NCBI GenBank assembly: GCA_022448945.1 | Contig: JAKVCV010000018.1 | Span: 42,179 to 102,364, forward strand | DNA length: 60,186 bases | Direction: 5' to 3' | Origin: Saprospiraceae bacterium | Lineage (GTDB): Bacteria > Bacteroidota > Bacteroidia > Chitinophagales > Saprospiraceae | Shown here: piece by piece, positions 1 through 60,186 of the stretch | Layout: each line of letters starts with the position of its first letter | How positions within the stretch are numbered: position 1 is the first letter of the stretch | Program-made: the position numbers and the translations under genes | Notes under the pieces: model-generated | The model's database searches: none | Told to the model about the DNA's origin: nothing | The model's input: only the letters and a program-made list of their open reading frames with translations

Positions 1-3000
1 GCCTGAGCAGCTCCATCGTTTCCATTATAACAATTTACATTTTGTATCAGGGATGCTGTTACTATCATAGTATCTGGACTTACAATATTTGCTGAATCTA
101 TATATTGACATCCATCTGCATCTGTCACTGTTACAATATAATGATGTGTGCCTCCAGCCAATCCTGTTGCAGTTTGACTAGTACTAATTACAGTTGAACT
201 TGAATTAGTTGTCCATACATAGGTATAGCCACCAGCAGTACTTGAAGTCGTTACTGAAGCTGTCCCATCTGCATACCCAAAGCAACTTTCATCTGTTACA
301 CTAATTGATCCAGTTATATTGCTGTTACTACCCAAATCTAGTGCTAATACACCAATACAATGCGTAAAATTAGTATCTCGAACAACTATATCATAAAAAC
401 CGCTAGTAAGACCTGAAAAAGTCAATGGATTACTACCGCTTATGAAAGTTGCACCACCATCTATAGAGAATTCATATGCATCAAAGATATTAGCATTTGC
501 TGATGGCCCACCACTAACCTGTAACCTTATCAAACCATTGTTTTCAGCACAAGTAGCTGATACTACAGAATCTGCAACCACTATTATTGGTGAAGGTTCT
601 ACAACTGTTGCAGTAGCAGTTTGTACACATCCAGCCGCATCTTGTACAGTCATTGTATAAATTCCTGCTGTTAAATTACCTAATGTATCTATAGCTCCAG
701 GAGCACTTGGCGACCAGGTAACAGTATAACCAAACCCTGTACCATATGGTGTTCCCCCTGTTACTTCTGCAGTAACTAATCCATCTGTCATTCCAAAGCA
801 GGAAACATGTATTGTATCTAAATCAATTTCAAGAGAATCAGCATCCTGAATAGTGACACCAACTGTGGCTGTACAAGTATTTAAATCAGTAGCAGTTACA
901 GTATAAGTCCCAGATGGCAAACCAGTAAAAACACCTGGTGGGTTTTGTGTTGCAGCAGGAAAATCAATACTATAAGTATAAGATGGCGTTCCAGCCAATG
1001 CACTTACTTGAACTGCTCCTGTAGCCTGTCCGAAACAAGCTACATTTACAGTAGTATCAATGTTAGCTACTAATAATGAAGGTTCTACAATAGTTACAGA
1101 TGCAATATCCGAACAATTAGATATTGTATCAGTTACCGTTACAAAGTAAATACCTGCAGGTAAACCGGTGGCAGTTGTTCCAGTCTGAGATCCAGTATTT
1201 ATATCCCATTGATATGCAAAGAACAATCCTCCCAAAGAACCTCCTGTAGCACTAGCTGTTGCTGTACCTGTACTATCACCATTACATGCAATTTGTTGTC
1301 CGTTGAATGGTGCTAATACATTTGTTATTATTGTTATTGGTGCATCCTGTCCTATTGTTACAGTTTGCTGTACAGGTCCACAACCATTAGAATCCTGAAC
1401 ATATACAGTATAAGTCCCTTGCGTTAAGTTAGTCCAGATACTATCAGGACCAAATGTACCTGGTATACCTGTTCCAATACTATCAATAGCATATGTATAT
1501 GCCGGACCAATAGACCCTGCTGGTATTACCGATATCGTTCCATTACTTCCACCATCACATCCTGCCGAATCTGTTGTTGCACTCATTGTAAGTGGTGTGG
1601 GTTGTGTTAGTGTAATAGTTGTATCAGCAGTACATCCAGCTATATCTGTTATTGTAACTCCATAAGTTCCTGCCCTCAAGCCTGTAGCCGAAATAGTTGT
1701 CTGAGAATTTGCATTCAAATCCCATAAATAACTAATTGGAGATGAACCTCCCGTATGTATTATAGTTGCAGAACCATCGGCCGCACCAAAACATGAAATA
1801 TCAAAACCATTAAAGTTAGAAGTAACAGAAGCACTAGTAATATCCAATACTGCAGGAATAGTAAGGAATGTATCCATTAACGTTGAACATCCATTTCCAT
1901 CGGTAATTGTAATAGAATATTGAGTACCTGTTAATGAACCATTAAGATTTGTAAATGTACCGTTTGCTATTGGCCCAGAGCCAATATCATAGGTATATGA
2001 ACCCACTCCAGAACCAGCATCAGCAACTACAGAAATGATACCATCATTACCAAAACAACTTTCATTAGTAACTTGTACAAAACTACCAGTTAAAGGTGTA
2101 GGCTCTGTTAAAATTATAGAATCAACATCTATACAACCATTAGCATCTGTTACTGTTACAATATATACAATATTAGCACACAAACCACTTAATGTTTGAG
2201 TAGTAGCACCAGCAGTAGACCATTGATAGCTGTAAAGACCCAAATTACTTGGTGTGCCACCACTTGGAGTAGCAGCGACTGCACCATTGCAATCGCCTGT
2301 ACAAGAAACACCAAATCCATTAAAATTAGTAGTAACTGCTGGATTTGCAATAATAACTGAAGGTTGTGTTAAAGTAACAATTGTAGTCGTAATACAACCC
2401 TGAGCATCTCTAACATATAATGTATAACCTCCAGCACATAAATTTGTGAAATTTCCTGTGGCCTGATAATTTATTCCATCAATAGAAAATTCATACCCAG
2501 GCGTACCCTGAGAGGCACTTACTTGGATTATTCCATCACATACACCGGTACAAGAAGGATTACTTGATGTATCAACATTAAGAATTAAAACTGCCGGTTG
2601 TGTAATAATTAAGTTATTCATAGTTGTCTGACATCCATTAGCATCTGTAATTACTACTGAATATGTTCCTGCATTCAACCCTTCAAAAACTCTTGTAGTA
2701 TCTGATAAACCACCATTAAAACTATAAGTATATGGTGGTATTCCCCCAAGTCCATGCAACGCAATAATACCATCAGCACCACCAAAACAACTTACCATAA
2801 TAATACTATCTACCAAGCCTTGTAGCTGAGGTGGCTCATTAATATTAACACAGGCTGTTGCTTGACATCCATTACCATCCTGAACAATCACACAATATCC
2901 TGAACCAAACATATTAGCAGGAAGGTTATTGTATTGAACAGTAGATGTAAATGTTATACCTCCATCTACTGAATATGTATAAGATCCAACTCCCCCACTA

Positions 3001-6000
3001 CCAGCAACCGTAAATGATCCTGTAGGTTGACCAAAACAAAGTATATGTGTTGTATCTATTATAGAGATTGATACAGAATCTGGAGAAGTAATACTGACGC
3101 TATCAGATGTTGTACAACCAAAGAAATCTGTTACTGTTACATAATATGTTCCAGCACTAAGTCCTGTTGCTGTGGCAGTAGTTTGATTTAAAGTAGCAGG
3201 ATCCCATATAATATTATAAGCAGCCTGACCACCAGTTATATTAACAGTTGCTTCACCGTCCGAACTACCACTACAACTTGTTTGGGCTCCATTATAGTTT
3301 GAGCTTACAAAAGCCGTAGCTTGCAATAATGTATTTTGAGTTAAGGTTACACATTCTACAACAGAACAATTATTTGCATCTGTGACAGTTACACAATAGG
3401 TTCCTATAGCTAAACCAGTAAATAGTCCTGTGAGATTGGTTTGACTTCCCAATGAATATGAATAATTTGGTGTTCCAGTTCCAGGTACAGCAGTAACTTG
3501 TACTGAACCAGTAGAATCACCAAAACAATTAATATTCCCAGCCAAACTTGTTGCTATTAGTTGAGGTGGATCAGTCAAAGTTACTGAATCGATAGCAATA
3601 CATCCATTTTGGTCAGTAATAGTAACAGAATGTGTTCCAGCACATAAGCCGGTTGCTGTAAATGTAGTTTGATTATTTGCACTAGTGCTCCATAAAAAAT
3701 CATAAGTAGAACCTGGATTTCCGCCTGCTCCAACTGAAGTAGCAGCACCATCACAAGCTCCATTACAACTTATTACAGTTCCGTTAGCATATAATGATGT
3801 CACTGAAGCTGTATTCGTTAACAATGGTGGTGATGTGATTGTAAATGGCACTAATACCTGACAACCATTCCCATCAGTTATTGTTGCCGTATATCCACCA
3901 GCAACAAGACCTGTCAAGGTTACTGACGTACTTATTGTAGTAATTGAACTTAGACCAATATCATAAGTATATGGAGCAGTACCACCGGCTGCGAATAAAT
4001 CTACTTCGCCAGTACTATCACCAAAACATAAAGCATTAGTTGTTGCACTAAGTCCTGCAGTCAATTGTGGTGGTTGAGTAACTGTAACAGAAGCAGAAGC
4101 AGTACATCCCAACGAATCCGTTATTATTACAGAAAATACTCCAGCACATATACCGGTAACTGTAGAAGTGGTTTGAGATGTCATCGACCAGTTATAACTA
4201 TAAGGAGGTGTTCCTCCAACAGAAGTTGCTGTAACTTCAGCATCACAGGCACCAAAGCAACTTATATCCTGACCAAGATAATTTGAGGTAACAGCTGTTG
4301 TAACCAAAGGAAGTGATGAAGGTTCTGTTATAGTAACACCAACTGTAGTTGAACATAAATTAAGATCAGTAACTGTCACAGTATAAGTCCCTACAGACAA
4401 ACCACAGAACAATCCATTATTTGCCTGTGTAGTACCTGAAACTATTGAATAAGTATAACCAGATGTTCCATCTACACCCTGAATTGTTACACATCCATCT
4501 GAAAATCCAGTACAGGAAACATTTATCTGACTACTTATGGAAGCTCCTAATGTATTTGGTTCTGTCACTACTACAGAATCGACAACAACACATCCTCCAT
4601 TATCAGTTACAGAGGCTATATATGTACCGGGACATAAATTAGAAATTGTATCTGTTGTAGCTGATGTATTCCATACAATACTATACCCAGGAATTCCTCC
4701 AGTTATTTGTACCTCAACAGCACCATCACAAGCACCATTACATGAAATATCTGCTCCATTATAATTAGTAATTACAACCGGGTTTACAAATAAAACATTA
4801 ACAGGTTGTGTAATGGTAACTGAACTAACAGATGAACAACCATTAGCATCTGTTACAGTTACATTTATACCCGTTCCACCAGGCAACCCAGTTGCTGTTG
4901 CTGTTGTCTGATTATTTGCCGTAGCATCCCATAAGAAAGAATAACCAGTGACAATTGTACCTCCAGTTCCAACAACAGTAGCTTCACCATCAGACCCTCC
5001 TCCACAACTAACAGTTACTGTTGAAACAATCGTAGCTGTAACTTGAGATGGATCTGAAACTGTTACATTTGTAACATTTGAACATCCTCCATTATCAGAT
5101 ACAGTAACTGTATATACACCAGCACACAAACCACTTACAACTGCTGTAGTTTGATTTCCAGTATTTGCATCCCATAAGAATGTATATCCAGTTGTAACTG
5201 TACCTCCACTACCAATAGCAGTTACTTCTCCATCACAATCTCCGATACATGTGACATCTGATCCATTATAATTTGAAGTAACAGTCGCAACAGCTGACAC
5301 ACCAAGAGCAGGCTGATTAATAAATACACTTGTTACATCTGAACATCCATTATTATCACTGACTGTTACTGTATGAGTTCCAGCACATAAACCAGTTGCT
5401 GTTGCTGTTGTCTGATTATTTGCTGTTACAGACCATAGGTAAGTATAACCAGTTGTAACTGTACCTCCACTACCAACTACGGTAGCATCACCATCACACT
5501 GACCATTACATGTCGCATCATTATTCGCTGTTATAGTTGCTGTTACTGCAGATGGTTCTGTCAGTGTTACTGCAGCTGTAGCGGTACAACCATTAGCATC
5601 TGTTACTATAACATCTACAGGACCAACACAAGCAACTGTCATTGTATCCAAAATTCCAGCTCCTGATGTAGACCATGTGTAACTTAAATATGGTAAAGTA
5701 CCTCCTGTAGCCGTAGCAAAAACAACTCCATCGCAAGCACCAGCACAACTAATATTTTCACCATTATAGTTTGAATTAATAGTTGCAGTGGTTGTCAATA
5801 AAGTTGGTTCAGCAATATTTGTACAAGTAGAGGCAGAACAACCATTAGCATCTGTTGCTGTAACACAAATAGGGCCAGCAATTAAAGCTGTTGCTGTACT
5901 GGTAGTATCGCCATTGTCCCAATTATATGTAAATGCACCAGTGCCTCCAGAGGGTGAAACAGTTGCTGAGCCATTAGCTCCTCCATTACATGTAACATCA

Positions 6001-9000
6001 GTTTGATTTGTAATAATTGAACTAACAACAATTGGCTCTATCAAATCAAAACAGGCCGTATCTGTACACCCAAGAGAATCCTGAACAAAAACACAATGTG
6101 AATTACCTGCTACTGAAAGTCCAGTAGCAATATTTGTTGTTGATGAATTTGAACTCCAACTAAATATATATGTTCCAGGTCCAGTACCTCCGGCAACAGT
6201 AGCAGTTAATTCACCATCTGATGCTCCAGAACAAGAAACTTGCTGCCCATTATAATTTGAAGTTGAAGTTATGCTTGTTGTGAGAGCAGAAGCTGGAGCT
6301 CCAATTATAGCAACAGCAACACTAGAACATCCGTTGGCATCTGTAACAGTTACATTATATGAACCTGCACACAAATTTAATGCAACCTGAGTAGTTTGAT
6401 TACCAGCAGCAGAATCCCATAAGAAATTATATCCTGTAATAGTTGTACCTCCTGTACCTGCAGCTGTAGCAGTACCAGTACATGTTCCAAAACATGCAAC
6501 ATTAGTACTAGCAACAATTGTGGCTGTGACTGCACTAGGCTCTGAAACAGTTATACAATCTGTTGAAGAACAACCATTATCATCAGTAACAGTAACACAA
6601 TGTGGTCCAGCACCTATATTAACCAAAGGATTGCTATTGAAACCACCAGACCATATATAGCTATAATCAAGTGCTATTGAACCACCAGAAGCAGAAGCAT
6701 TAATTGTAGCATCATTTGTACCATTACAACTTACATCAGCACCATTATAATTTGATGTGATTACCAGCGCAACATTCACTCCTGTTGCAGGTTCTCCTAC
6801 AATGGCAGAAGATACTGCAAAACATCCGTTAGCATCCGTAGTAGTTACAGGATAAACACCAGCAGCAAGTCCAGTTGCTGTAGCAGTCGTTTGACTTGAA
6901 GCAGAAGTATCCCAAAGGAAAGTATACCCTCCAGTACCTCCTGAGCCAGTTACCGTTGCTGTACCAGAAGAATCACCTCTACATAAAACATCAGTACTAG
7001 AAACTGACGAAGTCAACAATACTGGTGAAACCAAAGATATACATGCAGTATCTGAACAACCCAAAGAATCAGTTACCAAAACACAAAATGATCCATCAGG
7101 AAGACCTGATATCGCTGCAGTAGTTTGTGAACCAATATCCCATAATATAGCGTATGGTGCAGATCCTCCAGTTATTGTAGCCAAAGCCGTTCCACTGGAA
7201 TCTCCAAAACATTGTAAAGGAGTTCCTCCAGGATAATTAGAGGTAACAAGAGCACTAACATCTACTGCCGAAGCTGGTTCAGTAATAGGAGTACATAAAG
7301 AATCCTGACAGCCACTAGCATCAGTTACTACAACACAATAAGTTCCAGCAGACAAACCAACTAACAAAGGTGTAGTTAAGCTATCTGCTGTCGCATCCCA
7401 TTGAAAACTATATCCAGGATTTCCACCACTTACACCTAAGGTAATCTCACCAGTTGAATCACCTCTACATATAATATTTGTAATTGAAGTAGCAGATATA
7501 GAAATTTGCGCAGGTTCTGTTAATATTACACAGGCGGAATCTATACAACCTAAACTATCAGTAATTGTTACACAATATGTATTTGCTAAAAGGCCTGAAA
7601 CTAATTGAGTATTTTGACTACTTGCATTTGCATCCCATTGATATGTAACAGGGGCACTACCTCCTACTGAGGATGCCTGAATAATACCATCACTTGCTCC
7701 AAAACAAGTTACAGAAGTTATCTCGGAAGCACTTGCTACTAAAGAAGAAGTTGGTTGAGTCAAGACTACACATACGCCTGGAGATGAACATCCATTATTA
7801 TCTGTAATAGTTACACAATAAGTAATATTTGCTTTTAAACCTGTAGCTGTTGCGGTTGTTTGATTGCCAGTATTCGAAGACCATAAATAAGTATATCCAG
7901 TAGTGGCTACTCCACCTGAGCCAGTTACAGTTGCTGTACCAGAAGAATCTCCAAAACAATTAATATTAATAGTAGAAGTAATTGTTGCTGTAACCGTAGA
8001 TGGTTCGGAAATAGTGATACAATCCGTATCAAAACAACCTAATGAGTCAGTTACAGTTACACAATGAACCCCTAAAGCTAATCCAGTAACAGATGAAGTG
8101 GTAGCATTATTATTCCAAATATAATTATATCCATTTGAAATAGAAGGTACTCCCCCTGCAGCAACAACAGTTGCTCCCGCATCAGATAATCCATTACATG
8201 AAATATTTGAATCTACAGACATACTTGCTATAACAACGGCTGATGCTGCTTCAGTAATATTTACACAAGTTACAGCATTACAATTATTAGCATCTGTCAC
8301 AGTTACACATTGGTTGCCAGCTAAAAGACCATTAGCTGCAGCCGTTGTTTGACCATTATCCCATAATATAGAATACACAGAAAGTAATGTACCCCCAGCA
8401 GGAATAACAGTTGCAGCTCCTGTTGAATCTCCAAAACAATTAACATTGACAATGGATGTAACATTAATATCAGCTGTTAGTAAAGATGGTTCTGTAACCG
8501 TTGCACAATTAGTAGCAATACATCCAAGAGAATCTGTTACTGTAACACAATAAGTCCCAGCGGCTACATTAATTAAACTATCATTATTAGGCTCTATTGC
8601 ACCCCAATTATAAATATAATTAGAAGGGTCACCTGTACCATTACTAGCCGTAGCAACAATAATTCCATCAGTTGAACCAACACAACTAACATCAGTACCA
8701 TTATATGGTGACAAAGTTAATGCGCCTGCAGTAAAAAGTGCTACAGGTTGAGTTAACGAAATATTTGTCGAAGCAATACATTGGTTATCATCAGTTATTG
8801 TAACCTCATACAATATTCCAGCTGATAATCCAGTTGCTGTAGCTGTAGTTTGATTACCCGCAGCTGCATTCCACAAATAACTATATACACCTCCTACAGC
8901 TGATCCACCTGAACCTAATGCAGTTGCCGAACCGGTAGAATCTCCGAAACAATTAACATTAATTGATGAGACTATTGTTGCAGTTAAAGAACTTGGTTCG

Positions 9001-10950
9001 GTAATCGTAACACAATCAGAAGTCGCACAACCAAGAGAATCTGTTACAGTGACACAATAAGTATTTCCAGCCACTGCCAGTAATGATGCAGTTGTTTGTG
9101 TAGGAATAGAATTCCAATTAAAATTATAACCTCCAGCAGCAGGTGTACCACCAGTTGGACTTACAGTAGCACCACCGTTACTAAAACCATTACATGTTAC
9201 ATTTGAATCTACAACTAAACTTGTAAAAGTCAATGGGTTTATCGGTTGCGTAATATTAGCACAAACAGAAATATTACAACCATTGGCATCTGTAACCGTT
9301 ACACATTGCAACCCTGCTGGTAAATTATTAGCTGTAGCCGTTGTTTGACCATTTACCCAGGAATAATTAATTGCTCCTGTACCACCTATGGCTGAAACCG
9401 TAGCAGAACCAGACGAATCTCCAAAGCAATTAATATTTGACGATGAACTAATGGAAGCTGCAATAATTGAAGGTTCAGATATTGTAACTGTAGATACAGC
9501 TGAACAACCAAGTGAATCTGTTACTGTTACAGAATATGGGTTATTGGCAAATGAAAGACCTGTAGCAATAGCAGTCGTTTGATTTCCAGCATTTACATCC
9601 CAATTATAATTATAACCAGTAGCTGCTGGTGTACCCCCTATGGGTGAAGCAGTTGCCTCACCATCATTGGCACCAAAACAACTAATTTGAGCACCATTAA
9701 AATTCGATGTAATAGAAGTAGAAACACTCAATGATGTTAGTGGTTCTGTTATTGTAACACATTCAACTGAATTACATACTCCTGTAATATCTGTGACAGT
9801 AACACAATAAGTACCTGCAGGTAAGCCAACTGCTGCTGCAGTCGTTTGATTTCCGGCATTTGAATCCCATAAAAATGTATATCCAGGTGTTCCTCCTGAA
9901 GCGCCCACATTCGCTATTCCTGTAGAATCTCCCAAACAACTAACATTCGTTTGACTAAAAATAGTTGTAGTTATTGCACTAGGTTCAGTTAAAGAGACTG
10001 AAGCCGTAGTAGTACAACCAAAACTATTATCAGTAACCAAGACAGTATATAATCCATTTGAAGCTGGAAAACCACACACAACATCCGCAGCTGTTGTTAA
10101 AGGTGCTGGTGCTGAAGGTCCAGTCCAATCATATGTATAAAGACCAGAACCACCAGTTGCGTTTACGGTAATACAAGCAGTTCCATTATTACATGTTATA
10201 GGTGTAGAAATTACTGGTGAAGTTGTTAAAACTTGTTGCGCATTTAAATTAAAACACATAGAATTTGAACAGTTATTTTCATCAACAACAGTGACACAAT
10301 ACAATCCTGTATCAATACCCGCTAATATTCCAGAGTCAGCTGCAATTCCATTTGACCAAACATAAGTTATCAATCCTGTTCCACCAAGACCTTCAACTTC
10401 AATCCGTCCATCAGAACTACTCGGACAAAGAGGATTAATCGTATCTATGACAACAATAGTTAAAGAATCTGGCGTAGGCACATTAAAAGTTATAACCGAA
10501 ACACAACCAACAGCATCTGTAGAAGTAACGGTATAATCTCTTGGAGCCAAGCCACTAACTGTATAATTTACAGATGTTGGTGCACCAGGTATTCCAGGAA
10601 CAATTGTATCCCAAACATATGTAAATGGAGCCACACCATTTGAAGTACCAATAGTAACAGTTCCATCAGAAGCACCTGCACACGTTACAGCGGATACATT
10701 ATTAACAAAAACAATTGGAACATTAGCATTTGGAGCTACAAAAACACATCCTGAATCAACACAACCAGTTACCGTATCAGTAACAGTAACACAAAATGTA
10801 CCAGCAGGCAAAGAGGTTATTGTACTGGAAGATACCGCTAAATCTGTTGTACCATTGGACCATACAAAATCATAAATCCCAGAAGCTGGAGTAGCAGTAG
10901 CAGAACCATCATTATTACAAGTAACATTAGTTGAAGTCATAACAGGATCC
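1..10950 (-). repeat. Array of about 45 SprB-like protein repeats
   Basis: This is the coding repeat array inside the left giant gene. Each unit encodes roughly 70-90 aa with the order [I/V]xCxGxxDGxAT, then GGTxxYxYxW, then GLxAGTYxVTVTDxxGC, then a T[E/Q]P linker. I counted about 45 unit starts by reading the complement strand. Units differ clearly at DNA level, so this is an old, diversified array rather than a recent expansion. Two unit types alternate through much of it: a longer-linker type ending SNYNG..[I/V]SC and a shorter one ending N[V/I]xC. Confidence 0.85.
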
Positions 10951-13900
10951 GGTAAAGAATTTACAGAAACTGTATAATTAATAGATACTGGACATGTTAA
11001 ACGTAATTGACCATTAGTGATTACCTTTGAATATACTGAAGCATTATAAGTTGTTGTAATTGTAGGGTTTACAGAAACAGAATCTTGAGAAATCACAGTA
11101 AGATCAGAAAGTGGCGACCATACGATACTATCATTTGAAGTAAATCCAAGAACTGCAAGTGTAGTTGCATCACCAATACATATATTCTGATCGCCATTAC
11201 CAAGAACTGCAGGAACTGGATCAACATACAAATATGCTGTATCAATAGGTGTTTCACCACAACAATCGGTTATCAAAAACAATTCAATCATGAAAAATCC
11301 TTCAACATTAAATTGCGTACTTGGCACATTCTGTACATTAGAAGGGTTAGGTATTGCTCCATTAAATTCCCATATAGTAGTATCACCATATAATGAGCTT
11401 GCAAAAGTTGCAAAATCTCCAACACATAACTGAAATGTATCTAAACCAATTACATTTGCAGAACTAGTAATTTCAGGTTTAATTAATTGATCAAATGCAA
11501 TATTATGAAATCCTCTATATTCTTCTAATGCATTACCTCCAGCACCACCTGTACTAGGGCAACCAAAACATGTATTATGGATAATGCTATATCTACCGAT
11601 ACTATCATAACGTGTTGTGTCAGCATTAAAAGTACCATTAGCCGGCTGAGAATAACCATTTAAGGCATCAAAAATCCAATTTGTAACAGGAGTTGAAGCT
11701 CCTCCAATAGGAATATTCTGAGGAATCGCAGTAGTTAAAGGATGTGAAGGCATACCTGAAGAATCCCAAAACATAACCGCAGTATTTGTACAATTAGTAT
11801 TTTCAACATAAATAATTTGTTGATCGTAAAGTGCATAAGTCGAATCTTGAGCTACTGGTATTATCCCATTACTATCCCAAAAAATATCAAAAGCTACACC
11901 ATCAACACCATTTCCTCCATTTCCTCCAGCCCCTCCGTTTCCTCCGTTTCCTCCGTTTCCTCCAGCACCAATTTCAGTTAAACCAGCAGTACCTCCAATT
12001 CCTCCATTTCCTCCATTTCCTCCATTTGCACCTAAGCCACCAACACCTCCAGTCCCAAATGAACCTGAAATAATATTACAATGTTCTATGAATCCATTAG
12101 CACCATTACCACATATATAAATACCAAAAGAACCACCACCACCAAAACCTCCTGTTCCTCCAGTTCCTCCAGCTCCGCCGCCGCCGCCGCCGCCGCCGCC
12201 ATTACCTGTACCATTAGTACAACCAATGCAATCTTGACCACCGCCGCCGCCACCGCCGCCACCACCAGAACCACCAGATCCAGACATCCCAATTTCACCT
12301 TGCAAACCTACATGATAACGACATGTTTGAATAGCAATTGCCCCATCGGCACCATCACATCCATTAACACCATCTATCCCATCTGTACCATCATTACCTG
12401 CTGTTCCATTATTTACTGTATTGGATGTATTAACAATACCTCCTGTCCCACCAACAACACTTGATCCTAGCCCAGATGCTGTTGCTGAACAACCTGAAAA
12501 AGGAGGGTTAAAAGGAGTCCCACCCTGACCAGATGCTCCTCCATCAGAACCTTGTATAGTACTACCTTCTCGACCTCTTCCACCTCCACCACCAGCACCG
12601 CCATCAACAACACCAGCAGTAGAACTAACACCAGTTCCACCATTACCTACACCATTCCCAAAATCTATAGCTGATCCACCAGAACCTCCATTAACAATTA
12701 CAACAGAATTACACTCATTTCCTCCATTTCCTCCAGCACCACCATTAACTGATGCAATATTATCGATAAATCCATCTGATCCAGCAGCACCTGGCGCACC
12801 ATTACTTGAAGCTGGAGCCAATAGACATCCATCTACTCCAGGAGTACCATTTGAAGCATTACCTAATTCTATATTTACTCTTGTTATGTTGTAATTAGAA
12901 GCATTTTGCATATAGATACCATATGTTGAAGTACCTGAAACAACCGCATCATCTGTCGTAATAGTTAGATCCTGTAATCTAAAATCAGAAGACCCAATTA
13001 TCTCAATTGCAGTAAGGTGTCTGTCTACATCCTGAACTCCACCTGCATTAGCAGTAGTTCTATTAATTGTTGTTGCACCTACTTCAGAAGTTTTAAGCCA
13101 ACCTTGATTTTCAATAAAACCACCTTCCAAAGTCAAAAGGCTCGTTATATTTAATGCAGTATCAATATTATATGTACCAGTAGCTAATTTAATTACAGAC
13201 AAATTACAAACAGACCTTCGTAGAGCTTCCTGTATAGTTACAGGATCAAATTGGGTACCTGCAGCTGAAGAACTTCCAGTAGTTGAAACATAAATATTTC
13301 TACAAGAAGGATCTGGTGGTATAAACCCTACAGTTAAAGTAATAAATTCAATTGAACTACATAGTGTAATTGGATTTATGACTTCCACGGACCAGGTGTA
13401 TGTACCAGGTGTATTTGGCATCAGTATAGAAGCAGAAGCAGATGTACCAGAAGTTGTATTTGGTATTGTATTAAAAGTTCCAAACATTTCAGTAAAAACA
13501 AAAGTCATCCCAGGTGCATCAGTGGTACCACTAAGTGTAACATTGGCCCCTCCACAAACATTAATATTATTTGGAGCTACTGAAAGAGGAGGATCATTTT
13601 CTACTATTACAGTAACAAAATCTGTTGATGAACATCCATCATTATAATCAAGTGTTACTGTGTAAGTTGTAGTTGAAAGCGGAAAAGCTTGTGGATTAGG
13701 AATAGAATTATTAGATAAACCTATATTTGGCGTCCAAGTATACTGAACCGCATTAGGAGACGTTGTAGTGGCAGACAAAGGCGTTGTGTCTCCAACACAT
13801 ATACTCACATCTGGACTCGCTACGACTGGATCATTAGGGTTGCTTATAACATTTACAACATAAGTAAAAGTATTAGAACCTTGTAAGGGGCAAGCATCAT

Positions 13901-15047
13901 CCTCAATTATTACAGTAAAACTATGTGTACCTATATCCGCAACCGTTGGTGTCCAACAAAAAGTTCCAGTAATTTGATTTCCAGAAGGAAAACCAGGGCC
14001 AGAAACATTAAAGGTACTATTGGGTATCGCATTATTAGTAGTCATAGTTAAAAGATCACCAGGATTACCAGGATCTGAACCTATTATATCAAAACACAAT
14101 TGAGTGCCAAAACAAGTTGAGGTTATAAAATCTATAGAATCTATACCTGAACCATTAACTCCAGAAAGAATTGGTGCATTGTTACAAGGAGCAGACAAAA
14201 CCCTAAATTGAATATCACGTATAACACTACCTATAAGTAGACCATTCCTATACTCCTCTACCAATACACAAAGAACACCAACATGAGTTGTGGTTGGTGT
14301 AAATGAAATTGCGCCAGTTCCGGGATCTATAGTAACAGTATTAGCAGGTCCAAATGGAGCAGCACCAGAAAAACCACCCAAATAGGTAACAGGTACACCT
14401 GCATTGTCAAGACATGATATAAGTGAAAAATTGAGAGAATCACCATCAGGATCTACTGCACCATGATTATAAAAAACAGTATTGGTATTACAAGAAAAAG
14501 AAATTGGGGTATTAGTAAACACAGGTGAATTATTACAGGGCGTAACAGAGTTATCAAGAGTAGCTTCTACATACATTCTCTGACTACTAGGGCTATTCAA
14601 AGTAGTTATAGCATTATTCCTGCAACAAAGTCTCCATGAAAAAGTAATATCAGTGCAACCGGGAGGCAAAGTAATAATAGCAGTATAAACATGTCTTTCA
14701 ACACCAAACTGTCCTGTTCCATTATTACACGACGATTGGTTCAAAGGGGGAGGACAATTAGAATTTATAGGCGTTATATCTAACTCCGTAGTATTAGTAG
14801 CTGTAACAGATCCAGAACCACAGCTACCAGACCAACTAATAGTGGCATTATTACCTAAATTGATAGAATTACAATCACGATAAATACTCAATGTAATTTC
14901 GTATTGGTTCGGTCCTACGCAAAAATAATTTAAATCTGCACCAAGAACATGATTAGCTTTAGTGTGGTTAACATAAAACAAACTTAAAGCGAAAGTTAAA
15001 AAAATGCTAAATCTCAAGGAGGATAGAAATTTTTTACAACGTAACAT
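1..15047 (-). CDS. Giant secreted SprB-repeat adhesin-like protein (3' end beyond window)
   Basis: The reading frame runs from an ATG at 15047 to the left edge in one frame, at least 5,015 codons; the C-terminus and any T9SS sorting domain lie outside the window. Residues 1 to about 32 look like a signal peptide. The next part (HVLGADLNYFCVG, then CCRNNAITTLNSPSSQRMYV near residue 145) resembles the N-terminal module of large Bacteroidota gliding and adhesion proteins. Ig/HYR-like stretches follow to about residue 575. At about 579 RNIYVSTTGSSSAAGTQFDP begins a DUF1565/pectate-lyase-like beta-helix, which leads into a glycine-rich region (about 730-1055). From about 1366 onward there are some 45 SprB-like repeats of 70-90 aa with cores such as NVNCFGDSTGSAT and GLSAGTYCVTVTD. 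The likely role is a surface filament or adhesin exported by T9SS. Whether it works in gliding, attachment or biofilm is inference. Confidence 0.9.
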   Translation of the reverse strand, partial: MLRCKKFLSSLRFSIFLTFALSLFYVNHTKANHVLGADLNYFCVGPNQYEITLSIYRDCNSINLGNNATISWSGSCGSGSVTATNTTELDITPINSNCPPPLNQSSCNNGTGQFGVERHVYTAIITLPPGCTDITFSWRLCCRNNAITTLNSPSSQRMYVEATLDNSVTPCNNSPVFTNTPISFSCNTNTVFYNHGAVDPDGDSLNFSLISCLDNAGVPVTYLGGFSGAAPFGPANTVTIDPGTGAISFTPTTTHVGVLCVLVEEYRNGLLIGSVIRDIQFRVLSAPCNNAPILSGVNGSGIDSIDFITSTCFGTQLCFDIIGSDPGNPGDLLTMTTNNAIPNSTFNVSGPGFPSGNQITGTFCWTPTVADIGTHSFTVIIEDDACPLQGSNTFTYVVNVISNPNDPVVASPDVSICVGDTTPLSATTTSPNAVQYTWTPNIGLSNNSIPNPQAFPLSTTTYTVTLDYNDGCSSTDFVTVIVENDPPLSVAPNNINVCGGANVTLSGTTDAPGMTFVFTEMFGTFNTIPNTTSGTSASASILMPNTPGTYTWSVEVINPITLCSSIEFITLTVGFIPPDPSCRNIYVSTTGSSSAAGTQFDPVTIQEALRRSVCNLSVIKLATGTYNIDTALNITSLLTLEGGFIENQGWLKTSEVGATTINRTTANAGGVQDVDRHLTAIEIIGSSDFRLQDLTITTDDAVVSGTSTYGIYMQNASNYNITRVNIELGNASNGTPGVDGCLLAPASSNGAPGAAGSDGFIDNIASVNGGAGGNGGNECNSVVIVNGGSGGSAIDFGNGVGNGGTGVSSTAGVVDGGAGGGGGRGREGSTIQGSDGGASGQGGTPFNPPFSGCSATASGLGSSVVGGTGGIVNTSNTVNNGTAGNDGTDGIDGVNGCDGADGAIAIQTCRYHVGLQGEIGMSGSGGSGGGGGGGGGGQDCIGCTNGTGNGGGGGGGGGAGGTGGTGGFGGGGSFGIYICGNGANGFIEHCNIISGSFGTGGVGGLGANGGNGGNGGIGGTAGLTEIGAGGNGGNGGNGGAGGNGGNGVDGVAFDIFWDSNGIIPVAQDSTYALYDQQIIYVENTNCTNTAVMFWDSSGMPSHPLTTAIPQNIPIGGASTPVTNWIFDALNGYSQPANGTFNADTTRYDSIGRYSIIHNTCFGCPSTGGAGGNALEEYRGFHNIAFDQLIKPEITSSANVIGLDTFQLCVGDFATFASSLYGDTTIWEFNGAIPNPSNVQNVPSTQFNVEGFFMIELFLITDCCGETPIDTAYLYVDPVPAVLGNGDQNICIGDATTLAVLGFTSNDSIVWSPLSDLTVISQDSVSVNPTITTTYNASVYSKVITNGQLRLTCPVSINYTVSVNSLPDPVMTSTNVTCNNDGSATATPASGIYDFVWSNGTTDLAVSSSTITSLPAGTFCVTVTDTVTGCVDSGCVFVAPNANVPIVFVNNVSAVTCAGASDGTVTIGTSNGVAPFTYVWDTIVPGIPGAPTSVNYTVSGLAPRDYTVTSTDAVGCVSVITFNVPTPDSLTIVVIDTINPLCPSSSDGRIEVEGLGGTGLITYVWSNGIAADSGILAGIDTGLYCVTVVDENNCSNSMCFNLNAQQVLTTSPVISTPITCNNGTACITVNATGGSGLYTYDWTGPSAPAPLTTAADVVCGFPASNGLYTVLVTDNSFGCTTTASVSLTEPSAITTTIFSQTNVSCLGDSTGIANVGASGGTPGYTFLWDSNAGNQTTAAAVGLPAGTYCVTVTDITGVCNSVECVTITEPLTSLSVSTSITSNFNGAQISCFGANDGEATASPIGGTPAATGYNYNWDVNAGNQTTAIATGLSFANNPYSVTVTDSLGCSAVSTVTISEPSIIAASISSSSNINCFGDSSGSATVSAIGGTGAINYSWVNGQTTATANNLPAGLQCVTVTDANGCNISVCANITQPINPLTFTSLVVDSNVTCNGFSNGGATVSPTGGTPAAGGYNFNWNSIPTQTTASLLAVAGNTYCVTVTDSLGCATSDCVTITEPSSLTATIVSSINVNCFGDSTGSATALGSGGSAVGGVYSYLWNAAAGNQTTATATGLSAGILYEVTITDDNQCIASTNISLTQPVALFTAGALTLSPYNGTDVSCVGSTDGIIVATASNGTGDPSNYIYNWGAIEPNNDSLINVAAGTYCVTVTDSLGCIATNCATVTEPSLLTADINVTSIVNVNCFGDSTGAATVIPAGGTLLSVYSILWDNGQTTAAANGLLAGNQCVTVTDANNCNAVTCVNITEAASAVVIASMSVDSNISCNGLSDAGATVVAAGGVPSISNGYNYIWNNNATTSSVTGLALGVHCVTVTDSLGCFDTDCITISEPSTVTATITSTININCFGDSSGTATVTGSGGVATTGYTYLWSSNTGNQTTATATGLKANITYCVTITDNNGCSSPGVCVVLTQPTSSLVASASEITSVTCFGASDGIIQASSVGGSAPVTYQWDANASSQNTQLVSGLLANTYCVTITDSLGCIDSACVILTEPAQISISATSITNIICRGDSTGEITLGVSGGNPGYSFQWDATADSLTTPLLVGLSAGTYCVVVTDASGCQDSLCTPITEPASAVDVSALVTSNYPGGTPLQCFGDSSGTALATITGGSAPYAILWDIGSQTTAAISGLPDGSFCVLVTDSLGCSDTACISLVSPVLLTSSVSSTDVLCRGDSSGTATVTGSGGTGGYTFLWDTSASSQTTATATGLAAGVYPVTTTDANGCFAVSSAIVGEPATGVNVALVITSNYNGADVSCNGTNDATINASASGGSIALDYSYIWSGGFNSNPLVNIGAGPHCVTVTDDNGCSSTDCITVSEPSAVTATIVASTNVACFGTCTGTATAAGTGGTTITGYNFLWDSAAGNQTTQVALNLCAGSYNVTVTDANGCSSVAVAIIGAPASALTTSITSTSNYNGQQVSCSGASDGELTATVAGGTGPGTYIFSWSSNSSTTNIATGLSVAGNSHCVFVQDSLGCTDTACFDLIEPIVVSSIITNQTDVTCNGGANGSATVSPSGGTGAFTYNWDNGDTTSTATALIAGPICVTATDANGCSASTCTNIAEPTLLTTTATINSNYNGENISCAGACDGVVFATATGGTLPYLSYTWSTSGAGILDTMTVACVGPVDVIVTDANGCTATAAVTLTEPSAVTATITANNDATCNGQCDGDATVVGSGGTVTTGYTYLWSVTANNQTTATATGLCAGTHTVTVSDNNGCSDVTSVFINQPALGVSAVATVTSNYNGSDVTCIGDCDGEVTAIGSGGTVTTGYTFLWDANTGNQTTAVVSGLCAGVYTVTVSDNGGCSNVTNVTVSDPSQVTATIVSTVTVSCGGGSDGEATVVGTGGTIVTGYSFLWDATANNQTTATATGLPGGTGINVTVTDANGCSSVSSVTITQPVNVLFVNPVVITNYNGADISCNGACDGAVEVQITGGIPGYSIVWNTSATTDTISNLCPGTYIASVTDNGGCVVVDSVVVTEPNTLGASISSQINVSCTGFSDGCVTIQGVDGTSGYTYSIVSGTTQANNGLFCGLSVGTYTVTVTDLNLCSTTVGVTITEPSSLPLVTTAVTSNYLGQDISCFGACDAEVTATSVGGTPPYSYNWSMTSQTTSTVTGICAGVFSVIITDSLGCTASASVTVTQPPQLTAGLSATTNALCFGDSTGEVDLFAAGGTAPYTYDIGLSSITTISTSVTLTGLVAGGYTATITDGNGCQVLVPFTITSPPLLTNTASVTSLYANGTVISCNGACDGAATSVGAGGNPGSTYDFLWSTSANNQTTFTATGLCAGTHSVTITDQNGCIAIDSVTLTDPPQLIATSLAGNINCFGDSTGSVQVTAVPGTGTPNYSYSLGSQTNLTGLFTGLAIGTYCVTVTDANNCSVVECVTLTQNTLLQATAFVSSNYNGAQTSCSGSSDGEATVNITGGQAAYNIIWDPATLNQTTATATGLSAGTYYVTVTDFFGCTTSDSVSITSPDSVSISIIDTTHILCFGQPTGSFTVAGSGGVGSYTYSVDGGITFTSTVQYNNLPANMFGSGYCVIVQDGNGCQATACVNINEPPQLQGLVDSIIMVSCFGGADGIIALHGLGGIPPYTYSFNGGLSDTTRVFEGLNAGTYSVVITDANGCQTTMNNLIITQPAVLILNVDTSSNPSCTGVCDGIIQVSASQGTPGYEFSIDGINYQATGNFTNLCAGGYTLYVRDAQGCITTTIVTLTQPSVIIANPAVTTNFNGFGVSCTGDCNGAVAATPSGGTPSNLGLYSYQWSTAGATTQTLSGLCANIVYIVTVTDANGCIDVDSIILTEPTPLTGSFVQVTNESCFGNDGIISVVADAGSGVGSYTYDIGSGPIANGTFTNLNGSLTGTQYSITITDGNGCSTLMDTFLTIPAVLDITSASVTSNFNGFDISCFGAADGSATIIHTGGSSPISYLWDLNANSQTTISATGLRAGTYGVTITDIAGCTADTTITLTQPTPLTMSATTDSAGCDGGSNGTISVIPAGSIGPAYTYAIDSIGTGIPGTFGPDSIWTNLTQGTYTVYVQDSNGCGPVQQTVTIGQDAPITIITNVLAPFNGQQIACNGDSTGTATASATGGSLGGLFFAYQWDINTGSQTGTTATGLPAGIYFVTVTDTISNCSDIASVTIVEPSLLVANIDTTVNVACFGQATGAVQVSALAGTPSYTYSIDFPAATQNPPGVFTGLPSGTYTVTATDLNTCTATVGVTIQDADSLEIDLDTIHVSCFGMTDGLVTAEVTGGTPYGTGFGYTVTWSPSAPGAIDTLGNLTAGIYTMTVQDAAGCVQTATATVVEPSPIIVVADSVVSATCAENNGLIRLQVSGGPSANANIFDAYEFSIDGGATFISGSNPLTFSGLTSGFYDIVVRDTNFTHCIGVLALDLGSNSNITGSISVTDESCFGYADGTASVTTSSTAGGYTYVWTTNSSSTVISTSQTATGLAGGTHHYIVTVTDADGCQYIDSANIVSPDTMIVTASLIQNVNCYNGNDGAAQ
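11880..12860 (-). repeat. Glycine-rich PGRS-like coding region with GCC/GGC tracts
   Basis: In the frame of the giant gene this region encodes GGN, GGA and GGT triplets, for example GGNGGNGGNGGAGGNGG near 11910-11970. Two poly-glycine tracts lie at 12174-12200 (nine Gly) and 12237-12266 (ten Gly), made almost entirely of GGC codons and so very GC-rich against their surroundings. Short segments with Cys, such as QDCIGCTNG, separate them. The pattern recalls mycobacterial PE_PGRS domains and other GGX proteins that can form polyglycine-II bundles. That structural parallel is inference. Confidence 0.8.
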
Positions 15048-15476
15048 AGGATATGATTGTTTTGCGTGTAAGTATAAGGTTTTAAACATATATCTATAAA
15101 AATTTCACTAGGTATATTAACAAACAAATGTCTGTTAGAAATTACGTTTACGATAAAAAATGAAAATTTAACGTAAAATATGTATCTGGTTGGGCTATAA
15201 CAATAACGAACCTCAAATTATATTTGTTGCCTGTATCAAACCGGAATAACAGAATTATTATAGTTAAAATTTTAAATCATAAAAAAACATTAGCTTAAAT
15301 TATCTATAAACGAAAATAAAATATAAAGTTAAATCCCAAAAACTAAAAGAGTTTAAATAAAAAAACAATAAAAATCATTTACTTATTTTATATACATCAT
15401 ATTGATTATCAATTAAAACAAAGGGTATTTGATCGAACCTATAAAAAAATTATCTTAATCAAATCTTAATCTTTAA
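15048..15476. other. AT-rich intergenic region upstream of the giant adhesin
   Basis: These 429 bases lie between the giant gene and the small minus-strand gene upstream of it. The stretch is very AT-rich, with many short A and T runs. It presumably holds the adhesin promoter and leader. I found no clear TAnnTTTG box on the minus strand, no convincing hairpin and no additional gene. Confidence 0.5.
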
Positions 15477-15869
15477 TCAAAAAGGAAGAAAAACAAATTG
15501 TGGGGCTGGTTTTTCTAGAAGAAAGATACAAAAACTATCTTTCTTTTCTCTATATAATTTGCGAAAGTCATCAATTTTTTCTAAATCAACAACTTTCTTC
15601 ATTGCCAATTCTTCTAGAGTAGTAGCATTAAACGAAAATCTTTCACCTTCAAATATTGGCAGACCAATATTCAGACTTGTAAAAGATGGAAAAGCTACTA
15701 GAATAGGGTAATGAGAAATATTCTCATTTTGTATCGTTTTTACCGTCTTAATAAACCAATCTTTCTTTTTATTGATTTCTGCTTCAAGCACGTTAAGAAT
15801 TCCAAAATCTTTATCCAAAATAATCAATACTTTTTTGATTGTTATTGTATGAAATAATTCTTTAGACAA
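15477..15869 (-). CDS. Small hypothetical protein, about 130 aa
   Basis: I do not recognise this gene. The frame of about 130 codons encodes a soluble mixed alpha/beta-looking protein starting MSKELFHTITIKKVLIILDK (TTG read as Met) and ending in a hydrophobic PAPQFVFLPF. There is no signal peptide or membrane segment. A lysine-rich helix (EINKKKDWFIKTV) and an acidic/basic stretch near the end suggest a compact cytoplasmic domain. Only a TTG codon is available near the apparent start, and no nearby in-frame ATG fits better, so the 5' end is uncertain. The gene points the same way as the giant adhesin but lies 430 bases upstream of it, so co-transcription is not evident. Confidence 0.55.
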   Translation of the reverse strand: MSKELFHTITIKKVLIILDKDFGILNVLEAEINKKKDWFIKTVKTIQNENISHYPILVAFPSFTSLNIGLPIFEGERFSFNATTLEELAMKKVVDLEKIDDFRKLYREKKDSFCIFLLEKPAPQFVFLPF

Positions 15870-16072
15870 AAGTAAGATTTTGAAATGAGAAAATGAAGTT
15901 TTTGATATTCAGTTGCACATTATTTTGGATATACTGTAATGTAGCTTAATTTTGAGTTCCTGAATTAATTCTTTAATTAATTAATTTAGTATGTATTAAT
16001 TGATTTTAACTTTATCAAAAATTCAATTCAGGACATAAAAAAACTTTAATAAATAATATATTTTATATAATA

Positions 16073-17437
16073 ATGAAACCAAAACTAGTAAGAGGAACCA
16101 GAGATTTTTCTGCTGAAATAGTAAATAAAAGGAATTATATCTTTGATATATTAAGGAATATTTTTTCAAAATATGGCTTTAATGCACTTGAAACTCCTGC
16201 AATGGAAGCATTAAATACACTTACTGGCAAATACGGAGATGAAGGAGATCAATTGTTATTCAAGATTTTAAACAATGGAGATTTTCTTTCAAAAGCAAAT
16301 AAAAATGCGATAGAAAAAAACGATTCTAAACAACTGACATCTTCTATTTCGAAAAGAGCTCTACGATATGACCTGACCGTACCATTAGCAAGGTATGTGG
16401 TTATGAATCAAAATAATATCTCTTTTCCTTATAAACGTTATCAAATACAACCTGTTTGGCGTGCAGATAATCCTCAAAAAGGTCGATACAGAGAATTTTA
16501 TCAGTGTGATGTCGATATTATAGGTAGTGATTCACTAATAAACGAAGCCGAATTGACACAAATATATGATGAAGCATTTGACAAACTCGGCTTAAAGGTA
16601 ATAATCAGACTAAACAACAGAAAAATTCTTGACGGACTGGCTCAATATTGTGGAAAACCTGATTTGTTTATGCCTATAACTGTAACCATTGACAAATTAG
16701 ATAAAATTGGTTGGGATGGCGTTGAGAAAGAGCTCCAAAATTTAGGTATAGATAAAATAGGTTTCGAGAAAGTTAAAGCAGTAATTAATTCGAAAGACCT
16801 TTTAGAACTAAAACAATTGTTTTCAGAAATTAATATAGGATTAGAAGGAATTAAAGAACTAGAAATCGTAAAAAACTTTTTGGAAGGATATCAATTCAAA
16901 AATGAATTCAAAATTGATTTTTCTCTTGCCCGAGGTCTCAGTTATTACACTGGCTGTATTTACGAAGTTGAAGTTGATACTTCAAAACCCTCTCAAAAAA
17001 ACATTAAAATGGGTAGCATTGGCGGAGGAGGCAGATATGCTGATTTAACAGGAATTTTTGGCCTAAAGGACATGTCAGGTGTTGGTATTTCTTTTGGTGC
17101 AGCACGCATTTATGATGTGATGGAAGAATTAAATTTGTTTGAAAACATTGATTTCAATTCGAGCAAAGTACTTTTTCTGACTATGGATGAAGCATCATTA
17201 TCCTATGGTTTTAAAGCAATTCAAAAAGTTCGTGCTGCCGGAATTTCTTCAACTATATACCCCAAATCATGGAAATTTCAAAAACTAATGAAATATGCTA
17301 ACAAGGTAGGAGTACCGTACGTTGTAATAATTGGAAGCCAGGAAATGGAAAGTGGCAAACTAGGATTTAAAAACATGATTAATGGTGAACAACTTGCCTT
17401 AACCATAGAGGAAATAATTAATTATTTACTTGAGTAA
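16073..17437 (+). CDS. hisS: Histidine--tRNA ligase
   Basis: A class II aminoacyl-tRNA synthetase that charges tRNA-His with histidine in the cytoplasm. At 454 aa it has normal length for the family. Visible signatures: the N-terminal KLVRGTRDFSAE with motif 1 following; motif 2 at about residues 125-150 (VWRADNP, then GRYREFYQCDVDIIG); the histidine-binding HisA motif at about 283-297 (LARGLSYYTGCIYEV); and the glycine-rich GSIGGGGRYADL that follows. A C-terminal anticodon-binding domain occupies about 360-454 (KVLFLTMDEAS to the end). The ATG at 16073 sits directly before the conserved N-terminus, with an AT-rich leader and no Shine-Dalgarno sequence. It converges with lipA at a gap of about 40 bases. 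Confidence 0.97.
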   Translation: MKPKLVRGTRDFSAEIVNKRNYIFDILRNIFSKYGFNALETPAMEALNTLTGKYGDEGDQLLFKILNNGDFLSKANKNAIEKNDSKQLTSSISKRALRYDLTVPLARYVVMNQNNISFPYKRYQIQPVWRADNPQKGRYREFYQCDVDIIGSDSLINEAELTQIYDEAFDKLGLKVIIRLNNRKILDGLAQYCGKPDLFMPITVTIDKLDKIGWDGVEKELQNLGIDKIGFEKVKAVINSKDLLELKQLFSEINIGLEGIKELEIVKNFLEGYQFKNEFKIDFSLARGLSYYTGCIYEVEVDTSKPSQKNIKMGSIGGGGRYADLTGIFGLKDMSGVGISFGAARIYDVMEELNLFENIDFNSSKVLFLTMDEASLSYGFKAIQKVRAAGISSTIYPKSWKFQKLMKYANKVGVPYVVIIGSQEMESGKLGFKNMINGEQLALTIEEIINYLLE

Positions 17438-17477
17438 TCCTTAAATTAATTAAATAAAAATTTAGACTTGTAAAGTA

Positions 17478-18365
17478 TTATTTATTAGGATAAACATGTC
17501 TTTCAGCATGATATGAAGAACGTACCATTGGACCTGACTCAACATAATCAAATCCTTTACTAATACCTATTTCTTTATATTCAGCAAAAACATCAGGATG
17601 CACATACTCTGCAATTGCAATATGCCGTTTAGTTGGTCGCAGATATTGTCCTATAGTCAGCACATCACATCCATGTTCAAGTAGATCATCCATGGTCTGT
17701 AGCATTTCATCCTTCGTTTCACCAAGACCAGCCATGATTCCTGATTTAGTACGTTTTCCATAAACTTTAGTACGTTTGATTTGCTCAAGACTACGAATAT
17801 ATTTTGCCTGAGGACGGACTTTACGATAAAGAGATGGGACAGTCTCAATATTATGAGAAACAACTTCCTGTCCTGCACTTATCATTAATTCTAGCGCATT
17901 CCATTTAGCACGAACATCTGGAATCAGGGTTTCTATTGTTGTTTGTGGAGATAATTCTTTTACAGACGTAACAGTTTCATACCAGATCTGGGCACCCTTA
18001 TCTTTGAGCTCATCACGATTAACAGAAGTTATAACTGCATGTTTAACCCCCATAAGTTTTATAGCTTCGGCAACACGATATGGCTCATCCAAATCTAATT
18101 CTGGTGGCCGGCCGGTAGCCACAGCACAAAATGAACAAGATCTGGTACAAACATTTCCAAGAATCATAAAGGTTGCCGTACCCTCTCCCCAACATTCACC
18201 CATATTAGGACAGTGCCCACTTTGACAGATCGTATGTAATTTATACTGATCTACAAGTTTGCGAACTTTTTTATAATTTTCTCCAATTGGCAATTTCACC
18301 CTTAGCCAATCAGGTTTAGATACACGTTCTTTCTTTTTCTGGACAACCGGAAGTTCTATAAACAT
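17478..18365 (-). CDS. lipA: Lipoyl synthase
   Basis: A radical SAM enzyme that inserts two sulfurs into the octanoyl group on lipoyl-carrier domains, the last step of lipoate synthesis. Numbered from the ATG at 18365 (295 aa), the auxiliary cluster cysteines are C47, C52 and C58 in [12 protein letters not shown], and the radical SAM cluster is C73, C77 and C80 in CTRSCSFC. The C-terminal VRSSYHAE supplies the conserved serine. The frame is open to an earlier ATG at 18404, but that adds a hydrophobic 13-residue extension not typical of the family. MFIELPVV, followed by [20 protein letters not shown], matches the usual start. An outer-membrane-like gene ends four bases upstream of the longer start, so the two may be co-transcribed. 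Confidence 0.96.
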
Positions 18366-18408
18366 GATAAAAAAATTAAACTGGAACAAATTGGTAACTA
18401 ACAAAATT

Positions 18409-19176
18409 CTACCATCTATGACCCAGATGAATATTAATATACAAATTTACAAAAACGGGTGTATTTTCTTCAAAAATCATCATAGGAATTTCTCTAAAAT
18501 AGAAATCTGCAGCAAAGCCAAGTTCAATATCTTTAAGAATAGTGTCAAATGCACCCCAATCTATTAATAGACCAGCTTTAAGAAAAAGACCAGGTGCCAA
18601 ATCCAATTCATCCCAACCGTAGTTAGATCCAGATGGACCATCAACTTCCTGCGGATTGAGAAATTTAAGCATATTTGTTTCACTATATTTTTCAGCTACA
18701 ATATTGGGTCGGTTTAAATTATCTCTGTAAATCAAATCTAAATAGTATGGTCGGATCATCCCAAGAGAAAATCCCGCTGAATATACAAAGCCCAGTGAAA
18801 CTGCACGGCGGTTTTTTAGTGAAAGATAATATTTTTCGCCATATCCGAATCTTGTAAAAAAAAGATTATTACGTTTCCCATAAATAAATGCTTTGGGTGC
18901 CCCTCCTATTATAGATAGACCATCATAAGTTTGTTGTTTTTCTTTTGGGTTTTTAATTTCTCCAAAATCAACAAAAAAATTCATAGTTCTAACAGGTGTT
19001 TTAATACGTCCATAAGCGACTCTTACCTGAAATCCTCTCGTACTGATTCCTCCACCAACAAATAATTCATTTCTTAATGGAATTTCAACATCAGTCCACT
19101 TATTTGCATTTGAGATCTGCCCGAAGGATGTCGAGGAAATAAAAATTAGTAGGATAATGAAAAAACCTTTAATCAT
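18409..19176 (-). CDS. Exported outer-membrane beta-barrel-like protein
   Basis: A 255-aa protein with a clear signal peptide ([20 protein letters not shown], cleavage near residue 20). The mature part alternates hydrophobic and polar residues, is rich in Gly, Tyr, Phe and Arg, and ends [14 protein letters not shown] final aromatic-capped strand of that kind is typical of outer-membrane barrels. I do not recognise a named family. Its start is ATG at 19176, next to a 554-base divergent region shared with a TonB-dependent receptor. It lies immediately upstream of lipA on the same strand, about 40 bases from the preferred lipA start. Function unknown; a small structural porin-like protein or an assembly factor are both possible. 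Confidence 0.75.
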
Positions 19177-19298
19177 AACACTTACTTGTAGAGAGATTGA
19201 AAGTTAAAATAATGTTCTTTTACAACACTTTTATAAAGTAAAAATACAACTTTTAGACTAAAACTACAAAGTCGGCTTGTTATTTAAATTTTCGATAA

Positions 19299-19314
19299 AG
19301 AAATTGGAATTTCT
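19299..19314. promoter_or_regulatory. Candidate operator: 7-2-7 inverted repeat
   Basis: AGAAATT and AATTTCT are exact inverted copies around a GG centre. The site lies about 123 bases upstream of the barrel-like gene start and about 417 bases upstream of the receptor start. Chance occurrence in AT-rich DNA is possible. No regulator is known for it. Confidence 0.3.
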
Positions 19315-19613
19315 AATAAAAAATAAAATCTATGCTTTTTGTTTTTTTAATAAACATTAACTTACTAGTTCGTGATTTTTTAAATGAACAACTTTATCTA
19401 ACAATATTAAACAATTGACATTCAACAGAAAAGAAACAACTTATCTTTAGATAATTGTAGCAAAATATTAGAATATATATTTATTTTAATAAAAAATAAA
19501 AAATAGATTAGTCTCTCCTTCTATTTGCTAAATCAATGGTTCTGTTTTTATTGTATACTTTCAGTTTACAGTTAAAAAATTTAATCAAAGCAACTTACTT
19601 TAACAGAAAAATG

Positions 19614-19621
19614 TACCTTTG
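19614..19621 (+). promoter_or_regulatory. Candidate Bacteroidota -7 promoter box (TACCTTTG)
   Basis: TACCTTTG matches the TAnnTTTG -7 consensus used by the Bacteroidota primary sigma factor. It sits about 110 bases upstream of the TonB-dependent receptor start. I do not see a good TTTG -33 element at the expected spacing, so the call rests on the -7 box and its position. Confidence 0.4.
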
Positions 19622-19730
19622 TTCTTGTTGATGATGGGCTAAAGAACGATTATTATTATTTTTAATTGTGGCCTAAATAACCAACACCCTCAATAAGAAC
19701 TAATACAATTAAGATCTAAAAGTAAAAGCA

Positions 19731-22196
19731 ATGAAAGGACTTTCTACTGTTATACTAATACTTTCCATATTTTATTCAAACATTATTATTGGCCAAAACA
19801 CTGGGATAATAACTGGAATAATTGCAGATTCAATAAGTCAGGAATCACTGCTAGGAGTAAATGTGATTTGTGGTGATTTAATGAGAAATTCAGATTACCT
19901 AGAAGGTAAATATACATTGGAACTAGAGGCTGGAGAACATACAATAGAATTTAGTTATTTAGGTTATGGCACTATAACCAAATATGTGACAATTATAGCG
20001 GGAAAGACAGTTGTTATGAACATTAACATGTCTGAACAGGCAACGCTACTCAAACAGGCAACAGTTACGAGTTCTAAATTCAAAAAACCTTTAGGTGAAG
20101 TTACTGTATCACTAGCGATCATTTCACCTGATCTACTAGAAAATACGAATGCAAATGCTGTTAATCAGGCATTAGAAAAGGTGCCAGGTATAAATACTAT
20201 GGGAGATCAGGTAACGATTCGTGGAGGATCTGGATTTGCTCAAGGTACAGGATCACGTGTTTTGATATTGATGGATGACATGCCCGCAATGCAGGCTGAT
20301 GCCGGACTACCAAACTGGCGGGATCTGCCTACTGAAAACATTCAGCAAATGGAAGTTTTAAAAGGTGCTGCTTCAGCGCTTTATGGATCTTCGGCTATGA
20401 ATGGAGTAATAAATATACGTACTGCTCTACCAACAAAAAAACCATATACTAAAGTCAGTTTATTTGGAACTTTATATAATGACCCAAAAAATTTAAAAAA
20501 CAAATGGTGGGACCGTTCAAATATGCCTTTTGAAATGGGGCTACAGCTTGCACACCGAAGAAAAATAGGAAAATTTGACGTAGTTCTAGGATCTAATCTA
20601 TTTTATAACCAATCTTATATGCGGGGGCGCAGGTATATAGACCCTAACGCTCCAAATCCAATCTTAGATTCTACATCCGCTTCTCAGGGATATGATCGCA
20701 AAGCAAGAATTACGATAAATGCAAGGTACAGACATAATGAAAACCTCATTTTCACACTGAATACCAATATTAATATGGGGAGTCAAAATACATTTATTTT
20801 TCACTCACGCGTACCATATCCCTATGGGCCAGACATCGGATTATATGAAACAGATTTTGATCCCGCTCCCAAAGGACAGAATTTGCGGATGACAATAGAT
20901 CCTGCTCTAACTTATTTTGACAAATTCACTAACCGCCATAGATTTCAATTCCGTTATTTCTATATAGATAACAATAATGAAGGTGATCAAAGTAATGCTT
21001 CAAATATGTTTTATGGAGAGTATCAATTCATGAGAAGATTTGAAAAACTTGGTGGTTTAGAAATAGTTGCAGGAGTTGTAGGAAACACAATATTGTCCAG
21101 TTCAGAGGTATATTCAAACGAAAGCTATCAGCATACAAATTTCGCAGCATATTTACAGTTAGACAAGAAATTTTTTAAGCGCCTGAACTTGTCTTTTGGC
21201 ATGCGTTATGAATTAAATTCGACCACATATCCCGATTCAATCCATTACACACTTACATTCCTAGGGGGCTCCTTAGGACCTGCGGGAGAAAAACATGTTG
21301 ACCTTACAGACACAATTGAACACAAACCTGTATTTAGAGCAGGGGCCTCATATCAAATAGGCCAAGGAACATTTGTACGTGCATCATGGGGGCAAGGATA
21401 CAGATTCCCAACCGTTCTTGAAAAATTTATTTCAACAACAGCTGGTGGAATTTCTATCGCTCCTAATCCTGACTTGGTTTCTGAAACAGGGTGGAGTGCT
21501 GAAATTGGCATTAAACAAGGATTTAAAATTGGAAAATGGACAGGTTTTCTAGACCTAGCTGGCTTTTGGACTGAATATGAAAATATGATGGAATTCCAGG
21601 CATCTAAAATATTAAATGCACAATTTTTTAATTTACCAATTGCTTTTCAGGTACAGAATATAGGAAATACGAGAATTACAGGTTTAGATTTTAGTATAGC
21701 CGGGCAAGGAAATATTGGCCCCGTTAATATCGCTTTATTGGCTGGATATACTTTCTTAAATCCTGAATACAAAAATTTTGAAGATAGTATAGTTAAGGCT
21801 GAAATACTAGAATATTCGACTTCTGAACAAAACATTCTTAAATATAGAAACCGACACACTATAAAATTTGATGCTCAAGCAACCGTTATGGGTATAAGTG
21901 CTGGGTTTACTTTACAATATTTATCCTTTATGGAAGCGATAGATAGATTTTTGGATGGCGATCAGGACCCCAATGTATTTCCATTAACTCAAAATCCATA
22001 TACAAACATTCATTACTTTAGAGAGGAACATAGCAATGGCACATTAATTTTAAACGCACGTATCGCCTACCAAATTGCTAAATTTGTAAAAGTATCGCTT
22101 TTAGTAAATAATTTACTTAATGATGAATTTGCTATTCAGCCAGGCAAACTTGAAGCGCCAAGAAACTATGCTATACGTGCTGATTTCACCTTTTAG
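19731..22196 (+). CDS. TonB-dependent outer-membrane receptor
   Basis: An 821-aa outer-membrane transporter of the TonB-dependent family, which imports a bound ligand (metal-siderophore, cobalamin, sugar or similar) using energy passed by TonB. Residues 1-21 form the signal peptide, ending IIIGQ. Residues about 24-105 are a CarboxypepD_reg-like domain (GIITGIIADSISQESLLGVN to VVMNINM), common in this phylum. The plug lies at about 115-235 (ALEKVPGINTMGDQVTIRGG, then MEVLKGAASALYGSSAMNGV), followed by the 22-strand barrel, which ends in Phe (APRNYAIRADFTF). No SusD partner is adjacent, so glycan import by a SusCD pair is not supported; the ligand cannot be assigned. A methyltransferase gene starts 35 bases downstream. 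Confidence 0.93.
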   Translation: MKGLSTVILILSIFYSNIIIGQNTGIITGIIADSISQESLLGVNVICGDLMRNSDYLEGKYTLELEAGEHTIEFSYLGYGTITKYVTIIAGKTVVMNINMSEQATLLKQATVTSSKFKKPLGEVTVSLAIISPDLLENTNANAVNQALEKVPGINTMGDQVTIRGGSGFAQGTGSRVLILMDDMPAMQADAGLPNWRDLPTENIQQMEVLKGAASALYGSSAMNGVINIRTALPTKKPYTKVSLFGTLYNDPKNLKNKWWDRSNMPFEMGLQLAHRRKIGKFDVVLGSNLFYNQSYMRGRRYIDPNAPNPILDSTSASQGYDRKARITINARYRHNENLIFTLNTNINMGSQNTFIFHSRVPYPYGPDIGLYETDFDPAPKGQNLRMTIDPALTYFDKFTNRHRFQFRYFYIDNNNEGDQSNASNMFYGEYQFMRRFEKLGGLEIVAGVVGNTILSSSEVYSNESYQHTNFAAYLQLDKKFFKRLNLSFGMRYELNSTTYPDSIHYTLTFLGGSLGPAGEKHVDLTDTIEHKPVFRAGASYQIGQGTFVRASWGQGYRFPTVLEKFISTTAGGISIAPNPDLVSETGWSAEIGIKQGFKIGKWTGFLDLAGFWTEYENMMEFQASKILNAQFFNLPIAFQVQNIGNTRITGLDFSIAGQGNIGPVNIALLAGYTFLNPEYKNFEDSIVKAEILEYSTSEQNILKYRNRHTIKFDAQATVMGISAGFTLQYLSFMEAIDRFLDGDQDPNVFPLTQNPYTNIHYFREEHSNGTLILNARIAYQIAKFVKVSLLVNNLLNDEFAIQPGKLEAPRNYAIRADFTF

Positions 22197-22230
22197 TATT
22201 CCTAACAATAAATATTTAATATAATATATT

Positions 22231-23061
22231 TTGAGTGCTATACTTCGGTTTATTAAATTTTACTGGCGTTCTGAAACTAAACACAATATTAAATCATCAT
22301 TTGTAGTTTCCTTAATAGAAAATGTGTTTGAAGACAATCGGACCTATTATGACTTTAGCGCCTTAAGAAGACTTAGGAATATTTTAGAGCAAGATAACAC
22401 TAAGTTGAAAATCAATGACCTAGGAGCTGGATCAAAAACTATAAAGAACAAAGAAAGAAGTATAAAAAGTATTGTAAAAAGTGCTGTTTCACCACAATGG
22501 CAATGTGAATTTTTATTTCGTCTTGTTCATTACTTACAACCTAAAAACAGGCTAGAGTTGGGCACTTCTCTTGGTCTTAGTAGTTTACACCAATATATAC
22601 CGTTACGTGAAGCGCCTTTTTACACACTAGAAGGTTGCCCTAGTTTAGCAAAAACTGCTAAATTTAACTTTAAAAAACTAAAGGCGAAAAACATTGAATT
22701 ATGTGTTGGTGATTTCTCAAAAACATTGCCTGCAGTCTTAGAAAAAATAGAGCGTTTAGATTATGTATTTATAGACGGGAATCATCAAAAATCTCCTACA
22801 CTATCCTATTTTGAACAATGCCTGTATTACAGTCATTCTGATACTATCTTTGTTTTTGATGATATTCACTGGTCTGCTGATATGGAATCAGCCTGGAATG
22901 ATATAAAACAACATCCAAAAGTTAAATTGACGATTGATCTTTTTTATATGGGTCTGGTTTTTTTGAGTTATGACAAAGAAGAAAAAGATCATATAAACAT
23001 TATTCCGACAAAATATAAACCATGGAAAATGAAATTTAAGAAGTTATCGCCTCTGTCTTAA
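22231..23061 (+). CDS. Class I SAM-dependent methyltransferase (O-methyltransferase type)
   Basis: A 276-aa Rossmann-fold methyltransferase. The S-adenosylmethionine-binding part starts at about residue 108 with RLELGTSLGLSSLHQYIPLR and continues with YTLEGCPSLAKTAKFNF (acidic residue at the end of strand 2) and LDYVFIDGNHQKSPTL (about 180-195). The late DTIFVFDDIHWSADMESAW resembles catechol-type and Methyltransf_24 enzymes. The substrate is unknown. The start is a TTG at 22231, chosen because the N-terminal sequence (ILRFIKFYWRSETKHNIKSS) fits the family. The gene follows the TonB receptor by 35 bases and overlaps the oppositely oriented CHAT gene by 18 bases, tail to tail. Confidence 0.85.
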   Translation: MSAILRFIKFYWRSETKHNIKSSFVVSLIENVFEDNRTYYDFSALRRLRNILEQDNTKLKINDLGAGSKTIKNKERSIKSIVKSAVSPQWQCEFLFRLVHYLQPKNRLELGTSLGLSSLHQYIPLREAPFYTLEGCPSLAKTAKFNFKKLKAKNIELCVGDFSKTLPAVLEKIERLDYVFIDGNHQKSPTLSYFEQCLYYSHSDTIFVFDDIHWSADMESAWNDIKQHPKVKLTIDLFYMGLVFLSYDKEEKDHINIIPTKYKPWKMKFKKLSPLS

Positions 23062-26000
23062 AGCTTGCATACTCCACCAACCTAAGAATGCTATAAATCC
23101 TATTGGGAAAATAAACCACCATATATGCGTTACAGGTTCACTTATTTCAATAGCATCATAGTTGCCTATCTGAACGAAGCCTGCCCAATATGCTGGATGT
23201 GCATCAATACCTTCTGTAGTTTTTAAATATTTTAATTTAGCGTTTTGTAAAGCTATATCTTTATCCATATTAGCTTTTAGATTTTCATAAAAATTATCCA
23301 ACAATTTAGCATAATAATCTGTTTTTTGTTGCCATAGTGACATTACTAAAGAAGAACTACCTGCAAACATAAAGCTCCTGCCAAGGCTAATAATAGTCTC
23401 TCCTCTATGGTGTTTTCCATAACCACTTTCACAATTACTAAGTACTACCATAGATGCATCCAAGTCCAACTGTTTGATTTCATTGATTCTAAGAAAATTA
23501 TCTTCTGCCTCATATCCATCTTCTGAAAGGACAAGGCAGGAATATTCAGGACTCTTCTGATTAACAAGTCCTTGTACAGCAAGATGTATAACACCATATA
23601 AAGGAGCATATTCCTTAAGATAATACTCAGAAGTATAACGATCGGTGTAAAAATCTCCATCATATTTGGATGCTAAAAATATCATTTCCTTTTCTGCACT
23701 ATTACTTTGAATTATACTGGTTCTTAAAAAACGTGATCTATCGGTTCTAAAACCAGGAATTGTTTCATTTTTATACGTTGCTGCCATTCCCAAAATTTCA
23801 TTATTAATGGAAGAAGCAGAATTCTTGCTTTGTCTATACCAAAGCGTACTGGAATAATTGTATGAAATACTTTTTTGTTTAAGTATATAAGCAAGTTCAG
23901 GGAAATTAATATTATGAACTGAATCCATTGGAATATCAGTTAATAAAGTTTCAAAAGGCACATAATTCAATAAGCCATCCGGAATGATAATTAAGCGATG
24001 TCCGGTATGAAGTAATTCATGATGCATTAATTTATGATACAGTTCATAACTAGTGAGGCAAAAATCCTTAAAAGCCCCAGCATGTGAATGTTGGATTAAT
24101 TTCGGATCTGTAAAATGTTTATAATATTTTAGAACAGTTGGCTTATATGTCCTCCAAAAGACTCTACGTATTGCAACAGTGTCATGTGTAACAACAAATT
24201 GATAAAGCGCATCATTACCTTCAAAATATTGAATCAAAACTGTCGTACTCTCCAATGCTTCCTGTATAGTATCAATATTCACAATTTGATTCTTATAATA
24301 AAAATTATAGTATGCAGGATATTTTTCTTCGAGGTGCAAAAGTAATGATTCTAATTTATTCTGCAACATTGAAATATGCTGCTGATACCAGTCAAGATTA
24401 ACACTATCTTTTTGGGTGAGTATATTTAAGCGTTCTTGTTGATTGTATTGAAGTTGATATTTTAATTTTAGTTCAAGCTGTATCAACTTATCAGGAACAC
24501 CACCAAAAGATCTAGAATCAGGTTCCAAAAGTATTTCATTATGCATTAACTTCTTAGACTGTTCAGCAAGTCTAAAAGCCTGATGCAAATAAGAAGTATC
24601 CTTATTATGTGCATGCAAAAGCAAACAGGTCTCTAAACCTTGCTCGTAAATAGAAACACTATGTTTTAAGAAATCATATTTAGGCTTGTTTTGTGTTGTA
24701 ATACTTTTAAGCAAATTAAGGTTGTATTTACAATGCTTATGGATGTTCAAAAGCGATACATTGTATCTTGATTTTTTATACAATGCCAACATACTATTAA
24801 TTTTAGCAGTAAAAATTTTAAGCATTTGCATTTTTAAAAATATAGATTCTGCTGGAGGGAAACCATTATTATAAACAGTAGAGGCAGCTTTCATTGCCAA
24901 ATTAAAAAATTGATTTGCAGTTGCCATGTTCTTTTGGGAAAGAAACTCTAACCCTATTTTATAATAGAATTCTGCAGTTTGATCATGATGTTGCCCTTTT
25001 TCTTTTTTTATAGCATTTAGTCCCTTCTTAAGTGCGATAATAACATCTTTAGATTTATTTTCAGCCTTGAATAAGTCGCTTTGTGTAGCCCATAAATGAC
25101 TTAGAATTGATGGATATTTTTTTTGATAAATTATAGCCTTATCAATGTATTTATTAGCTATATTAAATTGTTTTTTCTGAATATAAAATTTAGCTGCCAG
25201 AACACATGCATTTGTATATACTAAAGAAGCTTCTTGTTTATCAGTAAACCTTAGGCTATTAAAAACCTTATTTAAACACTCAATAATTCGAGCATGTTTT
25301 TTATCCAAATATGTAAAACAATTAGCCAGATCATACCAAAATAAAGCTGTTTCTATATAATAGTCAGAATCACCACTAATAAAACTTATAGCCTGATTTA
25401 CAAATTCCTTTACCCTTTTAGGATTATCCTGAGCCAAAAAATTACAAGCAAGTTGTCTATAATTAAAAGCTATTGTTAACGAATCAGGATATTTAGCTTT
25501 AAGTAGATGATCAATGACCTTAATACGAGCTTCAGATGCCAACTCCAACTGACCAGTTTTATAATAAAAAATTGATTGTACTGGATATAAATACAAAGAA
25601 TCTTTTTTGTTTAAAGCTAAATTTTCTGCTTTTTGTAAAAACTCAAAAGCCTTTTTTAAATTAAAATCTTCTGTTACAAAAAAACCAGATAATGAACTAT
25701 ACGCATAAAGTAATGCTTTGTCATTTTGGGGAGATGTATCTAACTGCCTAAGAAAATAAAAAGCAGAATCTTTTTGTTCCATCTGTAATTTTAAGGAAAC
25801 CATAAAAGCATTGCTCCATGCTTCTGATTTTGGTGTATTAGTTAGAATTTTCAATTTTTTAGAAATATCTAGCTTACTGCTTTGACTAATAAAATCTAAA
25901 TAAGAAATACAACTATTGAATAATTCCTCTTGACTATCTTGCTCAAGTAATAATTGAGACAATAAGTTTTGATAATGAATTAGACTATCAATCAGCTGAT

Positions 26001-26130
26001 TACTTTTACAAAATTCAATTCTAAGTTTGAGGGTTTCAGTAGTATTTGGAGATTGAAAACTAGAACATAAAATAGTTATGAAGGATAAGAAAAATAAAAA
26101 TGTTGATATAAAAGAAAAGTGTGCCCTCAT
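23044..26130 (-). CDS. Membrane-anchored TPR-CHAT domain protein (caspase-like peptidase)
   Basis: A protein of about 1,028 aa with an N-terminal hydrophobic segment (FISTFLFFLSFITIL), a long helical TPR-like region to about residue 600, a CHAT domain (about 620-985) and a C-terminal membrane segment (IWWFIFPIGFIAFLGWW). CHAT domains are caspase/separase-clan cysteine peptidases. The expected dyad is visible as H849 in VIHLAVQG and C900 in VVLSNCESGYG, followed by the usual SLGRSFMFAGSSSLVMSLW. The preferred start is ATG at 26130; the frame also opens 16 codons earlier at TTG 26178, which spoils the signal-like N-terminus. Topology suggests that the peptidase faces the periplasm. No recognisable toxin, protease target or defence gene lies beside it, so its substrate and trigger are unknown. 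Confidence 0.88.
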   Translation of the reverse strand: MRAHFSFISTFLFFLSFITILCSSFQSPNTTETLKLRIEFCKSNQLIDSLIHYQNLLSQLLLEQDSQEELFNSCISYLDFISQSSKLDISKKLKILTNTPKSEAWSNAFMVSLKLQMEQKDSAFYFLRQLDTSPQNDKALLYAYSSLSGFFVTEDFNLKKAFEFLQKAENLALNKKDSLYLYPVQSIFYYKTGQLELASEARIKVIDHLLKAKYPDSLTIAFNYRQLACNFLAQDNPKRVKEFVNQAISFISGDSDYYIETALFWYDLANCFTYLDKKHARIIECLNKVFNSLRFTDKQEASLVYTNACVLAAKFYIQKKQFNIANKYIDKAIIYQKKYPSILSHLWATQSDLFKAENKSKDVIIALKKGLNAIKKEKGQHHDQTAEFYYKIGLEFLSQKNMATANQFFNLAMKAASTVYNNGFPPAESIFLKMQMLKIFTAKINSMLALYKKSRYNVSLLNIHKHCKYNLNLLKSITTQNKPKYDFLKHSVSIYEQGLETCLLLHAHNKDTSYLHQAFRLAEQSKKLMHNEILLEPDSRSFGGVPDKLIQLELKLKYQLQYNQQERLNILTQKDSVNLDWYQQHISMLQNKLESLLLHLEEKYPAYYNFYYKNQIVNIDTIQEALESTTVLIQYFEGNDALYQFVVTHDTVAIRRVFWRTYKPTVLKYYKHFTDPKLIQHSHAGAFKDFCLTSYELYHKLMHHELLHTGHRLIIIPDGLLNYVPFETLLTDIPMDSVHNINFPELAYILKQKSISYNYSSTLWYRQSKNSASSINNEILGMAATYKNETIPGFRTDRSRFLRTSIIQSNSAEKEMIFLASKYDGDFYTDRYTSEYYLKEYAPLYGVIHLAVQGLVNQKSPEYSCLVLSEDGYEAEDNFLRINEIKQLDLDASMVVLSNCESGYGKHHRGETIISLGRSFMFAGSSSLVMSLWQQKTDYYAKLLDNFYENLKANMDKDIALQNAKLKYLKTTEGIDAHPAYWAGFVQIGNYDAIEISEPVTHIWWFIFPIGFIAFLGWWSMQALRQRR

Positions 26131-26352
26131 AGGGTAGGTTAGAATATTAAGTGCCAATTGATAAATATGATTAGACAAAACGCGATTACAAGGTTATCGT
26201 TTTATTTTCAATAATATAAACCTTTCCTTGAAAAAGTAAAAAAAAGAGTTCATTTTTATACATACTGAAAATCTTTATCTTATATTTAATAATGTTTCAA
26301 TAAACTTATATTCAATAGAACTATAACAAATTTGTAATCGTAAGATATAATC

Positions 26353-26778
26353 ATGGAAAACCAAGTAGATATAGATCCTTATTCTGACGATGATAACATT
26401 CCCGACTTATCAGCCAAAGATAAATTTATATACTTTATACAAGATCATTCACAAAAAATATTAATTGGAATTGGAAGTATAATTTTTATATGTTTTGTAA
26501 GTGTAATCTTATATTTCTTTGTATTTCACAAAACAAATTTAGATGAATTTGCTGATCAATTTTGCAATTGTGCTGAGCAATCTGAAAGTGAATACTACAA
26601 TTATAGCAAAGATGGTTTTGGGTACAAAAGTGATATAACTACTTGTTTTGCTGAAGATTTCAAAGCATATAGTAATCGATTCAGCAAAATGGAAAAACAT
26701 CAACTTTTAATAGAATTTAAAGAAAAAGTTATACAAAAATGCCCTAATAAGCTTGCCAACATCTTTGAATATAAATAA
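26353..26778 (+). CDS. Single-pass membrane protein, hypothetical
   Basis: A 141-aa protein that I do not recognise as a named family. It has an acidic, Asp-rich cytoplasmic N-terminus (residues 1-30), one membrane segment (about 36-58, ILIGIGSIIFICFVSVILYF) and an extracytoplasmic tail of about 80 residues. The tail contains four cysteines (CNC near 73-75, one near 97 and one near 133), suggesting disulfides or a metal site. It precedes ligA by 45 bases on the same strand and could share its transcript. Nothing in it suggests a role in DNA joining. Confidence 0.65.
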   Translation: MENQVDIDPYSDDDNIPDLSAKDKFIYFIQDHSQKILIGIGSIIFICFVSVILYFFVFHKTNLDEFADQFCNCAEQSESEYYNYSKDGFGYKSDITTCFAEDFKAYSNRFSKMEKHQLLIEFKEKVIQKCPNKLANIFEYK

Positions 26779-26805
26779 TCTCTATAATAAATCCCCGGTC
26801 TTTGA

Positions 26806-28953
<2,148 letters not shown>

Positions 28954-29010
28954 ATATAAGGGATTTGACAATTTCTTAATATTTAAAAGAACGACACATA
29001 AAGCAAAAAA

Positions 29011-29442
29011 ATGGCAATACTAGAATCTCATAGGCAATTAATTAATGACGCCATCCTCAGTCTAGGAATAGATCCTGACGTTTGCCAACAAAAAACACAA
29101 CCAAACTCATGGAAACTACACCGTGGACAAACTCAAATAATAATAATTGTTCAGGAATCAACTAACCATAAAAACGATAAGATTCCAACAGTGTCAATGA
29201 TGGCTCCTATTCTAAATATTCCAAAAGACTTTGACCAAAAACAAGATTTGTACGAATTTATTCTTTCTGCTAATCACAAATTAATAACCGAATCTTTTAG
29301 TATCTCAAATCAATGGATAATTTTAAGTTCCACTTATTTTATTGATGATATGCGTCGTCAGGAAGTGGCACAGTTATTAGATGCATTAAGTTTTCATGCA
29401 CAATCTTTAGTATCAGTTTTATCGGATAAGTTTGAATTTTGA
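29011..29442 (+). CDS. YbjN / CesT-like small protein
   Basis: A 143-aa soluble protein with the alpha-beta-beta-beta-alpha pattern of the YbjN and type III secretion chaperone-like fold: an opening helix (HRQLINDAILSLG), strands around WKLHRGQTQIIIIVQE and VSMMAPILNI, a central helix (DLYEFILSANHKL), a further strand pair (ESFSISNQWIILSSTY) and a final helix. Members are widespread in bacteria and mostly of unknown role. No type III secretion genes are nearby, so a secretion-chaperone function is not supported. It lies 57 bases after ligA on the same strand. Confidence 0.6.
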   Translation: MAILESHRQLINDAILSLGIDPDVCQQKTQPNSWKLHRGQTQIIIIVQESTNHKNDKIPTVSMMAPILNIPKDFDQKQDLYEFILSANHKLITESFSISNQWIILSSTYFIDDMRRQEVAQLLDALSFHAQSLVSVLSDKFEF

Positions 29443-29600
29443 TATTGAATTACTCCCTATAATTATAGATCTACATAATAAAAAGCAATATCAAACAAGA
29501 GCAATATACTGTAGTAATTCTTACAAAACAGATCGATTCTGAAAAGACAACTAATATGTCAACTTAAGTTTTTTATGCGCTCTAAAAAGACATTTTTTCA

Positions 29601-29608
29601 TACCTTTG
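29601..29608 (+). promoter_or_regulatory. Candidate Bacteroidota -7 promoter box (TACCTTTG)
   Basis: TACCTTTG matches TAnnTTTG and lies 43 bases upstream of the TrpF-like gene, in a 208-base gap after the YbjN-like gene. No clear -33 TTTG element is visible. The position suggests a new transcript covering the TrpF-like gene and the ABC exporter. Confidence 0.45.
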
Positions 29609-29650
29609 TTTATCAAAGAAGTTGTATACTAAAAAAAATACGAGAAAATA

Positions 29651-30298
29651 ATGAAAATAAAAGCAAGTAGCATCAATAACCTTACAGATGCAAGGTATTT
29701 CGCTGCATGGAATGTTGAATGGCTAGGTTTTTCATTAGAAACTGGCAATTCCAACTATACAACACCCCAGGACGTCAAAGAGATAAAAGATTGGTTAGTA
29801 GGCCCAAAGATTGTTGGAGAATTTGGAATAGGACAAAGTGCTGCAGAAATTAAATCATGTGTTGAATTACTCCATTTAGATGCTATTCAATTGGGTATGT
29901 TTTTCGATATATCGATTATAAAAGAGTTATCAGAGTTTACTATTATCAGGGAATGGGTACTAGAAAGTTTAAATAGTTTGAATCAATTTAGTATTCAATG
30001 TGACGAATTGAACAACATAGTTGATGTTTTCTACCTTGATCTGGAAAAAAATGGCATTACGTGGGAAGAGTTGAATAATAATAAAATAGCTTTAGAGGAA
30101 CTAAAAGACTTATGTCAGAAACATCCAATTATAATTAGTTTAATATGTCCTCCATCTGCATTGAAAGACTTTCTTGAAAGCATCCAACCTCATGGTATAA
30201 GTCTTAAAGGAGGTGAAGAAGAAGCCGTAGGAGTAAAATCATTTGATGACCTTGATGCAATATACGATGTATTTGAAACTTTGGATTTAATTTATTAG
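29651..30298 (+). CDS. Divergent TrpF-like (phosphoribosylanthranilate isomerase-like) protein
   Basis: A 215-aa TIM-barrel-like protein resembling TrpF. The start MKIKASSINNLTDARYFAAW aligns with the family's KICGITNLEDA region, but the catalytic Cys and following Gly are both Ser. YLDLEKNGITWEEL near residues 132-145 corresponds to the LDS..GGTG..F.W region: the Asp is kept and the phosphate-binding GGTG is not. The C-terminal GISLKGGEEEAVGVKSFDDL matches the last phosphate loop and helix. No other trp genes are present. It therefore probably does not catalyse the Amadori rearrangement of tryptophan synthesis; a changed substrate or a structural role is possible. It ends 22 bases before an ABC exporter. 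Confidence 0.7.
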   Translation: MKIKASSINNLTDARYFAAWNVEWLGFSLETGNSNYTTPQDVKEIKDWLVGPKIVGEFGIGQSAAEIKSCVELLHLDAIQLGMFFDISIIKELSEFTIIREWVLESLNSLNQFSIQCDELNNIVDVFYLDLEKNGITWEELNNNKIALEELKDLCQKHPIIISLICPPSALKDFLESIQPHGISLKGGEEEAVGVKSFDDLDAIYDVFETLDLIY

Positions 30299-30320
30299 GT
30301 AGTCATAAAAACAAACCTGA

Positions 30321-32135
30321 ATGCAACATTTCTGGAAAACACTAGGTTACCTCCGTTACTACAAAACACATGCAATATTAAACATCCTGTTTAATATATT
30401 AGCTGCCGTTTTTACTATTGCTTCCTTTTTAGTCCTAAAACCATTTCTTGACATTCTTTTTGTAAATGAAATTGTTAATTCAGCGTCAACTTCAAATTCG
30501 GGATTTATTTCCAGCTGGAAAACCTACTTTAATTCAAATTTAAGTAATTATATAATTGAAAATGGCAAAACATCTGGCTTAATATTGGTGTCTTTTATTG
30601 TAATGCTCACCTTCTTTTTCAAAAATCTATTTCGCTATTTAGCGATGTATGTAATTGTACCTGTTCGATATGGGATTGAAAAACAAATTCGCAGTGAACT
30701 CTTTGAAAAATTAATGCTATTACCAATTTCTTTTTTTTCAGACGAACGTAAAGGAAATTTAATGTCAAAAATGACAATTGATGTACAGGAAATACAATGG
30801 TCTGTATTACAATCAGTTGAAACTGTCGTTCGTTCACCAATAATGATTATTGGCTCTTTAGGAGTGATGTTTTATATCAGTCCATTATTAACCGGGTATT
30901 CTTTTATTCTAATTCTATTTGTAGGATTAATTATTGGCGGAATAGGCAAAACTTTAAAACGCAAATCTAAAGCAGCCCAAGAATCTCAAGGACGATTATT
31001 ATCTATTCTTGACGAAGCAATATCAGGACTACGTGTAGTTCGAGCATTTAACGCAGAAAATTATCAGAACAAAAAATTTGGTGATGAAAACAATTATTAT
31101 GAACAAACCATGAATCGCATAATGCGACGCAAAGATCTATCATCTCCTTTGACTGAGTTCTTAGGTGTAGGTGTGGTTGTATGTTTATTAATGCTTGGAG
31201 GAAATTTAGTTTTTCAGGGGGCTTTTTCTGCTTCTACTTTTGTAGTTTTTATCACAATGTTTTACAATATTATTGACCCTGCAAAATCTTTCTCAAATGC
31301 CTACTATGCAATACAAAAAGGAAGTGCTGCAATAGAACGCATTAATCTAACAATGAATCTACCGATTGATTTAACAGATAATATAGATGCAATACCAATA
31401 AAAACGCTAAAAAAAGATATTCAATTCAAGGATGTAAATTTTTCTTTTAATAAGGAACGTCAAATCCTTGAAAACATAAACATTAATATACCAAAAGGAA
31501 GTTCAGTTGCACTAGTAGGAGCTTCTGGTGCCGGAAAATCTACTTTAATTGATCTATTACCTAGATTCTATGATATCAACCATGGAGAAATCTTATTTGA
31601 TGGAATCAATATCAAAAACTACCAGATTAAAACCTTGCGTCAACTTATGAGTATTGTTTCTCAAGAAGCAGTTTTATTTAATGATAGTATTTATAACAAT
31701 ATTGTTTTTGGATTGGAAGGGGTTAGTATAAAAGAAGTAGAAGAAGCTGCTAAAGTAGCAAATGCGCACGAATTTATTATAAACACTGAAAATGGTTATC
31801 AAACCTCTATTGGAGATGGAGGCAACAAACTAAGTGGCGGTCAAAGGCAACGAATTACAATAGCTAGAGCAATACTTCGAAACCCCCCTATCCTAATTCT
31901 TGATGAAGCTACCTCTGCACTAGATTCTGCTTCTGAACGCTTGGTGCAAGAAGCTATTTTTAGGGTAATGCAAAATCGAACTTCAATTATTATTGCTCAC
32001 CGCTTGTCTACGATTCAAAACGTAGATAAAATAATAGTAATGGAAGAAGGGAAAATAATTGAAATGGGCTCACATGACACACTATTATCATCAGGTGGCG
32101 TTTATGAACAATTGGTGAAATTACAGAAGATGTAA
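30321..32135 (+). CDS. ABC transporter, fused permease and ATPase (MsbA/ABCB type)
   Basis: A 604-aa half-transporter expected to work as a homodimer in the inner membrane, exporting a lipid, peptide or drug. Residues 1-330 carry six membrane segments (for example ILNILFNILAAVFTIASFLV and LIPVSFF-type coupling helices around LLPISFFSDERKGNLMSKMT). The ATPase domain from about 350 has Walker A GASGAGKST (about 400), a Q-loop (VSQEAVLF), the signature LSGGQRQRI, Walker B ILILDEATSALD and the switch histidine in IIIAHRLST. All catalytic motifs are intact. MsbA lipid flippase is a reasonable guess, but the sequence alone does not fix the substrate. It follows the TrpF-like gene by 22 bases, so both may be on one transcript. 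Confidence 0.94.
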   Translation: MQHFWKTLGYLRYYKTHAILNILFNILAAVFTIASFLVLKPFLDILFVNEIVNSASTSNSGFISSWKTYFNSNLSNYIIENGKTSGLILVSFIVMLTFFFKNLFRYLAMYVIVPVRYGIEKQIRSELFEKLMLLPISFFSDERKGNLMSKMTIDVQEIQWSVLQSVETVVRSPIMIIGSLGVMFYISPLLTGYSFILILFVGLIIGGIGKTLKRKSKAAQESQGRLLSILDEAISGLRVVRAFNAENYQNKKFGDENNYYEQTMNRIMRRKDLSSPLTEFLGVGVVVCLLMLGGNLVFQGAFSASTFVVFITMFYNIIDPAKSFSNAYYAIQKGSAAIERINLTMNLPIDLTDNIDAIPIKTLKKDIQFKDVNFSFNKERQILENININIPKGSSVALVGASGAGKSTLIDLLPRFYDINHGEILFDGINIKNYQIKTLRQLMSIVSQEAVLFNDSIYNNIVFGLEGVSIKEVEEAAKVANAHEFIINTENGYQTSIGDGGNKLSGGQRQRITIARAILRNPPILILDEATSALDSASERLVQEAIFRVMQNRTSIIIAHRLSTIQNVDKIIVMEEGKIIEMGSHDTLLSSGGVYEQLVKLQKM

Positions 32136-32327
32136 AATAAATTAATTCTGTAATAATTAGTTTCAATTGCATAATTAAAAAAGAGATAATTAACTTTTTT
32201 ATCCTTAACAAATCCACAATACTATATACTTACTAATTCATCGATTTGTTATTAACAATCAACTCACAAAACATTATTTTTTCTTAAAAACACACTTTAT
32301 TTTCCCCTAATAATAATGTATATTTGT

Positions 32328-33044
32328 ATGGTGAAAGACTATTATCAAATATTAGGAGTCCATAAAGAGGCAAGCTTACCTGAAATACAGAAAGCATATC
32401 AAAAACTATCACTGAAATTCCATCCTGACAAGAATGGGCAAGACCCCTTTTTTATAAGACATTATGAAAATATAACCGAAGCGTATGACACGCTAAGTGA
32501 TGATCATAAAAGGTATAGATACGACAAGACATTCAATAGACAACCTACTAAAGATACTAGTGAAGACCTCGATGGACCTTCACCTGTTATTAGTTCATTT
32601 TTTGCATCTAAAAAGGCTGGCAAAAAAGGAGATTTATTAACAATTTCCTGGGAAGTTTTTAACGCCGAAGATGTACATATCAATCTAATAGGGAATGTTG
32701 CTTCTAATGGAACACAAACAATAAGAATTCTTGAAGAAGCAAACACTGAACCATTTTTCAGAATAGAGCTAACAGCCTCCAATAGCTTTTCAAAAAAAAA
32801 TAGTCATAAAGAACTTAAAATAATAAATCTGGCTTATTCGAACATAGATAAGAAATTAAAGCCAAACCAAGAATCACTGACTAAAGATAAAAAGAAAAGA
32901 AAAACAAAACATAAAAAAGAAAAAAGTGCTACTGTCATTTATAAGCATAACAATTCAGGCACTGCTTACCTATTGGTTGCTGTTATGTTTTTTATTATTA
33001 TAGTAATGCTGTATCAAATTCATACTATAAACCCATTTTTCTAA
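32328..33044 (+). CDS. Membrane-anchored J-domain protein
   Basis: A protein of about 238 aa with an N-terminal J domain (residues 1-70: DYYQILGVHKEASLPEIQKA, the HPD motif in KFHPDKNGQD, ending RYRYDKTF) that would stimulate a DnaK-type Hsp70. A beta-rich middle domain (about 85-165) follows, then a lysine-rich linker (KDKKKRKTKHKKEK) and a C-terminal membrane segment (AYLLVAVMFFIIIVMLY). It lacks the Gly/Phe and zinc-finger domains of DnaJ, so it is a specialised J protein tethered to the membrane. I prefer ATG 32328 because MVKDYYQILGV is the standard J-domain start; an in-frame ATG at 32316 adds four residues. Its stop overlaps the next start by one base. Confidence 0.85.
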   Translation: MVKDYYQILGVHKEASLPEIQKAYQKLSLKFHPDKNGQDPFFIRHYENITEAYDTLSDDHKRYRYDKTFNRQPTKDTSEDLDGPSPVISSFFASKKAGKKGDLLTISWEVFNAEDVHINLIGNVASNGTQTIRILEEANTEPFFRIELTASNSFSKKNSHKELKIINLAYSNIDKKLKPNQESLTKDKKKRKTKHKKEKSATVIYKHNNSGTAYLLVAVMFFIIIVMLYQIHTINPFF

Positions 33045-33403
33045 TGTTTAAATTTTTTAATACTACAAAGTTCAAACCAAGAGAATTTGGATATAAACCA
33101 AGATTTTATGACCCCGAAAAGGAAGAATTTGAATCACGCATTAAAAACAGAGCAAAAAACAATCTAAAAGGAGAACAAACAAAATCTCGTATACATAGAG
33201 AATTTAACAATTTAAAATCAGGCAATGAGTCCAAAAAAGGCAAGGGACTAACATCGTCTTCGTTGAGATTGTTTTTTATTATCATTATACTGGCCATAGC
33301 TAGTTACTTTGTATTAGATAATTTATTACCTAAACTAATTCAAAACTGGTTCCCTGAACAAAATGAACAATATGAATTTTTAGAAGAGTATGAAAACTCC
33401 TGA
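33044..33403 (+). CDS. Small single-pass membrane protein translationally coupled to the J protein
   Basis: A 119-aa basic protein that I cannot name. The cytoplasmic half (residues 1-75) is rich in Lys, Arg and Glu (EFGYKPRFYDPEKEEFESRI), then comes one membrane segment (about 77-96, LRLFFIIIILAIASYFVLD) and a short acidic tail. The ATG shares its A with the stop of the J-domain gene (TAATG), which indicates translational coupling and a shared job at the membrane. The type of protein recalls the small conserved membrane proteins found near mutL in this phylum; that comparison is from memory. mutL starts 163 bases downstream. Confidence 0.7.
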   Translation: MFKFFNTTKFKPREFGYKPRFYDPEKEEFESRIKNRAKNNLKGEQTKSRIHREFNNLKSGNESKKGKGLTSSSLRLFFIIIILAIASYFVLDNLLPKLIQNWFPEQNEQYEFLEEYENS

Positions 33404-33566
33404 TTTAATGATCATAACATCCCTCTTCTATACAAAGCGAAAAATACTTTTTTATTTTATTCAAGCAATGACATTTTACTTGTTTTACCAAGCATTGAGT
33501 ATCTTGTGCAAAATATAATTACGGATTAAATACATTACCAGACCATATAAATAATAAATGAAATAA

Positions 33567-35504
33567 ATGGCCGACCTTATACAACTATTACCTGATCATA
33601 TTGCAAATCAAATTGCTGCAGGTGAAGTAATACAACGCCCCGCTTCTGTAGTAAAAGAATTACTAGAGAATTCTATTGATGCTGGTGCAAAAAATATACG
33701 TTTAATTGTGAAAAATGCAGGAAAAACGCTTATTAAGGTAGTTGATGATGGTATAGGAATGTCTGAAACTGATGCACGTATGTGTTTTGAGAGACATGCA
33801 ACCTCTAAAATTCGGAAAGCTGAAGATCTTTTTTCAATTCTTACCAAAGGTTTCAGAGGAGAAGCAATGGCTTCTATTGCAGCTATTGCACACATCGAAT
33901 TACGCACTAAAAAACATAAGGAAGAATTAGGGACAAAACTGGAAATTGCAGCATCAAAAGTCCTGTTACAAGAACCTTGTCAGAATGCTGCAGGGACCTC
34001 TATTTCAGTCAAAAATTTATTTTACAATATTCCTGCACGTAGACATTTCCTAAAGTCTGATACTGTTGAAATGAGACATATTATTGATGAGTTCCAACAT
34101 GTAGCGCTTGCACATCCTGAAATATTTTTCTCCCTTCATCATAATACCGATAAATTATATCACCTACCAGTAAGCAACCTGCGACAAAGAATAGTTGGCA
34201 TCCTGGGAAATAAAATTAATGCATCCTTAATTCCAATAAATGAAGAAACTGATATTTTAAAAATATCTGGATATATTGGAAAGCCTGAATCTGCAAAAAA
34301 AACAAGGGGGAATCAATTCTTTTTTGTAAACAACCGATATATAAAAAGTGGTTATTTTAATCATGCATTGCTAAATGCATATGAAGATCTCTTACCAGAA
34401 AAAACCTACCCTTTGTATGTTATATTTTTTAAAGTTGATCCAGCAAAAATTGATGTTAATATTCACCCTACAAAACAAGAAATCAAGTTTGAAGATGAAC
34501 GGCTTGTATACAATTATCTGAGGGTTAGTACTAGACATGCACTGGCTCAAAACAGCATTACACCAAGCTTAGATTTTGAAGTAGAAAGTAGTATTTCTAA
34601 ACATTTAGACCACTCCAATCCCGATACCCCAGCCTTTAAAACTAATAAAACGCAACAAGCAGAAACTTTTGGTTCCAAAGCTAACAATTCTACTAAGAAA
34701 TTATCAGACTACAGCAAACCAGAGAAAACAGAACAACAGATTAGCAATCTACAAAACTGGGAAAAACTATATGAAAACATTGAAGAGAATGCATTAAAAC
34801 AAGGACAAGAACTTGAACAAGACAAACATAACTTATTCTCATCTTCTATATCTAATAATGAACATGATAACGATGATGAAGAATTAATTTTATCGAGTAA
34901 AGCTTCTTCCACCCCATTGGAAGGAGAGACTACTGATACCCAGACAACCAAACACTTATATCAACTACATAATAAATATATCATAAGTCCTGTAAAATCA
35001 GGATTTTTACTATTCGACCAGCAAATTGCTCACCAACGTATCATGTATGAACGTTATCTCTATCAATTTGAACATAAAAAATCAACTTCTCAAAAATTAT
35101 TATTTCCGCTAACTATAGAACTTACTGTCGGCGATTCTACCTTATTAAGTGATCTTTTACCAAAGCTCAATGAATTAGGGCTAGATATTAAAGAATTTGG
35201 TAATAATAGTTTTGTGATTCATGGACTCCCACCAGAACTGAGCAATCAAAACGAACAAGAAATTATAACCCAACTTCTTGAACAATTTAAACTGAATATT
35301 GACTTAAAAATTGAAATATATGACAATATTGCGCGTGCATTGGCTACCCAAAGCGCTATGAAATCAGGGACAAAATTAACTGAAATTGAGATGCAACTAT
35401 TAATTGATGAACTATTTGCTTGTCAGACCCCATATGTTGGTCCTAATGGAAATAAAACATTCATCTCGGTTGAAATGGATGAATTAATTAAACGCTTTCA
35501 ATAA
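33567..35504 (+). CDS. mutL: DNA mismatch repair protein MutL
   Basis: A 645-aa mismatch-repair matchmaker. The N-terminal GHKL ATPase is intact: ELLENSIDAGAKNI (about 31-44), VVDDGIGM, HATSKI and TKGFRGEAMASIAAIAHIE (about 93-111), with NIHPTKQEIKF near 305. An Asp/Glu/Ser-rich linker spans about 335-460. The C-terminal dimerisation domain is present, but its endonuclease metal motif is altered: DQQIAHQRIMYE stands where DQHA(X)2E(X)4E is expected, the ALATQSAMKSG stretch lacks the usual Cys, and GPNGNKTF replaces the C.HGRP motif. It could therefore be an ATPase/matchmaker without nicking activity, as in MutH-type systems, or use lineage-specific ligands. No mutS or mutH lies in the window. 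Confidence 0.95.
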   Translation: MADLIQLLPDHIANQIAAGEVIQRPASVVKELLENSIDAGAKNIRLIVKNAGKTLIKVVDDGIGMSETDARMCFERHATSKIRKAEDLFSILTKGFRGEAMASIAAIAHIELRTKKHKEELGTKLEIAASKVLLQEPCQNAAGTSISVKNLFYNIPARRHFLKSDTVEMRHIIDEFQHVALAHPEIFFSLHHNTDKLYHLPVSNLRQRIVGILGNKINASLIPINEETDILKISGYIGKPESAKKTRGNQFFFVNNRYIKSGYFNHALLNAYEDLLPEKTYPLYVIFFKVDPAKIDVNIHPTKQEIKFEDERLVYNYLRVSTRHALAQNSITPSLDFEVESSISKHLDHSNPDTPAFKTNKTQQAETFGSKANNSTKKLSDYSKPEKTEQQISNLQNWEKLYENIEENALKQGQELEQDKHNLFSSSISNNEHDNDDEELILSSKASSTPLEGETTDTQTTKHLYQLHNKYIISPVKSGFLLFDQQIAHQRIMYERYLYQFEHKKSTSQKLLFPLTIELTVGDSTLLSDLLPKLNELGLDIKEFGNNSFVIHGLPPELSNQNEQEIITQLLEQFKLNIDLKIEIYDNIARALATQSAMKSGTKLTEIEMQLLIDELFACQTPYVGPNGNKTFISVEMDELIKRFQ

Positions 35505-35588
35505 ACAGCTTAACCCCAATATATATCGCCCTATGGCAGAAAGTCTAAAATTCCAATTATGTTTTTTTCTATAATTAATTTATAAATC

Positions 35589-36062
35589 ATGCAAAATTTA
35601 ATGAACCTATTTCAATTTACCTACTTGCTTTTATTATTTAATTTTCTGTTTTCATCTGGTTTAAAAGCTCAGGTAGAGTTTAATGGGAAAGGGATCTTAG
35701 GTAAATGGAGAATTGTAGATGTAAAAACCGACGAAGACAAAACCATAATGGAAATCTGGGAAAAAAACGGTAATTATTTCGCCAAGATAGTTGATATTCC
35801 TGGACTTACAGAAGAAGAGAAAAACTCAACATTTTGCAAGAAAAGTACAGACAAAAGAAAGGGACAAAAATTAGTAGGAATGGAAATTATCTCAAATCTA
35901 CAGAAAGGAAAGGAAAAATATTCTGAAGGCGATATACTTGATCTTTCAAAAGGTAAAATATTTAAATGTGATATATGGCTAGAAAATGAAGATCGTCTGA
36001 AAGTGAGAACACATGTTCCTATTATTTATAAAGATGAAGTATGGCTTAGAAAAACTGACTAA
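35589..36062 (+). CDS. DUF2147 family exported protein
   Basis: A 157-aa protein with a signal peptide ending GLKAQ near residue 28, then a DUF2147 domain: ILGKWRIVDVKTDEDKTIME, IWEKNGNYFAKIVDIPG, KGQKLVGMEIISNL, DILDLSKGKIFKCDIWL and a closing VPIIYKDEVWLRK. This family is a small beta-barrel found in the periplasm of many bacteria; its biochemical role is not established, though a lipocalin-like ligand-binding fold is often suggested. The start could be ATG 35589 or the Met five codons further on; the first gives a normal signal peptide. It stands alone between mutL and a terminator-like hairpin. Confidence 0.85.
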   Translation: MQNLMNLFQFTYLLLLFNFLFSSGLKAQVEFNGKGILGKWRIVDVKTDEDKTIMEIWEKNGNYFAKIVDIPGLTEEEKNSTFCKKSTDKRKGQKLVGMEIISNLQKGKEKYSEGDILDLSKGKIFKCDIWLENEDRLKVRTHVPIIYKDEVWLRKTD

Positions 36063-36220
36063 GGTGATTTTTGTGTGCCCTTTAAAAATCATAAACATTT
36101 TTTAGCTCACTATATTTGTATCAAAAGTTACCAGGATTCACCACAATGCATGATTGAATACCGTTTAAAATACAAATTCTAAAATAAATAGGATTTTTTT
36201 AATGTAACCTAAAAAACAAA

Positions 36221-36284
36221 AAAGCCGAAAGTAGACAATATGAAAACGTTTTTATATGGTCTTCAAAAAGCTACTTTCGACTTT
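36221..36284. terminator. Inverted repeat between convergent genes
   Basis: AAAGCCGAAAGTAG (36221-36234) pairs with CTACTTTCGACTTT (36271-36284) with a single C/A mismatch. The arms enclose about 36 bases and are flanked by A-rich and T-rich DNA. It lies between the DUF2147 gene (+) and katG (-), so it can act as a bidirectional terminator. The long loop is unusual and a remnant of a small element is an alternative. Confidence 0.55.
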
Positions 36285-36304
36285 ATATGAATTATAAAAA
36301 AGTA

Positions 36305-38470
36305 TCAACCAAGATCAAAACGGTCTGCGTTCATAACTTTATTCCATACATTGATAAAATCTATGATGAATTTATCTTTGTTTTCATCTATTGCATATAC
36401 TTCAACAATAGCGCGCAATTCTGAATTAGACCCAAAAACTAAGTCTGTTCGTGATGCAGTTCGAACGATTTCTCCCGTATTACGATCTTTAGCTGTATAG
36501 CTATTGAAATCCGTTTTTTCCCATTTCACATCCATTGAAAGTAAAGTTTTGAACCAATTATTATCAAGATTTCCTTCTGTCCATAAACCGTGGCCACTAT
36601 TTGAAACCCCCATAGCTCTGAGCCCTCCGACTAGAACAGTCAATTCAACAGGATTTAGATCTAATAATTGAGCTTTATCTAGCATGATTTCTTCTGAAGT
36701 TACTGCAAATTCTTTTTCTGCAAAATTACGGAAACCACAGGATTTTGGTTTAAGTAATTCAAAAGATTCTATAGATGTATTTTCCTGTGTAGCATCGCCA
36801 CGTCCAGTGGTAACTTCTACTTTGGTTCCACTAGCCATTTCTATACCTACGGCACCGCCAATAACAATTGCATCAGCCACACTAATACCATTTTCAACTG
36901 CAATTGTTTCAAGAATAGATAACACACGTTTGAGTTGTTCAGGCTTATTGACAGTCCAATTAATTTGTGGTTCTAGACGAATTCTGGCTCCATTGGCACC
37001 ACCTCGGTTATCAGACTTTCTAAAAGTTGATGCCGATGCCCATGCTGTTTCAATAAGTTCTATTTTTGTCAATGCTGTATTTTTAATAGCTGTTCTTACT
37101 TTTTCTTCTTTTTCTTCAGAAAGTTTAGGTGTTGCTACTATTGGATCTTGCCATACATAATCAACATCCTTATAATCACCAGCTATGTAATTACTTTTAG
37201 GTCCCATATCTCTATGAAGTAACTTAAACCATGCTTTTGCAAATGCCTCTTCAAACGCCGCAGGATTTTCTAAAAAATACTTGCATATTTTATTATATGC
37301 TGGGTCCATTTTCAGAGACATGTCAGCAGTAGTCATCATAGGAAGCACTTTTTGGCTGCTGCCATCTACTTGTGGTACCATATCCTGCTCCTCACAATTT
37401 ATAGGATGCCATTGCCAAGCTCCTGCTGGACTTTTTTTACATTCCCATTCGTATTTGAATAACAATTCCAAGTAACCCATATCCCATTTAATAGGATTTG
37501 TAGTCCATGGCCCCTCAATACCGCTCGTAATAGTATCTACACCTTTTCCAGATTTATACGAGTTGATCCATCCAAAACCTTGTGCTTCAATTTCAGCTAA
37601 TTCTGGGTTGTTACCATTATAATCTTCACTAGCTGCACCGTGCGCTTTACCGAATGTATGACCTCCAGCAGTCAATGCAACTGTTTCTTCGTCATTCATT
37701 GCCATACGCTTAAAAGTTTCTCTTACATCTAGTGCTGAAAGGGAAGGATCTGGATTGCCGTTAGGTCCTTGGGGATTTACGTAAATTAACCCCATCTGAA
37801 CAGCTGCCAAAGGGTTTTCTAAGTCTTGACGACTTTTACCGTAACGATTATCTCCCAGCCATTCATCTTCAGATCCCCAATAAATATCTTTTTCTGGATG
37901 CCATATATCCTTTCTGCCCAAAGCTGTCCCGTGATTGGGACCACCCATATCTTCTATTGCGACATTCCCAGCCAGGACCAAAAGATCTGCCCAACTCAAG
38001 CTGTTACCATATTTTTCTTTAATTGGCCATAAAAGACGTCTGGCTTTGTCCAAGTTACCATTGTCTGGCCAAGAATTTAAAGGTGCAAATCTTTGTGCCC
38101 CTGTTGCAGCACCACCGCGCCCATCGCCAGTTCTATAAGTTCCTGCAGCATGCCATGTCATCCGAATAAAAAAGGGACCATAATGACCATAATCAGCTGG
38201 CCACCAATCTTTGCTGTCGGTCATTATAAATTTTAAATCCTTTTTAACAGCTTCCAGATTTAATGATTTAACTTTATCATGATAATTGATTTCCAAAACA
38301 GGGTTGCTTTTTACATCTTGCTGACGAAGAATGTCCAAATTTAAATGATTCGGCCACCAATCTTTATTTTGAGTACCAAGATTAGGTGTAGTTGTTGAAC
38401 CATGAAAAGGGCATTTACCATTATGATCGCCATTATAATTGAAAGTTTTTATGTTTTTATTATGATCCAT
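36305..38470 (-). CDS. katG: Catalase-peroxidase
   Basis: A haem enzyme that removes hydrogen peroxide by catalase and peroxidase reactions. The 721 aa are typical for the bifunctional two-domain KatG. The distal site is in [19 protein letters not shown] (about 97-115), supplying Arg, Trp and His; that Trp with the Tyr in [15 protein letters not shown] and the Met in [14 protein letters not shown] makes the expected Met-Tyr-Trp adduct. The proximal haem ligand is His in [10 protein letters not shown]. The C-terminal non-haem copy starts near 430 ([20 protein letters not shown]). There is no signal peptide, so it is cytoplasmic. It is divergent from the transporter-pxpABC operon, with a 14-base palindrome between them. 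Confidence 0.98.
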
Positions 38471-38545
38471 AGTTTTGGTGTTTTTTAGAAAAAAATTAAA
38501 TTTATTTAAAAAAGATACACAAGTTAAAAATTATATAAAGTATTT

Positions 38546-38559
38546 AACTTCATGAAGTT
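38546..38559. promoter_or_regulatory. 14-base perfect palindrome between katG and the NRAMP-like gene
   Basis: AACTTCATGAAGTT is fully self-complementary. It lies 76 bases upstream of the katG start and 85 bases upstream of the transporter start. It could be a dimeric repressor or activator site for katG, for the 5-oxoproline operon, or for both. It does not look like a standard PerR box. Confidence 0.4.
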
Positions 38560-38643
38560 TACAAAAAAAAGCCTAATGTATTATTTAAAATCATTCTAAA
38601 TAAAAAAGAGTCTTAATACTTTAGGTTATAAACAAAATTAATA

Positions 38644-39852
38644 GTGTACAAAAAACTAAAAAAAATAGGCCCTGGAGCAGTCATTGCAGCTGCATTTATT
38701 GGTCCAGGAACGGTGACAACTGCTACTATTGCAGGTAGCAGTTATGGTTATACGCTTTTATGGGCAGTAATATTTTCAGTTTTTGCAACATATATTTTGC
38801 AAGAAATGTCTGCACGACTTGGTGTAATTGGTGGCATAGGTGTAGGTCAAGCTATCCGGAAGAAAATAACAAATAAAAGCCTTAGGATAGTTGCTTCAGT
38901 TTTAATAATCGGAGCTGTATTTATAGGCAATGCCGCTTATGAAGCTGGAAATATTACTGGTGCTGTTTTAGGTTTTAATGATTGGTTTGATCAGTGGTCA
39001 TTAAATCCTTTAATTTTAGTAATCGGTTTAGTTGCATTTATGCTATTGTACAGTGGTAAATACTTATTCATTGAACGTTTTTTAATAGCTTTGGTAGCAA
39101 TAATGGGTTTAGTTTTTATCATTGCTTGTTTTGTAGTACAACCAGACTTTATTCAAATATTGCAGGGCATGTTTGTACCTTCAATTCCTGAAGGTGCATT
39201 ATTAATGGTAATAGGATTAATTGGAACAACAGTAGTGCCATACAACTTATTTTTACACGCTTCGTCTGTTCAAGAACACTGGTCAGGTAAAAAAGATTTG
39301 CATATATCCAGGCTCGACACCCTATTATCAGTTGTTTTAGGAGGAATTATAACAATGGCTATTCTTATTACTGCTGCTGTAACTTTTGAGGAGATAAATC
39401 AAGCAGTAACAACAAAAAATCTGTCTGAAGGATTAACACCGATCTTTGGCAATTTTTCTGCCCTGTTTCTTGGCATTGGCTTTTTTGCTGCTGGCATTTC
39501 TTCGGCAATAACAGCTCCCCTTGCAGCTGCCTTTGCAACTTCTGAAATTTTAGGGTGGGACAAACAATTAAAAGGGAAAAAATTCAGAATAGTATGGATG
39601 TCCGTTTTGTTTTTCGGCCTGTTTTTTTCCTGCCTTGGTTTTAAACCAACACTCGTTATCTTATTTGCTCAAGTTGCGAATGGAATTTTATTACCTATTA
39701 TTGCAATATTTTTACTATGGATTATGAACGATAAATCAATCATGGGAAAATATATCAATTCTACTTTGGTAAACATTCTAGGTTTGATTATTATTGGCAT
39801 AACTTTAATGCTAGGTTTGAAGCAAATTTTATCAGCATCAGGTTTATTATAA
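38644..39852 (+). CDS. NRAMP-fold transporter lacking the metal-binding residues
   Basis: A 402-aa inner-membrane protein with about 11 membrane segments and NRAMP family similarity. The family's metal ligands are missing: helix 1 reads AFIGPGTVTTATIAG where IDPGN is expected (Asp to Gly, Asn to Thr), and helix 6 reads GTTVVPYNLFLHASS where VMPH is expected (Met to Val, His to Tyr). It starts with GTG at 38644 (the following YKKLKKIGPGAVIAAAF fits the family start). It is 15 bases upstream of pxpA and leads the operon, as YcsG does beside the pxp homologues of Bacillus subtilis. This suggests that the substrate is 5-oxoproline or a related organic acid rather than Mn or Fe; that is inference. 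Confidence 0.88.
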   Translation: MYKKLKKIGPGAVIAAAFIGPGTVTTATIAGSSYGYTLLWAVIFSVFATYILQEMSARLGVIGGIGVGQAIRKKITNKSLRIVASVLIIGAVFIGNAAYEAGNITGAVLGFNDWFDQWSLNPLILVIGLVAFMLLYSGKYLFIERFLIALVAIMGLVFIIACFVVQPDFIQILQGMFVPSIPEGALLMVIGLIGTTVVPYNLFLHASSVQEHWSGKKDLHISRLDTLLSVVLGGIITMAILITAAVTFEEINQAVTTKNLSEGLTPIFGNFSALFLGIGFFAAGISSAITAPLAAAFATSEILGWDKQLKGKKFRIVWMSVLFFGLFFSCLGFKPTLVILFAQVANGILLPIIAIFLLWIMNDKSIMGKYINSTLVNILGLIIIGITLMLGLKQILSASGLL

Positions 39853-39867
39853 TGGGAATATTGTAAA

Positions 39868-40623
39868 ATGAGAATAAAAAAGATTGACATTAACTGCGAC
39901 ATGGGTGAAACTACAGAACAGTCAAAAATGGAAATTGACAAACAAATATTCCCCTATATTTCCTCATGTAATATCTCTTGTGGTTTGCATGCTGGAAATC
40001 CACTCTATATTGAAAAGACTATTAGAGGAGCAATAGACCATAATTTACGGATTGGTGCACACCCCTCCTATCCAGATCGCCAAGGTTTTGGAAGAATAAA
40101 AATGAATCTAGCAACATCTGAACTAAAAGCAATAATTAAAGATCAGATATCTGCATTAAAAGGATTAACCGAAAGTTGTGGAGGCAAATTAGAATATGTC
40201 AAACCTCATGGAGCATTATACAATGAAATGGCTAAAAACGAGGAAGAGGCGATACATGTTATAGAAGTAATTCAAACAATTGATACTAATTTAGCAATAA
40301 TGGGTTTAGCTGGAAGCCAATTAGAACAAATAGCAAAAAAAATGGGTATTAATTTTATAAGTGAAGCCTTTGGAGACAGGTATTATGAAGCAAATGGAAA
40401 ATTGAGATCACGAAAAAAAAAGAAAGCTGTAATTAATGATGCCCAAGAGGCTATTGATCAAATATTGAACATAGTTTTAGAACAAAAAGCAATAGCATTT
40501 GATGGGAATAGCATACCAATAAGAGCACAAAGTATATGTATTCATGGTGACAATCCGGCTGTTTTAGATATATTAAAACTAGTACATAAAAATTTCAAAA
40601 AAAATGGTATTCAACTAATTTAA
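39868..40623 (+). CDS. pxpA: 5-oxoprolinase subunit A (LamB/YcsF family)
   Basis: One of three subunits of the prokaryotic ATP-dependent 5-oxoprolinase, which opens 5-oxo-L-proline to L-glutamate. The 251-aa protein shows the family signatures in order: KIDINCDMGETTEQ (4-17), SCNISCGLHAGNP (about 32-44), IGAHPSYPDRQGFGR (about 63-77), YVKPHGALYNEM (about 108-119) and ISEAFGDRYYEANGKLRSR (about 163-181). All expected Asp, His and Lys positions are present. ATG at 39868 is the only sensible start. pxpB follows after five bases and the NRAMP-like gene precedes it by 15, so the group is one transcript. Confidence 0.95.
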   Translation: MRIKKIDINCDMGETTEQSKMEIDKQIFPYISSCNISCGLHAGNPLYIEKTIRGAIDHNLRIGAHPSYPDRQGFGRIKMNLATSELKAIIKDQISALKGLTESCGGKLEYVKPHGALYNEMAKNEEEAIHVIEVIQTIDTNLAIMGLAGSQLEQIAKKMGINFISEAFGDRYYEANGKLRSRKKKKAVINDAQEAIDQILNIVLEQKAIAFDGNSIPIRAQSICIHGDNPAVLDILKLVHKNFKKNGIQLI

Positions 40624-40628
40624 AGCTT

Positions 40629-41345
40629 ATGGTTTTTAGTCCTTATGGCGATAAAGCAATTCTAATAAATTTTGTACAGGAAATATCATTAGAAACAAAT
40701 AAAAAAGTTATTGCTCTAAACAACGCAATAGCCTCCGCTCAATTAAAGGCGATTGAATACTGTATTCCTGCCTATTGTTCCTTAACAGTTGGTTACAACC
40801 CTCTGCTAACAAGCTATAATAGCTTATGTAAAAAAATAAAATCATTATCAACAAATAGGAATTCTAATTATAAAGGCACTTCTGAAAGAACACTTAATAT
40901 TCCTGTTTGTTATGAAGAGCCTTATGCTCTAGATTTTGACGAATTAATTGAACAAACCAACCTAACTAAAAAAGAAATTATTGACTATCATACCTCAACA
41001 AATTTCAGAGTCTACATGTTAGGTTTCATGCCGGGTTTTGCATATATGGGCAAGTTGCCCCAGCCTTTATATTGTAACCGAAAAAAAGAACCCAGATTAA
41101 ATATAGCTCCCGGTTCATTGGGGCTGGCAGGACTTCAAACTGGAATATATCCCTTTGAATCTCCTGGAGGATGGCAAATTATTGGTAGAACCCCAATTCC
41201 TCTTATCAACCCAGAGGAAAATAAAACCTTTTTATTTAAACCTGGTGATCTTGTTTGTTTTAACGCAATTTCTAATTCGAGTTTTTTAAAAATTCAAAAC
41301 GACGTTTCATCTAATCATTTTAATTGGGAAAGCATCTATGGCTAA
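40629..41345 (+). CDS. pxpB: 5-oxoprolinase subunit B (KipI/AHS1 family)
   Basis: A 238-aa subunit of the PxpABC enzyme, belonging to the CT_C_D/AHS1 family that includes KipI of Bacillus. Signatures: YGDKAILINFVQEISLETN at the start (residues 5-23), VCYEEPYALDFDELIEQTNL (about 94-113), FMPGFAYMGKLP (about 134-145), PRLNIAPGSLGLAGLQTGIY (about 154-173) and ESPGGWQIIGRTP (about 176-188). KipI-type naming comes from an effect on sporulation kinase in Bacillus, which is not relevant here because no sporulation genes exist. It overlaps pxpC by eight bases, indicating translational coupling. Confidence 0.94.
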   Translation: MVFSPYGDKAILINFVQEISLETNKKVIALNNAIASAQLKAIEYCIPAYCSLTVGYNPLLTSYNSLCKKIKSLSTNRNSNYKGTSERTLNIPVCYEEPYALDFDELIEQTNLTKKEIIDYHTSTNFRVYMLGFMPGFAYMGKLPQPLYCNRKKEPRLNIAPGSLGLAGLQTGIYPFESPGGWQIIGRTPIPLINPEENKTFLFKPGDLVCFNAISNSSFLKIQNDVSSNHFNWESIYG

Positions 41346-42210
41346 GGAAGCAATTTTTTATTTCGAAAAAGCAGGATTGTATACTACCCTTCAAGGTGCA
41401 GGCAATAAAGGGCAACAACATTTTGGATTGCCCATTGGAGGACCAATGGACCAGACATCAGCAAAAATTGCGAATTGGTTAGTTGGTAATGAAGCACAAG
41501 CAGCCGTTCTGGAAATTACTATGATGGGCCCTGAAATCATAGTTAAAGGTGATTGTAAAATTGCAATTACAGGTGCAGATATGTCTCCTAAGCTTAATGA
41601 TAAACCAGTCTCTATGTATAATACTATTGCAATAAAAAGTGGTTCAAAAATCAGTTTTGGAAGATTAAATTCAGGATGCAGGACATATTTAGCAATTGGA
41701 GGAAAAATCTCAGAAAATAAGTTATGGTCAAACAATGTCAGTTATGCTTTAAACAACGACAACTTTGTATTCAACAAAAAAATTGAACAAAACAGTTCAT
41801 TAAGCTTTAAAACAAACGGATCTGTTGAAATTAAAAACCATGTAGAAAAAAGGCCGTTACTTTTCAATAATAAAATTGACGTCAGAGTCGTACCAGGTCC
41901 TGAATACAATTTATTTTCTAAACAAGCTATTAAATCATTTTTTGATAATAAACACTATATTTCTAATCAATCCGATCGTATAGGATACAGATTAAGAGAA
42001 ACACTAAAACATTGTAATCAGAATCAGGAAATCATCTCTTCGGGAATTATTCCTGGAACTATTCAGGTTACAAGTTCCGGCAAAGCAATTATCTTAATGA
42101 ATGATGCTCCAACAATAGGTGGTTACGCTCGTATTGCAAATATTATAAGTACTTACATGGACAATGTTGCACAGTTAAAACCTGGAGATCAAATTTCATT
42201 TTCTATATAA
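41338..42210 (+). CDS. pxpC: 5-oxoprolinase subunit C (KipA/AHS2 family)
   Basis: A 290-aa subunit of the PxpABC enzyme, of the CT_A_B/AHS2 (biotin-dependent carboxyltransferase-like) family. Signatures: GLYTTLQGAGNKGQQHFGLP followed by IGGPMDQTSAKIAN (about 12-45), LEITMMGPEI, CKIAITGADM, RTYLAIGGKI, VRVVPGPEYNLF (about 183-194), SNQSDRIGYRLR (about 211-222), SGIIPGTIQVTSSGKAIILM and a final DAPTIGGYARIANI. Together with pxpA and pxpB it completes the enzyme, which salvages 5-oxoproline formed from glutamine and glutathione breakdown. It is the last gene of the tight cluster; the MTHFR gene starts 99 bases later. Confidence 0.94.
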   Translation: MAKEAIFYFEKAGLYTTLQGAGNKGQQHFGLPIGGPMDQTSAKIANWLVGNEAQAAVLEITMMGPEIIVKGDCKIAITGADMSPKLNDKPVSMYNTIAIKSGSKISFGRLNSGCRTYLAIGGKISENKLWSNNVSYALNNDNFVFNKKIEQNSSLSFKTNGSVEIKNHVEKRPLLFNNKIDVRVVPGPEYNLFSKQAIKSFFDNKHYISNQSDRIGYRLRETLKHCNQNQEIISSGIIPGTIQVTSSGKAIILMNDAPTIGGYARIANIISTYMDNVAQLKPGDQISFSI

Positions 42211-42309
42211 TTACTTACTATCAAAAATTTTAAACAATAAATATTTTTTTAACTACATTTACTTAGAACAACCAAGAAAGCCTAAAACAAAATTAAAATC
42301 TAGTTTTTT

Positions 42310-44064
42310 ATGAAGATTATAGATAGGATTAATAAAGAAATTAAGAACAAAAACATCTATTACTCTTTTGAATATTTCCCACCCAGAACAAAAATGGGAT
42401 TACAAAATCTATATGTCAAATTAGATAAAATGAGTGCTTTAGAACCCCTTTTTATTGATGTAACTTGGGGAGCAGGTGGAAGTACATCGGACCTCACATT
42501 AGACATTTGCAAAAACACTCAAAAGTTCCTTTGTTTAGAAACTCAAATGCACCTAACTTGTACAAATATCAACAAGGCATTAGTTAAAAAGACTTTAGAC
42601 GATGCAAAAAAACATAACATTAAAAATATCTTAGCCCTCAGAGGTGACCCACCACATGGAGAAAGTTGGGTAGTTACAGATACTAATTTTCAGTATGCAA
42701 TAGATTTAGTTAAATACATTAGAAAAGAATATGGTGATTTTTTTGGCATAAGTGTTGCCGGTTATCCAGAGGGGCATCCAGACGGCAATTATGAGGCTGA
42801 CCTTGAATACCTGAAAATGAAGGTAGATGCTGGTGCTGACTTTATAATCACTCAATTATTTTATGATGTTGATAAATTTCTGAAATTTGTAGAAGATTGT
42901 AGAAAAATAGGTATTAACTGTCCTATTTTACCTGGTATTCTTCCTATCATCAACTACAATAATTTCCGAAGAATGGTTGGTTTTTGTAATGTTCACGTTC
43001 CAGAACAAATTTGGGATGATCTAAAAAACATTAAAGACAATGATGAGGAAGTTGCCAAATATGGAATAAAAGTGATAACTGATATGTGCCAAAAAATTAT
43101 AGACAACGGTATATACGGTTTACATTTTTACACCTTAAATCGTGAAGACACATGTAAAAAAATTATTAGCAATTTAAATTTGATGGACAGTATTCCAAAC
43201 AAAAGAGAATTGCCATGGAAATCACGAATTGACACCAATGAAAGCACACGACCTATTTTCTGGGCGAATGCAAGAAAGTATTATATAGAAAGAACAGATG
43301 ATTGGGATCATTTCCCTAATGGTAGATGGGGAGATTCTGACGACCCACAATTTGGTGATATTATGGATTACCATTTATTTGGTATAACTTCTGGATCCAT
43401 CAAATCAAAGAAAAAATTCTGGGGAGAATCATTAAATGGAATAGATGATGTCACTAAAATTTTTGTAGATTTTTTATCTAATAAAATTAAATATATCCCA
43501 TGGTGTGACTACAAAGCCTCTGAAACAGATCTCATCACTGATGATCTATTAGAATTAAATAAAAAAGGATATTTTACAATAAATAGTCAACCAAAAGTTA
43601 ATGGCTTACCTTCAGATGACAAAGATGGCTGGGGTGGCCCTGGAGGTTTTTTATATCAAAAAGAGTATTTTGAATTTTTCTGCTCTAAAGAAGACTTCGA
43701 AAAATTAAATTTATCAGATAAAGCCCTATCCTACTGTGCAATCAACATCAATAATGAGATACACACAAATTGCGAAAACTGCACCATTGCTGTTACCTGG
43801 GGTGTATTCCCTAATAAAGAAATTATTCAACCCACAATAGTAGATTATAATAGTTTTTTAATTTGGAAAGATGATGCATTTGGTTTATGGTTAAATGAAT
43901 GGGGTAATATTTATGAAAAAGAATCCAATTCATACAAACTTCTTAAACAAATACACGATACTTATTTTTTGGTTTTCATAGTAGATAACGACTACATCAA
44001 TGGCAACCTATTGAAAAAAATAAAAAATGAAAATCATAATAAGAATGAAAAAACAATACTTTGA
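42310..44064 (+). CDS. Two-domain methylenetetrahydrofolate reductase of the eukaryotic type
   Basis: Reduces 5,10-methylene-THF to 5-methyl-THF for methionine synthesis using bound FAD. At 584 aa it is about twice the length of bacterial MetF (about 300 aa). Residues 1-290 are the catalytic barrel: YSFEYFPPRTKMG with the catalytic Glu, DVTWGAGGSTSD, THLTC-like MHLTCTN, LRGDPPHGE, AGYPEGHPDGNYEADLEYLK, DFIITQLFYDV and a closing GLHFYTLNRE. The linker and residues about 300-575 match the SAM-binding regulatory half of animal and fungal MTHFR: RPIFWANARKYYI, WDHFPNGRWGDS, YFTINSQPKVNG, VTWGVFPNKEIIQPTIVD, FLIWKDDAFGLWLNEWG and IHDTYFLVFIVDND. There are no introns, and base use is like its neighbours. 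Regulation by SAM and acquisition from a eukaryote are inferences. It converges with the YfcC gene. Confidence 0.93.
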   Translation: MKIIDRINKEIKNKNIYYSFEYFPPRTKMGLQNLYVKLDKMSALEPLFIDVTWGAGGSTSDLTLDICKNTQKFLCLETQMHLTCTNINKALVKKTLDDAKKHNIKNILALRGDPPHGESWVVTDTNFQYAIDLVKYIRKEYGDFFGISVAGYPEGHPDGNYEADLEYLKMKVDAGADFIITQLFYDVDKFLKFVEDCRKIGINCPILPGILPIINYNNFRRMVGFCNVHVPEQIWDDLKNIKDNDEEVAKYGIKVITDMCQKIIDNGIYGLHFYTLNREDTCKKIISNLNLMDSIPNKRELPWKSRIDTNESTRPIFWANARKYYIERTDDWDHFPNGRWGDSDDPQFGDIMDYHLFGITSGSIKSKKKFWGESLNGIDDVTKIFVDFLSNKIKYIPWCDYKASETDLITDDLLELNKKGYFTINSQPKVNGLPSDDKDGWGGPGGFLYQKEYFEFFCSKEDFEKLNLSDKALSYCAININNEIHTNCENCTIAVTWGVFPNKEIIQPTIVDYNSFLIWKDDAFGLWLNEWGNIYEKESNSYKLLKQIHDTYFLVFIVDNDYINGNLLKKIKNENHNKNEKTIL

Positions 44065-44088
44065 AGTTTGCATGAATCATTCCCATAT

Positions 44089-45495
44089 CTATTGATAATT
44101 TGTAATAACTGCTAAAATTAAAACAATCCAACAGAGCAACAACAAAATAGCTGCGAGTGGAAAAATGAACCTGATCCATCTATCAAGTGGCACCCGGCAC
44201 ATACTTAACATTGCAATTAATCCACCTAGTGCAGGGTTTATAAGATTAGTTATACCATCACCTATCTGATAGGCCAGAATCGTAGTTTGACGGGTCAGGC
44301 CCAGTACTTCGCCCAAAGGAATCATAACAGGCAATGAAGCCAGTGCCTGACCGCTCCCGGAAGGAATAAAAAAATTCAACACCGATTGAGAAATGGACAT
44401 AGAAATTGCTGCAGCATACAAAGGTAATCCCTGTAGTATTTCTGACAGGTGAAAGGACAAAGTATCGCCGATATTACCCATTTCCATCAATACTTTTATT
44501 GAAGTCGCATATCCAACCATAAATGCCCCTGGTGCTGCAATTGCAACAGAATCCAGTAAAGTTTCGCTCATCTTAGTAGCATTCATTTTTGATATTATAC
44601 CACATGCGAGAGCAATCATCAAAAATATTGCAGAAAGCTCATTGATATACCAATTCAAATTAAACACACCATACAAACTAACAGTCAACCCCAGGATAAA
44701 AATAAGGAGAACAAGCCAATTGTTGACCGTCATATTATATTCCTCGATTGGCTTATTTAATGACAACCCCTCCTCTTTAAGTCCATGTCCCAAGCCACTT
44801 TCAGGATTCTCACAAATCTTTTTAAAATACCTTACATTGTAATAAGCCATTATACACAAGGCGCTTAAGCACAAAACACTTCTTAGTAAAGCACCCGAAA
44901 ACAAAGGGAGTTCCGCAATTTTTTGACCTGTTCCTACAGTATAAGGATTTATTGGTGAAAGCCCAAAACCTACTGTCATAGCTCCAACTGATATTCCGGC
45001 TGCCAAAACAAGATCACCACCTAACGCCAAACTCAACACAGCAGCTATAGGTACAAGCGCAATATTATTTTCATATCCTACAGCAACCCCCAAAAATCCA
45101 TAAACAAAGGTCAGAATCACTACTATCAGATATTTTTTGCTGATCCCCATCCGCTTTACAAGAGTTCCTACACTATTCTCAATGGCTTTGGATTGTTCCA
45201 TAATCCCAAACATAATACCACCAGCAAGCACAATAAAAATAATTTCAACTGCAGATTTAAACCCCAATGGAATCGCTTTAAACATATCCAGTAAGCCTAC
45301 AGGAGTTGCTTCAATAATTTGATAAGAACCAGGTACTACCCTATTTCTACCATCTACAAGAATTCTTTCGTAAACACCTGCTGGAAGAAGATGAGTTAGC
45401 AGAGTCACAAAAAGAATCATTCCAAAAAGAATGGTAACGGAATGCGGAATACGCTGATGTAACTTTTTAAAAGTCTTTTTCTCCATGGTATTCAT
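44089..45495 (-). CDS. YfcC/DcuC-family membrane carrier
   Basis: A 468-aa inner-membrane protein with about 12 membrane segments, of the YfcC group of the C4-dicarboxylate/amino-acid carrier superfamily (PF03606). Signatures: RIPHSVTILFGMILFVTLLT, LPAGVYER, FIVLAGGIMFGIMEQ, GFLGVAVGYENNIALVPIA, VGAMTVGFGLSPINPYTVG, and near the end NFFIPSGSGQALASLPVMIP with AYQIGDGITNLINPALGGL. Members of this family are usually annotated as basic amino-acid or dicarboxylate carriers; the substrate cannot be read here. Start is ATG 45495 or the in-frame ATG at 45486. It converges with the MTHFR gene, 24 bases away, leaving little room for a terminator. Confidence 0.88.
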   Translation of the reverse strand: MNTMEKKTFKKLHQRIPHSVTILFGMILFVTLLTHLLPAGVYERILVDGRNRVVPGSYQIIEATPVGLLDMFKAIPLGFKSAVEIIFIVLAGGIMFGIMEQSKAIENSVGTLVKRMGISKKYLIVVILTFVYGFLGVAVGYENNIALVPIAAVLSLALGGDLVLAAGISVGAMTVGFGLSPINPYTVGTGQKIAELPLFSGALLRSVLCLSALCIMAYYNVRYFKKICENPESGLGHGLKEEGLSLNKPIEEYNMTVNNWLVLLIFILGLTVSLYGVFNLNWYINELSAIFLMIALACGIISKMNATKMSETLLDSVAIAAPGAFMVGYATSIKVLMEMGNIGDTLSFHLSEILQGLPLYAAAISMSISQSVLNFFIPSGSGQALASLPVMIPLGEVLGLTRQTTILAYQIGDGITNLINPALGGLIAMLSMCRVPLDRWIRFIFPLAAILLLLCWIVLILAVITNYQ

Positions 45496-45724
45496 TTTAT
45501 TTGTTTTTATTCTTGGTCAAAATAAAGAAATTAAAAGCAAAACCGATAGCTACCCCACAATAAATGTTTACCCAGGCATTTTATTTATGCTTTTGAGTTT
45601 TGCACCAACAAAATTTAGGTATTGATACATTATAATATTAAATTTACTATTTCGATAAAACATAGTTTCATATCCACACAAAGAACCTATAATCTTTAAA
45701 AATAGAAATACAAACGCTAAAAAA

Positions 45725-46465
45725 ATGAAGTTAAAAAAACCAATAGTTTTCTTCGATCTTGAAACCACAGGAATAGATATAGTAAAAGACCGTATTGTAC
45801 AAATAGGAGCAATTAAAATAGAACCTAATGGTGAAGAAACCATCAAAAATGTTTTGATAAATCCGACAATTCCTATCCCAGAGGGTGCTACTGCAGTTCA
45901 TGGAATTACAGATGATGATGTAAAAGACAAGCCTATGTTCAGGCAAATTGCAAAAAGCATGCTTGAATGGCTCGAAGGCTGCGATCTGGCAGGTTACAAT
46001 TCAGATAATTTTGATATCCCGCTTCTTGCAGAAGAATTTGGACGGCTTGGGTTTGATTATCCTTATGAAGACACAGTCTATATCGACATTATTAGGATTG
46101 AAAGAATGATAAATAGTCACAAATTAGGAGATACCTATAAAAGATATACAGGTCAAACACTTGAAGATGCACATGATGCACTAGCTGATGTTAAAGCAAC
46201 AATGGCTATTTTCGAAAAACAGGTAGAAGAAAATGAAAATTTACAAACATCGATATCTGACATAGCCCTTTTATACACCAACGAAAATAAACGAGTAGAC
46301 TTTGCAAGAAAAATATTTGAAAACGACGGCAAATATTACTGGAATTTTGGAAAACATAGAAACCAATTAATTTCAGAAACACAAGACTATGCAGAATGGG
46401 TATTGAATAGTGATTTTGCTTACGACACAAAAAAACATATTCGTCGTATTTTGGGAAATTTATAA
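45725..46465 (+). CDS. DEDDh 3'-5' exonuclease (DnaQ family)
   Basis: A 246-aa single-strand or proofreading-type exonuclease. ExoI is FFDLETTGIDIVKDRIVQIG (residues about 9-28) with Asp and Glu; AVHGITDDDV follows; ExoII is LAGYNSDNFDIPLL (about 89-102); ExoIII is HDALADVKATMAIFE (about 149-163) with His and Asp. This gives all five catalytic residues. A C-terminal extension (about 190-246, KYYWNFGKHRNQLISET and YAEWVLNSDF) resembles the short DUF3820-like module often attached to such exonucleases in this phylum. It is not fused to a polymerase, so it may act as a separate epsilon-like subunit or in repair. The ATG at 45725 lies directly before the first strand. Confidence 0.92.
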   Translation: MKLKKPIVFFDLETTGIDIVKDRIVQIGAIKIEPNGEETIKNVLINPTIPIPEGATAVHGITDDDVKDKPMFRQIAKSMLEWLEGCDLAGYNSDNFDIPLLAEEFGRLGFDYPYEDTVYIDIIRIERMINSHKLGDTYKRYTGQTLEDAHDALADVKATMAIFEKQVEENENLQTSISDIALLYTNENKRVDFARKIFENDGKYYWNFGKHRNQLISETQDYAEWVLNSDFAYDTKKHIRRILGNL

Positions 46466-46619
46466 GTAAACCTTAAATATTCCGTCTTTTTAAAAAATAA
46501 AAAGTACATATAATTAGGAATATTACTAATATACCCATATAAAAATATTGATGCAATATAAAATAGTCAAACAACTTCTAAATAATAAATGCTTCTTTAA
46601 AATTACTTTCTTATAGCTA

Positions 46620-47684
46620 TTAAAAGAAAAGAAAATTTAATCCTATAAACATGACAAAAGCAATCGCAATTATTATACAATAAGCAATTAAGAATATCAA
46701 AATCTTAAGTCCAGTCTTTATCGCTTTCTGTTTGTACACCTTTTTGATTGAAATAACCAGATAAAGACCTAATAGTAAAATAATGAAGGAAAGAGGACTT
46801 GAAAAAGTATAGTTCTGATTCTGAAATAGAAGATAAGTGATCAGCAATGAGCTAATCGCAAAGAAAAAAGTATGAAGATGTAAAATATAGACTAAATGTT
46901 CAACATAGAGACGCTTTTGACGATAATACAGGAATTTCAAAAACAGTGCTAAGAGTGGTACAGAAAAAAGAACTATCCATGATAAATGACTCAATAAATA
47001 TAATTGAAATCCTTGCTGTTTTTGAAAAGCTTTAACAAACTGCCCAAAAAATAATTGACTCCAATAGTTTTTAATTTTATATTTTTGAATTATTTCCTCA
47101 GGGCTCATGGTCAATACATCATCATAAGAAATTATTATTTCTTTCCCATCAAGTCCTATTGAAAACCACTGCTCACGATCATTATTCCCTGTTTGTTTAT
47201 GAACCAGAAAAATATCCTTTATTTTTTGTTGATGAACTGAATCAGGAAAAACATTAATAAATTCTTGTTGAAGGGAGTCCCTGTGAATTTGAAGAAAAAC
47301 CTCTAGGTTTTTTTTATTATCAAGACTATCTTCTATCCCTTTGGAGGCGATAATATTAAATAGAATAAATGAAATAGTCATCCAAAATAAAAACATCCGG
47401 ATAGGCGTATAATATAGCTTGCGCTTTCCTGCTAAATATTCATTGGTTAACTTTCCAGGATTTAAAAACAAAGGCGTGAATGTTCTTACAAACTTGGAAT
47501 CCAACGTAAGAATATTAGAAAAGAAGTCACTTAAAAGGTCCCAAAGGGAAGCTGATCTGGTAATTTTTTTCTGCCCGCAAATACTACAAAAATTCTCATT
47601 TTCTTCAATAATGCAATGACAACTTTGACACAAATGTTTTTGGGGTATCATAGAAAAATCAGGTTGATGACTTTTATTATTCAC
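46620..47684 (-). CDS. DUF3667 family membrane protein with zinc ribbon
   Basis: A 354-aa protein of the DUF3667 family, which is largely limited to Bacteroidota and has no known function. A four-cysteine zinc ribbon lies at about 19-38 (CQSCHCIIEENENFCSICGQ). The family signature follows: LDSKFVRTFTPLFLNPGKLT and EYLAGKRKLYYTPIRMFLFW (about 56-100). The rest has about five membrane segments separated by a hydrophilic loop of around 110 residues (about 115-225), then LLSHLSWIVLFSVPLLALFL and later helices. The family look suggests an inner-membrane protein with a cytoplasmic ribbon. It stands alone and converges with the exonuclease gene. Confidence 0.85.
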   Translation of the reverse strand: MNNKSHQPDFSMIPQKHLCQSCHCIIEENENFCSICGQKKITRSASLWDLLSDFFSNILTLDSKFVRTFTPLFLNPGKLTNEYLAGKRKLYYTPIRMFLFWMTISFILFNIIASKGIEDSLDNKKNLEVFLQIHRDSLQQEFINVFPDSVHQQKIKDIFLVHKQTGNNDREQWFSIGLDGKEIIISYDDVLTMSPEEIIQKYKIKNYWSQLFFGQFVKAFQKQQGFQLYLLSHLSWIVLFSVPLLALFLKFLYYRQKRLYVEHLVYILHLHTFFFAISSLLITYLLFQNQNYTFSSPLSFIILLLGLYLVISIKKVYKQKAIKTGLKILIFLIAYCIIIAIAFVMFIGLNFLFF

Positions 47685-47928
47685 TGTACGAATATAAATC
47701 TAAAATGGTATCAAATATAGTATTAATAAAATGCAAAAATAAAAATATAATAAAAACCACATTTGTTTCTATTATAATTCCATTATTCTTGTAGAATAAA
47801 TACTATCTTTCAAGAATTAAGTTATAGTATGCAAAGAAGCTATACCCTGACACCAAAATTAATTGTAACAATTAAAAAAAATTAAGAAAATAGGTAAATT
47901 GAAATTCTTCATAATAAAAACTACAGAT

Positions 47929-48477
47929 ATGTCTCTGAAATATTATTTTATTCTAGCTTTTTTAATCTTATTTATTACTTCTTGCTCCGTTAACAGAACA
48001 AGTTCTTCAAGAGCAAGTAACGCAACCAAATATACAATCCAAGGACCTTCAAATGCTGTTGCATATGTTGAAAAATATAAATACATAGCTGTTTCCGAAA
48101 GAATCCGTACAGGCATTCCGGCAAGCATCAAACTCGCTCAGGGTATCTTGGAATCAGGTTATGGTAGCAGTACTTTAGCAAGAAAAGCTAATAATCATTT
48201 TGGAATTAAATGCGGAGGAAAACAGTGGACAGGGAAAAAACACTATCGCCGGGGTAGTTGCTATCGCGTATTTAAATCTGGCAATGATGCCTATAAAGAA
48301 CATTCTTACTTTTTAGTCAGAAACCCGAGATATGATTTCTTATTCAAACTGCGTAAAACAGATTATAAAGGTTGGGCAAGGGGTCTTAAAAAAGCTGGGT
48401 ATGCAGAAAACCCTACCTATCCATCTAAATTAATTAATCTAATTGAAAGATATAAGCTTTATAATTATGATAAATAA
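47929..48477 (+). CDS. Glucosaminidase-domain lipoprotein (peptidoglycan hydrolase)
   Basis: A lipoprotein of about 182 aa that cuts N-acetylglucosamine bonds in peptidoglycan. MSLKYYFILAFLILFITSC is a lipoprotein signal with lipobox ITSC, giving Cys19 as the lipidated residue; the ATG at 47929 is therefore preferred to a TTG ten codons earlier. The glucosaminidase fold follows: GIPASIKLAQGILESGYGSS with the catalytic Glu near residue 77, TLARKANNHFGIKCGG, then SCYRVFKSGNDAYKEHSYFL, FKLRKTDYKGWARGLKKAGY and TYPSKLINLIERYKL. It is FlgJ/LytD-like, but no flagellar genes are present. It lies 121 bases upstream of the giant protease-adhesin gene and could help in wall remodelling; a direct link is not shown. 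Confidence 0.9.
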   Translation: MSLKYYFILAFLILFITSCSVNRTSSSRASNATKYTIQGPSNAVAYVEKYKYIAVSERIRTGIPASIKLAQGILESGYGSSTLARKANNHFGIKCGGKQWTGKKHYRRGSCYRVFKSGNDAYKEHSYFLVRNPRYDFLFKLRKTDYKGWARGLKKAGYAENPTYPSKLINLIERYKLYNYDK

Positions 48478-48598
48478 TAAGTCCTTACTTAATAAATCTG
48501 TTTGGTTATTAATCAAAAAATACCTATTTTACTTTGTTTCCATTTTTTTACCTATAAAATAAAATTCGTTAACTCTAATTGTACAAATTATTTAATTG

Positions 48599-51500
48599 AT
48601 GCGACATGTAATCCTCTTGTCTATATGTAGTTTTTTCTTAGCCACATTAGGTATAAATTTTTTCCTAAGCACACCCATGTTTCAGGAAAAAAAATGTAAG
48701 CACGCGAGCCATTCCCATGGTAATCATACGCACAACCATGCACCTCCAATTGGAGGGTTTTGTGGATTTGATAGCATGCAATTGAATCTTTCCCCACAGG
48801 AAATACAACTACAAAATCAACTTGAACAACAATTATATAGTTTATTGCAAAAAGGGTACCCTACTTTTGGCAAGGCTCTGTATACCATCCCTGTAGTAGT
48901 GCATGTTGTACATAACAACGGTCCTGGAAACATCCCAAATACCCAGGTTACAGATGCTATACAACATCTTAACGATGCATTTGCTAATATTGGAGTGTAT
49001 AATCCTGCTACAGGAGTTGACGTTGAAGTACAATTTTGTCTTGCTCAACGTGACCCTGCAGGAAATACTACAAATGGTATTACAAATACTGTTTCTCCCC
49101 TGACAAATATGAATATGAATACGCAGGATTTAGCACTTAAAAATCTGATTCGCTGGAACCCTCTTGATTATGTCAATATTTGGGTAGTAAATGACATCCA
49201 GGGTGGTGTAGCTGGTTATGCTTATTTCCCATCCTCACACGGAAACAATAATGATGGTATTGTATTGGAATCAAATTTTATGGGTACCAATACGAATAAT
49301 TCAAAAGTTCTAGTACATGAAATGGGCCATTATCTGGGTTTATATCACACTTTTGAGGCTGGATGTACAAATAATGATTGCCTTGTTGATGGTGATAAAG
49401 TATGCGACACTCCTCCTGACAACACAACTGCTAACATACCTTGTTCTGCAATTTCAAACTCCTGTACAACAGATGAAGATGACCTATCTGCCAACAACCC
49501 TTTTCGTCCTATAGTTAACGGGGGACTTGGAGATCAAAATGATCAGATAGAAAATTACATGGATTATTCTGCTCTTGCTTGCTACGATCGTTTTACCGCT
49601 GGCCAAAAAGTAAGGATGCATTTTTTCCTTACAGGAACACGTGCAAGCTTACTGTCTTCTGAGGGTTGTCAGCCGCCCTGTACTAGTCCCATTAATATTG
49701 GATTTAATGCTTCAGCAACCACCATTACCACAGGAACAACTGTGAATTTTACTAATACAACTACAAATGGAGTTTCTTTTGAATGGTTCAACAATGCTAC
49801 ATCATTTGGCACAACAACTAACAACAGCCAGACTTTTAATACTCCGGGAATATTTAATATTGTTCTTGAAGCTAGTAATGGCGACCCTAATTGTACAGTC
49901 CGAGATTCTGTAACCATTACAGTTAATTGTGCAGCACAGGCAGCTTTCACTGCCAGTAGCAATGTGATTTCTACTAACGATGTCGTTTTTTTTACCGACA
50001 ATTCCAGTGGTGCAACATCCTACGAATGGTATGTCAATAATATTTTGGAGGGTACTGGTTCAAGTTTTAATTTTAGCTTCACTGCAATAGGGAATTATGA
50101 TGTTTTTTTAGTAGTTTCTGATGGTACATGTACTGACACCTCGTCTACAATAATCATTACAGTTACATCTTCAGGTTTGGCTCAAACTGGTCTACCTGTA
50201 TGGCCACTGGCTGTGAATGGCAATGTATTACCACAGATAGTTGATTGGCGCGATACCATTCCTGCAGTTAATACAATTTTTGCTACAACTACCAATGGAG
50301 GACAAACGGGAGCAGCCTTTAATGAATGTGGTCAACTTGCTTTTTATGTACTTCATACAGGTTCTGGCAACCAAAACAATCTTTTTATCTATGCTGACGA
50401 TGGCACACCATTATTAACCAATGGTACTGCTAATGCTCCAGGACTCGATGCAGTAAAAGGAGCTCAGGAAATACAAGTTATAAAAGTCCCTCTAACAAGT
50501 GATGAATGGTATATTATTTATAAAAAATGGACCACTGATGTCGGTGCAATAGGAAATAACGGAGGATATACTGAAGCGAATTGGCTATTTTCAAGAGTTC
50601 AGTATTCGGGAGGAAATATATTAAATATCATTCAAAGAGATATACCACTCGTAGATGCTACAGGAAATACCCATACGTATACTGATGGTGCGGCTGTATC
50701 AAGAACTGCAGGAGGTGTTAACAACCAACATTATCTTTATTTATGTAGACGTACTGCCGGTGTAAATAACGTTTCTCTCGATCGTTTTTTAATAACAAAT
50801 ACAGGTATTACTTTTGTAAGTAACACAGGAAATATACCAGCAACAACTTGGTCATTATCAATTGCTGGTTCACCAATAGAATTAAGCCCTACTGAAGATA
50901 AAATTGCAGTGGTTTGCAGAAACCAATCCGTCAACTATACAGATCTTGTTCTTTTTGATGCGAACTTATTCAATACAGCTTCAGCACAAACTATCAGCCT
51001 TGGTAATTTAATATTACAACCTGACGGCACTCCTATAGACCAGTCCAATATTCTTAATATTTCTGGTGCTGTTGATGTCATAGCTCTAAACAATTCTTTT
51101 CCGCTTAATTTTCTTCGAAATATGGAAAAGAAGGTTAATAATGTAGAATTCAGCCCTAATGGTCGTTTCTTATATTTTACAGCCGGAGGATATGTAGCAA
51201 GTGGCACTTCCAATGTTACCTATCTGGGACAAATTGACCTTGATCAAACTCCTTTCGAAGTTAGACTTCAGGTTCAAACTGTACCAAGTGGCCTTAATAT
51301 GTCAACAGGAGGAGGTTGTTTAACATCAAACACTACTTGTCTCAACTCATTAAATTCAGTTGTAGGTGTTGAATCATGTTTTGATGGAAATTTATACTTT
51401 AGCAAAAGGGCCTCAAGTACATTATTTGTAATTCCAGATCCAAATGGCTTTATGCCACAAAACCTTGTCCCATCAGATATTGATCTTTCTAGTCCAACAG

Positions 51501-54500
51501 AACCCAATATCAATATCAATGCAGGCATCCCTAGAATTTTACCGGATCAAATTGATGGCTTTAATTATCTATCAAATCAATTCAGAGAGGTAGAACTTAT
51601 TGTCCAAAAACTAGATTGTGATAATAATTGTGACTCTATCCCATATATACTTGAAATCACTGACAGTAGTGGAACTGTGGTAGAAAGTTTCCAAATCACT
51701 CAATGTCCTGATACGATTACGTTTTGTGCTGACACAGGTATAGTATATAGTTTAAGAGATACTACTGGACTAGTTTATCCTAATGCTATTTTTTATGGCT
51801 CAACACTATGCCCAAATGCTAACTGCATCTTTGATTTCACAGATAATTCAAACTGTGGTCAATTTATTTGTGACGGAAGTTTTTATCAAACTATTGGTGA
51901 CACCCTAGGATCTATGATCCTTTATGAAGTCTTTGATAATCCAGTTCAATTCAATCTTATTTCCAACCTATCTGCTAACGGCCTTTTTACAGGAATAAAT
52001 GCTATAGCTTATAACCCTGTCGACAATTTTATATATGGTATAAACAGTGGTATGCCACACCAATTATATAAAATTAACTCCTTTGGTATAGTTTCTCATG
52101 TAGGTAACATTACAGGACTTATGGGCAATAATTTTGTAGCTGGGTGCATGGATGGAAATGGCACTTACTATATCACAGGTAATAACCAATTTCTATATTC
52201 AATTGACATTAACACACTTGTTGCAACTCAAATTGGTACTTCTACAATAGTATCTGCAGATATAGCTTATAACCCTGCTAATGGTCTTTTATATGGTGTC
52301 GATGATATTGTAAACAGATTGATAAGCATAAATCCAATAACCTCCGCAATTACCCCTATAGGACCTCCTAACCCTCAATATTCTATGTTTGGTGCCTTAT
52401 ATTTCAATGCACAGGGTTCAATCATTGCTTATGGTGATAACGTAACCATTCCATCTATGGGACAAGAATCATTAGTTAGAATAAACCCTATTACAGGAGC
52501 AATTACACAGATAGGAATTGGCCCAAATGCTGGAACAAATGATGGCTGCTCCTGTCCTTTTGGAGTAGAATTAACGAAAGAGGCCCCATTATCTGTTCAA
52601 GCGGGAAGTACCTTTAGCTACACTTTTAAAATCTATAACAGGACTAGTTTTCCAATTACCAATGTTCAATTTTCTGATATTCTTACGAATGGTCTAGTCT
52701 GGACTTCAGAACCTCAAAACTTATCAGGAGTTACTATATCCGGAACTTCTATTACTGGATCGAATACTGCTATTTTTACCATCGACAGTCTACAAACAGG
52801 ATTAGATTCATTTACAATTGATGTTACGGTTCCATGTGTTTTTCCAGATACTATTTATAGTAATAGTGCTATGATTTCTGGGCTATCATCTACAATAACA
52901 ATTGCAGATACTGCTTTTTCTGACAACCCATTTACTGCCGCTATCAATGACACAACTGATATTATAATTACACCATACATAAATACTGAAACGCTGGACC
53001 TCGGTCCTGATACTTCTTTATGTGAAAATGCAGTTCTATTACTAAATGCAGGAGATGGTTTCAATAGCTATTTATGGCAAAACGGACATATAGATTCTTC
53101 TATTACTGTTAATGAAACTGGATTATATTGGGTTGAAGCAATTACAATCTGTGGAGATACACTTAGGGACAGTATAATAGTATCCTTTGATTCTATTGGT
53201 CTTCTGACATTAATAGACACAACTATTTGCTTAGGGGACACGCTAAATATAACCCTTGACAATAGTGTATTTTATCAATGGTTGCCAAACCAGGCGATCA
53301 GCTGTAACAACTGTTCCACTCCTAGCTTCTTTCCTTCTGCAACTACATCATATATAGCTATTACCAATAATGCATTGGGCTGTTTTTCTGTTGATAGTTT
53401 TACTCTAACTGTCGATTCCTGTTTTATTACATCAAGAATAGATACAAGCATTTGTCTTGGCACCTTTTTCTCATATGCAGGATCAAATATTCCTCCAAAT
53501 ACTATTGATACTATTACTCTAACCTCAAATCTTGGGATAGATTCATTTGTTATTGTAACAGTAACTGGTCTGGACACTTTCAATATTACTATTGATACTT
53601 CAGCTTGTGCAGGAGATAGTATATTCTTGAACAATCAGTTCCTTCAAGCTGGAACCACCACTACTTTTAACCTGCAAACCAGTAGTGGTTGCGATTCTAT
53701 TATTACTGTTAATGTAGCAAGCCTGGATACTTTTAATATTACCATTGATACTGCTGCATGTAATGGTGATAGTATTTTCTTTAATAATCAGTTCCTTCAA
53801 GCTGGAACCACCACTACTTTTAACCTGCTGACCAGTAACGGCTGCGATTCTATTATTACTGTTAATGTAGCAAATCTAAATTCTTTCAATACGATCATTG
53901 ACACTGCAACTTGTGCAGGAGACAGCATTCAATTTAATGCTCAATTCCTACAGGCGGGATCCTCTACTACTTTTAATCTGATTACAAATGATGGATGTGA
54001 CTCTATTATTACCGTTAATGTCGCAAGCCTGGATACTTTTAATATTACCATTGATACTGCTGCATGTAATGGTGATAGTATTTTCTTTAATAATCAGTTC
54101 CTTCAAGCTGGAACCACCACTACTTTTAACCTGCTTACCAGTAACGGCTGCGATTCTATTATTACTGTTAATGTAGCAAGCTTAGATACGTTTAACATTA
54201 TCATTGACACAGCAACTTGTGCAGGAGACAGTATTCAATTTAATTCTCAATTCCTGCAGGCAGGAACATCAACAACTTTTAATCTGCTTACAAACGATGG
54301 GTGTGATTCCATTATTACCGTTAATGTTGTAAGCCTGGATACTTTTAATATTACCATTGATACTTCTATTTGCGCTGGTGACAGCATTCAGTTTAATTCC
54401 CAGTTCCTCCAGGCGGGAACCTCTACTACTTTTAATCTGCTTACTAACAATGGATGTGATTCCATTATTACCGTTAACGTTGCAAGTTTCAATTCTTTCA

Positions 54501-57500
54501 ATACGATCATTGACACTGCTACTTGCGCAGGAGATAGTGTTTTCTTTAATGCACAGTTCCTACAGGCGGGAACATCCAATACTTTTAATCTGCTTACTAA
54601 CGATGGGTGTGACTCCATTATTACCGTTAACGTTGCAAGTCTGGATACTTTCAATATTACGATAGACACGGCGATATGTGCGGGAAACAATATTTTATTT
54701 AATGGCCAGATATTACAATCAGGCACTTCTACTACTTTTAATCTCCAAACATACAATGGTTGTGATTCTGTTATTACTGTTAATGTTGCCAGTTTAGATA
54801 CTTTCAATATTTCAATAGACACTATTATTTGTAACGGAGACAGTATCTTATTTAACGGGCAATTCTTGGATGCAGGAACCATAAATACATTTAACCTCCA
54901 GACGATAAGTGGTTGTGATTCTATCGTTACCGTTAATGTTCAATCATTTCCTATATCGTTTACAAGTTCCAGCACTAATGTTTCCTGTAATAATGGTAAT
55001 GATGGAACTGTTACAATAAATGTAAACGGTGGTTTAGGAGGATTTAATTTTATTTGGAACAACGGACAAACTGCGTCTACTGCTACTGGCCTGACCGCAG
55101 GAATATATTGCGTAACAGTTACTGACTCAATAGGGTGCTCCATAGATACTTGCATTACGATTAGTGAACCTGCTGCTTTAAGTAATATTTCTTTTTCTAC
55201 CCAAAATGTTAGTTGCTTTAATGCAAATGACGGACAACTTACTGCCAGTCTTAGTGGAGGTATCCAACCATATGACTTCCTTTGGTCCAATGGACAAACA
55301 GGTAGTATTGCAACAGGGCTTGATGCGAATATCCACAGCGTAACCATAACGGATGATAACGGTTGTACCATTACTGATAGTGCACCAGTGACCCAGCCAA
55401 TTCAACTTCAATTATCATTCAATATCGATTCTGTTCTGTGTAATAACGGAAATAGTGGACAAATTGAAGCAATTGTCTCAGGAAATACCACCCCACCCTC
55501 CTTCTTATGGGATGTTGCGGCTAACAATCAAAACACTGCTATTGCAACAGGCTTATCTGTTGGAAATTATTCCGTTACAGCTTCAGATTTATCAGGATGT
55601 ACAGTATCAGGAAATGCTACTGTTCAGGAACCAACACCCCTGATAGCTAATATTATTAACCAGAGCAACCCGCTTTGTAATAGTTTCTGCGATGGAATGA
55701 TAGAAGTGGATGCCCTTGGCGCTACTCCAAACTATTCATTTATCTGGACCAATGGGCAAACTACAAGTATCGCTACTGGTGTATGCTCTGGCAGCCATAA
55801 TGTGACAGTTACTGATGCCAATAATTGTACGATCTCCGTTGGAGGAGTACTTACCGATCCTGCACCAATAGTTGTAAACCCTCAGGTCCTATCTAATTTC
55901 AATGGCTCTCCTATTAGCTGCCCTGGTGCGGCAGATGGCTCGGTTGGCGTAACCGCTTCCGGAGGAACTGGAGGGCTCACATATACTTGGTCTCCTCTGG
56001 GCCAAAATACTGCCGTAATAAGCGGACTACTGGAAGATACTTATTGCGTTTCTGTAACCGATGCTGTTGGCTGTACTGCTGATACCTGCATTACCATCAG
56101 CGACCCGGTTCAATTAGCTGCTACGTTTACAAAGGTGGATGTTTTCTGTAACGGTGATACCAATGGACAGATCCTTGTGACGGCTACACCTGGTACAGGA
56201 ACGCTTGGAGTGAATGGTTATGAATATAAAATAACAGGCCCCGGACAATCCGGAAACGTCTTTAGTGCAGTAAACAACTTCAGTAACCTTGGTGCAGGAA
56301 CCTATACGATCGTCGTACGTGATGGTAATAACTGTGAGATACAACTTACTATTGATATTCTTGAACCACCGGCAGTCTTAATAGATTCTGTAGTGGTAGT
56401 GGATGCCCTTTGTTTTGGTGCGGCTTCAGGAACCGCTACGGCACACCCCTCTGGCGGAGTGGGCAACTTCACCTATCAGTGGAATAGCACGGCTGCAGGG
56501 CAAACTACTCAGACTGCAACAGGTCTGGCTTTTGGGGTTTACAGCGTTACTGTTATCGATAGCAATGGCTGCCACGAGGTGGATGTCTTTAATGTCGGAC
56601 AGGCAACACAATTAACTGGTTCTATTTCCGGTGGTACTATTCCCTGTATTGGTGGAATTGCTTCTGCTACTGCTAATGGCAATGGGGGAACTCCTATAGC
56701 AATTACATCTTATATTTATAACTGGACAAATGGACAAACAAGTGCAACGGCTGTAAATTTAGCAGCAGGAGTACATTGCGTTACTATAACAGATGCTAAT
56801 GCTTGTACCGTAGTCGAATGTGTTACCATTACAGCGCCTTCTACCGCTGTATCAGCATCCATTAGTGCCCAGACAGATGCCTTATGTCTGGGCTCCTCAG
56901 ATGGAACGGCTACTGCTCAGGGAGTAGGCGGAACCCCAGGATACACCTATGTATGGCAAACCATACCCAATCAAAATACCCAAATAGCCACAGGGCTTGC
57001 TGCAGGCAGCTATACGGTGGTTGTTACAGATACCAATGGTTGTACGGCACAAACTACAGTGACCATTAGTGAGCCTTCGTCTGCAGTGGCGGCTGTAATA
57101 ACAGGAACAAATAACACAAGTTGTAATGGTCAGGCAGATGGTGATGCTACGGTCAGTGGTAGTGGCGGAACTCCTGGATATACCTTCCTCTGGTCCAATG
57201 GTCAGACGGCTGCTATAGCTACCGGATTAAGCGTTGGCGTTTACGCTGTAACAGTAACGGACAACAATGGATGTACGACATCATTAACAACCAATATATC
57301 GGAACCATTGCCAGTAGATATTACACAAATCCTAACCACAGACGTAGCCTGTAAAGGCGATGCAACAGGAACAGCAAGTCTGTCCGTCAATGGCGGAACG
57401 CCCGGCTTTACTTATCAATGGAGCGGGGCTCTTGGACAAACAGGAACGCTTGCTACTGGACTGTCGGCAGGAAGCCATACGGTAACAGCGACAGATGTAA

Positions 57501-59260
57501 ACGGATGCTTTGACATCGACACCTTTGTCATTAGTGAACCAGCACAAGCCATGTCGGGAATATTGACCGGACAGGATGCCCTTTGTTTTGGATCGGCTAC
57601 GGGGGAGATCGGTGCGGTTGTCCAAGGTGGGACAGTTGCAGGCAACTACAGCTATGTGTGGAATACAGTACCTGTTCAAACTACGGTTATTGCAGACAGT
57701 ATTCCGGCAGGAACGTATACTGTGATAGTAACAGATGACCAGGGTTGTACCATTAGCCTTACAGGAACGATTGGAGAAGCTACTCAATTATTAATTAATG
57801 CTTCGATGCAGCAAGCCGTCACCTGCTTTGGTGGGAACGATGGTATTGCAACTGCCTCACCTGCTACAGGAGGAACACCAGACTATAATTACGTATGGTC
57901 TGATGCGCTCGGGCAAACAAGTCTAACAGCAACAGGATTGTCTGCAGGTGTCTATACTATAGTAGCTCAGGATACCAATTCGTGTACCGCCTCTTCATCC
58001 GTAACTATCACAGAAGATACCGAGATGACAGTCAATGAAAGTATCATCAATGTCAGCTGTTTTGGTGGTAATGACGGAAGTATAGATATTGTCAGTTCCA
58101 ACAAGAACATATCCAACTTTGTCTGGGATGTTGGTGTGGGAAATCCGATCATTGGTCTTTCTGCAGGGACTTACAGCCTAACGGCTACAGATATCAGTGG
58201 CTGTCAGAACAGCTTTAGCTTTACAGTAACTGAGCCTAATGAGTTAGTCATTAACATGGTACAGAGTGGAATAATCGCTTGTGCCGGTGACAGCAATGCC
58301 ATAGCAGAGATCAATACAACTGGAGGAACGCCAAACTACAGTTACAACTGGAGCAGTGGTCAGAGTACAAGCACAATAAACAACCTTGCACCCGGTAATT
58401 ATACAGTAACGGTTAGCGATAGTAAAGGCTGTATAAAAACAGAAAGCCTTGATGTTACTGAGCCAGAGCCACTAATGATAAATGGCACGACCACAGCTAC
58501 CCTTTGTGCGGGAGATTCTACAGGAACAATAGCAGCATTTGGTAGTGGAGGAACAACAAATACCGGACTATTAAGATACAGCCTTGACGGCACGAACTGG
58601 CAGACAGGAAATCTCTTTACAGGACTCCAGGCAGGTATTTATACGCTAACGATCGAAGACAATAATGGTTGTACCAAAGATACATTAATAGTTGTACAGG
58701 ATGCAGATCCGTTCTTTATCACCAATATGACACCGGACACTACTATGGAGTATCTGGACAGCCTGATGGTAGAGGCCGAGGTCAACGATACAGCTGGAGT
58801 ACTATTCAGTTGGACACAGCTGGAAGGAACAACCCCTGGTCTGATAACAGATAGCAGTTATAATTTTATTATAACACCTATTGAAAAAGTCACCTATCAA
58901 TTCACGGCGATCAATCCAAATGGATGTGAGTTGGACAGCATTGTGATTATCGATGTGAATATGATCAGAAGAGCCAATGCACCATCTGCCTTTACACCAA
59001 ATGATGACGGTGTAAACGACTTTTTCTTTATACAAGGTGGTGAAAAAGTTGAAGAAGTAACTATATTCAGGATCTATGACCGTTGGGGGAATCTGTTATT
59101 TGAAGGTAACAACCTTGATATCAATGTAGATATACAGGGCTGGAATGGGAAGTTCAGAGGTAAAAAAATGAACACAGGTTCATTTACCTGGTATGCTGAG
59201 GTGTTATTCAAGGATGGTCATACTGAAGTTATAAAAGGAGATGTTTTATTGTTGAGGTAA
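48599..59260 (+). CDS. Giant T9SS-secreted M43-like metalloprotease with SprB repeats
   Basis: A 3,553-aa secreted protein. ATG 48599 gives a signal peptide (to about residue 25); a TTG one codon earlier is ignored. A His-rich stretch (CKHASHSHGNHTHNH, about 32-46) precedes an M43/pappalysin-type protease with zinc site HEMGHYLGLYH (H240, E241, H244, H250) and a later Met region ENYMDYSALACYDRF. Then come two PKD-like domains (about 361-523), a long beta-rich region with propeller-like repeats (about 524-1320), a DUF11 domain (about 1321-1460), Ig-like domains, nine 51-aa repeats (1661-2119), about 16 SprB-like repeats (about 2120-3368) and a T9SS type B (CHU_C) sorting domain from APSAFTPNDDGVNDFFF. 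It should cross the outer membrane by T9SS and be held or released at the surface. The likely substrate is an extracellular protein; its identity is unknown. Confidence 0.95.
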   Translation: MRHVILLSICSFFLATLGINFFLSTPMFQEKKCKHASHSHGNHTHNHAPPIGGFCGFDSMQLNLSPQEIQLQNQLEQQLYSLLQKGYPTFGKALYTIPVVVHVVHNNGPGNIPNTQVTDAIQHLNDAFANIGVYNPATGVDVEVQFCLAQRDPAGNTTNGITNTVSPLTNMNMNTQDLALKNLIRWNPLDYVNIWVVNDIQGGVAGYAYFPSSHGNNNDGIVLESNFMGTNTNNSKVLVHEMGHYLGLYHTFEAGCTNNDCLVDGDKVCDTPPDNTTANIPCSAISNSCTTDEDDLSANNPFRPIVNGGLGDQNDQIENYMDYSALACYDRFTAGQKVRMHFFLTGTRASLLSSEGCQPPCTSPINIGFNASATTITTGTTVNFTNTTTNGVSFEWFNNATSFGTTTNNSQTFNTPGIFNIVLEASNGDPNCTVRDSVTITVNCAAQAAFTASSNVISTNDVVFFTDNSSGATSYEWYVNNILEGTGSSFNFSFTAIGNYDVFLVVSDGTCTDTSSTIIITVTSSGLAQTGLPVWPLAVNGNVLPQIVDWRDTIPAVNTIFATTTNGGQTGAAFNECGQLAFYVLHTGSGNQNNLFIYADDGTPLLTNGTANAPGLDAVKGAQEIQVIKVPLTSDEWYIIYKKWTTDVGAIGNNGGYTEANWLFSRVQYSGGNILNIIQRDIPLVDATGNTHTYTDGAAVSRTAGGVNNQHYLYLCRRTAGVNNVSLDRFLITNTGITFVSNTGNIPATTWSLSIAGSPIELSPTEDKIAVVCRNQSVNYTDLVLFDANLFNTASAQTISLGNLILQPDGTPIDQSNILNISGAVDVIALNNSFPLNFLRNMEKKVNNVEFSPNGRFLYFTAGGYVASGTSNVTYLGQIDLDQTPFEVRLQVQTVPSGLNMSTGGGCLTSNTTCLNSLNSVVGVESCFDGNLYFSKRASSTLFVIPDPNGFMPQNLVPSDIDLSSPTEPNININAGIPRILPDQIDGFNYLSNQFREVELIVQKLDCDNNCDSIPYILEITDSSGTVVESFQITQCPDTITFCADTGIVYSLRDTTGLVYPNAIFYGSTLCPNANCIFDFTDNSNCGQFICDGSFYQTIGDTLGSMILYEVFDNPVQFNLISNLSANGLFTGINAIAYNPVDNFIYGINSGMPHQLYKINSFGIVSHVGNITGLMGNNFVAGCMDGNGTYYITGNNQFLYSIDINTLVATQIGTSTIVSADIAYNPANGLLYGVDDIVNRLISINPITSAITPIGPPNPQYSMFGALYFNAQGSIIAYGDNVTIPSMGQESLVRINPITGAITQIGIGPNAGTNDGCSCPFGVELTKEAPLSVQAGSTFSYTFKIYNRTSFPITNVQFSDILTNGLVWTSEPQNLSGVTISGTSITGSNTAIFTIDSLQTGLDSFTIDVTVPCVFPDTIYSNSAMISGLSSTITIADTAFSDNPFTAAINDTTDIIITPYINTETLDLGPDTSLCENAVLLLNAGDGFNSYLWQNGHIDSSITVNETGLYWVEAITICGDTLRDSIIVSFDSIGLLTLIDTTICLGDTLNITLDNSVFYQWLPNQAISCNNCSTPSFFPSATTSYIAITNNALGCFSVDSFTLTVDSCFITSRIDTSICLGTFFSYAGSNIPPNTIDTITLTSNLGIDSFVIVTVTGLDTFNITIDTSACAGDSIFLNNQFLQAGTTTTFNLQTSSGCDSIITVNVASLDTFNITIDTAACNGDSIFFNNQFLQAGTTTTFNLLTSNGCDSIITVNVANLNSFNTIIDTATCAGDSIQFNAQFLQAGSSTTFNLITNDGCDSIITVNVASLDTFNITIDTAACNGDSIFFNNQFLQAGTTTTFNLLTSNGCDSIITVNVASLDTFNIIIDTATCAGDSIQFNSQFLQAGTSTTFNLLTNDGCDSIITVNVVSLDTFNITIDTSICAGDSIQFNSQFLQAGTSTTFNLLTNNGCDSIITVNVASFNSFNTIIDTATCAGDSVFFNAQFLQAGTSNTFNLLTNDGCDSIITVNVASLDTFNITIDTAICAGNNILFNGQILQSGTSTTFNLQTYNGCDSVITVNVASLDTFNISIDTIICNGDSILFNGQFLDAGTINTFNLQTISGCDSIVTVNVQSFPISFTSSSTNVSCNNGNDGTVTINVNGGLGGFNFIWNNGQTASTATGLTAGIYCVTVTDSIGCSIDTCITISEPAALSNISFSTQNVSCFNANDGQLTASLSGGIQPYDFLWSNGQTGSIATGLDANIHSVTITDDNGCTITDSAPVTQPIQLQLSFNIDSVLCNNGNSGQIEAIVSGNTTPPSFLWDVAANNQNTAIATGLSVGNYSVTASDLSGCTVSGNATVQEPTPLIANIINQSNPLCNSFCDGMIEVDALGATPNYSFIWTNGQTTSIATGVCSGSHNVTVTDANNCTISVGGVLTDPAPIVVNPQVLSNFNGSPISCPGAADGSVGVTASGGTGGLTYTWSPLGQNTAVISGLLEDTYCVSVTDAVGCTADTCITISDPVQLAATFTKVDVFCNGDTNGQILVTATPGTGTLGVNGYEYKITGPGQSGNVFSAVNNFSNLGAGTYTIVVRDGNNCEIQLTIDILEPPAVLIDSVVVVDALCFGAASGTATAHPSGGVGNFTYQWNSTAAGQTTQTATGLAFGVYSVTVIDSNGCHEVDVFNVGQATQLTGSISGGTIPCIGGIASATANGNGGTPIAITSYIYNWTNGQTSATAVNLAAGVHCVTITDANACTVVECVTITAPSTAVSASISAQTDALCLGSSDGTATAQGVGGTPGYTYVWQTIPNQNTQIATGLAAGSYTVVVTDTNGCTAQTTVTISEPSSAVAAVITGTNNTSCNGQADGDATVSGSGGTPGYTFLWSNGQTAAIATGLSVGVYAVTVTDNNGCTTSLTTNISEPLPVDITQILTTDVACKGDATGTASLSVNGGTPGFTYQWSGALGQTGTLATGLSAGSHTVTATDVNGCFDIDTFVISEPAQAMSGILTGQDALCFGSATGEIGAVVQGGTVAGNYSYVWNTVPVQTTVIADSIPAGTYTVIVTDDQGCTISLTGTIGEATQLLINASMQQAVTCFGGNDGIATASPATGGTPDYNYVWSDALGQTSLTATGLSAGVYTIVAQDTNSCTASSSVTITEDTEMTVNESIINVSCFGGNDGSIDIVSSNKNISNFVWDVGVGNPIIGLSAGTYSLTATDISGCQNSFSFTVTEPNELVINMVQSGIIACAGDSNAIAEINTTGGTPNYSYNWSSGQSTSTINNLAPGNYTVTVSDSKGCIKTESLDVTEPEPLMINGTTTATLCAGDSTGTIAAFGSGGTTNTGLLRYSLDGTNWQTGNLFTGLQAGIYTLTIEDNNGCTKDTLIVVQDADPFFITNMTPDTTMEYLDSLMVEAEVNDTAGVLFSWTQLEGTTPGLITDSSYNFIITPIEKVTYQFTAINPNGCELDSIVIIDVNMIRRANAPSAFTPNDDGVNDFFFIQGGEKVEEVTIFRIYDRWGNLLFEGNNLDINVDIQGWNGKFRGKKMNTGSFTWYAEVLFKDGHTEVIKGDVLLLR
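53579..54955 (+). repeat. Nine tandem 153-bp (51-aa) coding repeats
   Basis: The units run exactly in register without gaps, each encoding FNITIDTxxCxGDSIxFN, then QFLQAGTTTTFNL, then GCDSIITVNVASLDT. Units two and four (starting 53732 and 54038) are almost base-identical over the unit and differ at a CTG/CTT leucine codon in their core, while units eight and nine are more diverged. This points to recent duplication or gene conversion of a two-unit block. Each unit has two cysteines that could form one disulfide. Confidence 0.93.
54956..58700 (+). repeat. Array of about 16 SprB-like repeats in the protease-adhesin
   Basis: Each unit of 70-85 aa shows the pattern NVSCFGGNDGSI, then GGTPGYTYVWSNGQT, then ATGLSAGVYTVTVTDNNGC, then a ISEP-type linker. 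I counted about 16 unit starts. The DNA from about 55.9 kb onwards uses more G and C at third positions than the front of the same gene and than the left giant gene. Confidence 0.85.
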
Positions 59261-59289
59261 CAATCCAAACAATAAGTATCTAGCACAAA

Positions 59290-59324
59290 CAAAGCCGATA
59301 AGACTAATGATCTTATCGGCTTTG
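59290..59324. terminator. Bidirectional hairpin terminator after the protease-adhesin gene
   Basis: CAAAGCCGATAAGA and TCTTATCGGCTTTG form a perfect 14-base stem around a seven-base loop, starting 30 bases after the stop of the plus-strand giant gene. A-rich and T-rich flanks let it serve the convergent minus-strand gene as well. Confidence 0.85.
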
Positions 59325-59332
59325 CTTGTATT

Positions 59333-59352
59333 AAAAACCGACCGCTTCGCGG
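59333..59352 (-). terminator. Short hairpin plus T-run for the minus-strand gene
   Basis: Read on the minus strand, CCGCGAAGCGG (four-base GC stem, three-base loop; 59352-59342) is followed by TCGG and TTTTT (59337-59333). It lies 30 bases after the stop of the DUF1566-type gene and precedes the stronger shared hairpin at 59290-59324. Confidence 0.5.
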
Positions 59353-59381
59353 CTACCTTAAATGGTTGAATGGATAAATTG

Positions 59382-60186
59382 TTAAAAAGCCCGAACCGCA
59401 CGCACATAGAAAGTGCTGTGCTTAGCGTAGTTGCCCTGGCTCCCAGACCAGAAATCCTGAACCGCCGCAACGCCGAAGAAGTAGTGGTACTCCGTAGAAC
59501 TCCAATACTTGAAATTGGCAAAACCGCCTAATTGAGGATAAGCTAATTGCAAATTAGTATACATCAAATACAATTCCTCTTTTGAAGGCAAAAACCAATC
59601 TGAGTAACCACTCAGAACTAGGTCATCGCAAAGCTGTGCCGCATAGGCTCCTAGACCTTGATTATTAACAATTGTCGTTGTATTTCCCTGGCCAAGTCCA
59701 ATATATACGCCTGTAGCACCTGTAGTAGTGTTTGATCCATTATTCCATTGTATCCCAGTACTTTGATCGCTTAAAGCACAGATTAAACCATAGTTTAGAT
59801 TTCCATCTCCATTTAGATCAACAGGTGTAGGGGCAATATAAAAAACAATGCCACCATATAGTGTATCACCAATGTTGAATTGTGTTGTACCGGAAGCTGT
59901 AGCAGTACATCCATTTACATCTGTTACTGTTGCCTGATAAGTTGTTACAGGGCTCAGACCTGTTGCAAGTGCTGTCGTCTGATTGTTTGCCGATGCTTCC
60001 CATTGATAACTATAAGGAGGCGTGCCAGTGCAATTCGGATAAATTTCTAACGCAGTAGAGCTTAGTGCAGTTATGTTGATAGAAATATCACATACTATTG
60101 GTGGTGGGTATGAATTTTGGAGAGATATCCAAACGGACCCGGTATAATAGTATAAGCCCATGGTTCCATCTGTTTGGTAAATCAGC
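59382..60186 (-). CDS. DUF1566-type secreted protein with SprB-like domain (5' end beyond window)
   Basis: The frame is open through the right edge (upstream reads LIYQTDGTMGLYYYTGSVW), so the true start is outside; the visible part is about 267 codons ending at TAA 59384-59382. Near its start is a short SprB-like unit (TPPYSYQWEASANNQTTALA, then GLSPVTTYQATVTDVNGC). After GDTLYGGIVFYIAPTPVDLN comes a DUF1566 (Lcl C-terminal-like) domain with the typical SGYSDWFLPSKEELYLMY, FKYWSSTEY, DFWSGSQGNYAK and final YVRAVRAF. Such proteins are usually extracellular in this phylum, and the C-terminal domain may bind carbohydrate or protein ligands; that role is inference. No T9SS sorting domain is visible at this C-terminus. 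Confidence 0.85.
   Translation of the reverse strand, partial: LIYQTDGTMGLYYYTGSVWISLQNSYPPPIVCDISINITALSSTALEIYPNCTGTPPYSYQWEASANNQTTALATGLSPVTTYQATVTDVNGCTATASGTTQFNIGDTLYGGIVFYIAPTPVDLNGDGNLNYGLICALSDQSTGIQWNNGSNTTTGATGVYIGLGQGNTTTIVNNQGLGAYAAQLCDDLVLSGYSDWFLPSKEELYLMYTNLQLAYPQLGGFANFKYWSSTEYHYFFGVAAVQDFWSGSQGNYAKHSTFYVRAVRAF

Follow-up and report, generated by a model that had tools for sequence, protein, structure and literature searches.

The closest described relatives of the gene reported here are the two-domain MTHFRs of human and Chaetomium (PDB entries 6fcx, 8qa4-8qa6, 8uy1 and 8uy2), which join a catalytic barrel through a linker to a SAM-binding regulatory domain. Ordinary bacterial MetF (TIGR00676; E. 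coli, T. thermophilus) has the same barrel and reaction but ends after the barrel. A 2018 structural study calls the regulatory domain eukaryote-only and found its sequence nowhere but in eukaryotic MTHFR (PMC5995969), and a 2024 paper describes bacterial MTHFR as being without it (PMC11183114). Papers from 2018 to 2026 regard the domain as something that eukaryotes added and raise the question of why they evolved such an elaborate switch (PMC5995969, PMC11018872, PMC13001107). The standalone bacterial domain DUF6919 (PF21897) is said to be structurally related to the regulatory domain (PMC11701544). Among open-licence PMC papers, a set that lies apart from subscription papers and preprints, a search by title and abstract start found no report of a bacterial two-domain MTHFR.

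We analyzed a 60,186-nucleotide stretch of DNA (the window) on a 102-kb contig of a Saprospiraceae genome. The open reading frame at 42310-44064 (+) starts with ATG, has no internal stops and encodes 584 amino acids. Its catalytic TIM-barrel domain (42325-43176 (+), residues 6-289; PF02219 MTHFR, E 4.1e-116) is followed within the same chain by a linker and SAM-binding regulatory domain (43204-44034 (+), residues 299-575; PF21895 MTHFR_C, E 8.6e-82, covering profile positions 2-296 of 301 in Pfam). The NCBIfam model TIGR00677 ("fadh2_euk") is passed at 409.1 bits against a cut-off of 310.05, and the general model TIGR00676 only narrowly (302.9 against 293.7). All six bacterial two-domain relatives examined also exceed the TIGR00677 cut-off, and the host's own ordinary MetF falls under it at 190.5 bits. 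The best PDB sequence matches run nearly end to end (human MTHFR 6fcx, E 3.9e-167; Chaetomium 8uy2, E 1.9e-160), whereas single-domain bacterial MetF chains align only to about residue 293. Thus the full C-terminal regulatory half proposed in the initial annotation is present, far beyond chance, and the strings that it named (RPIFWANARKYYI, WDHFPNGRWGDS and IIQPTIVD) occur in the translation. These results confirm that the frame is an intact, complete eukaryote-type two-domain MTHFR. Two other identities were rejected: (i) ordinary single-domain MetF, because the chain continues past the barrel, and (ii) DUF6919, because its match to residues 376-466 is weak (25.6 bits, under the curated 27-bit cut-off) and the window domain is fused to a barrel.

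To look for relatives, we scanned 84,980 bacterial and archaeal species genomes for the C-terminal half with two exact peptide patterns. Because the patterns were exact, the 31 related loci obtained are a lower bound (at least 31). Thirty of them are bacterial; 29 hold a frame spanning both domains, and one (L016) is cut by a contig end. The remaining locus, L033 (JAIYDP010000498.1, a contig in a Verrucomicrobiaceae MAG), has a two-domain MTHFR gene interrupted by introns no longer than a few tens of bases and is therefore taken as a eukaryotic contig that ended up in a bacterial bin. Family searches added 13 further full-length bacterial two-domain MTHFRs, giving 42 besides that of the window. 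Their labels include Acidobacteriota (Thermoanaerobaculia, Holophagales, Vicinamibacteraceae), Neomarinimicrobiota, Planctomycetota, Oligoflexales, Deltaproteobacteria and Flavobacteriales. Two of the genes (L027 and L034) sit on contigs longer than 3.8 Mb, and neighbors of the relatives' genes include TilS, FtsH, Lon and a sigma-54 activator. The nearest relative, L004, from a MAG labelled Flavobacteriales UWMA-0021, is a full two-domain MTHFR with 61% identity to the window protein; its neighbors (aminotransferase IV, a sulfotransferase and a TPR protein) differ from the window's.

Within these groups the domain is scattered. PF21895 was found in 13 of 297 genomes of the acidobacteriotal phylum searched, 11 of 199 in Neomarinimicrobiota, 7 of 58 in the phylum of the Oligoflexales genome and 1 of 7 in the order to which L004's genome belongs; in the window organism's family and phylum it was found in 1 of 199 and 1 of 395 genomes, the window's own both times. 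For Planctomycetota the search used the catalytic family PF02219 only and is limited to the matches listed. The initial annotation had set a broad, vertically inherited bacterial clade against the idea of transfer; the breadth was found, and the occurrence is patchy. Many weaker PF02219 matches in Planctomycetota (G1100-G1247) and Acidobacteriota (G614-G759) lie in frames of about 600-700 amino acids, which we presume are probably homocysteine methyltransferase-MTHFR fusions.

In 25 of the 27 scan genomes searched with PF02219, the two-domain gene is the only MTHFR found. This search covered 27 of the 31 scan loci (L011, L013, L016 and L029 were left out), and nearly all relatives are MAGs, so that sole-copy status depends on completeness and an incomplete MAG could hide a second copy. 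The exceptions are a genome with a second, distant match (G596; E 9.5e-14) and the genome of the stray contig L033 (G613). L004 belongs to the majority: unlike in the window genome, its two-domain gene is the only MTHFR found. The methionine-synthase (MetH) activation domain was present in all 12 genomes queried, the window's own included, two of the matches being partial and weaker. Taken with the sole-copy result, this means that in most of these genomes no candidate other than the two-domain enzyme was found for the MTHFR step.

Of the 42 full-length relatives from bacteria, 36 entered the trees, in which eukaryotes were represented by human, Chaetomium, one stray protist and the catalytic domain of yeast Met12. 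When rooted on ordinary MetF (21, 33 or 16 single-domain rows, with 4, 8 and 11 near-copy two-domain rows dropped, respectively), the two-domain proteins, window catalytic domain included, formed one clade apart from single-domain MetF with support of 100/100 in each. This clade is firm, as is the pairing of the window protein with L004 (99/99 to 100/100 across the full-length and three rooted trees). In the full-length tree of 40 rows, where the pair had 100/100, bacterial rows came next nearest by path and eukaryotes fell on one side with support of 50/16. The catalytic tree with 33 outgroups placed Planctomycetota, eukaryotes, the window pair, Deltaproteobacteria and Acidobacteria in one group (84/86; 87/92 when Planctomycetota are left aside), with Oligoflexales, Neomarinimicrobiota and some Acidobacteria outside it. 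A combined-matrix tree with 16 outgroups united eukaryotes, the window pair, Deltaproteobacteria and Acidobacteria (92/92). None of these three groups was starred, and eukaryotes were split and long-branched in all three rooted trees. Approximately unbiased (AU) tests rejected none of the groupings tried: all bacteria as one clade (p 0.365, 0.385), eukaryotes as one clade (p 0.192, 0.583), eukaryotes with the window pair (p-AU 0.572, 0.274, 0.579), and the window pair with Deltaproteobacteria and Acidobacteria exclusive of eukaryotes (p 0.369). The trees therefore do not settle the direction of transfer or the donor.

There are at least two possibilities for the history of the family. Since scattered bacteria of several phyla carry the two-domain enzyme, the SAM switch may predate eukaryotes. 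We give an about even chance to a scenario in which the regulatory domain was joined to MetF in bacteria before eukaryotes possessed it, the resulting SAM-gated two-domain MTHFR still is, as a rule, the only MTHFR in scattered bacteria of several phyla, eukaryotes inherited the complete allosteric enzyme from a bacterium, and the window carries a lateral copy acquired late; in the best trees the few sampled eukaryotes are nested within bacterial diversity. Alternatively, bacteria could have received the gene from eukaryotes in one or a few ancient transfers, with later spread among bacteria, and the window's donor would still be bacterial. That all two-domain proteins form one clade, and that bacteria may be set as one clade beside eukaryotes in the AU test, are compatible with such a gift. 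We nevertheless consider it doubtful, given the Oligoflexales, Neomarinimicrobiota and some Acidobacteria that branch outside the eukaryote-holding groups, unstarred as those groups are, and the sole-copy status of the gene in many bacteria. Of the two origins that the initial annotation had left open, its "ancestral bacterial form" thus fits better, with a bacterial nearest relative, a multi-phylum set and a sole MTHFR in most genomes searched; transfer from a eukaryote fits less well, even though the AU test does not reject eukaryotes together with the window pair as one clade.

The same annotation had predicted inhibition by SAM and pointed to the SAM contacts of human MTHFR. By alignment, 16 of the 17 SAM-sensing or SAM-binding residues named in structural papers are identical between window and human: P302, W303, A319, F335, R339 and W340 (human P348, W349, A368, F384, R388 and W389); E405, T406, T423, S426 and Q450 (human E463, T464, T481, S484 and Q509); and T496, T509, W519, D243 and D245 (human T560, T573, W583, D289 and D291). 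The sole mismatch is human A292, which is E246 in the window. The catalytic residues E21, T52, T83, R111, Q182 and Y274 also match (human E63, T94, T129, R157, Q228 and Y321). We extended the comparison to 36 other bacterial proteins (L025, which contains an unknown residue, was excluded). In human numbering, E463, S484, Q509, T560, T573, W583, R388, W389, P348 and W349 are kept in all 36 and F384 in 35; D289 varies, and the A368 column holds Ser in 21 and Ala in 14.

Several of these residues fall in segments with described roles. The window protein carries, along with the SAM-site residues, the linker motif FPNGRW (43312-43329 (+), residues 335-340), identical to human 384-389, a segment reported to shape the second SAM site of human MTHFR (PMC11018872). 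E405-T406 (43522-43527 (+)) correspond to the reported ribose and sulphonium contacts of SAM site 1, human E463-T464, and TINSQ (43576-43590 (+), residues 423-427) to the adenine contacts, human 481-485 (PMC5995969). Q450 (43657-43659 (+)) is the counterpart of human Q509, described as bridging both SAM molecules (PMC11018872), and T496, T509 and W519 (43795-43866 (+)) are those of human T560, T573 and W583, assigned to SAM sites 1 and 2 (PMC5995969, PMC11018872). The predicted autoinhibitory finger reads YHLF (43369-43380 (+), residues 354-357), compared with YYLF at human 403-406; the role of this segment is described in PMC11018872 and PMC11183114. In the human enzyme, Tyr404 is reported to be essential for inhibition. 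At the Tyr404 column the window has His355; of the 36 other bacterial proteins, 24 have His there and 10 have Tyr. The finger is reported to be variable in lower eukaryotes as well (PMC11018872). Counting along a gap-free stretch puts the wedge residue Tyr361 of Chaetomium in the column of human Y403, which is occupied by Y354 in the window. Between PW and RPIF the linker hinge has three residues fewer than the human one, human Arg357 lacks a counterpart, and the protein has no N-terminal Ser-rich phosphorylation region.

Because the SAM-contact residues are kept, inhibition by SAM is a fair prediction from sequence. The enzyme would make 5-methyl-THF for methionine synthase, and SAM would most likely shut it off, as in human and Chaetomium MTHFR. 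A first SAM would occupy site 1 and a second site 2, built by the FPNGRW segment; the linker would then swing over, and the Y354/H355 finger would plug the FAD site, either residue possibly doing the blocking as in the known enzymes. A monomer model of the full-length protein (pLDDT 77.5, pTM 0.57) did not resolve the linker (residues 296-360). In a Foldseek search with this model, the top hits were 12 chains of the two-domain MTHFRs of human and Chaetomium, at a TM of about 0.5 and an rmsd of 12.6-15.7, so that the placement of the domains in the model is uninformative. It is also conceivable that the regulatory half serves dimerization or stability, or senses another ligand, and that SAM does not inhibit. 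His355 in place of Tyr404, the shortened hinge and the presence of an unregulated paralogue would suit this explanation, but the SAM contacts, conserved in the window protein and almost all of them in the 36 other bacteria, exceed the needs of a mere dimer domain, and Y354 shares its column with the Chaetomium wedge; we regard it as unlikely. The possible preference for NADPH suggested by the initial annotation gained no support. The helix-8 residues tied to NADPH, human Q267, K270 and L271, are R221, G224 and F225 in the window, and use of NADH or NADPH is reported to vary among eukaryotic two-domain MTHFRs (PMC13001107), so we make no cofactor prediction; NADPH is known as the regular donor in mammals only.

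Unlike human and Chaetomium MTHFR, the window gene is accompanied by an ordinary MetF: the host assembly (4.35 Mb, 99.15% complete, 0.22% contaminated) also encodes an intact one of 317 amino acids. Among 60 relatives, the host genome counted, 48 have an MTHFR match, and the window's is the only long, high-scoring two-domain frame among the matches listed. Seven of eight genus-mates have ordinary MetF and the eighth has no MTHFR match. With the host's own MetF kept and the genus-mates without a two-domain gene, lateral gain beside ordinary MetF, most likely from another bacterium, fits best. Codon use and GC of the gene resemble those of its neighbors (codon log-odds 0.156, against 0.087-0.209 for ten other window genes) and give no foreign signal of recent transfer. 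Searches for the regulatory half on phages and plasmids gave no match, and no viral contig carried it. A direct eukaryotic gift to the shared ancestor of the window organism and L004, separate from the origin of the other bacterial copies, would account for the patchiness (1 of 395 in the phylum, 1 of 199 in the family, 1 of 7 in L004's order); it also agrees with the AU result for eukaryotes plus the window pair and with the rooted trees, where eukaryotes share a loosely supported group with that pair. We find such a gift quite improbable, because the closest relative found is a bacterium and the gene has a pool among bacteria, other bacteria outscore the three eukaryotes on the catalytic domain with one exception, and neither introns nor a spacer or composition signal was seen. 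In BLAST, all bacterial rows but one outscore human on the catalytic domain; on the regulatory domain human outscores five bacterial rows.

The gene lies 99 bases downstream of a same-strand run (38644-42210 (+), by Pfam and NCBIfam) consisting of an Nramp metal transporter followed by pxpA, pxpB and pxpC (39868-42210 (+)), the known PxpABC set of 5-oxoprolinase subunits. A convergent DcuC/YfcC-like transporter follows at 44089-45495 (-). The operon context claimed by the initial annotation is its weak point: the gene may be co-transcribed with Nramp-pxpABC, but neither these genes nor the YfcC-like one belong to methionine or folate metabolism, and a methionine operon is not supported. No methionine-cycle enzyme was named among 20 neighbor proteins at eight relatives' loci (several had no Pfam match), no SAM riboswitch was found at the Rfam gathering level in the window or six loci, and promoter and terminator signals were no more frequent than in shuffles. 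Elsewhere in the window are an open frame of at least 5029 amino acids running off its left end (3-15089 (-)) and a 3554-amino-acid protein with SprB repeats and a C-terminal CHU_C type IX secretion signal (48596-59260 (+)), in the middle of which (53570-54855) a 153-base unit is repeated about 8.4 times. That signal and the type of MetF together suggest Bacteroidota. An assembly artefact or eukaryotic contamination, of which one scan locus in 31 (L033) is an example, has a negligible chance of explaining the window, given its 102-kb contig in a nearly complete and barely contaminated genome, bacterial genes on both sides, an intron-free frame with own-like codon use and the bacterial sister L004.

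Taken jointly, it is probable that the window encodes a genuine bacterial MTHFR, most likely SAM-inhibited, from a patchy multi-phylum bacterial lineage, gained laterally as a second copy, most likely from a bacterial donor. The gene, its domains, residues and relatives, its sole-copy status elsewhere and its second-copy status here are observations; we infer enzyme activity, SAM inhibition and the donor. Against this reading stand His355 at the essential human Tyr404, the shortened hinge and the missing Arg357. In addition, the host's ordinary MetF should escape SAM control, which makes a physiological gain from the second copy hard to explain.

The gene is ordinary as chemistry and unexpected as taxonomy: it adds a new bacterial member, and with it a wider set from bacteria, to a family that has been described as eukaryotic. 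Because the NCBIfam model would name bacterial two-domain proteins MTHFR, databases may hold such enzymes unremarked. Were a SAM assay positive, these would be, to our knowledge and in the open-licence PMC literature, the first bacterial MTHFRs known under direct SAM feedback. They offer small enzymes free of the phosphorylation layer for studies of the switch, and, with complete bacterial versions whose SAM sites are intact, the origin of the switch becomes a testable question.
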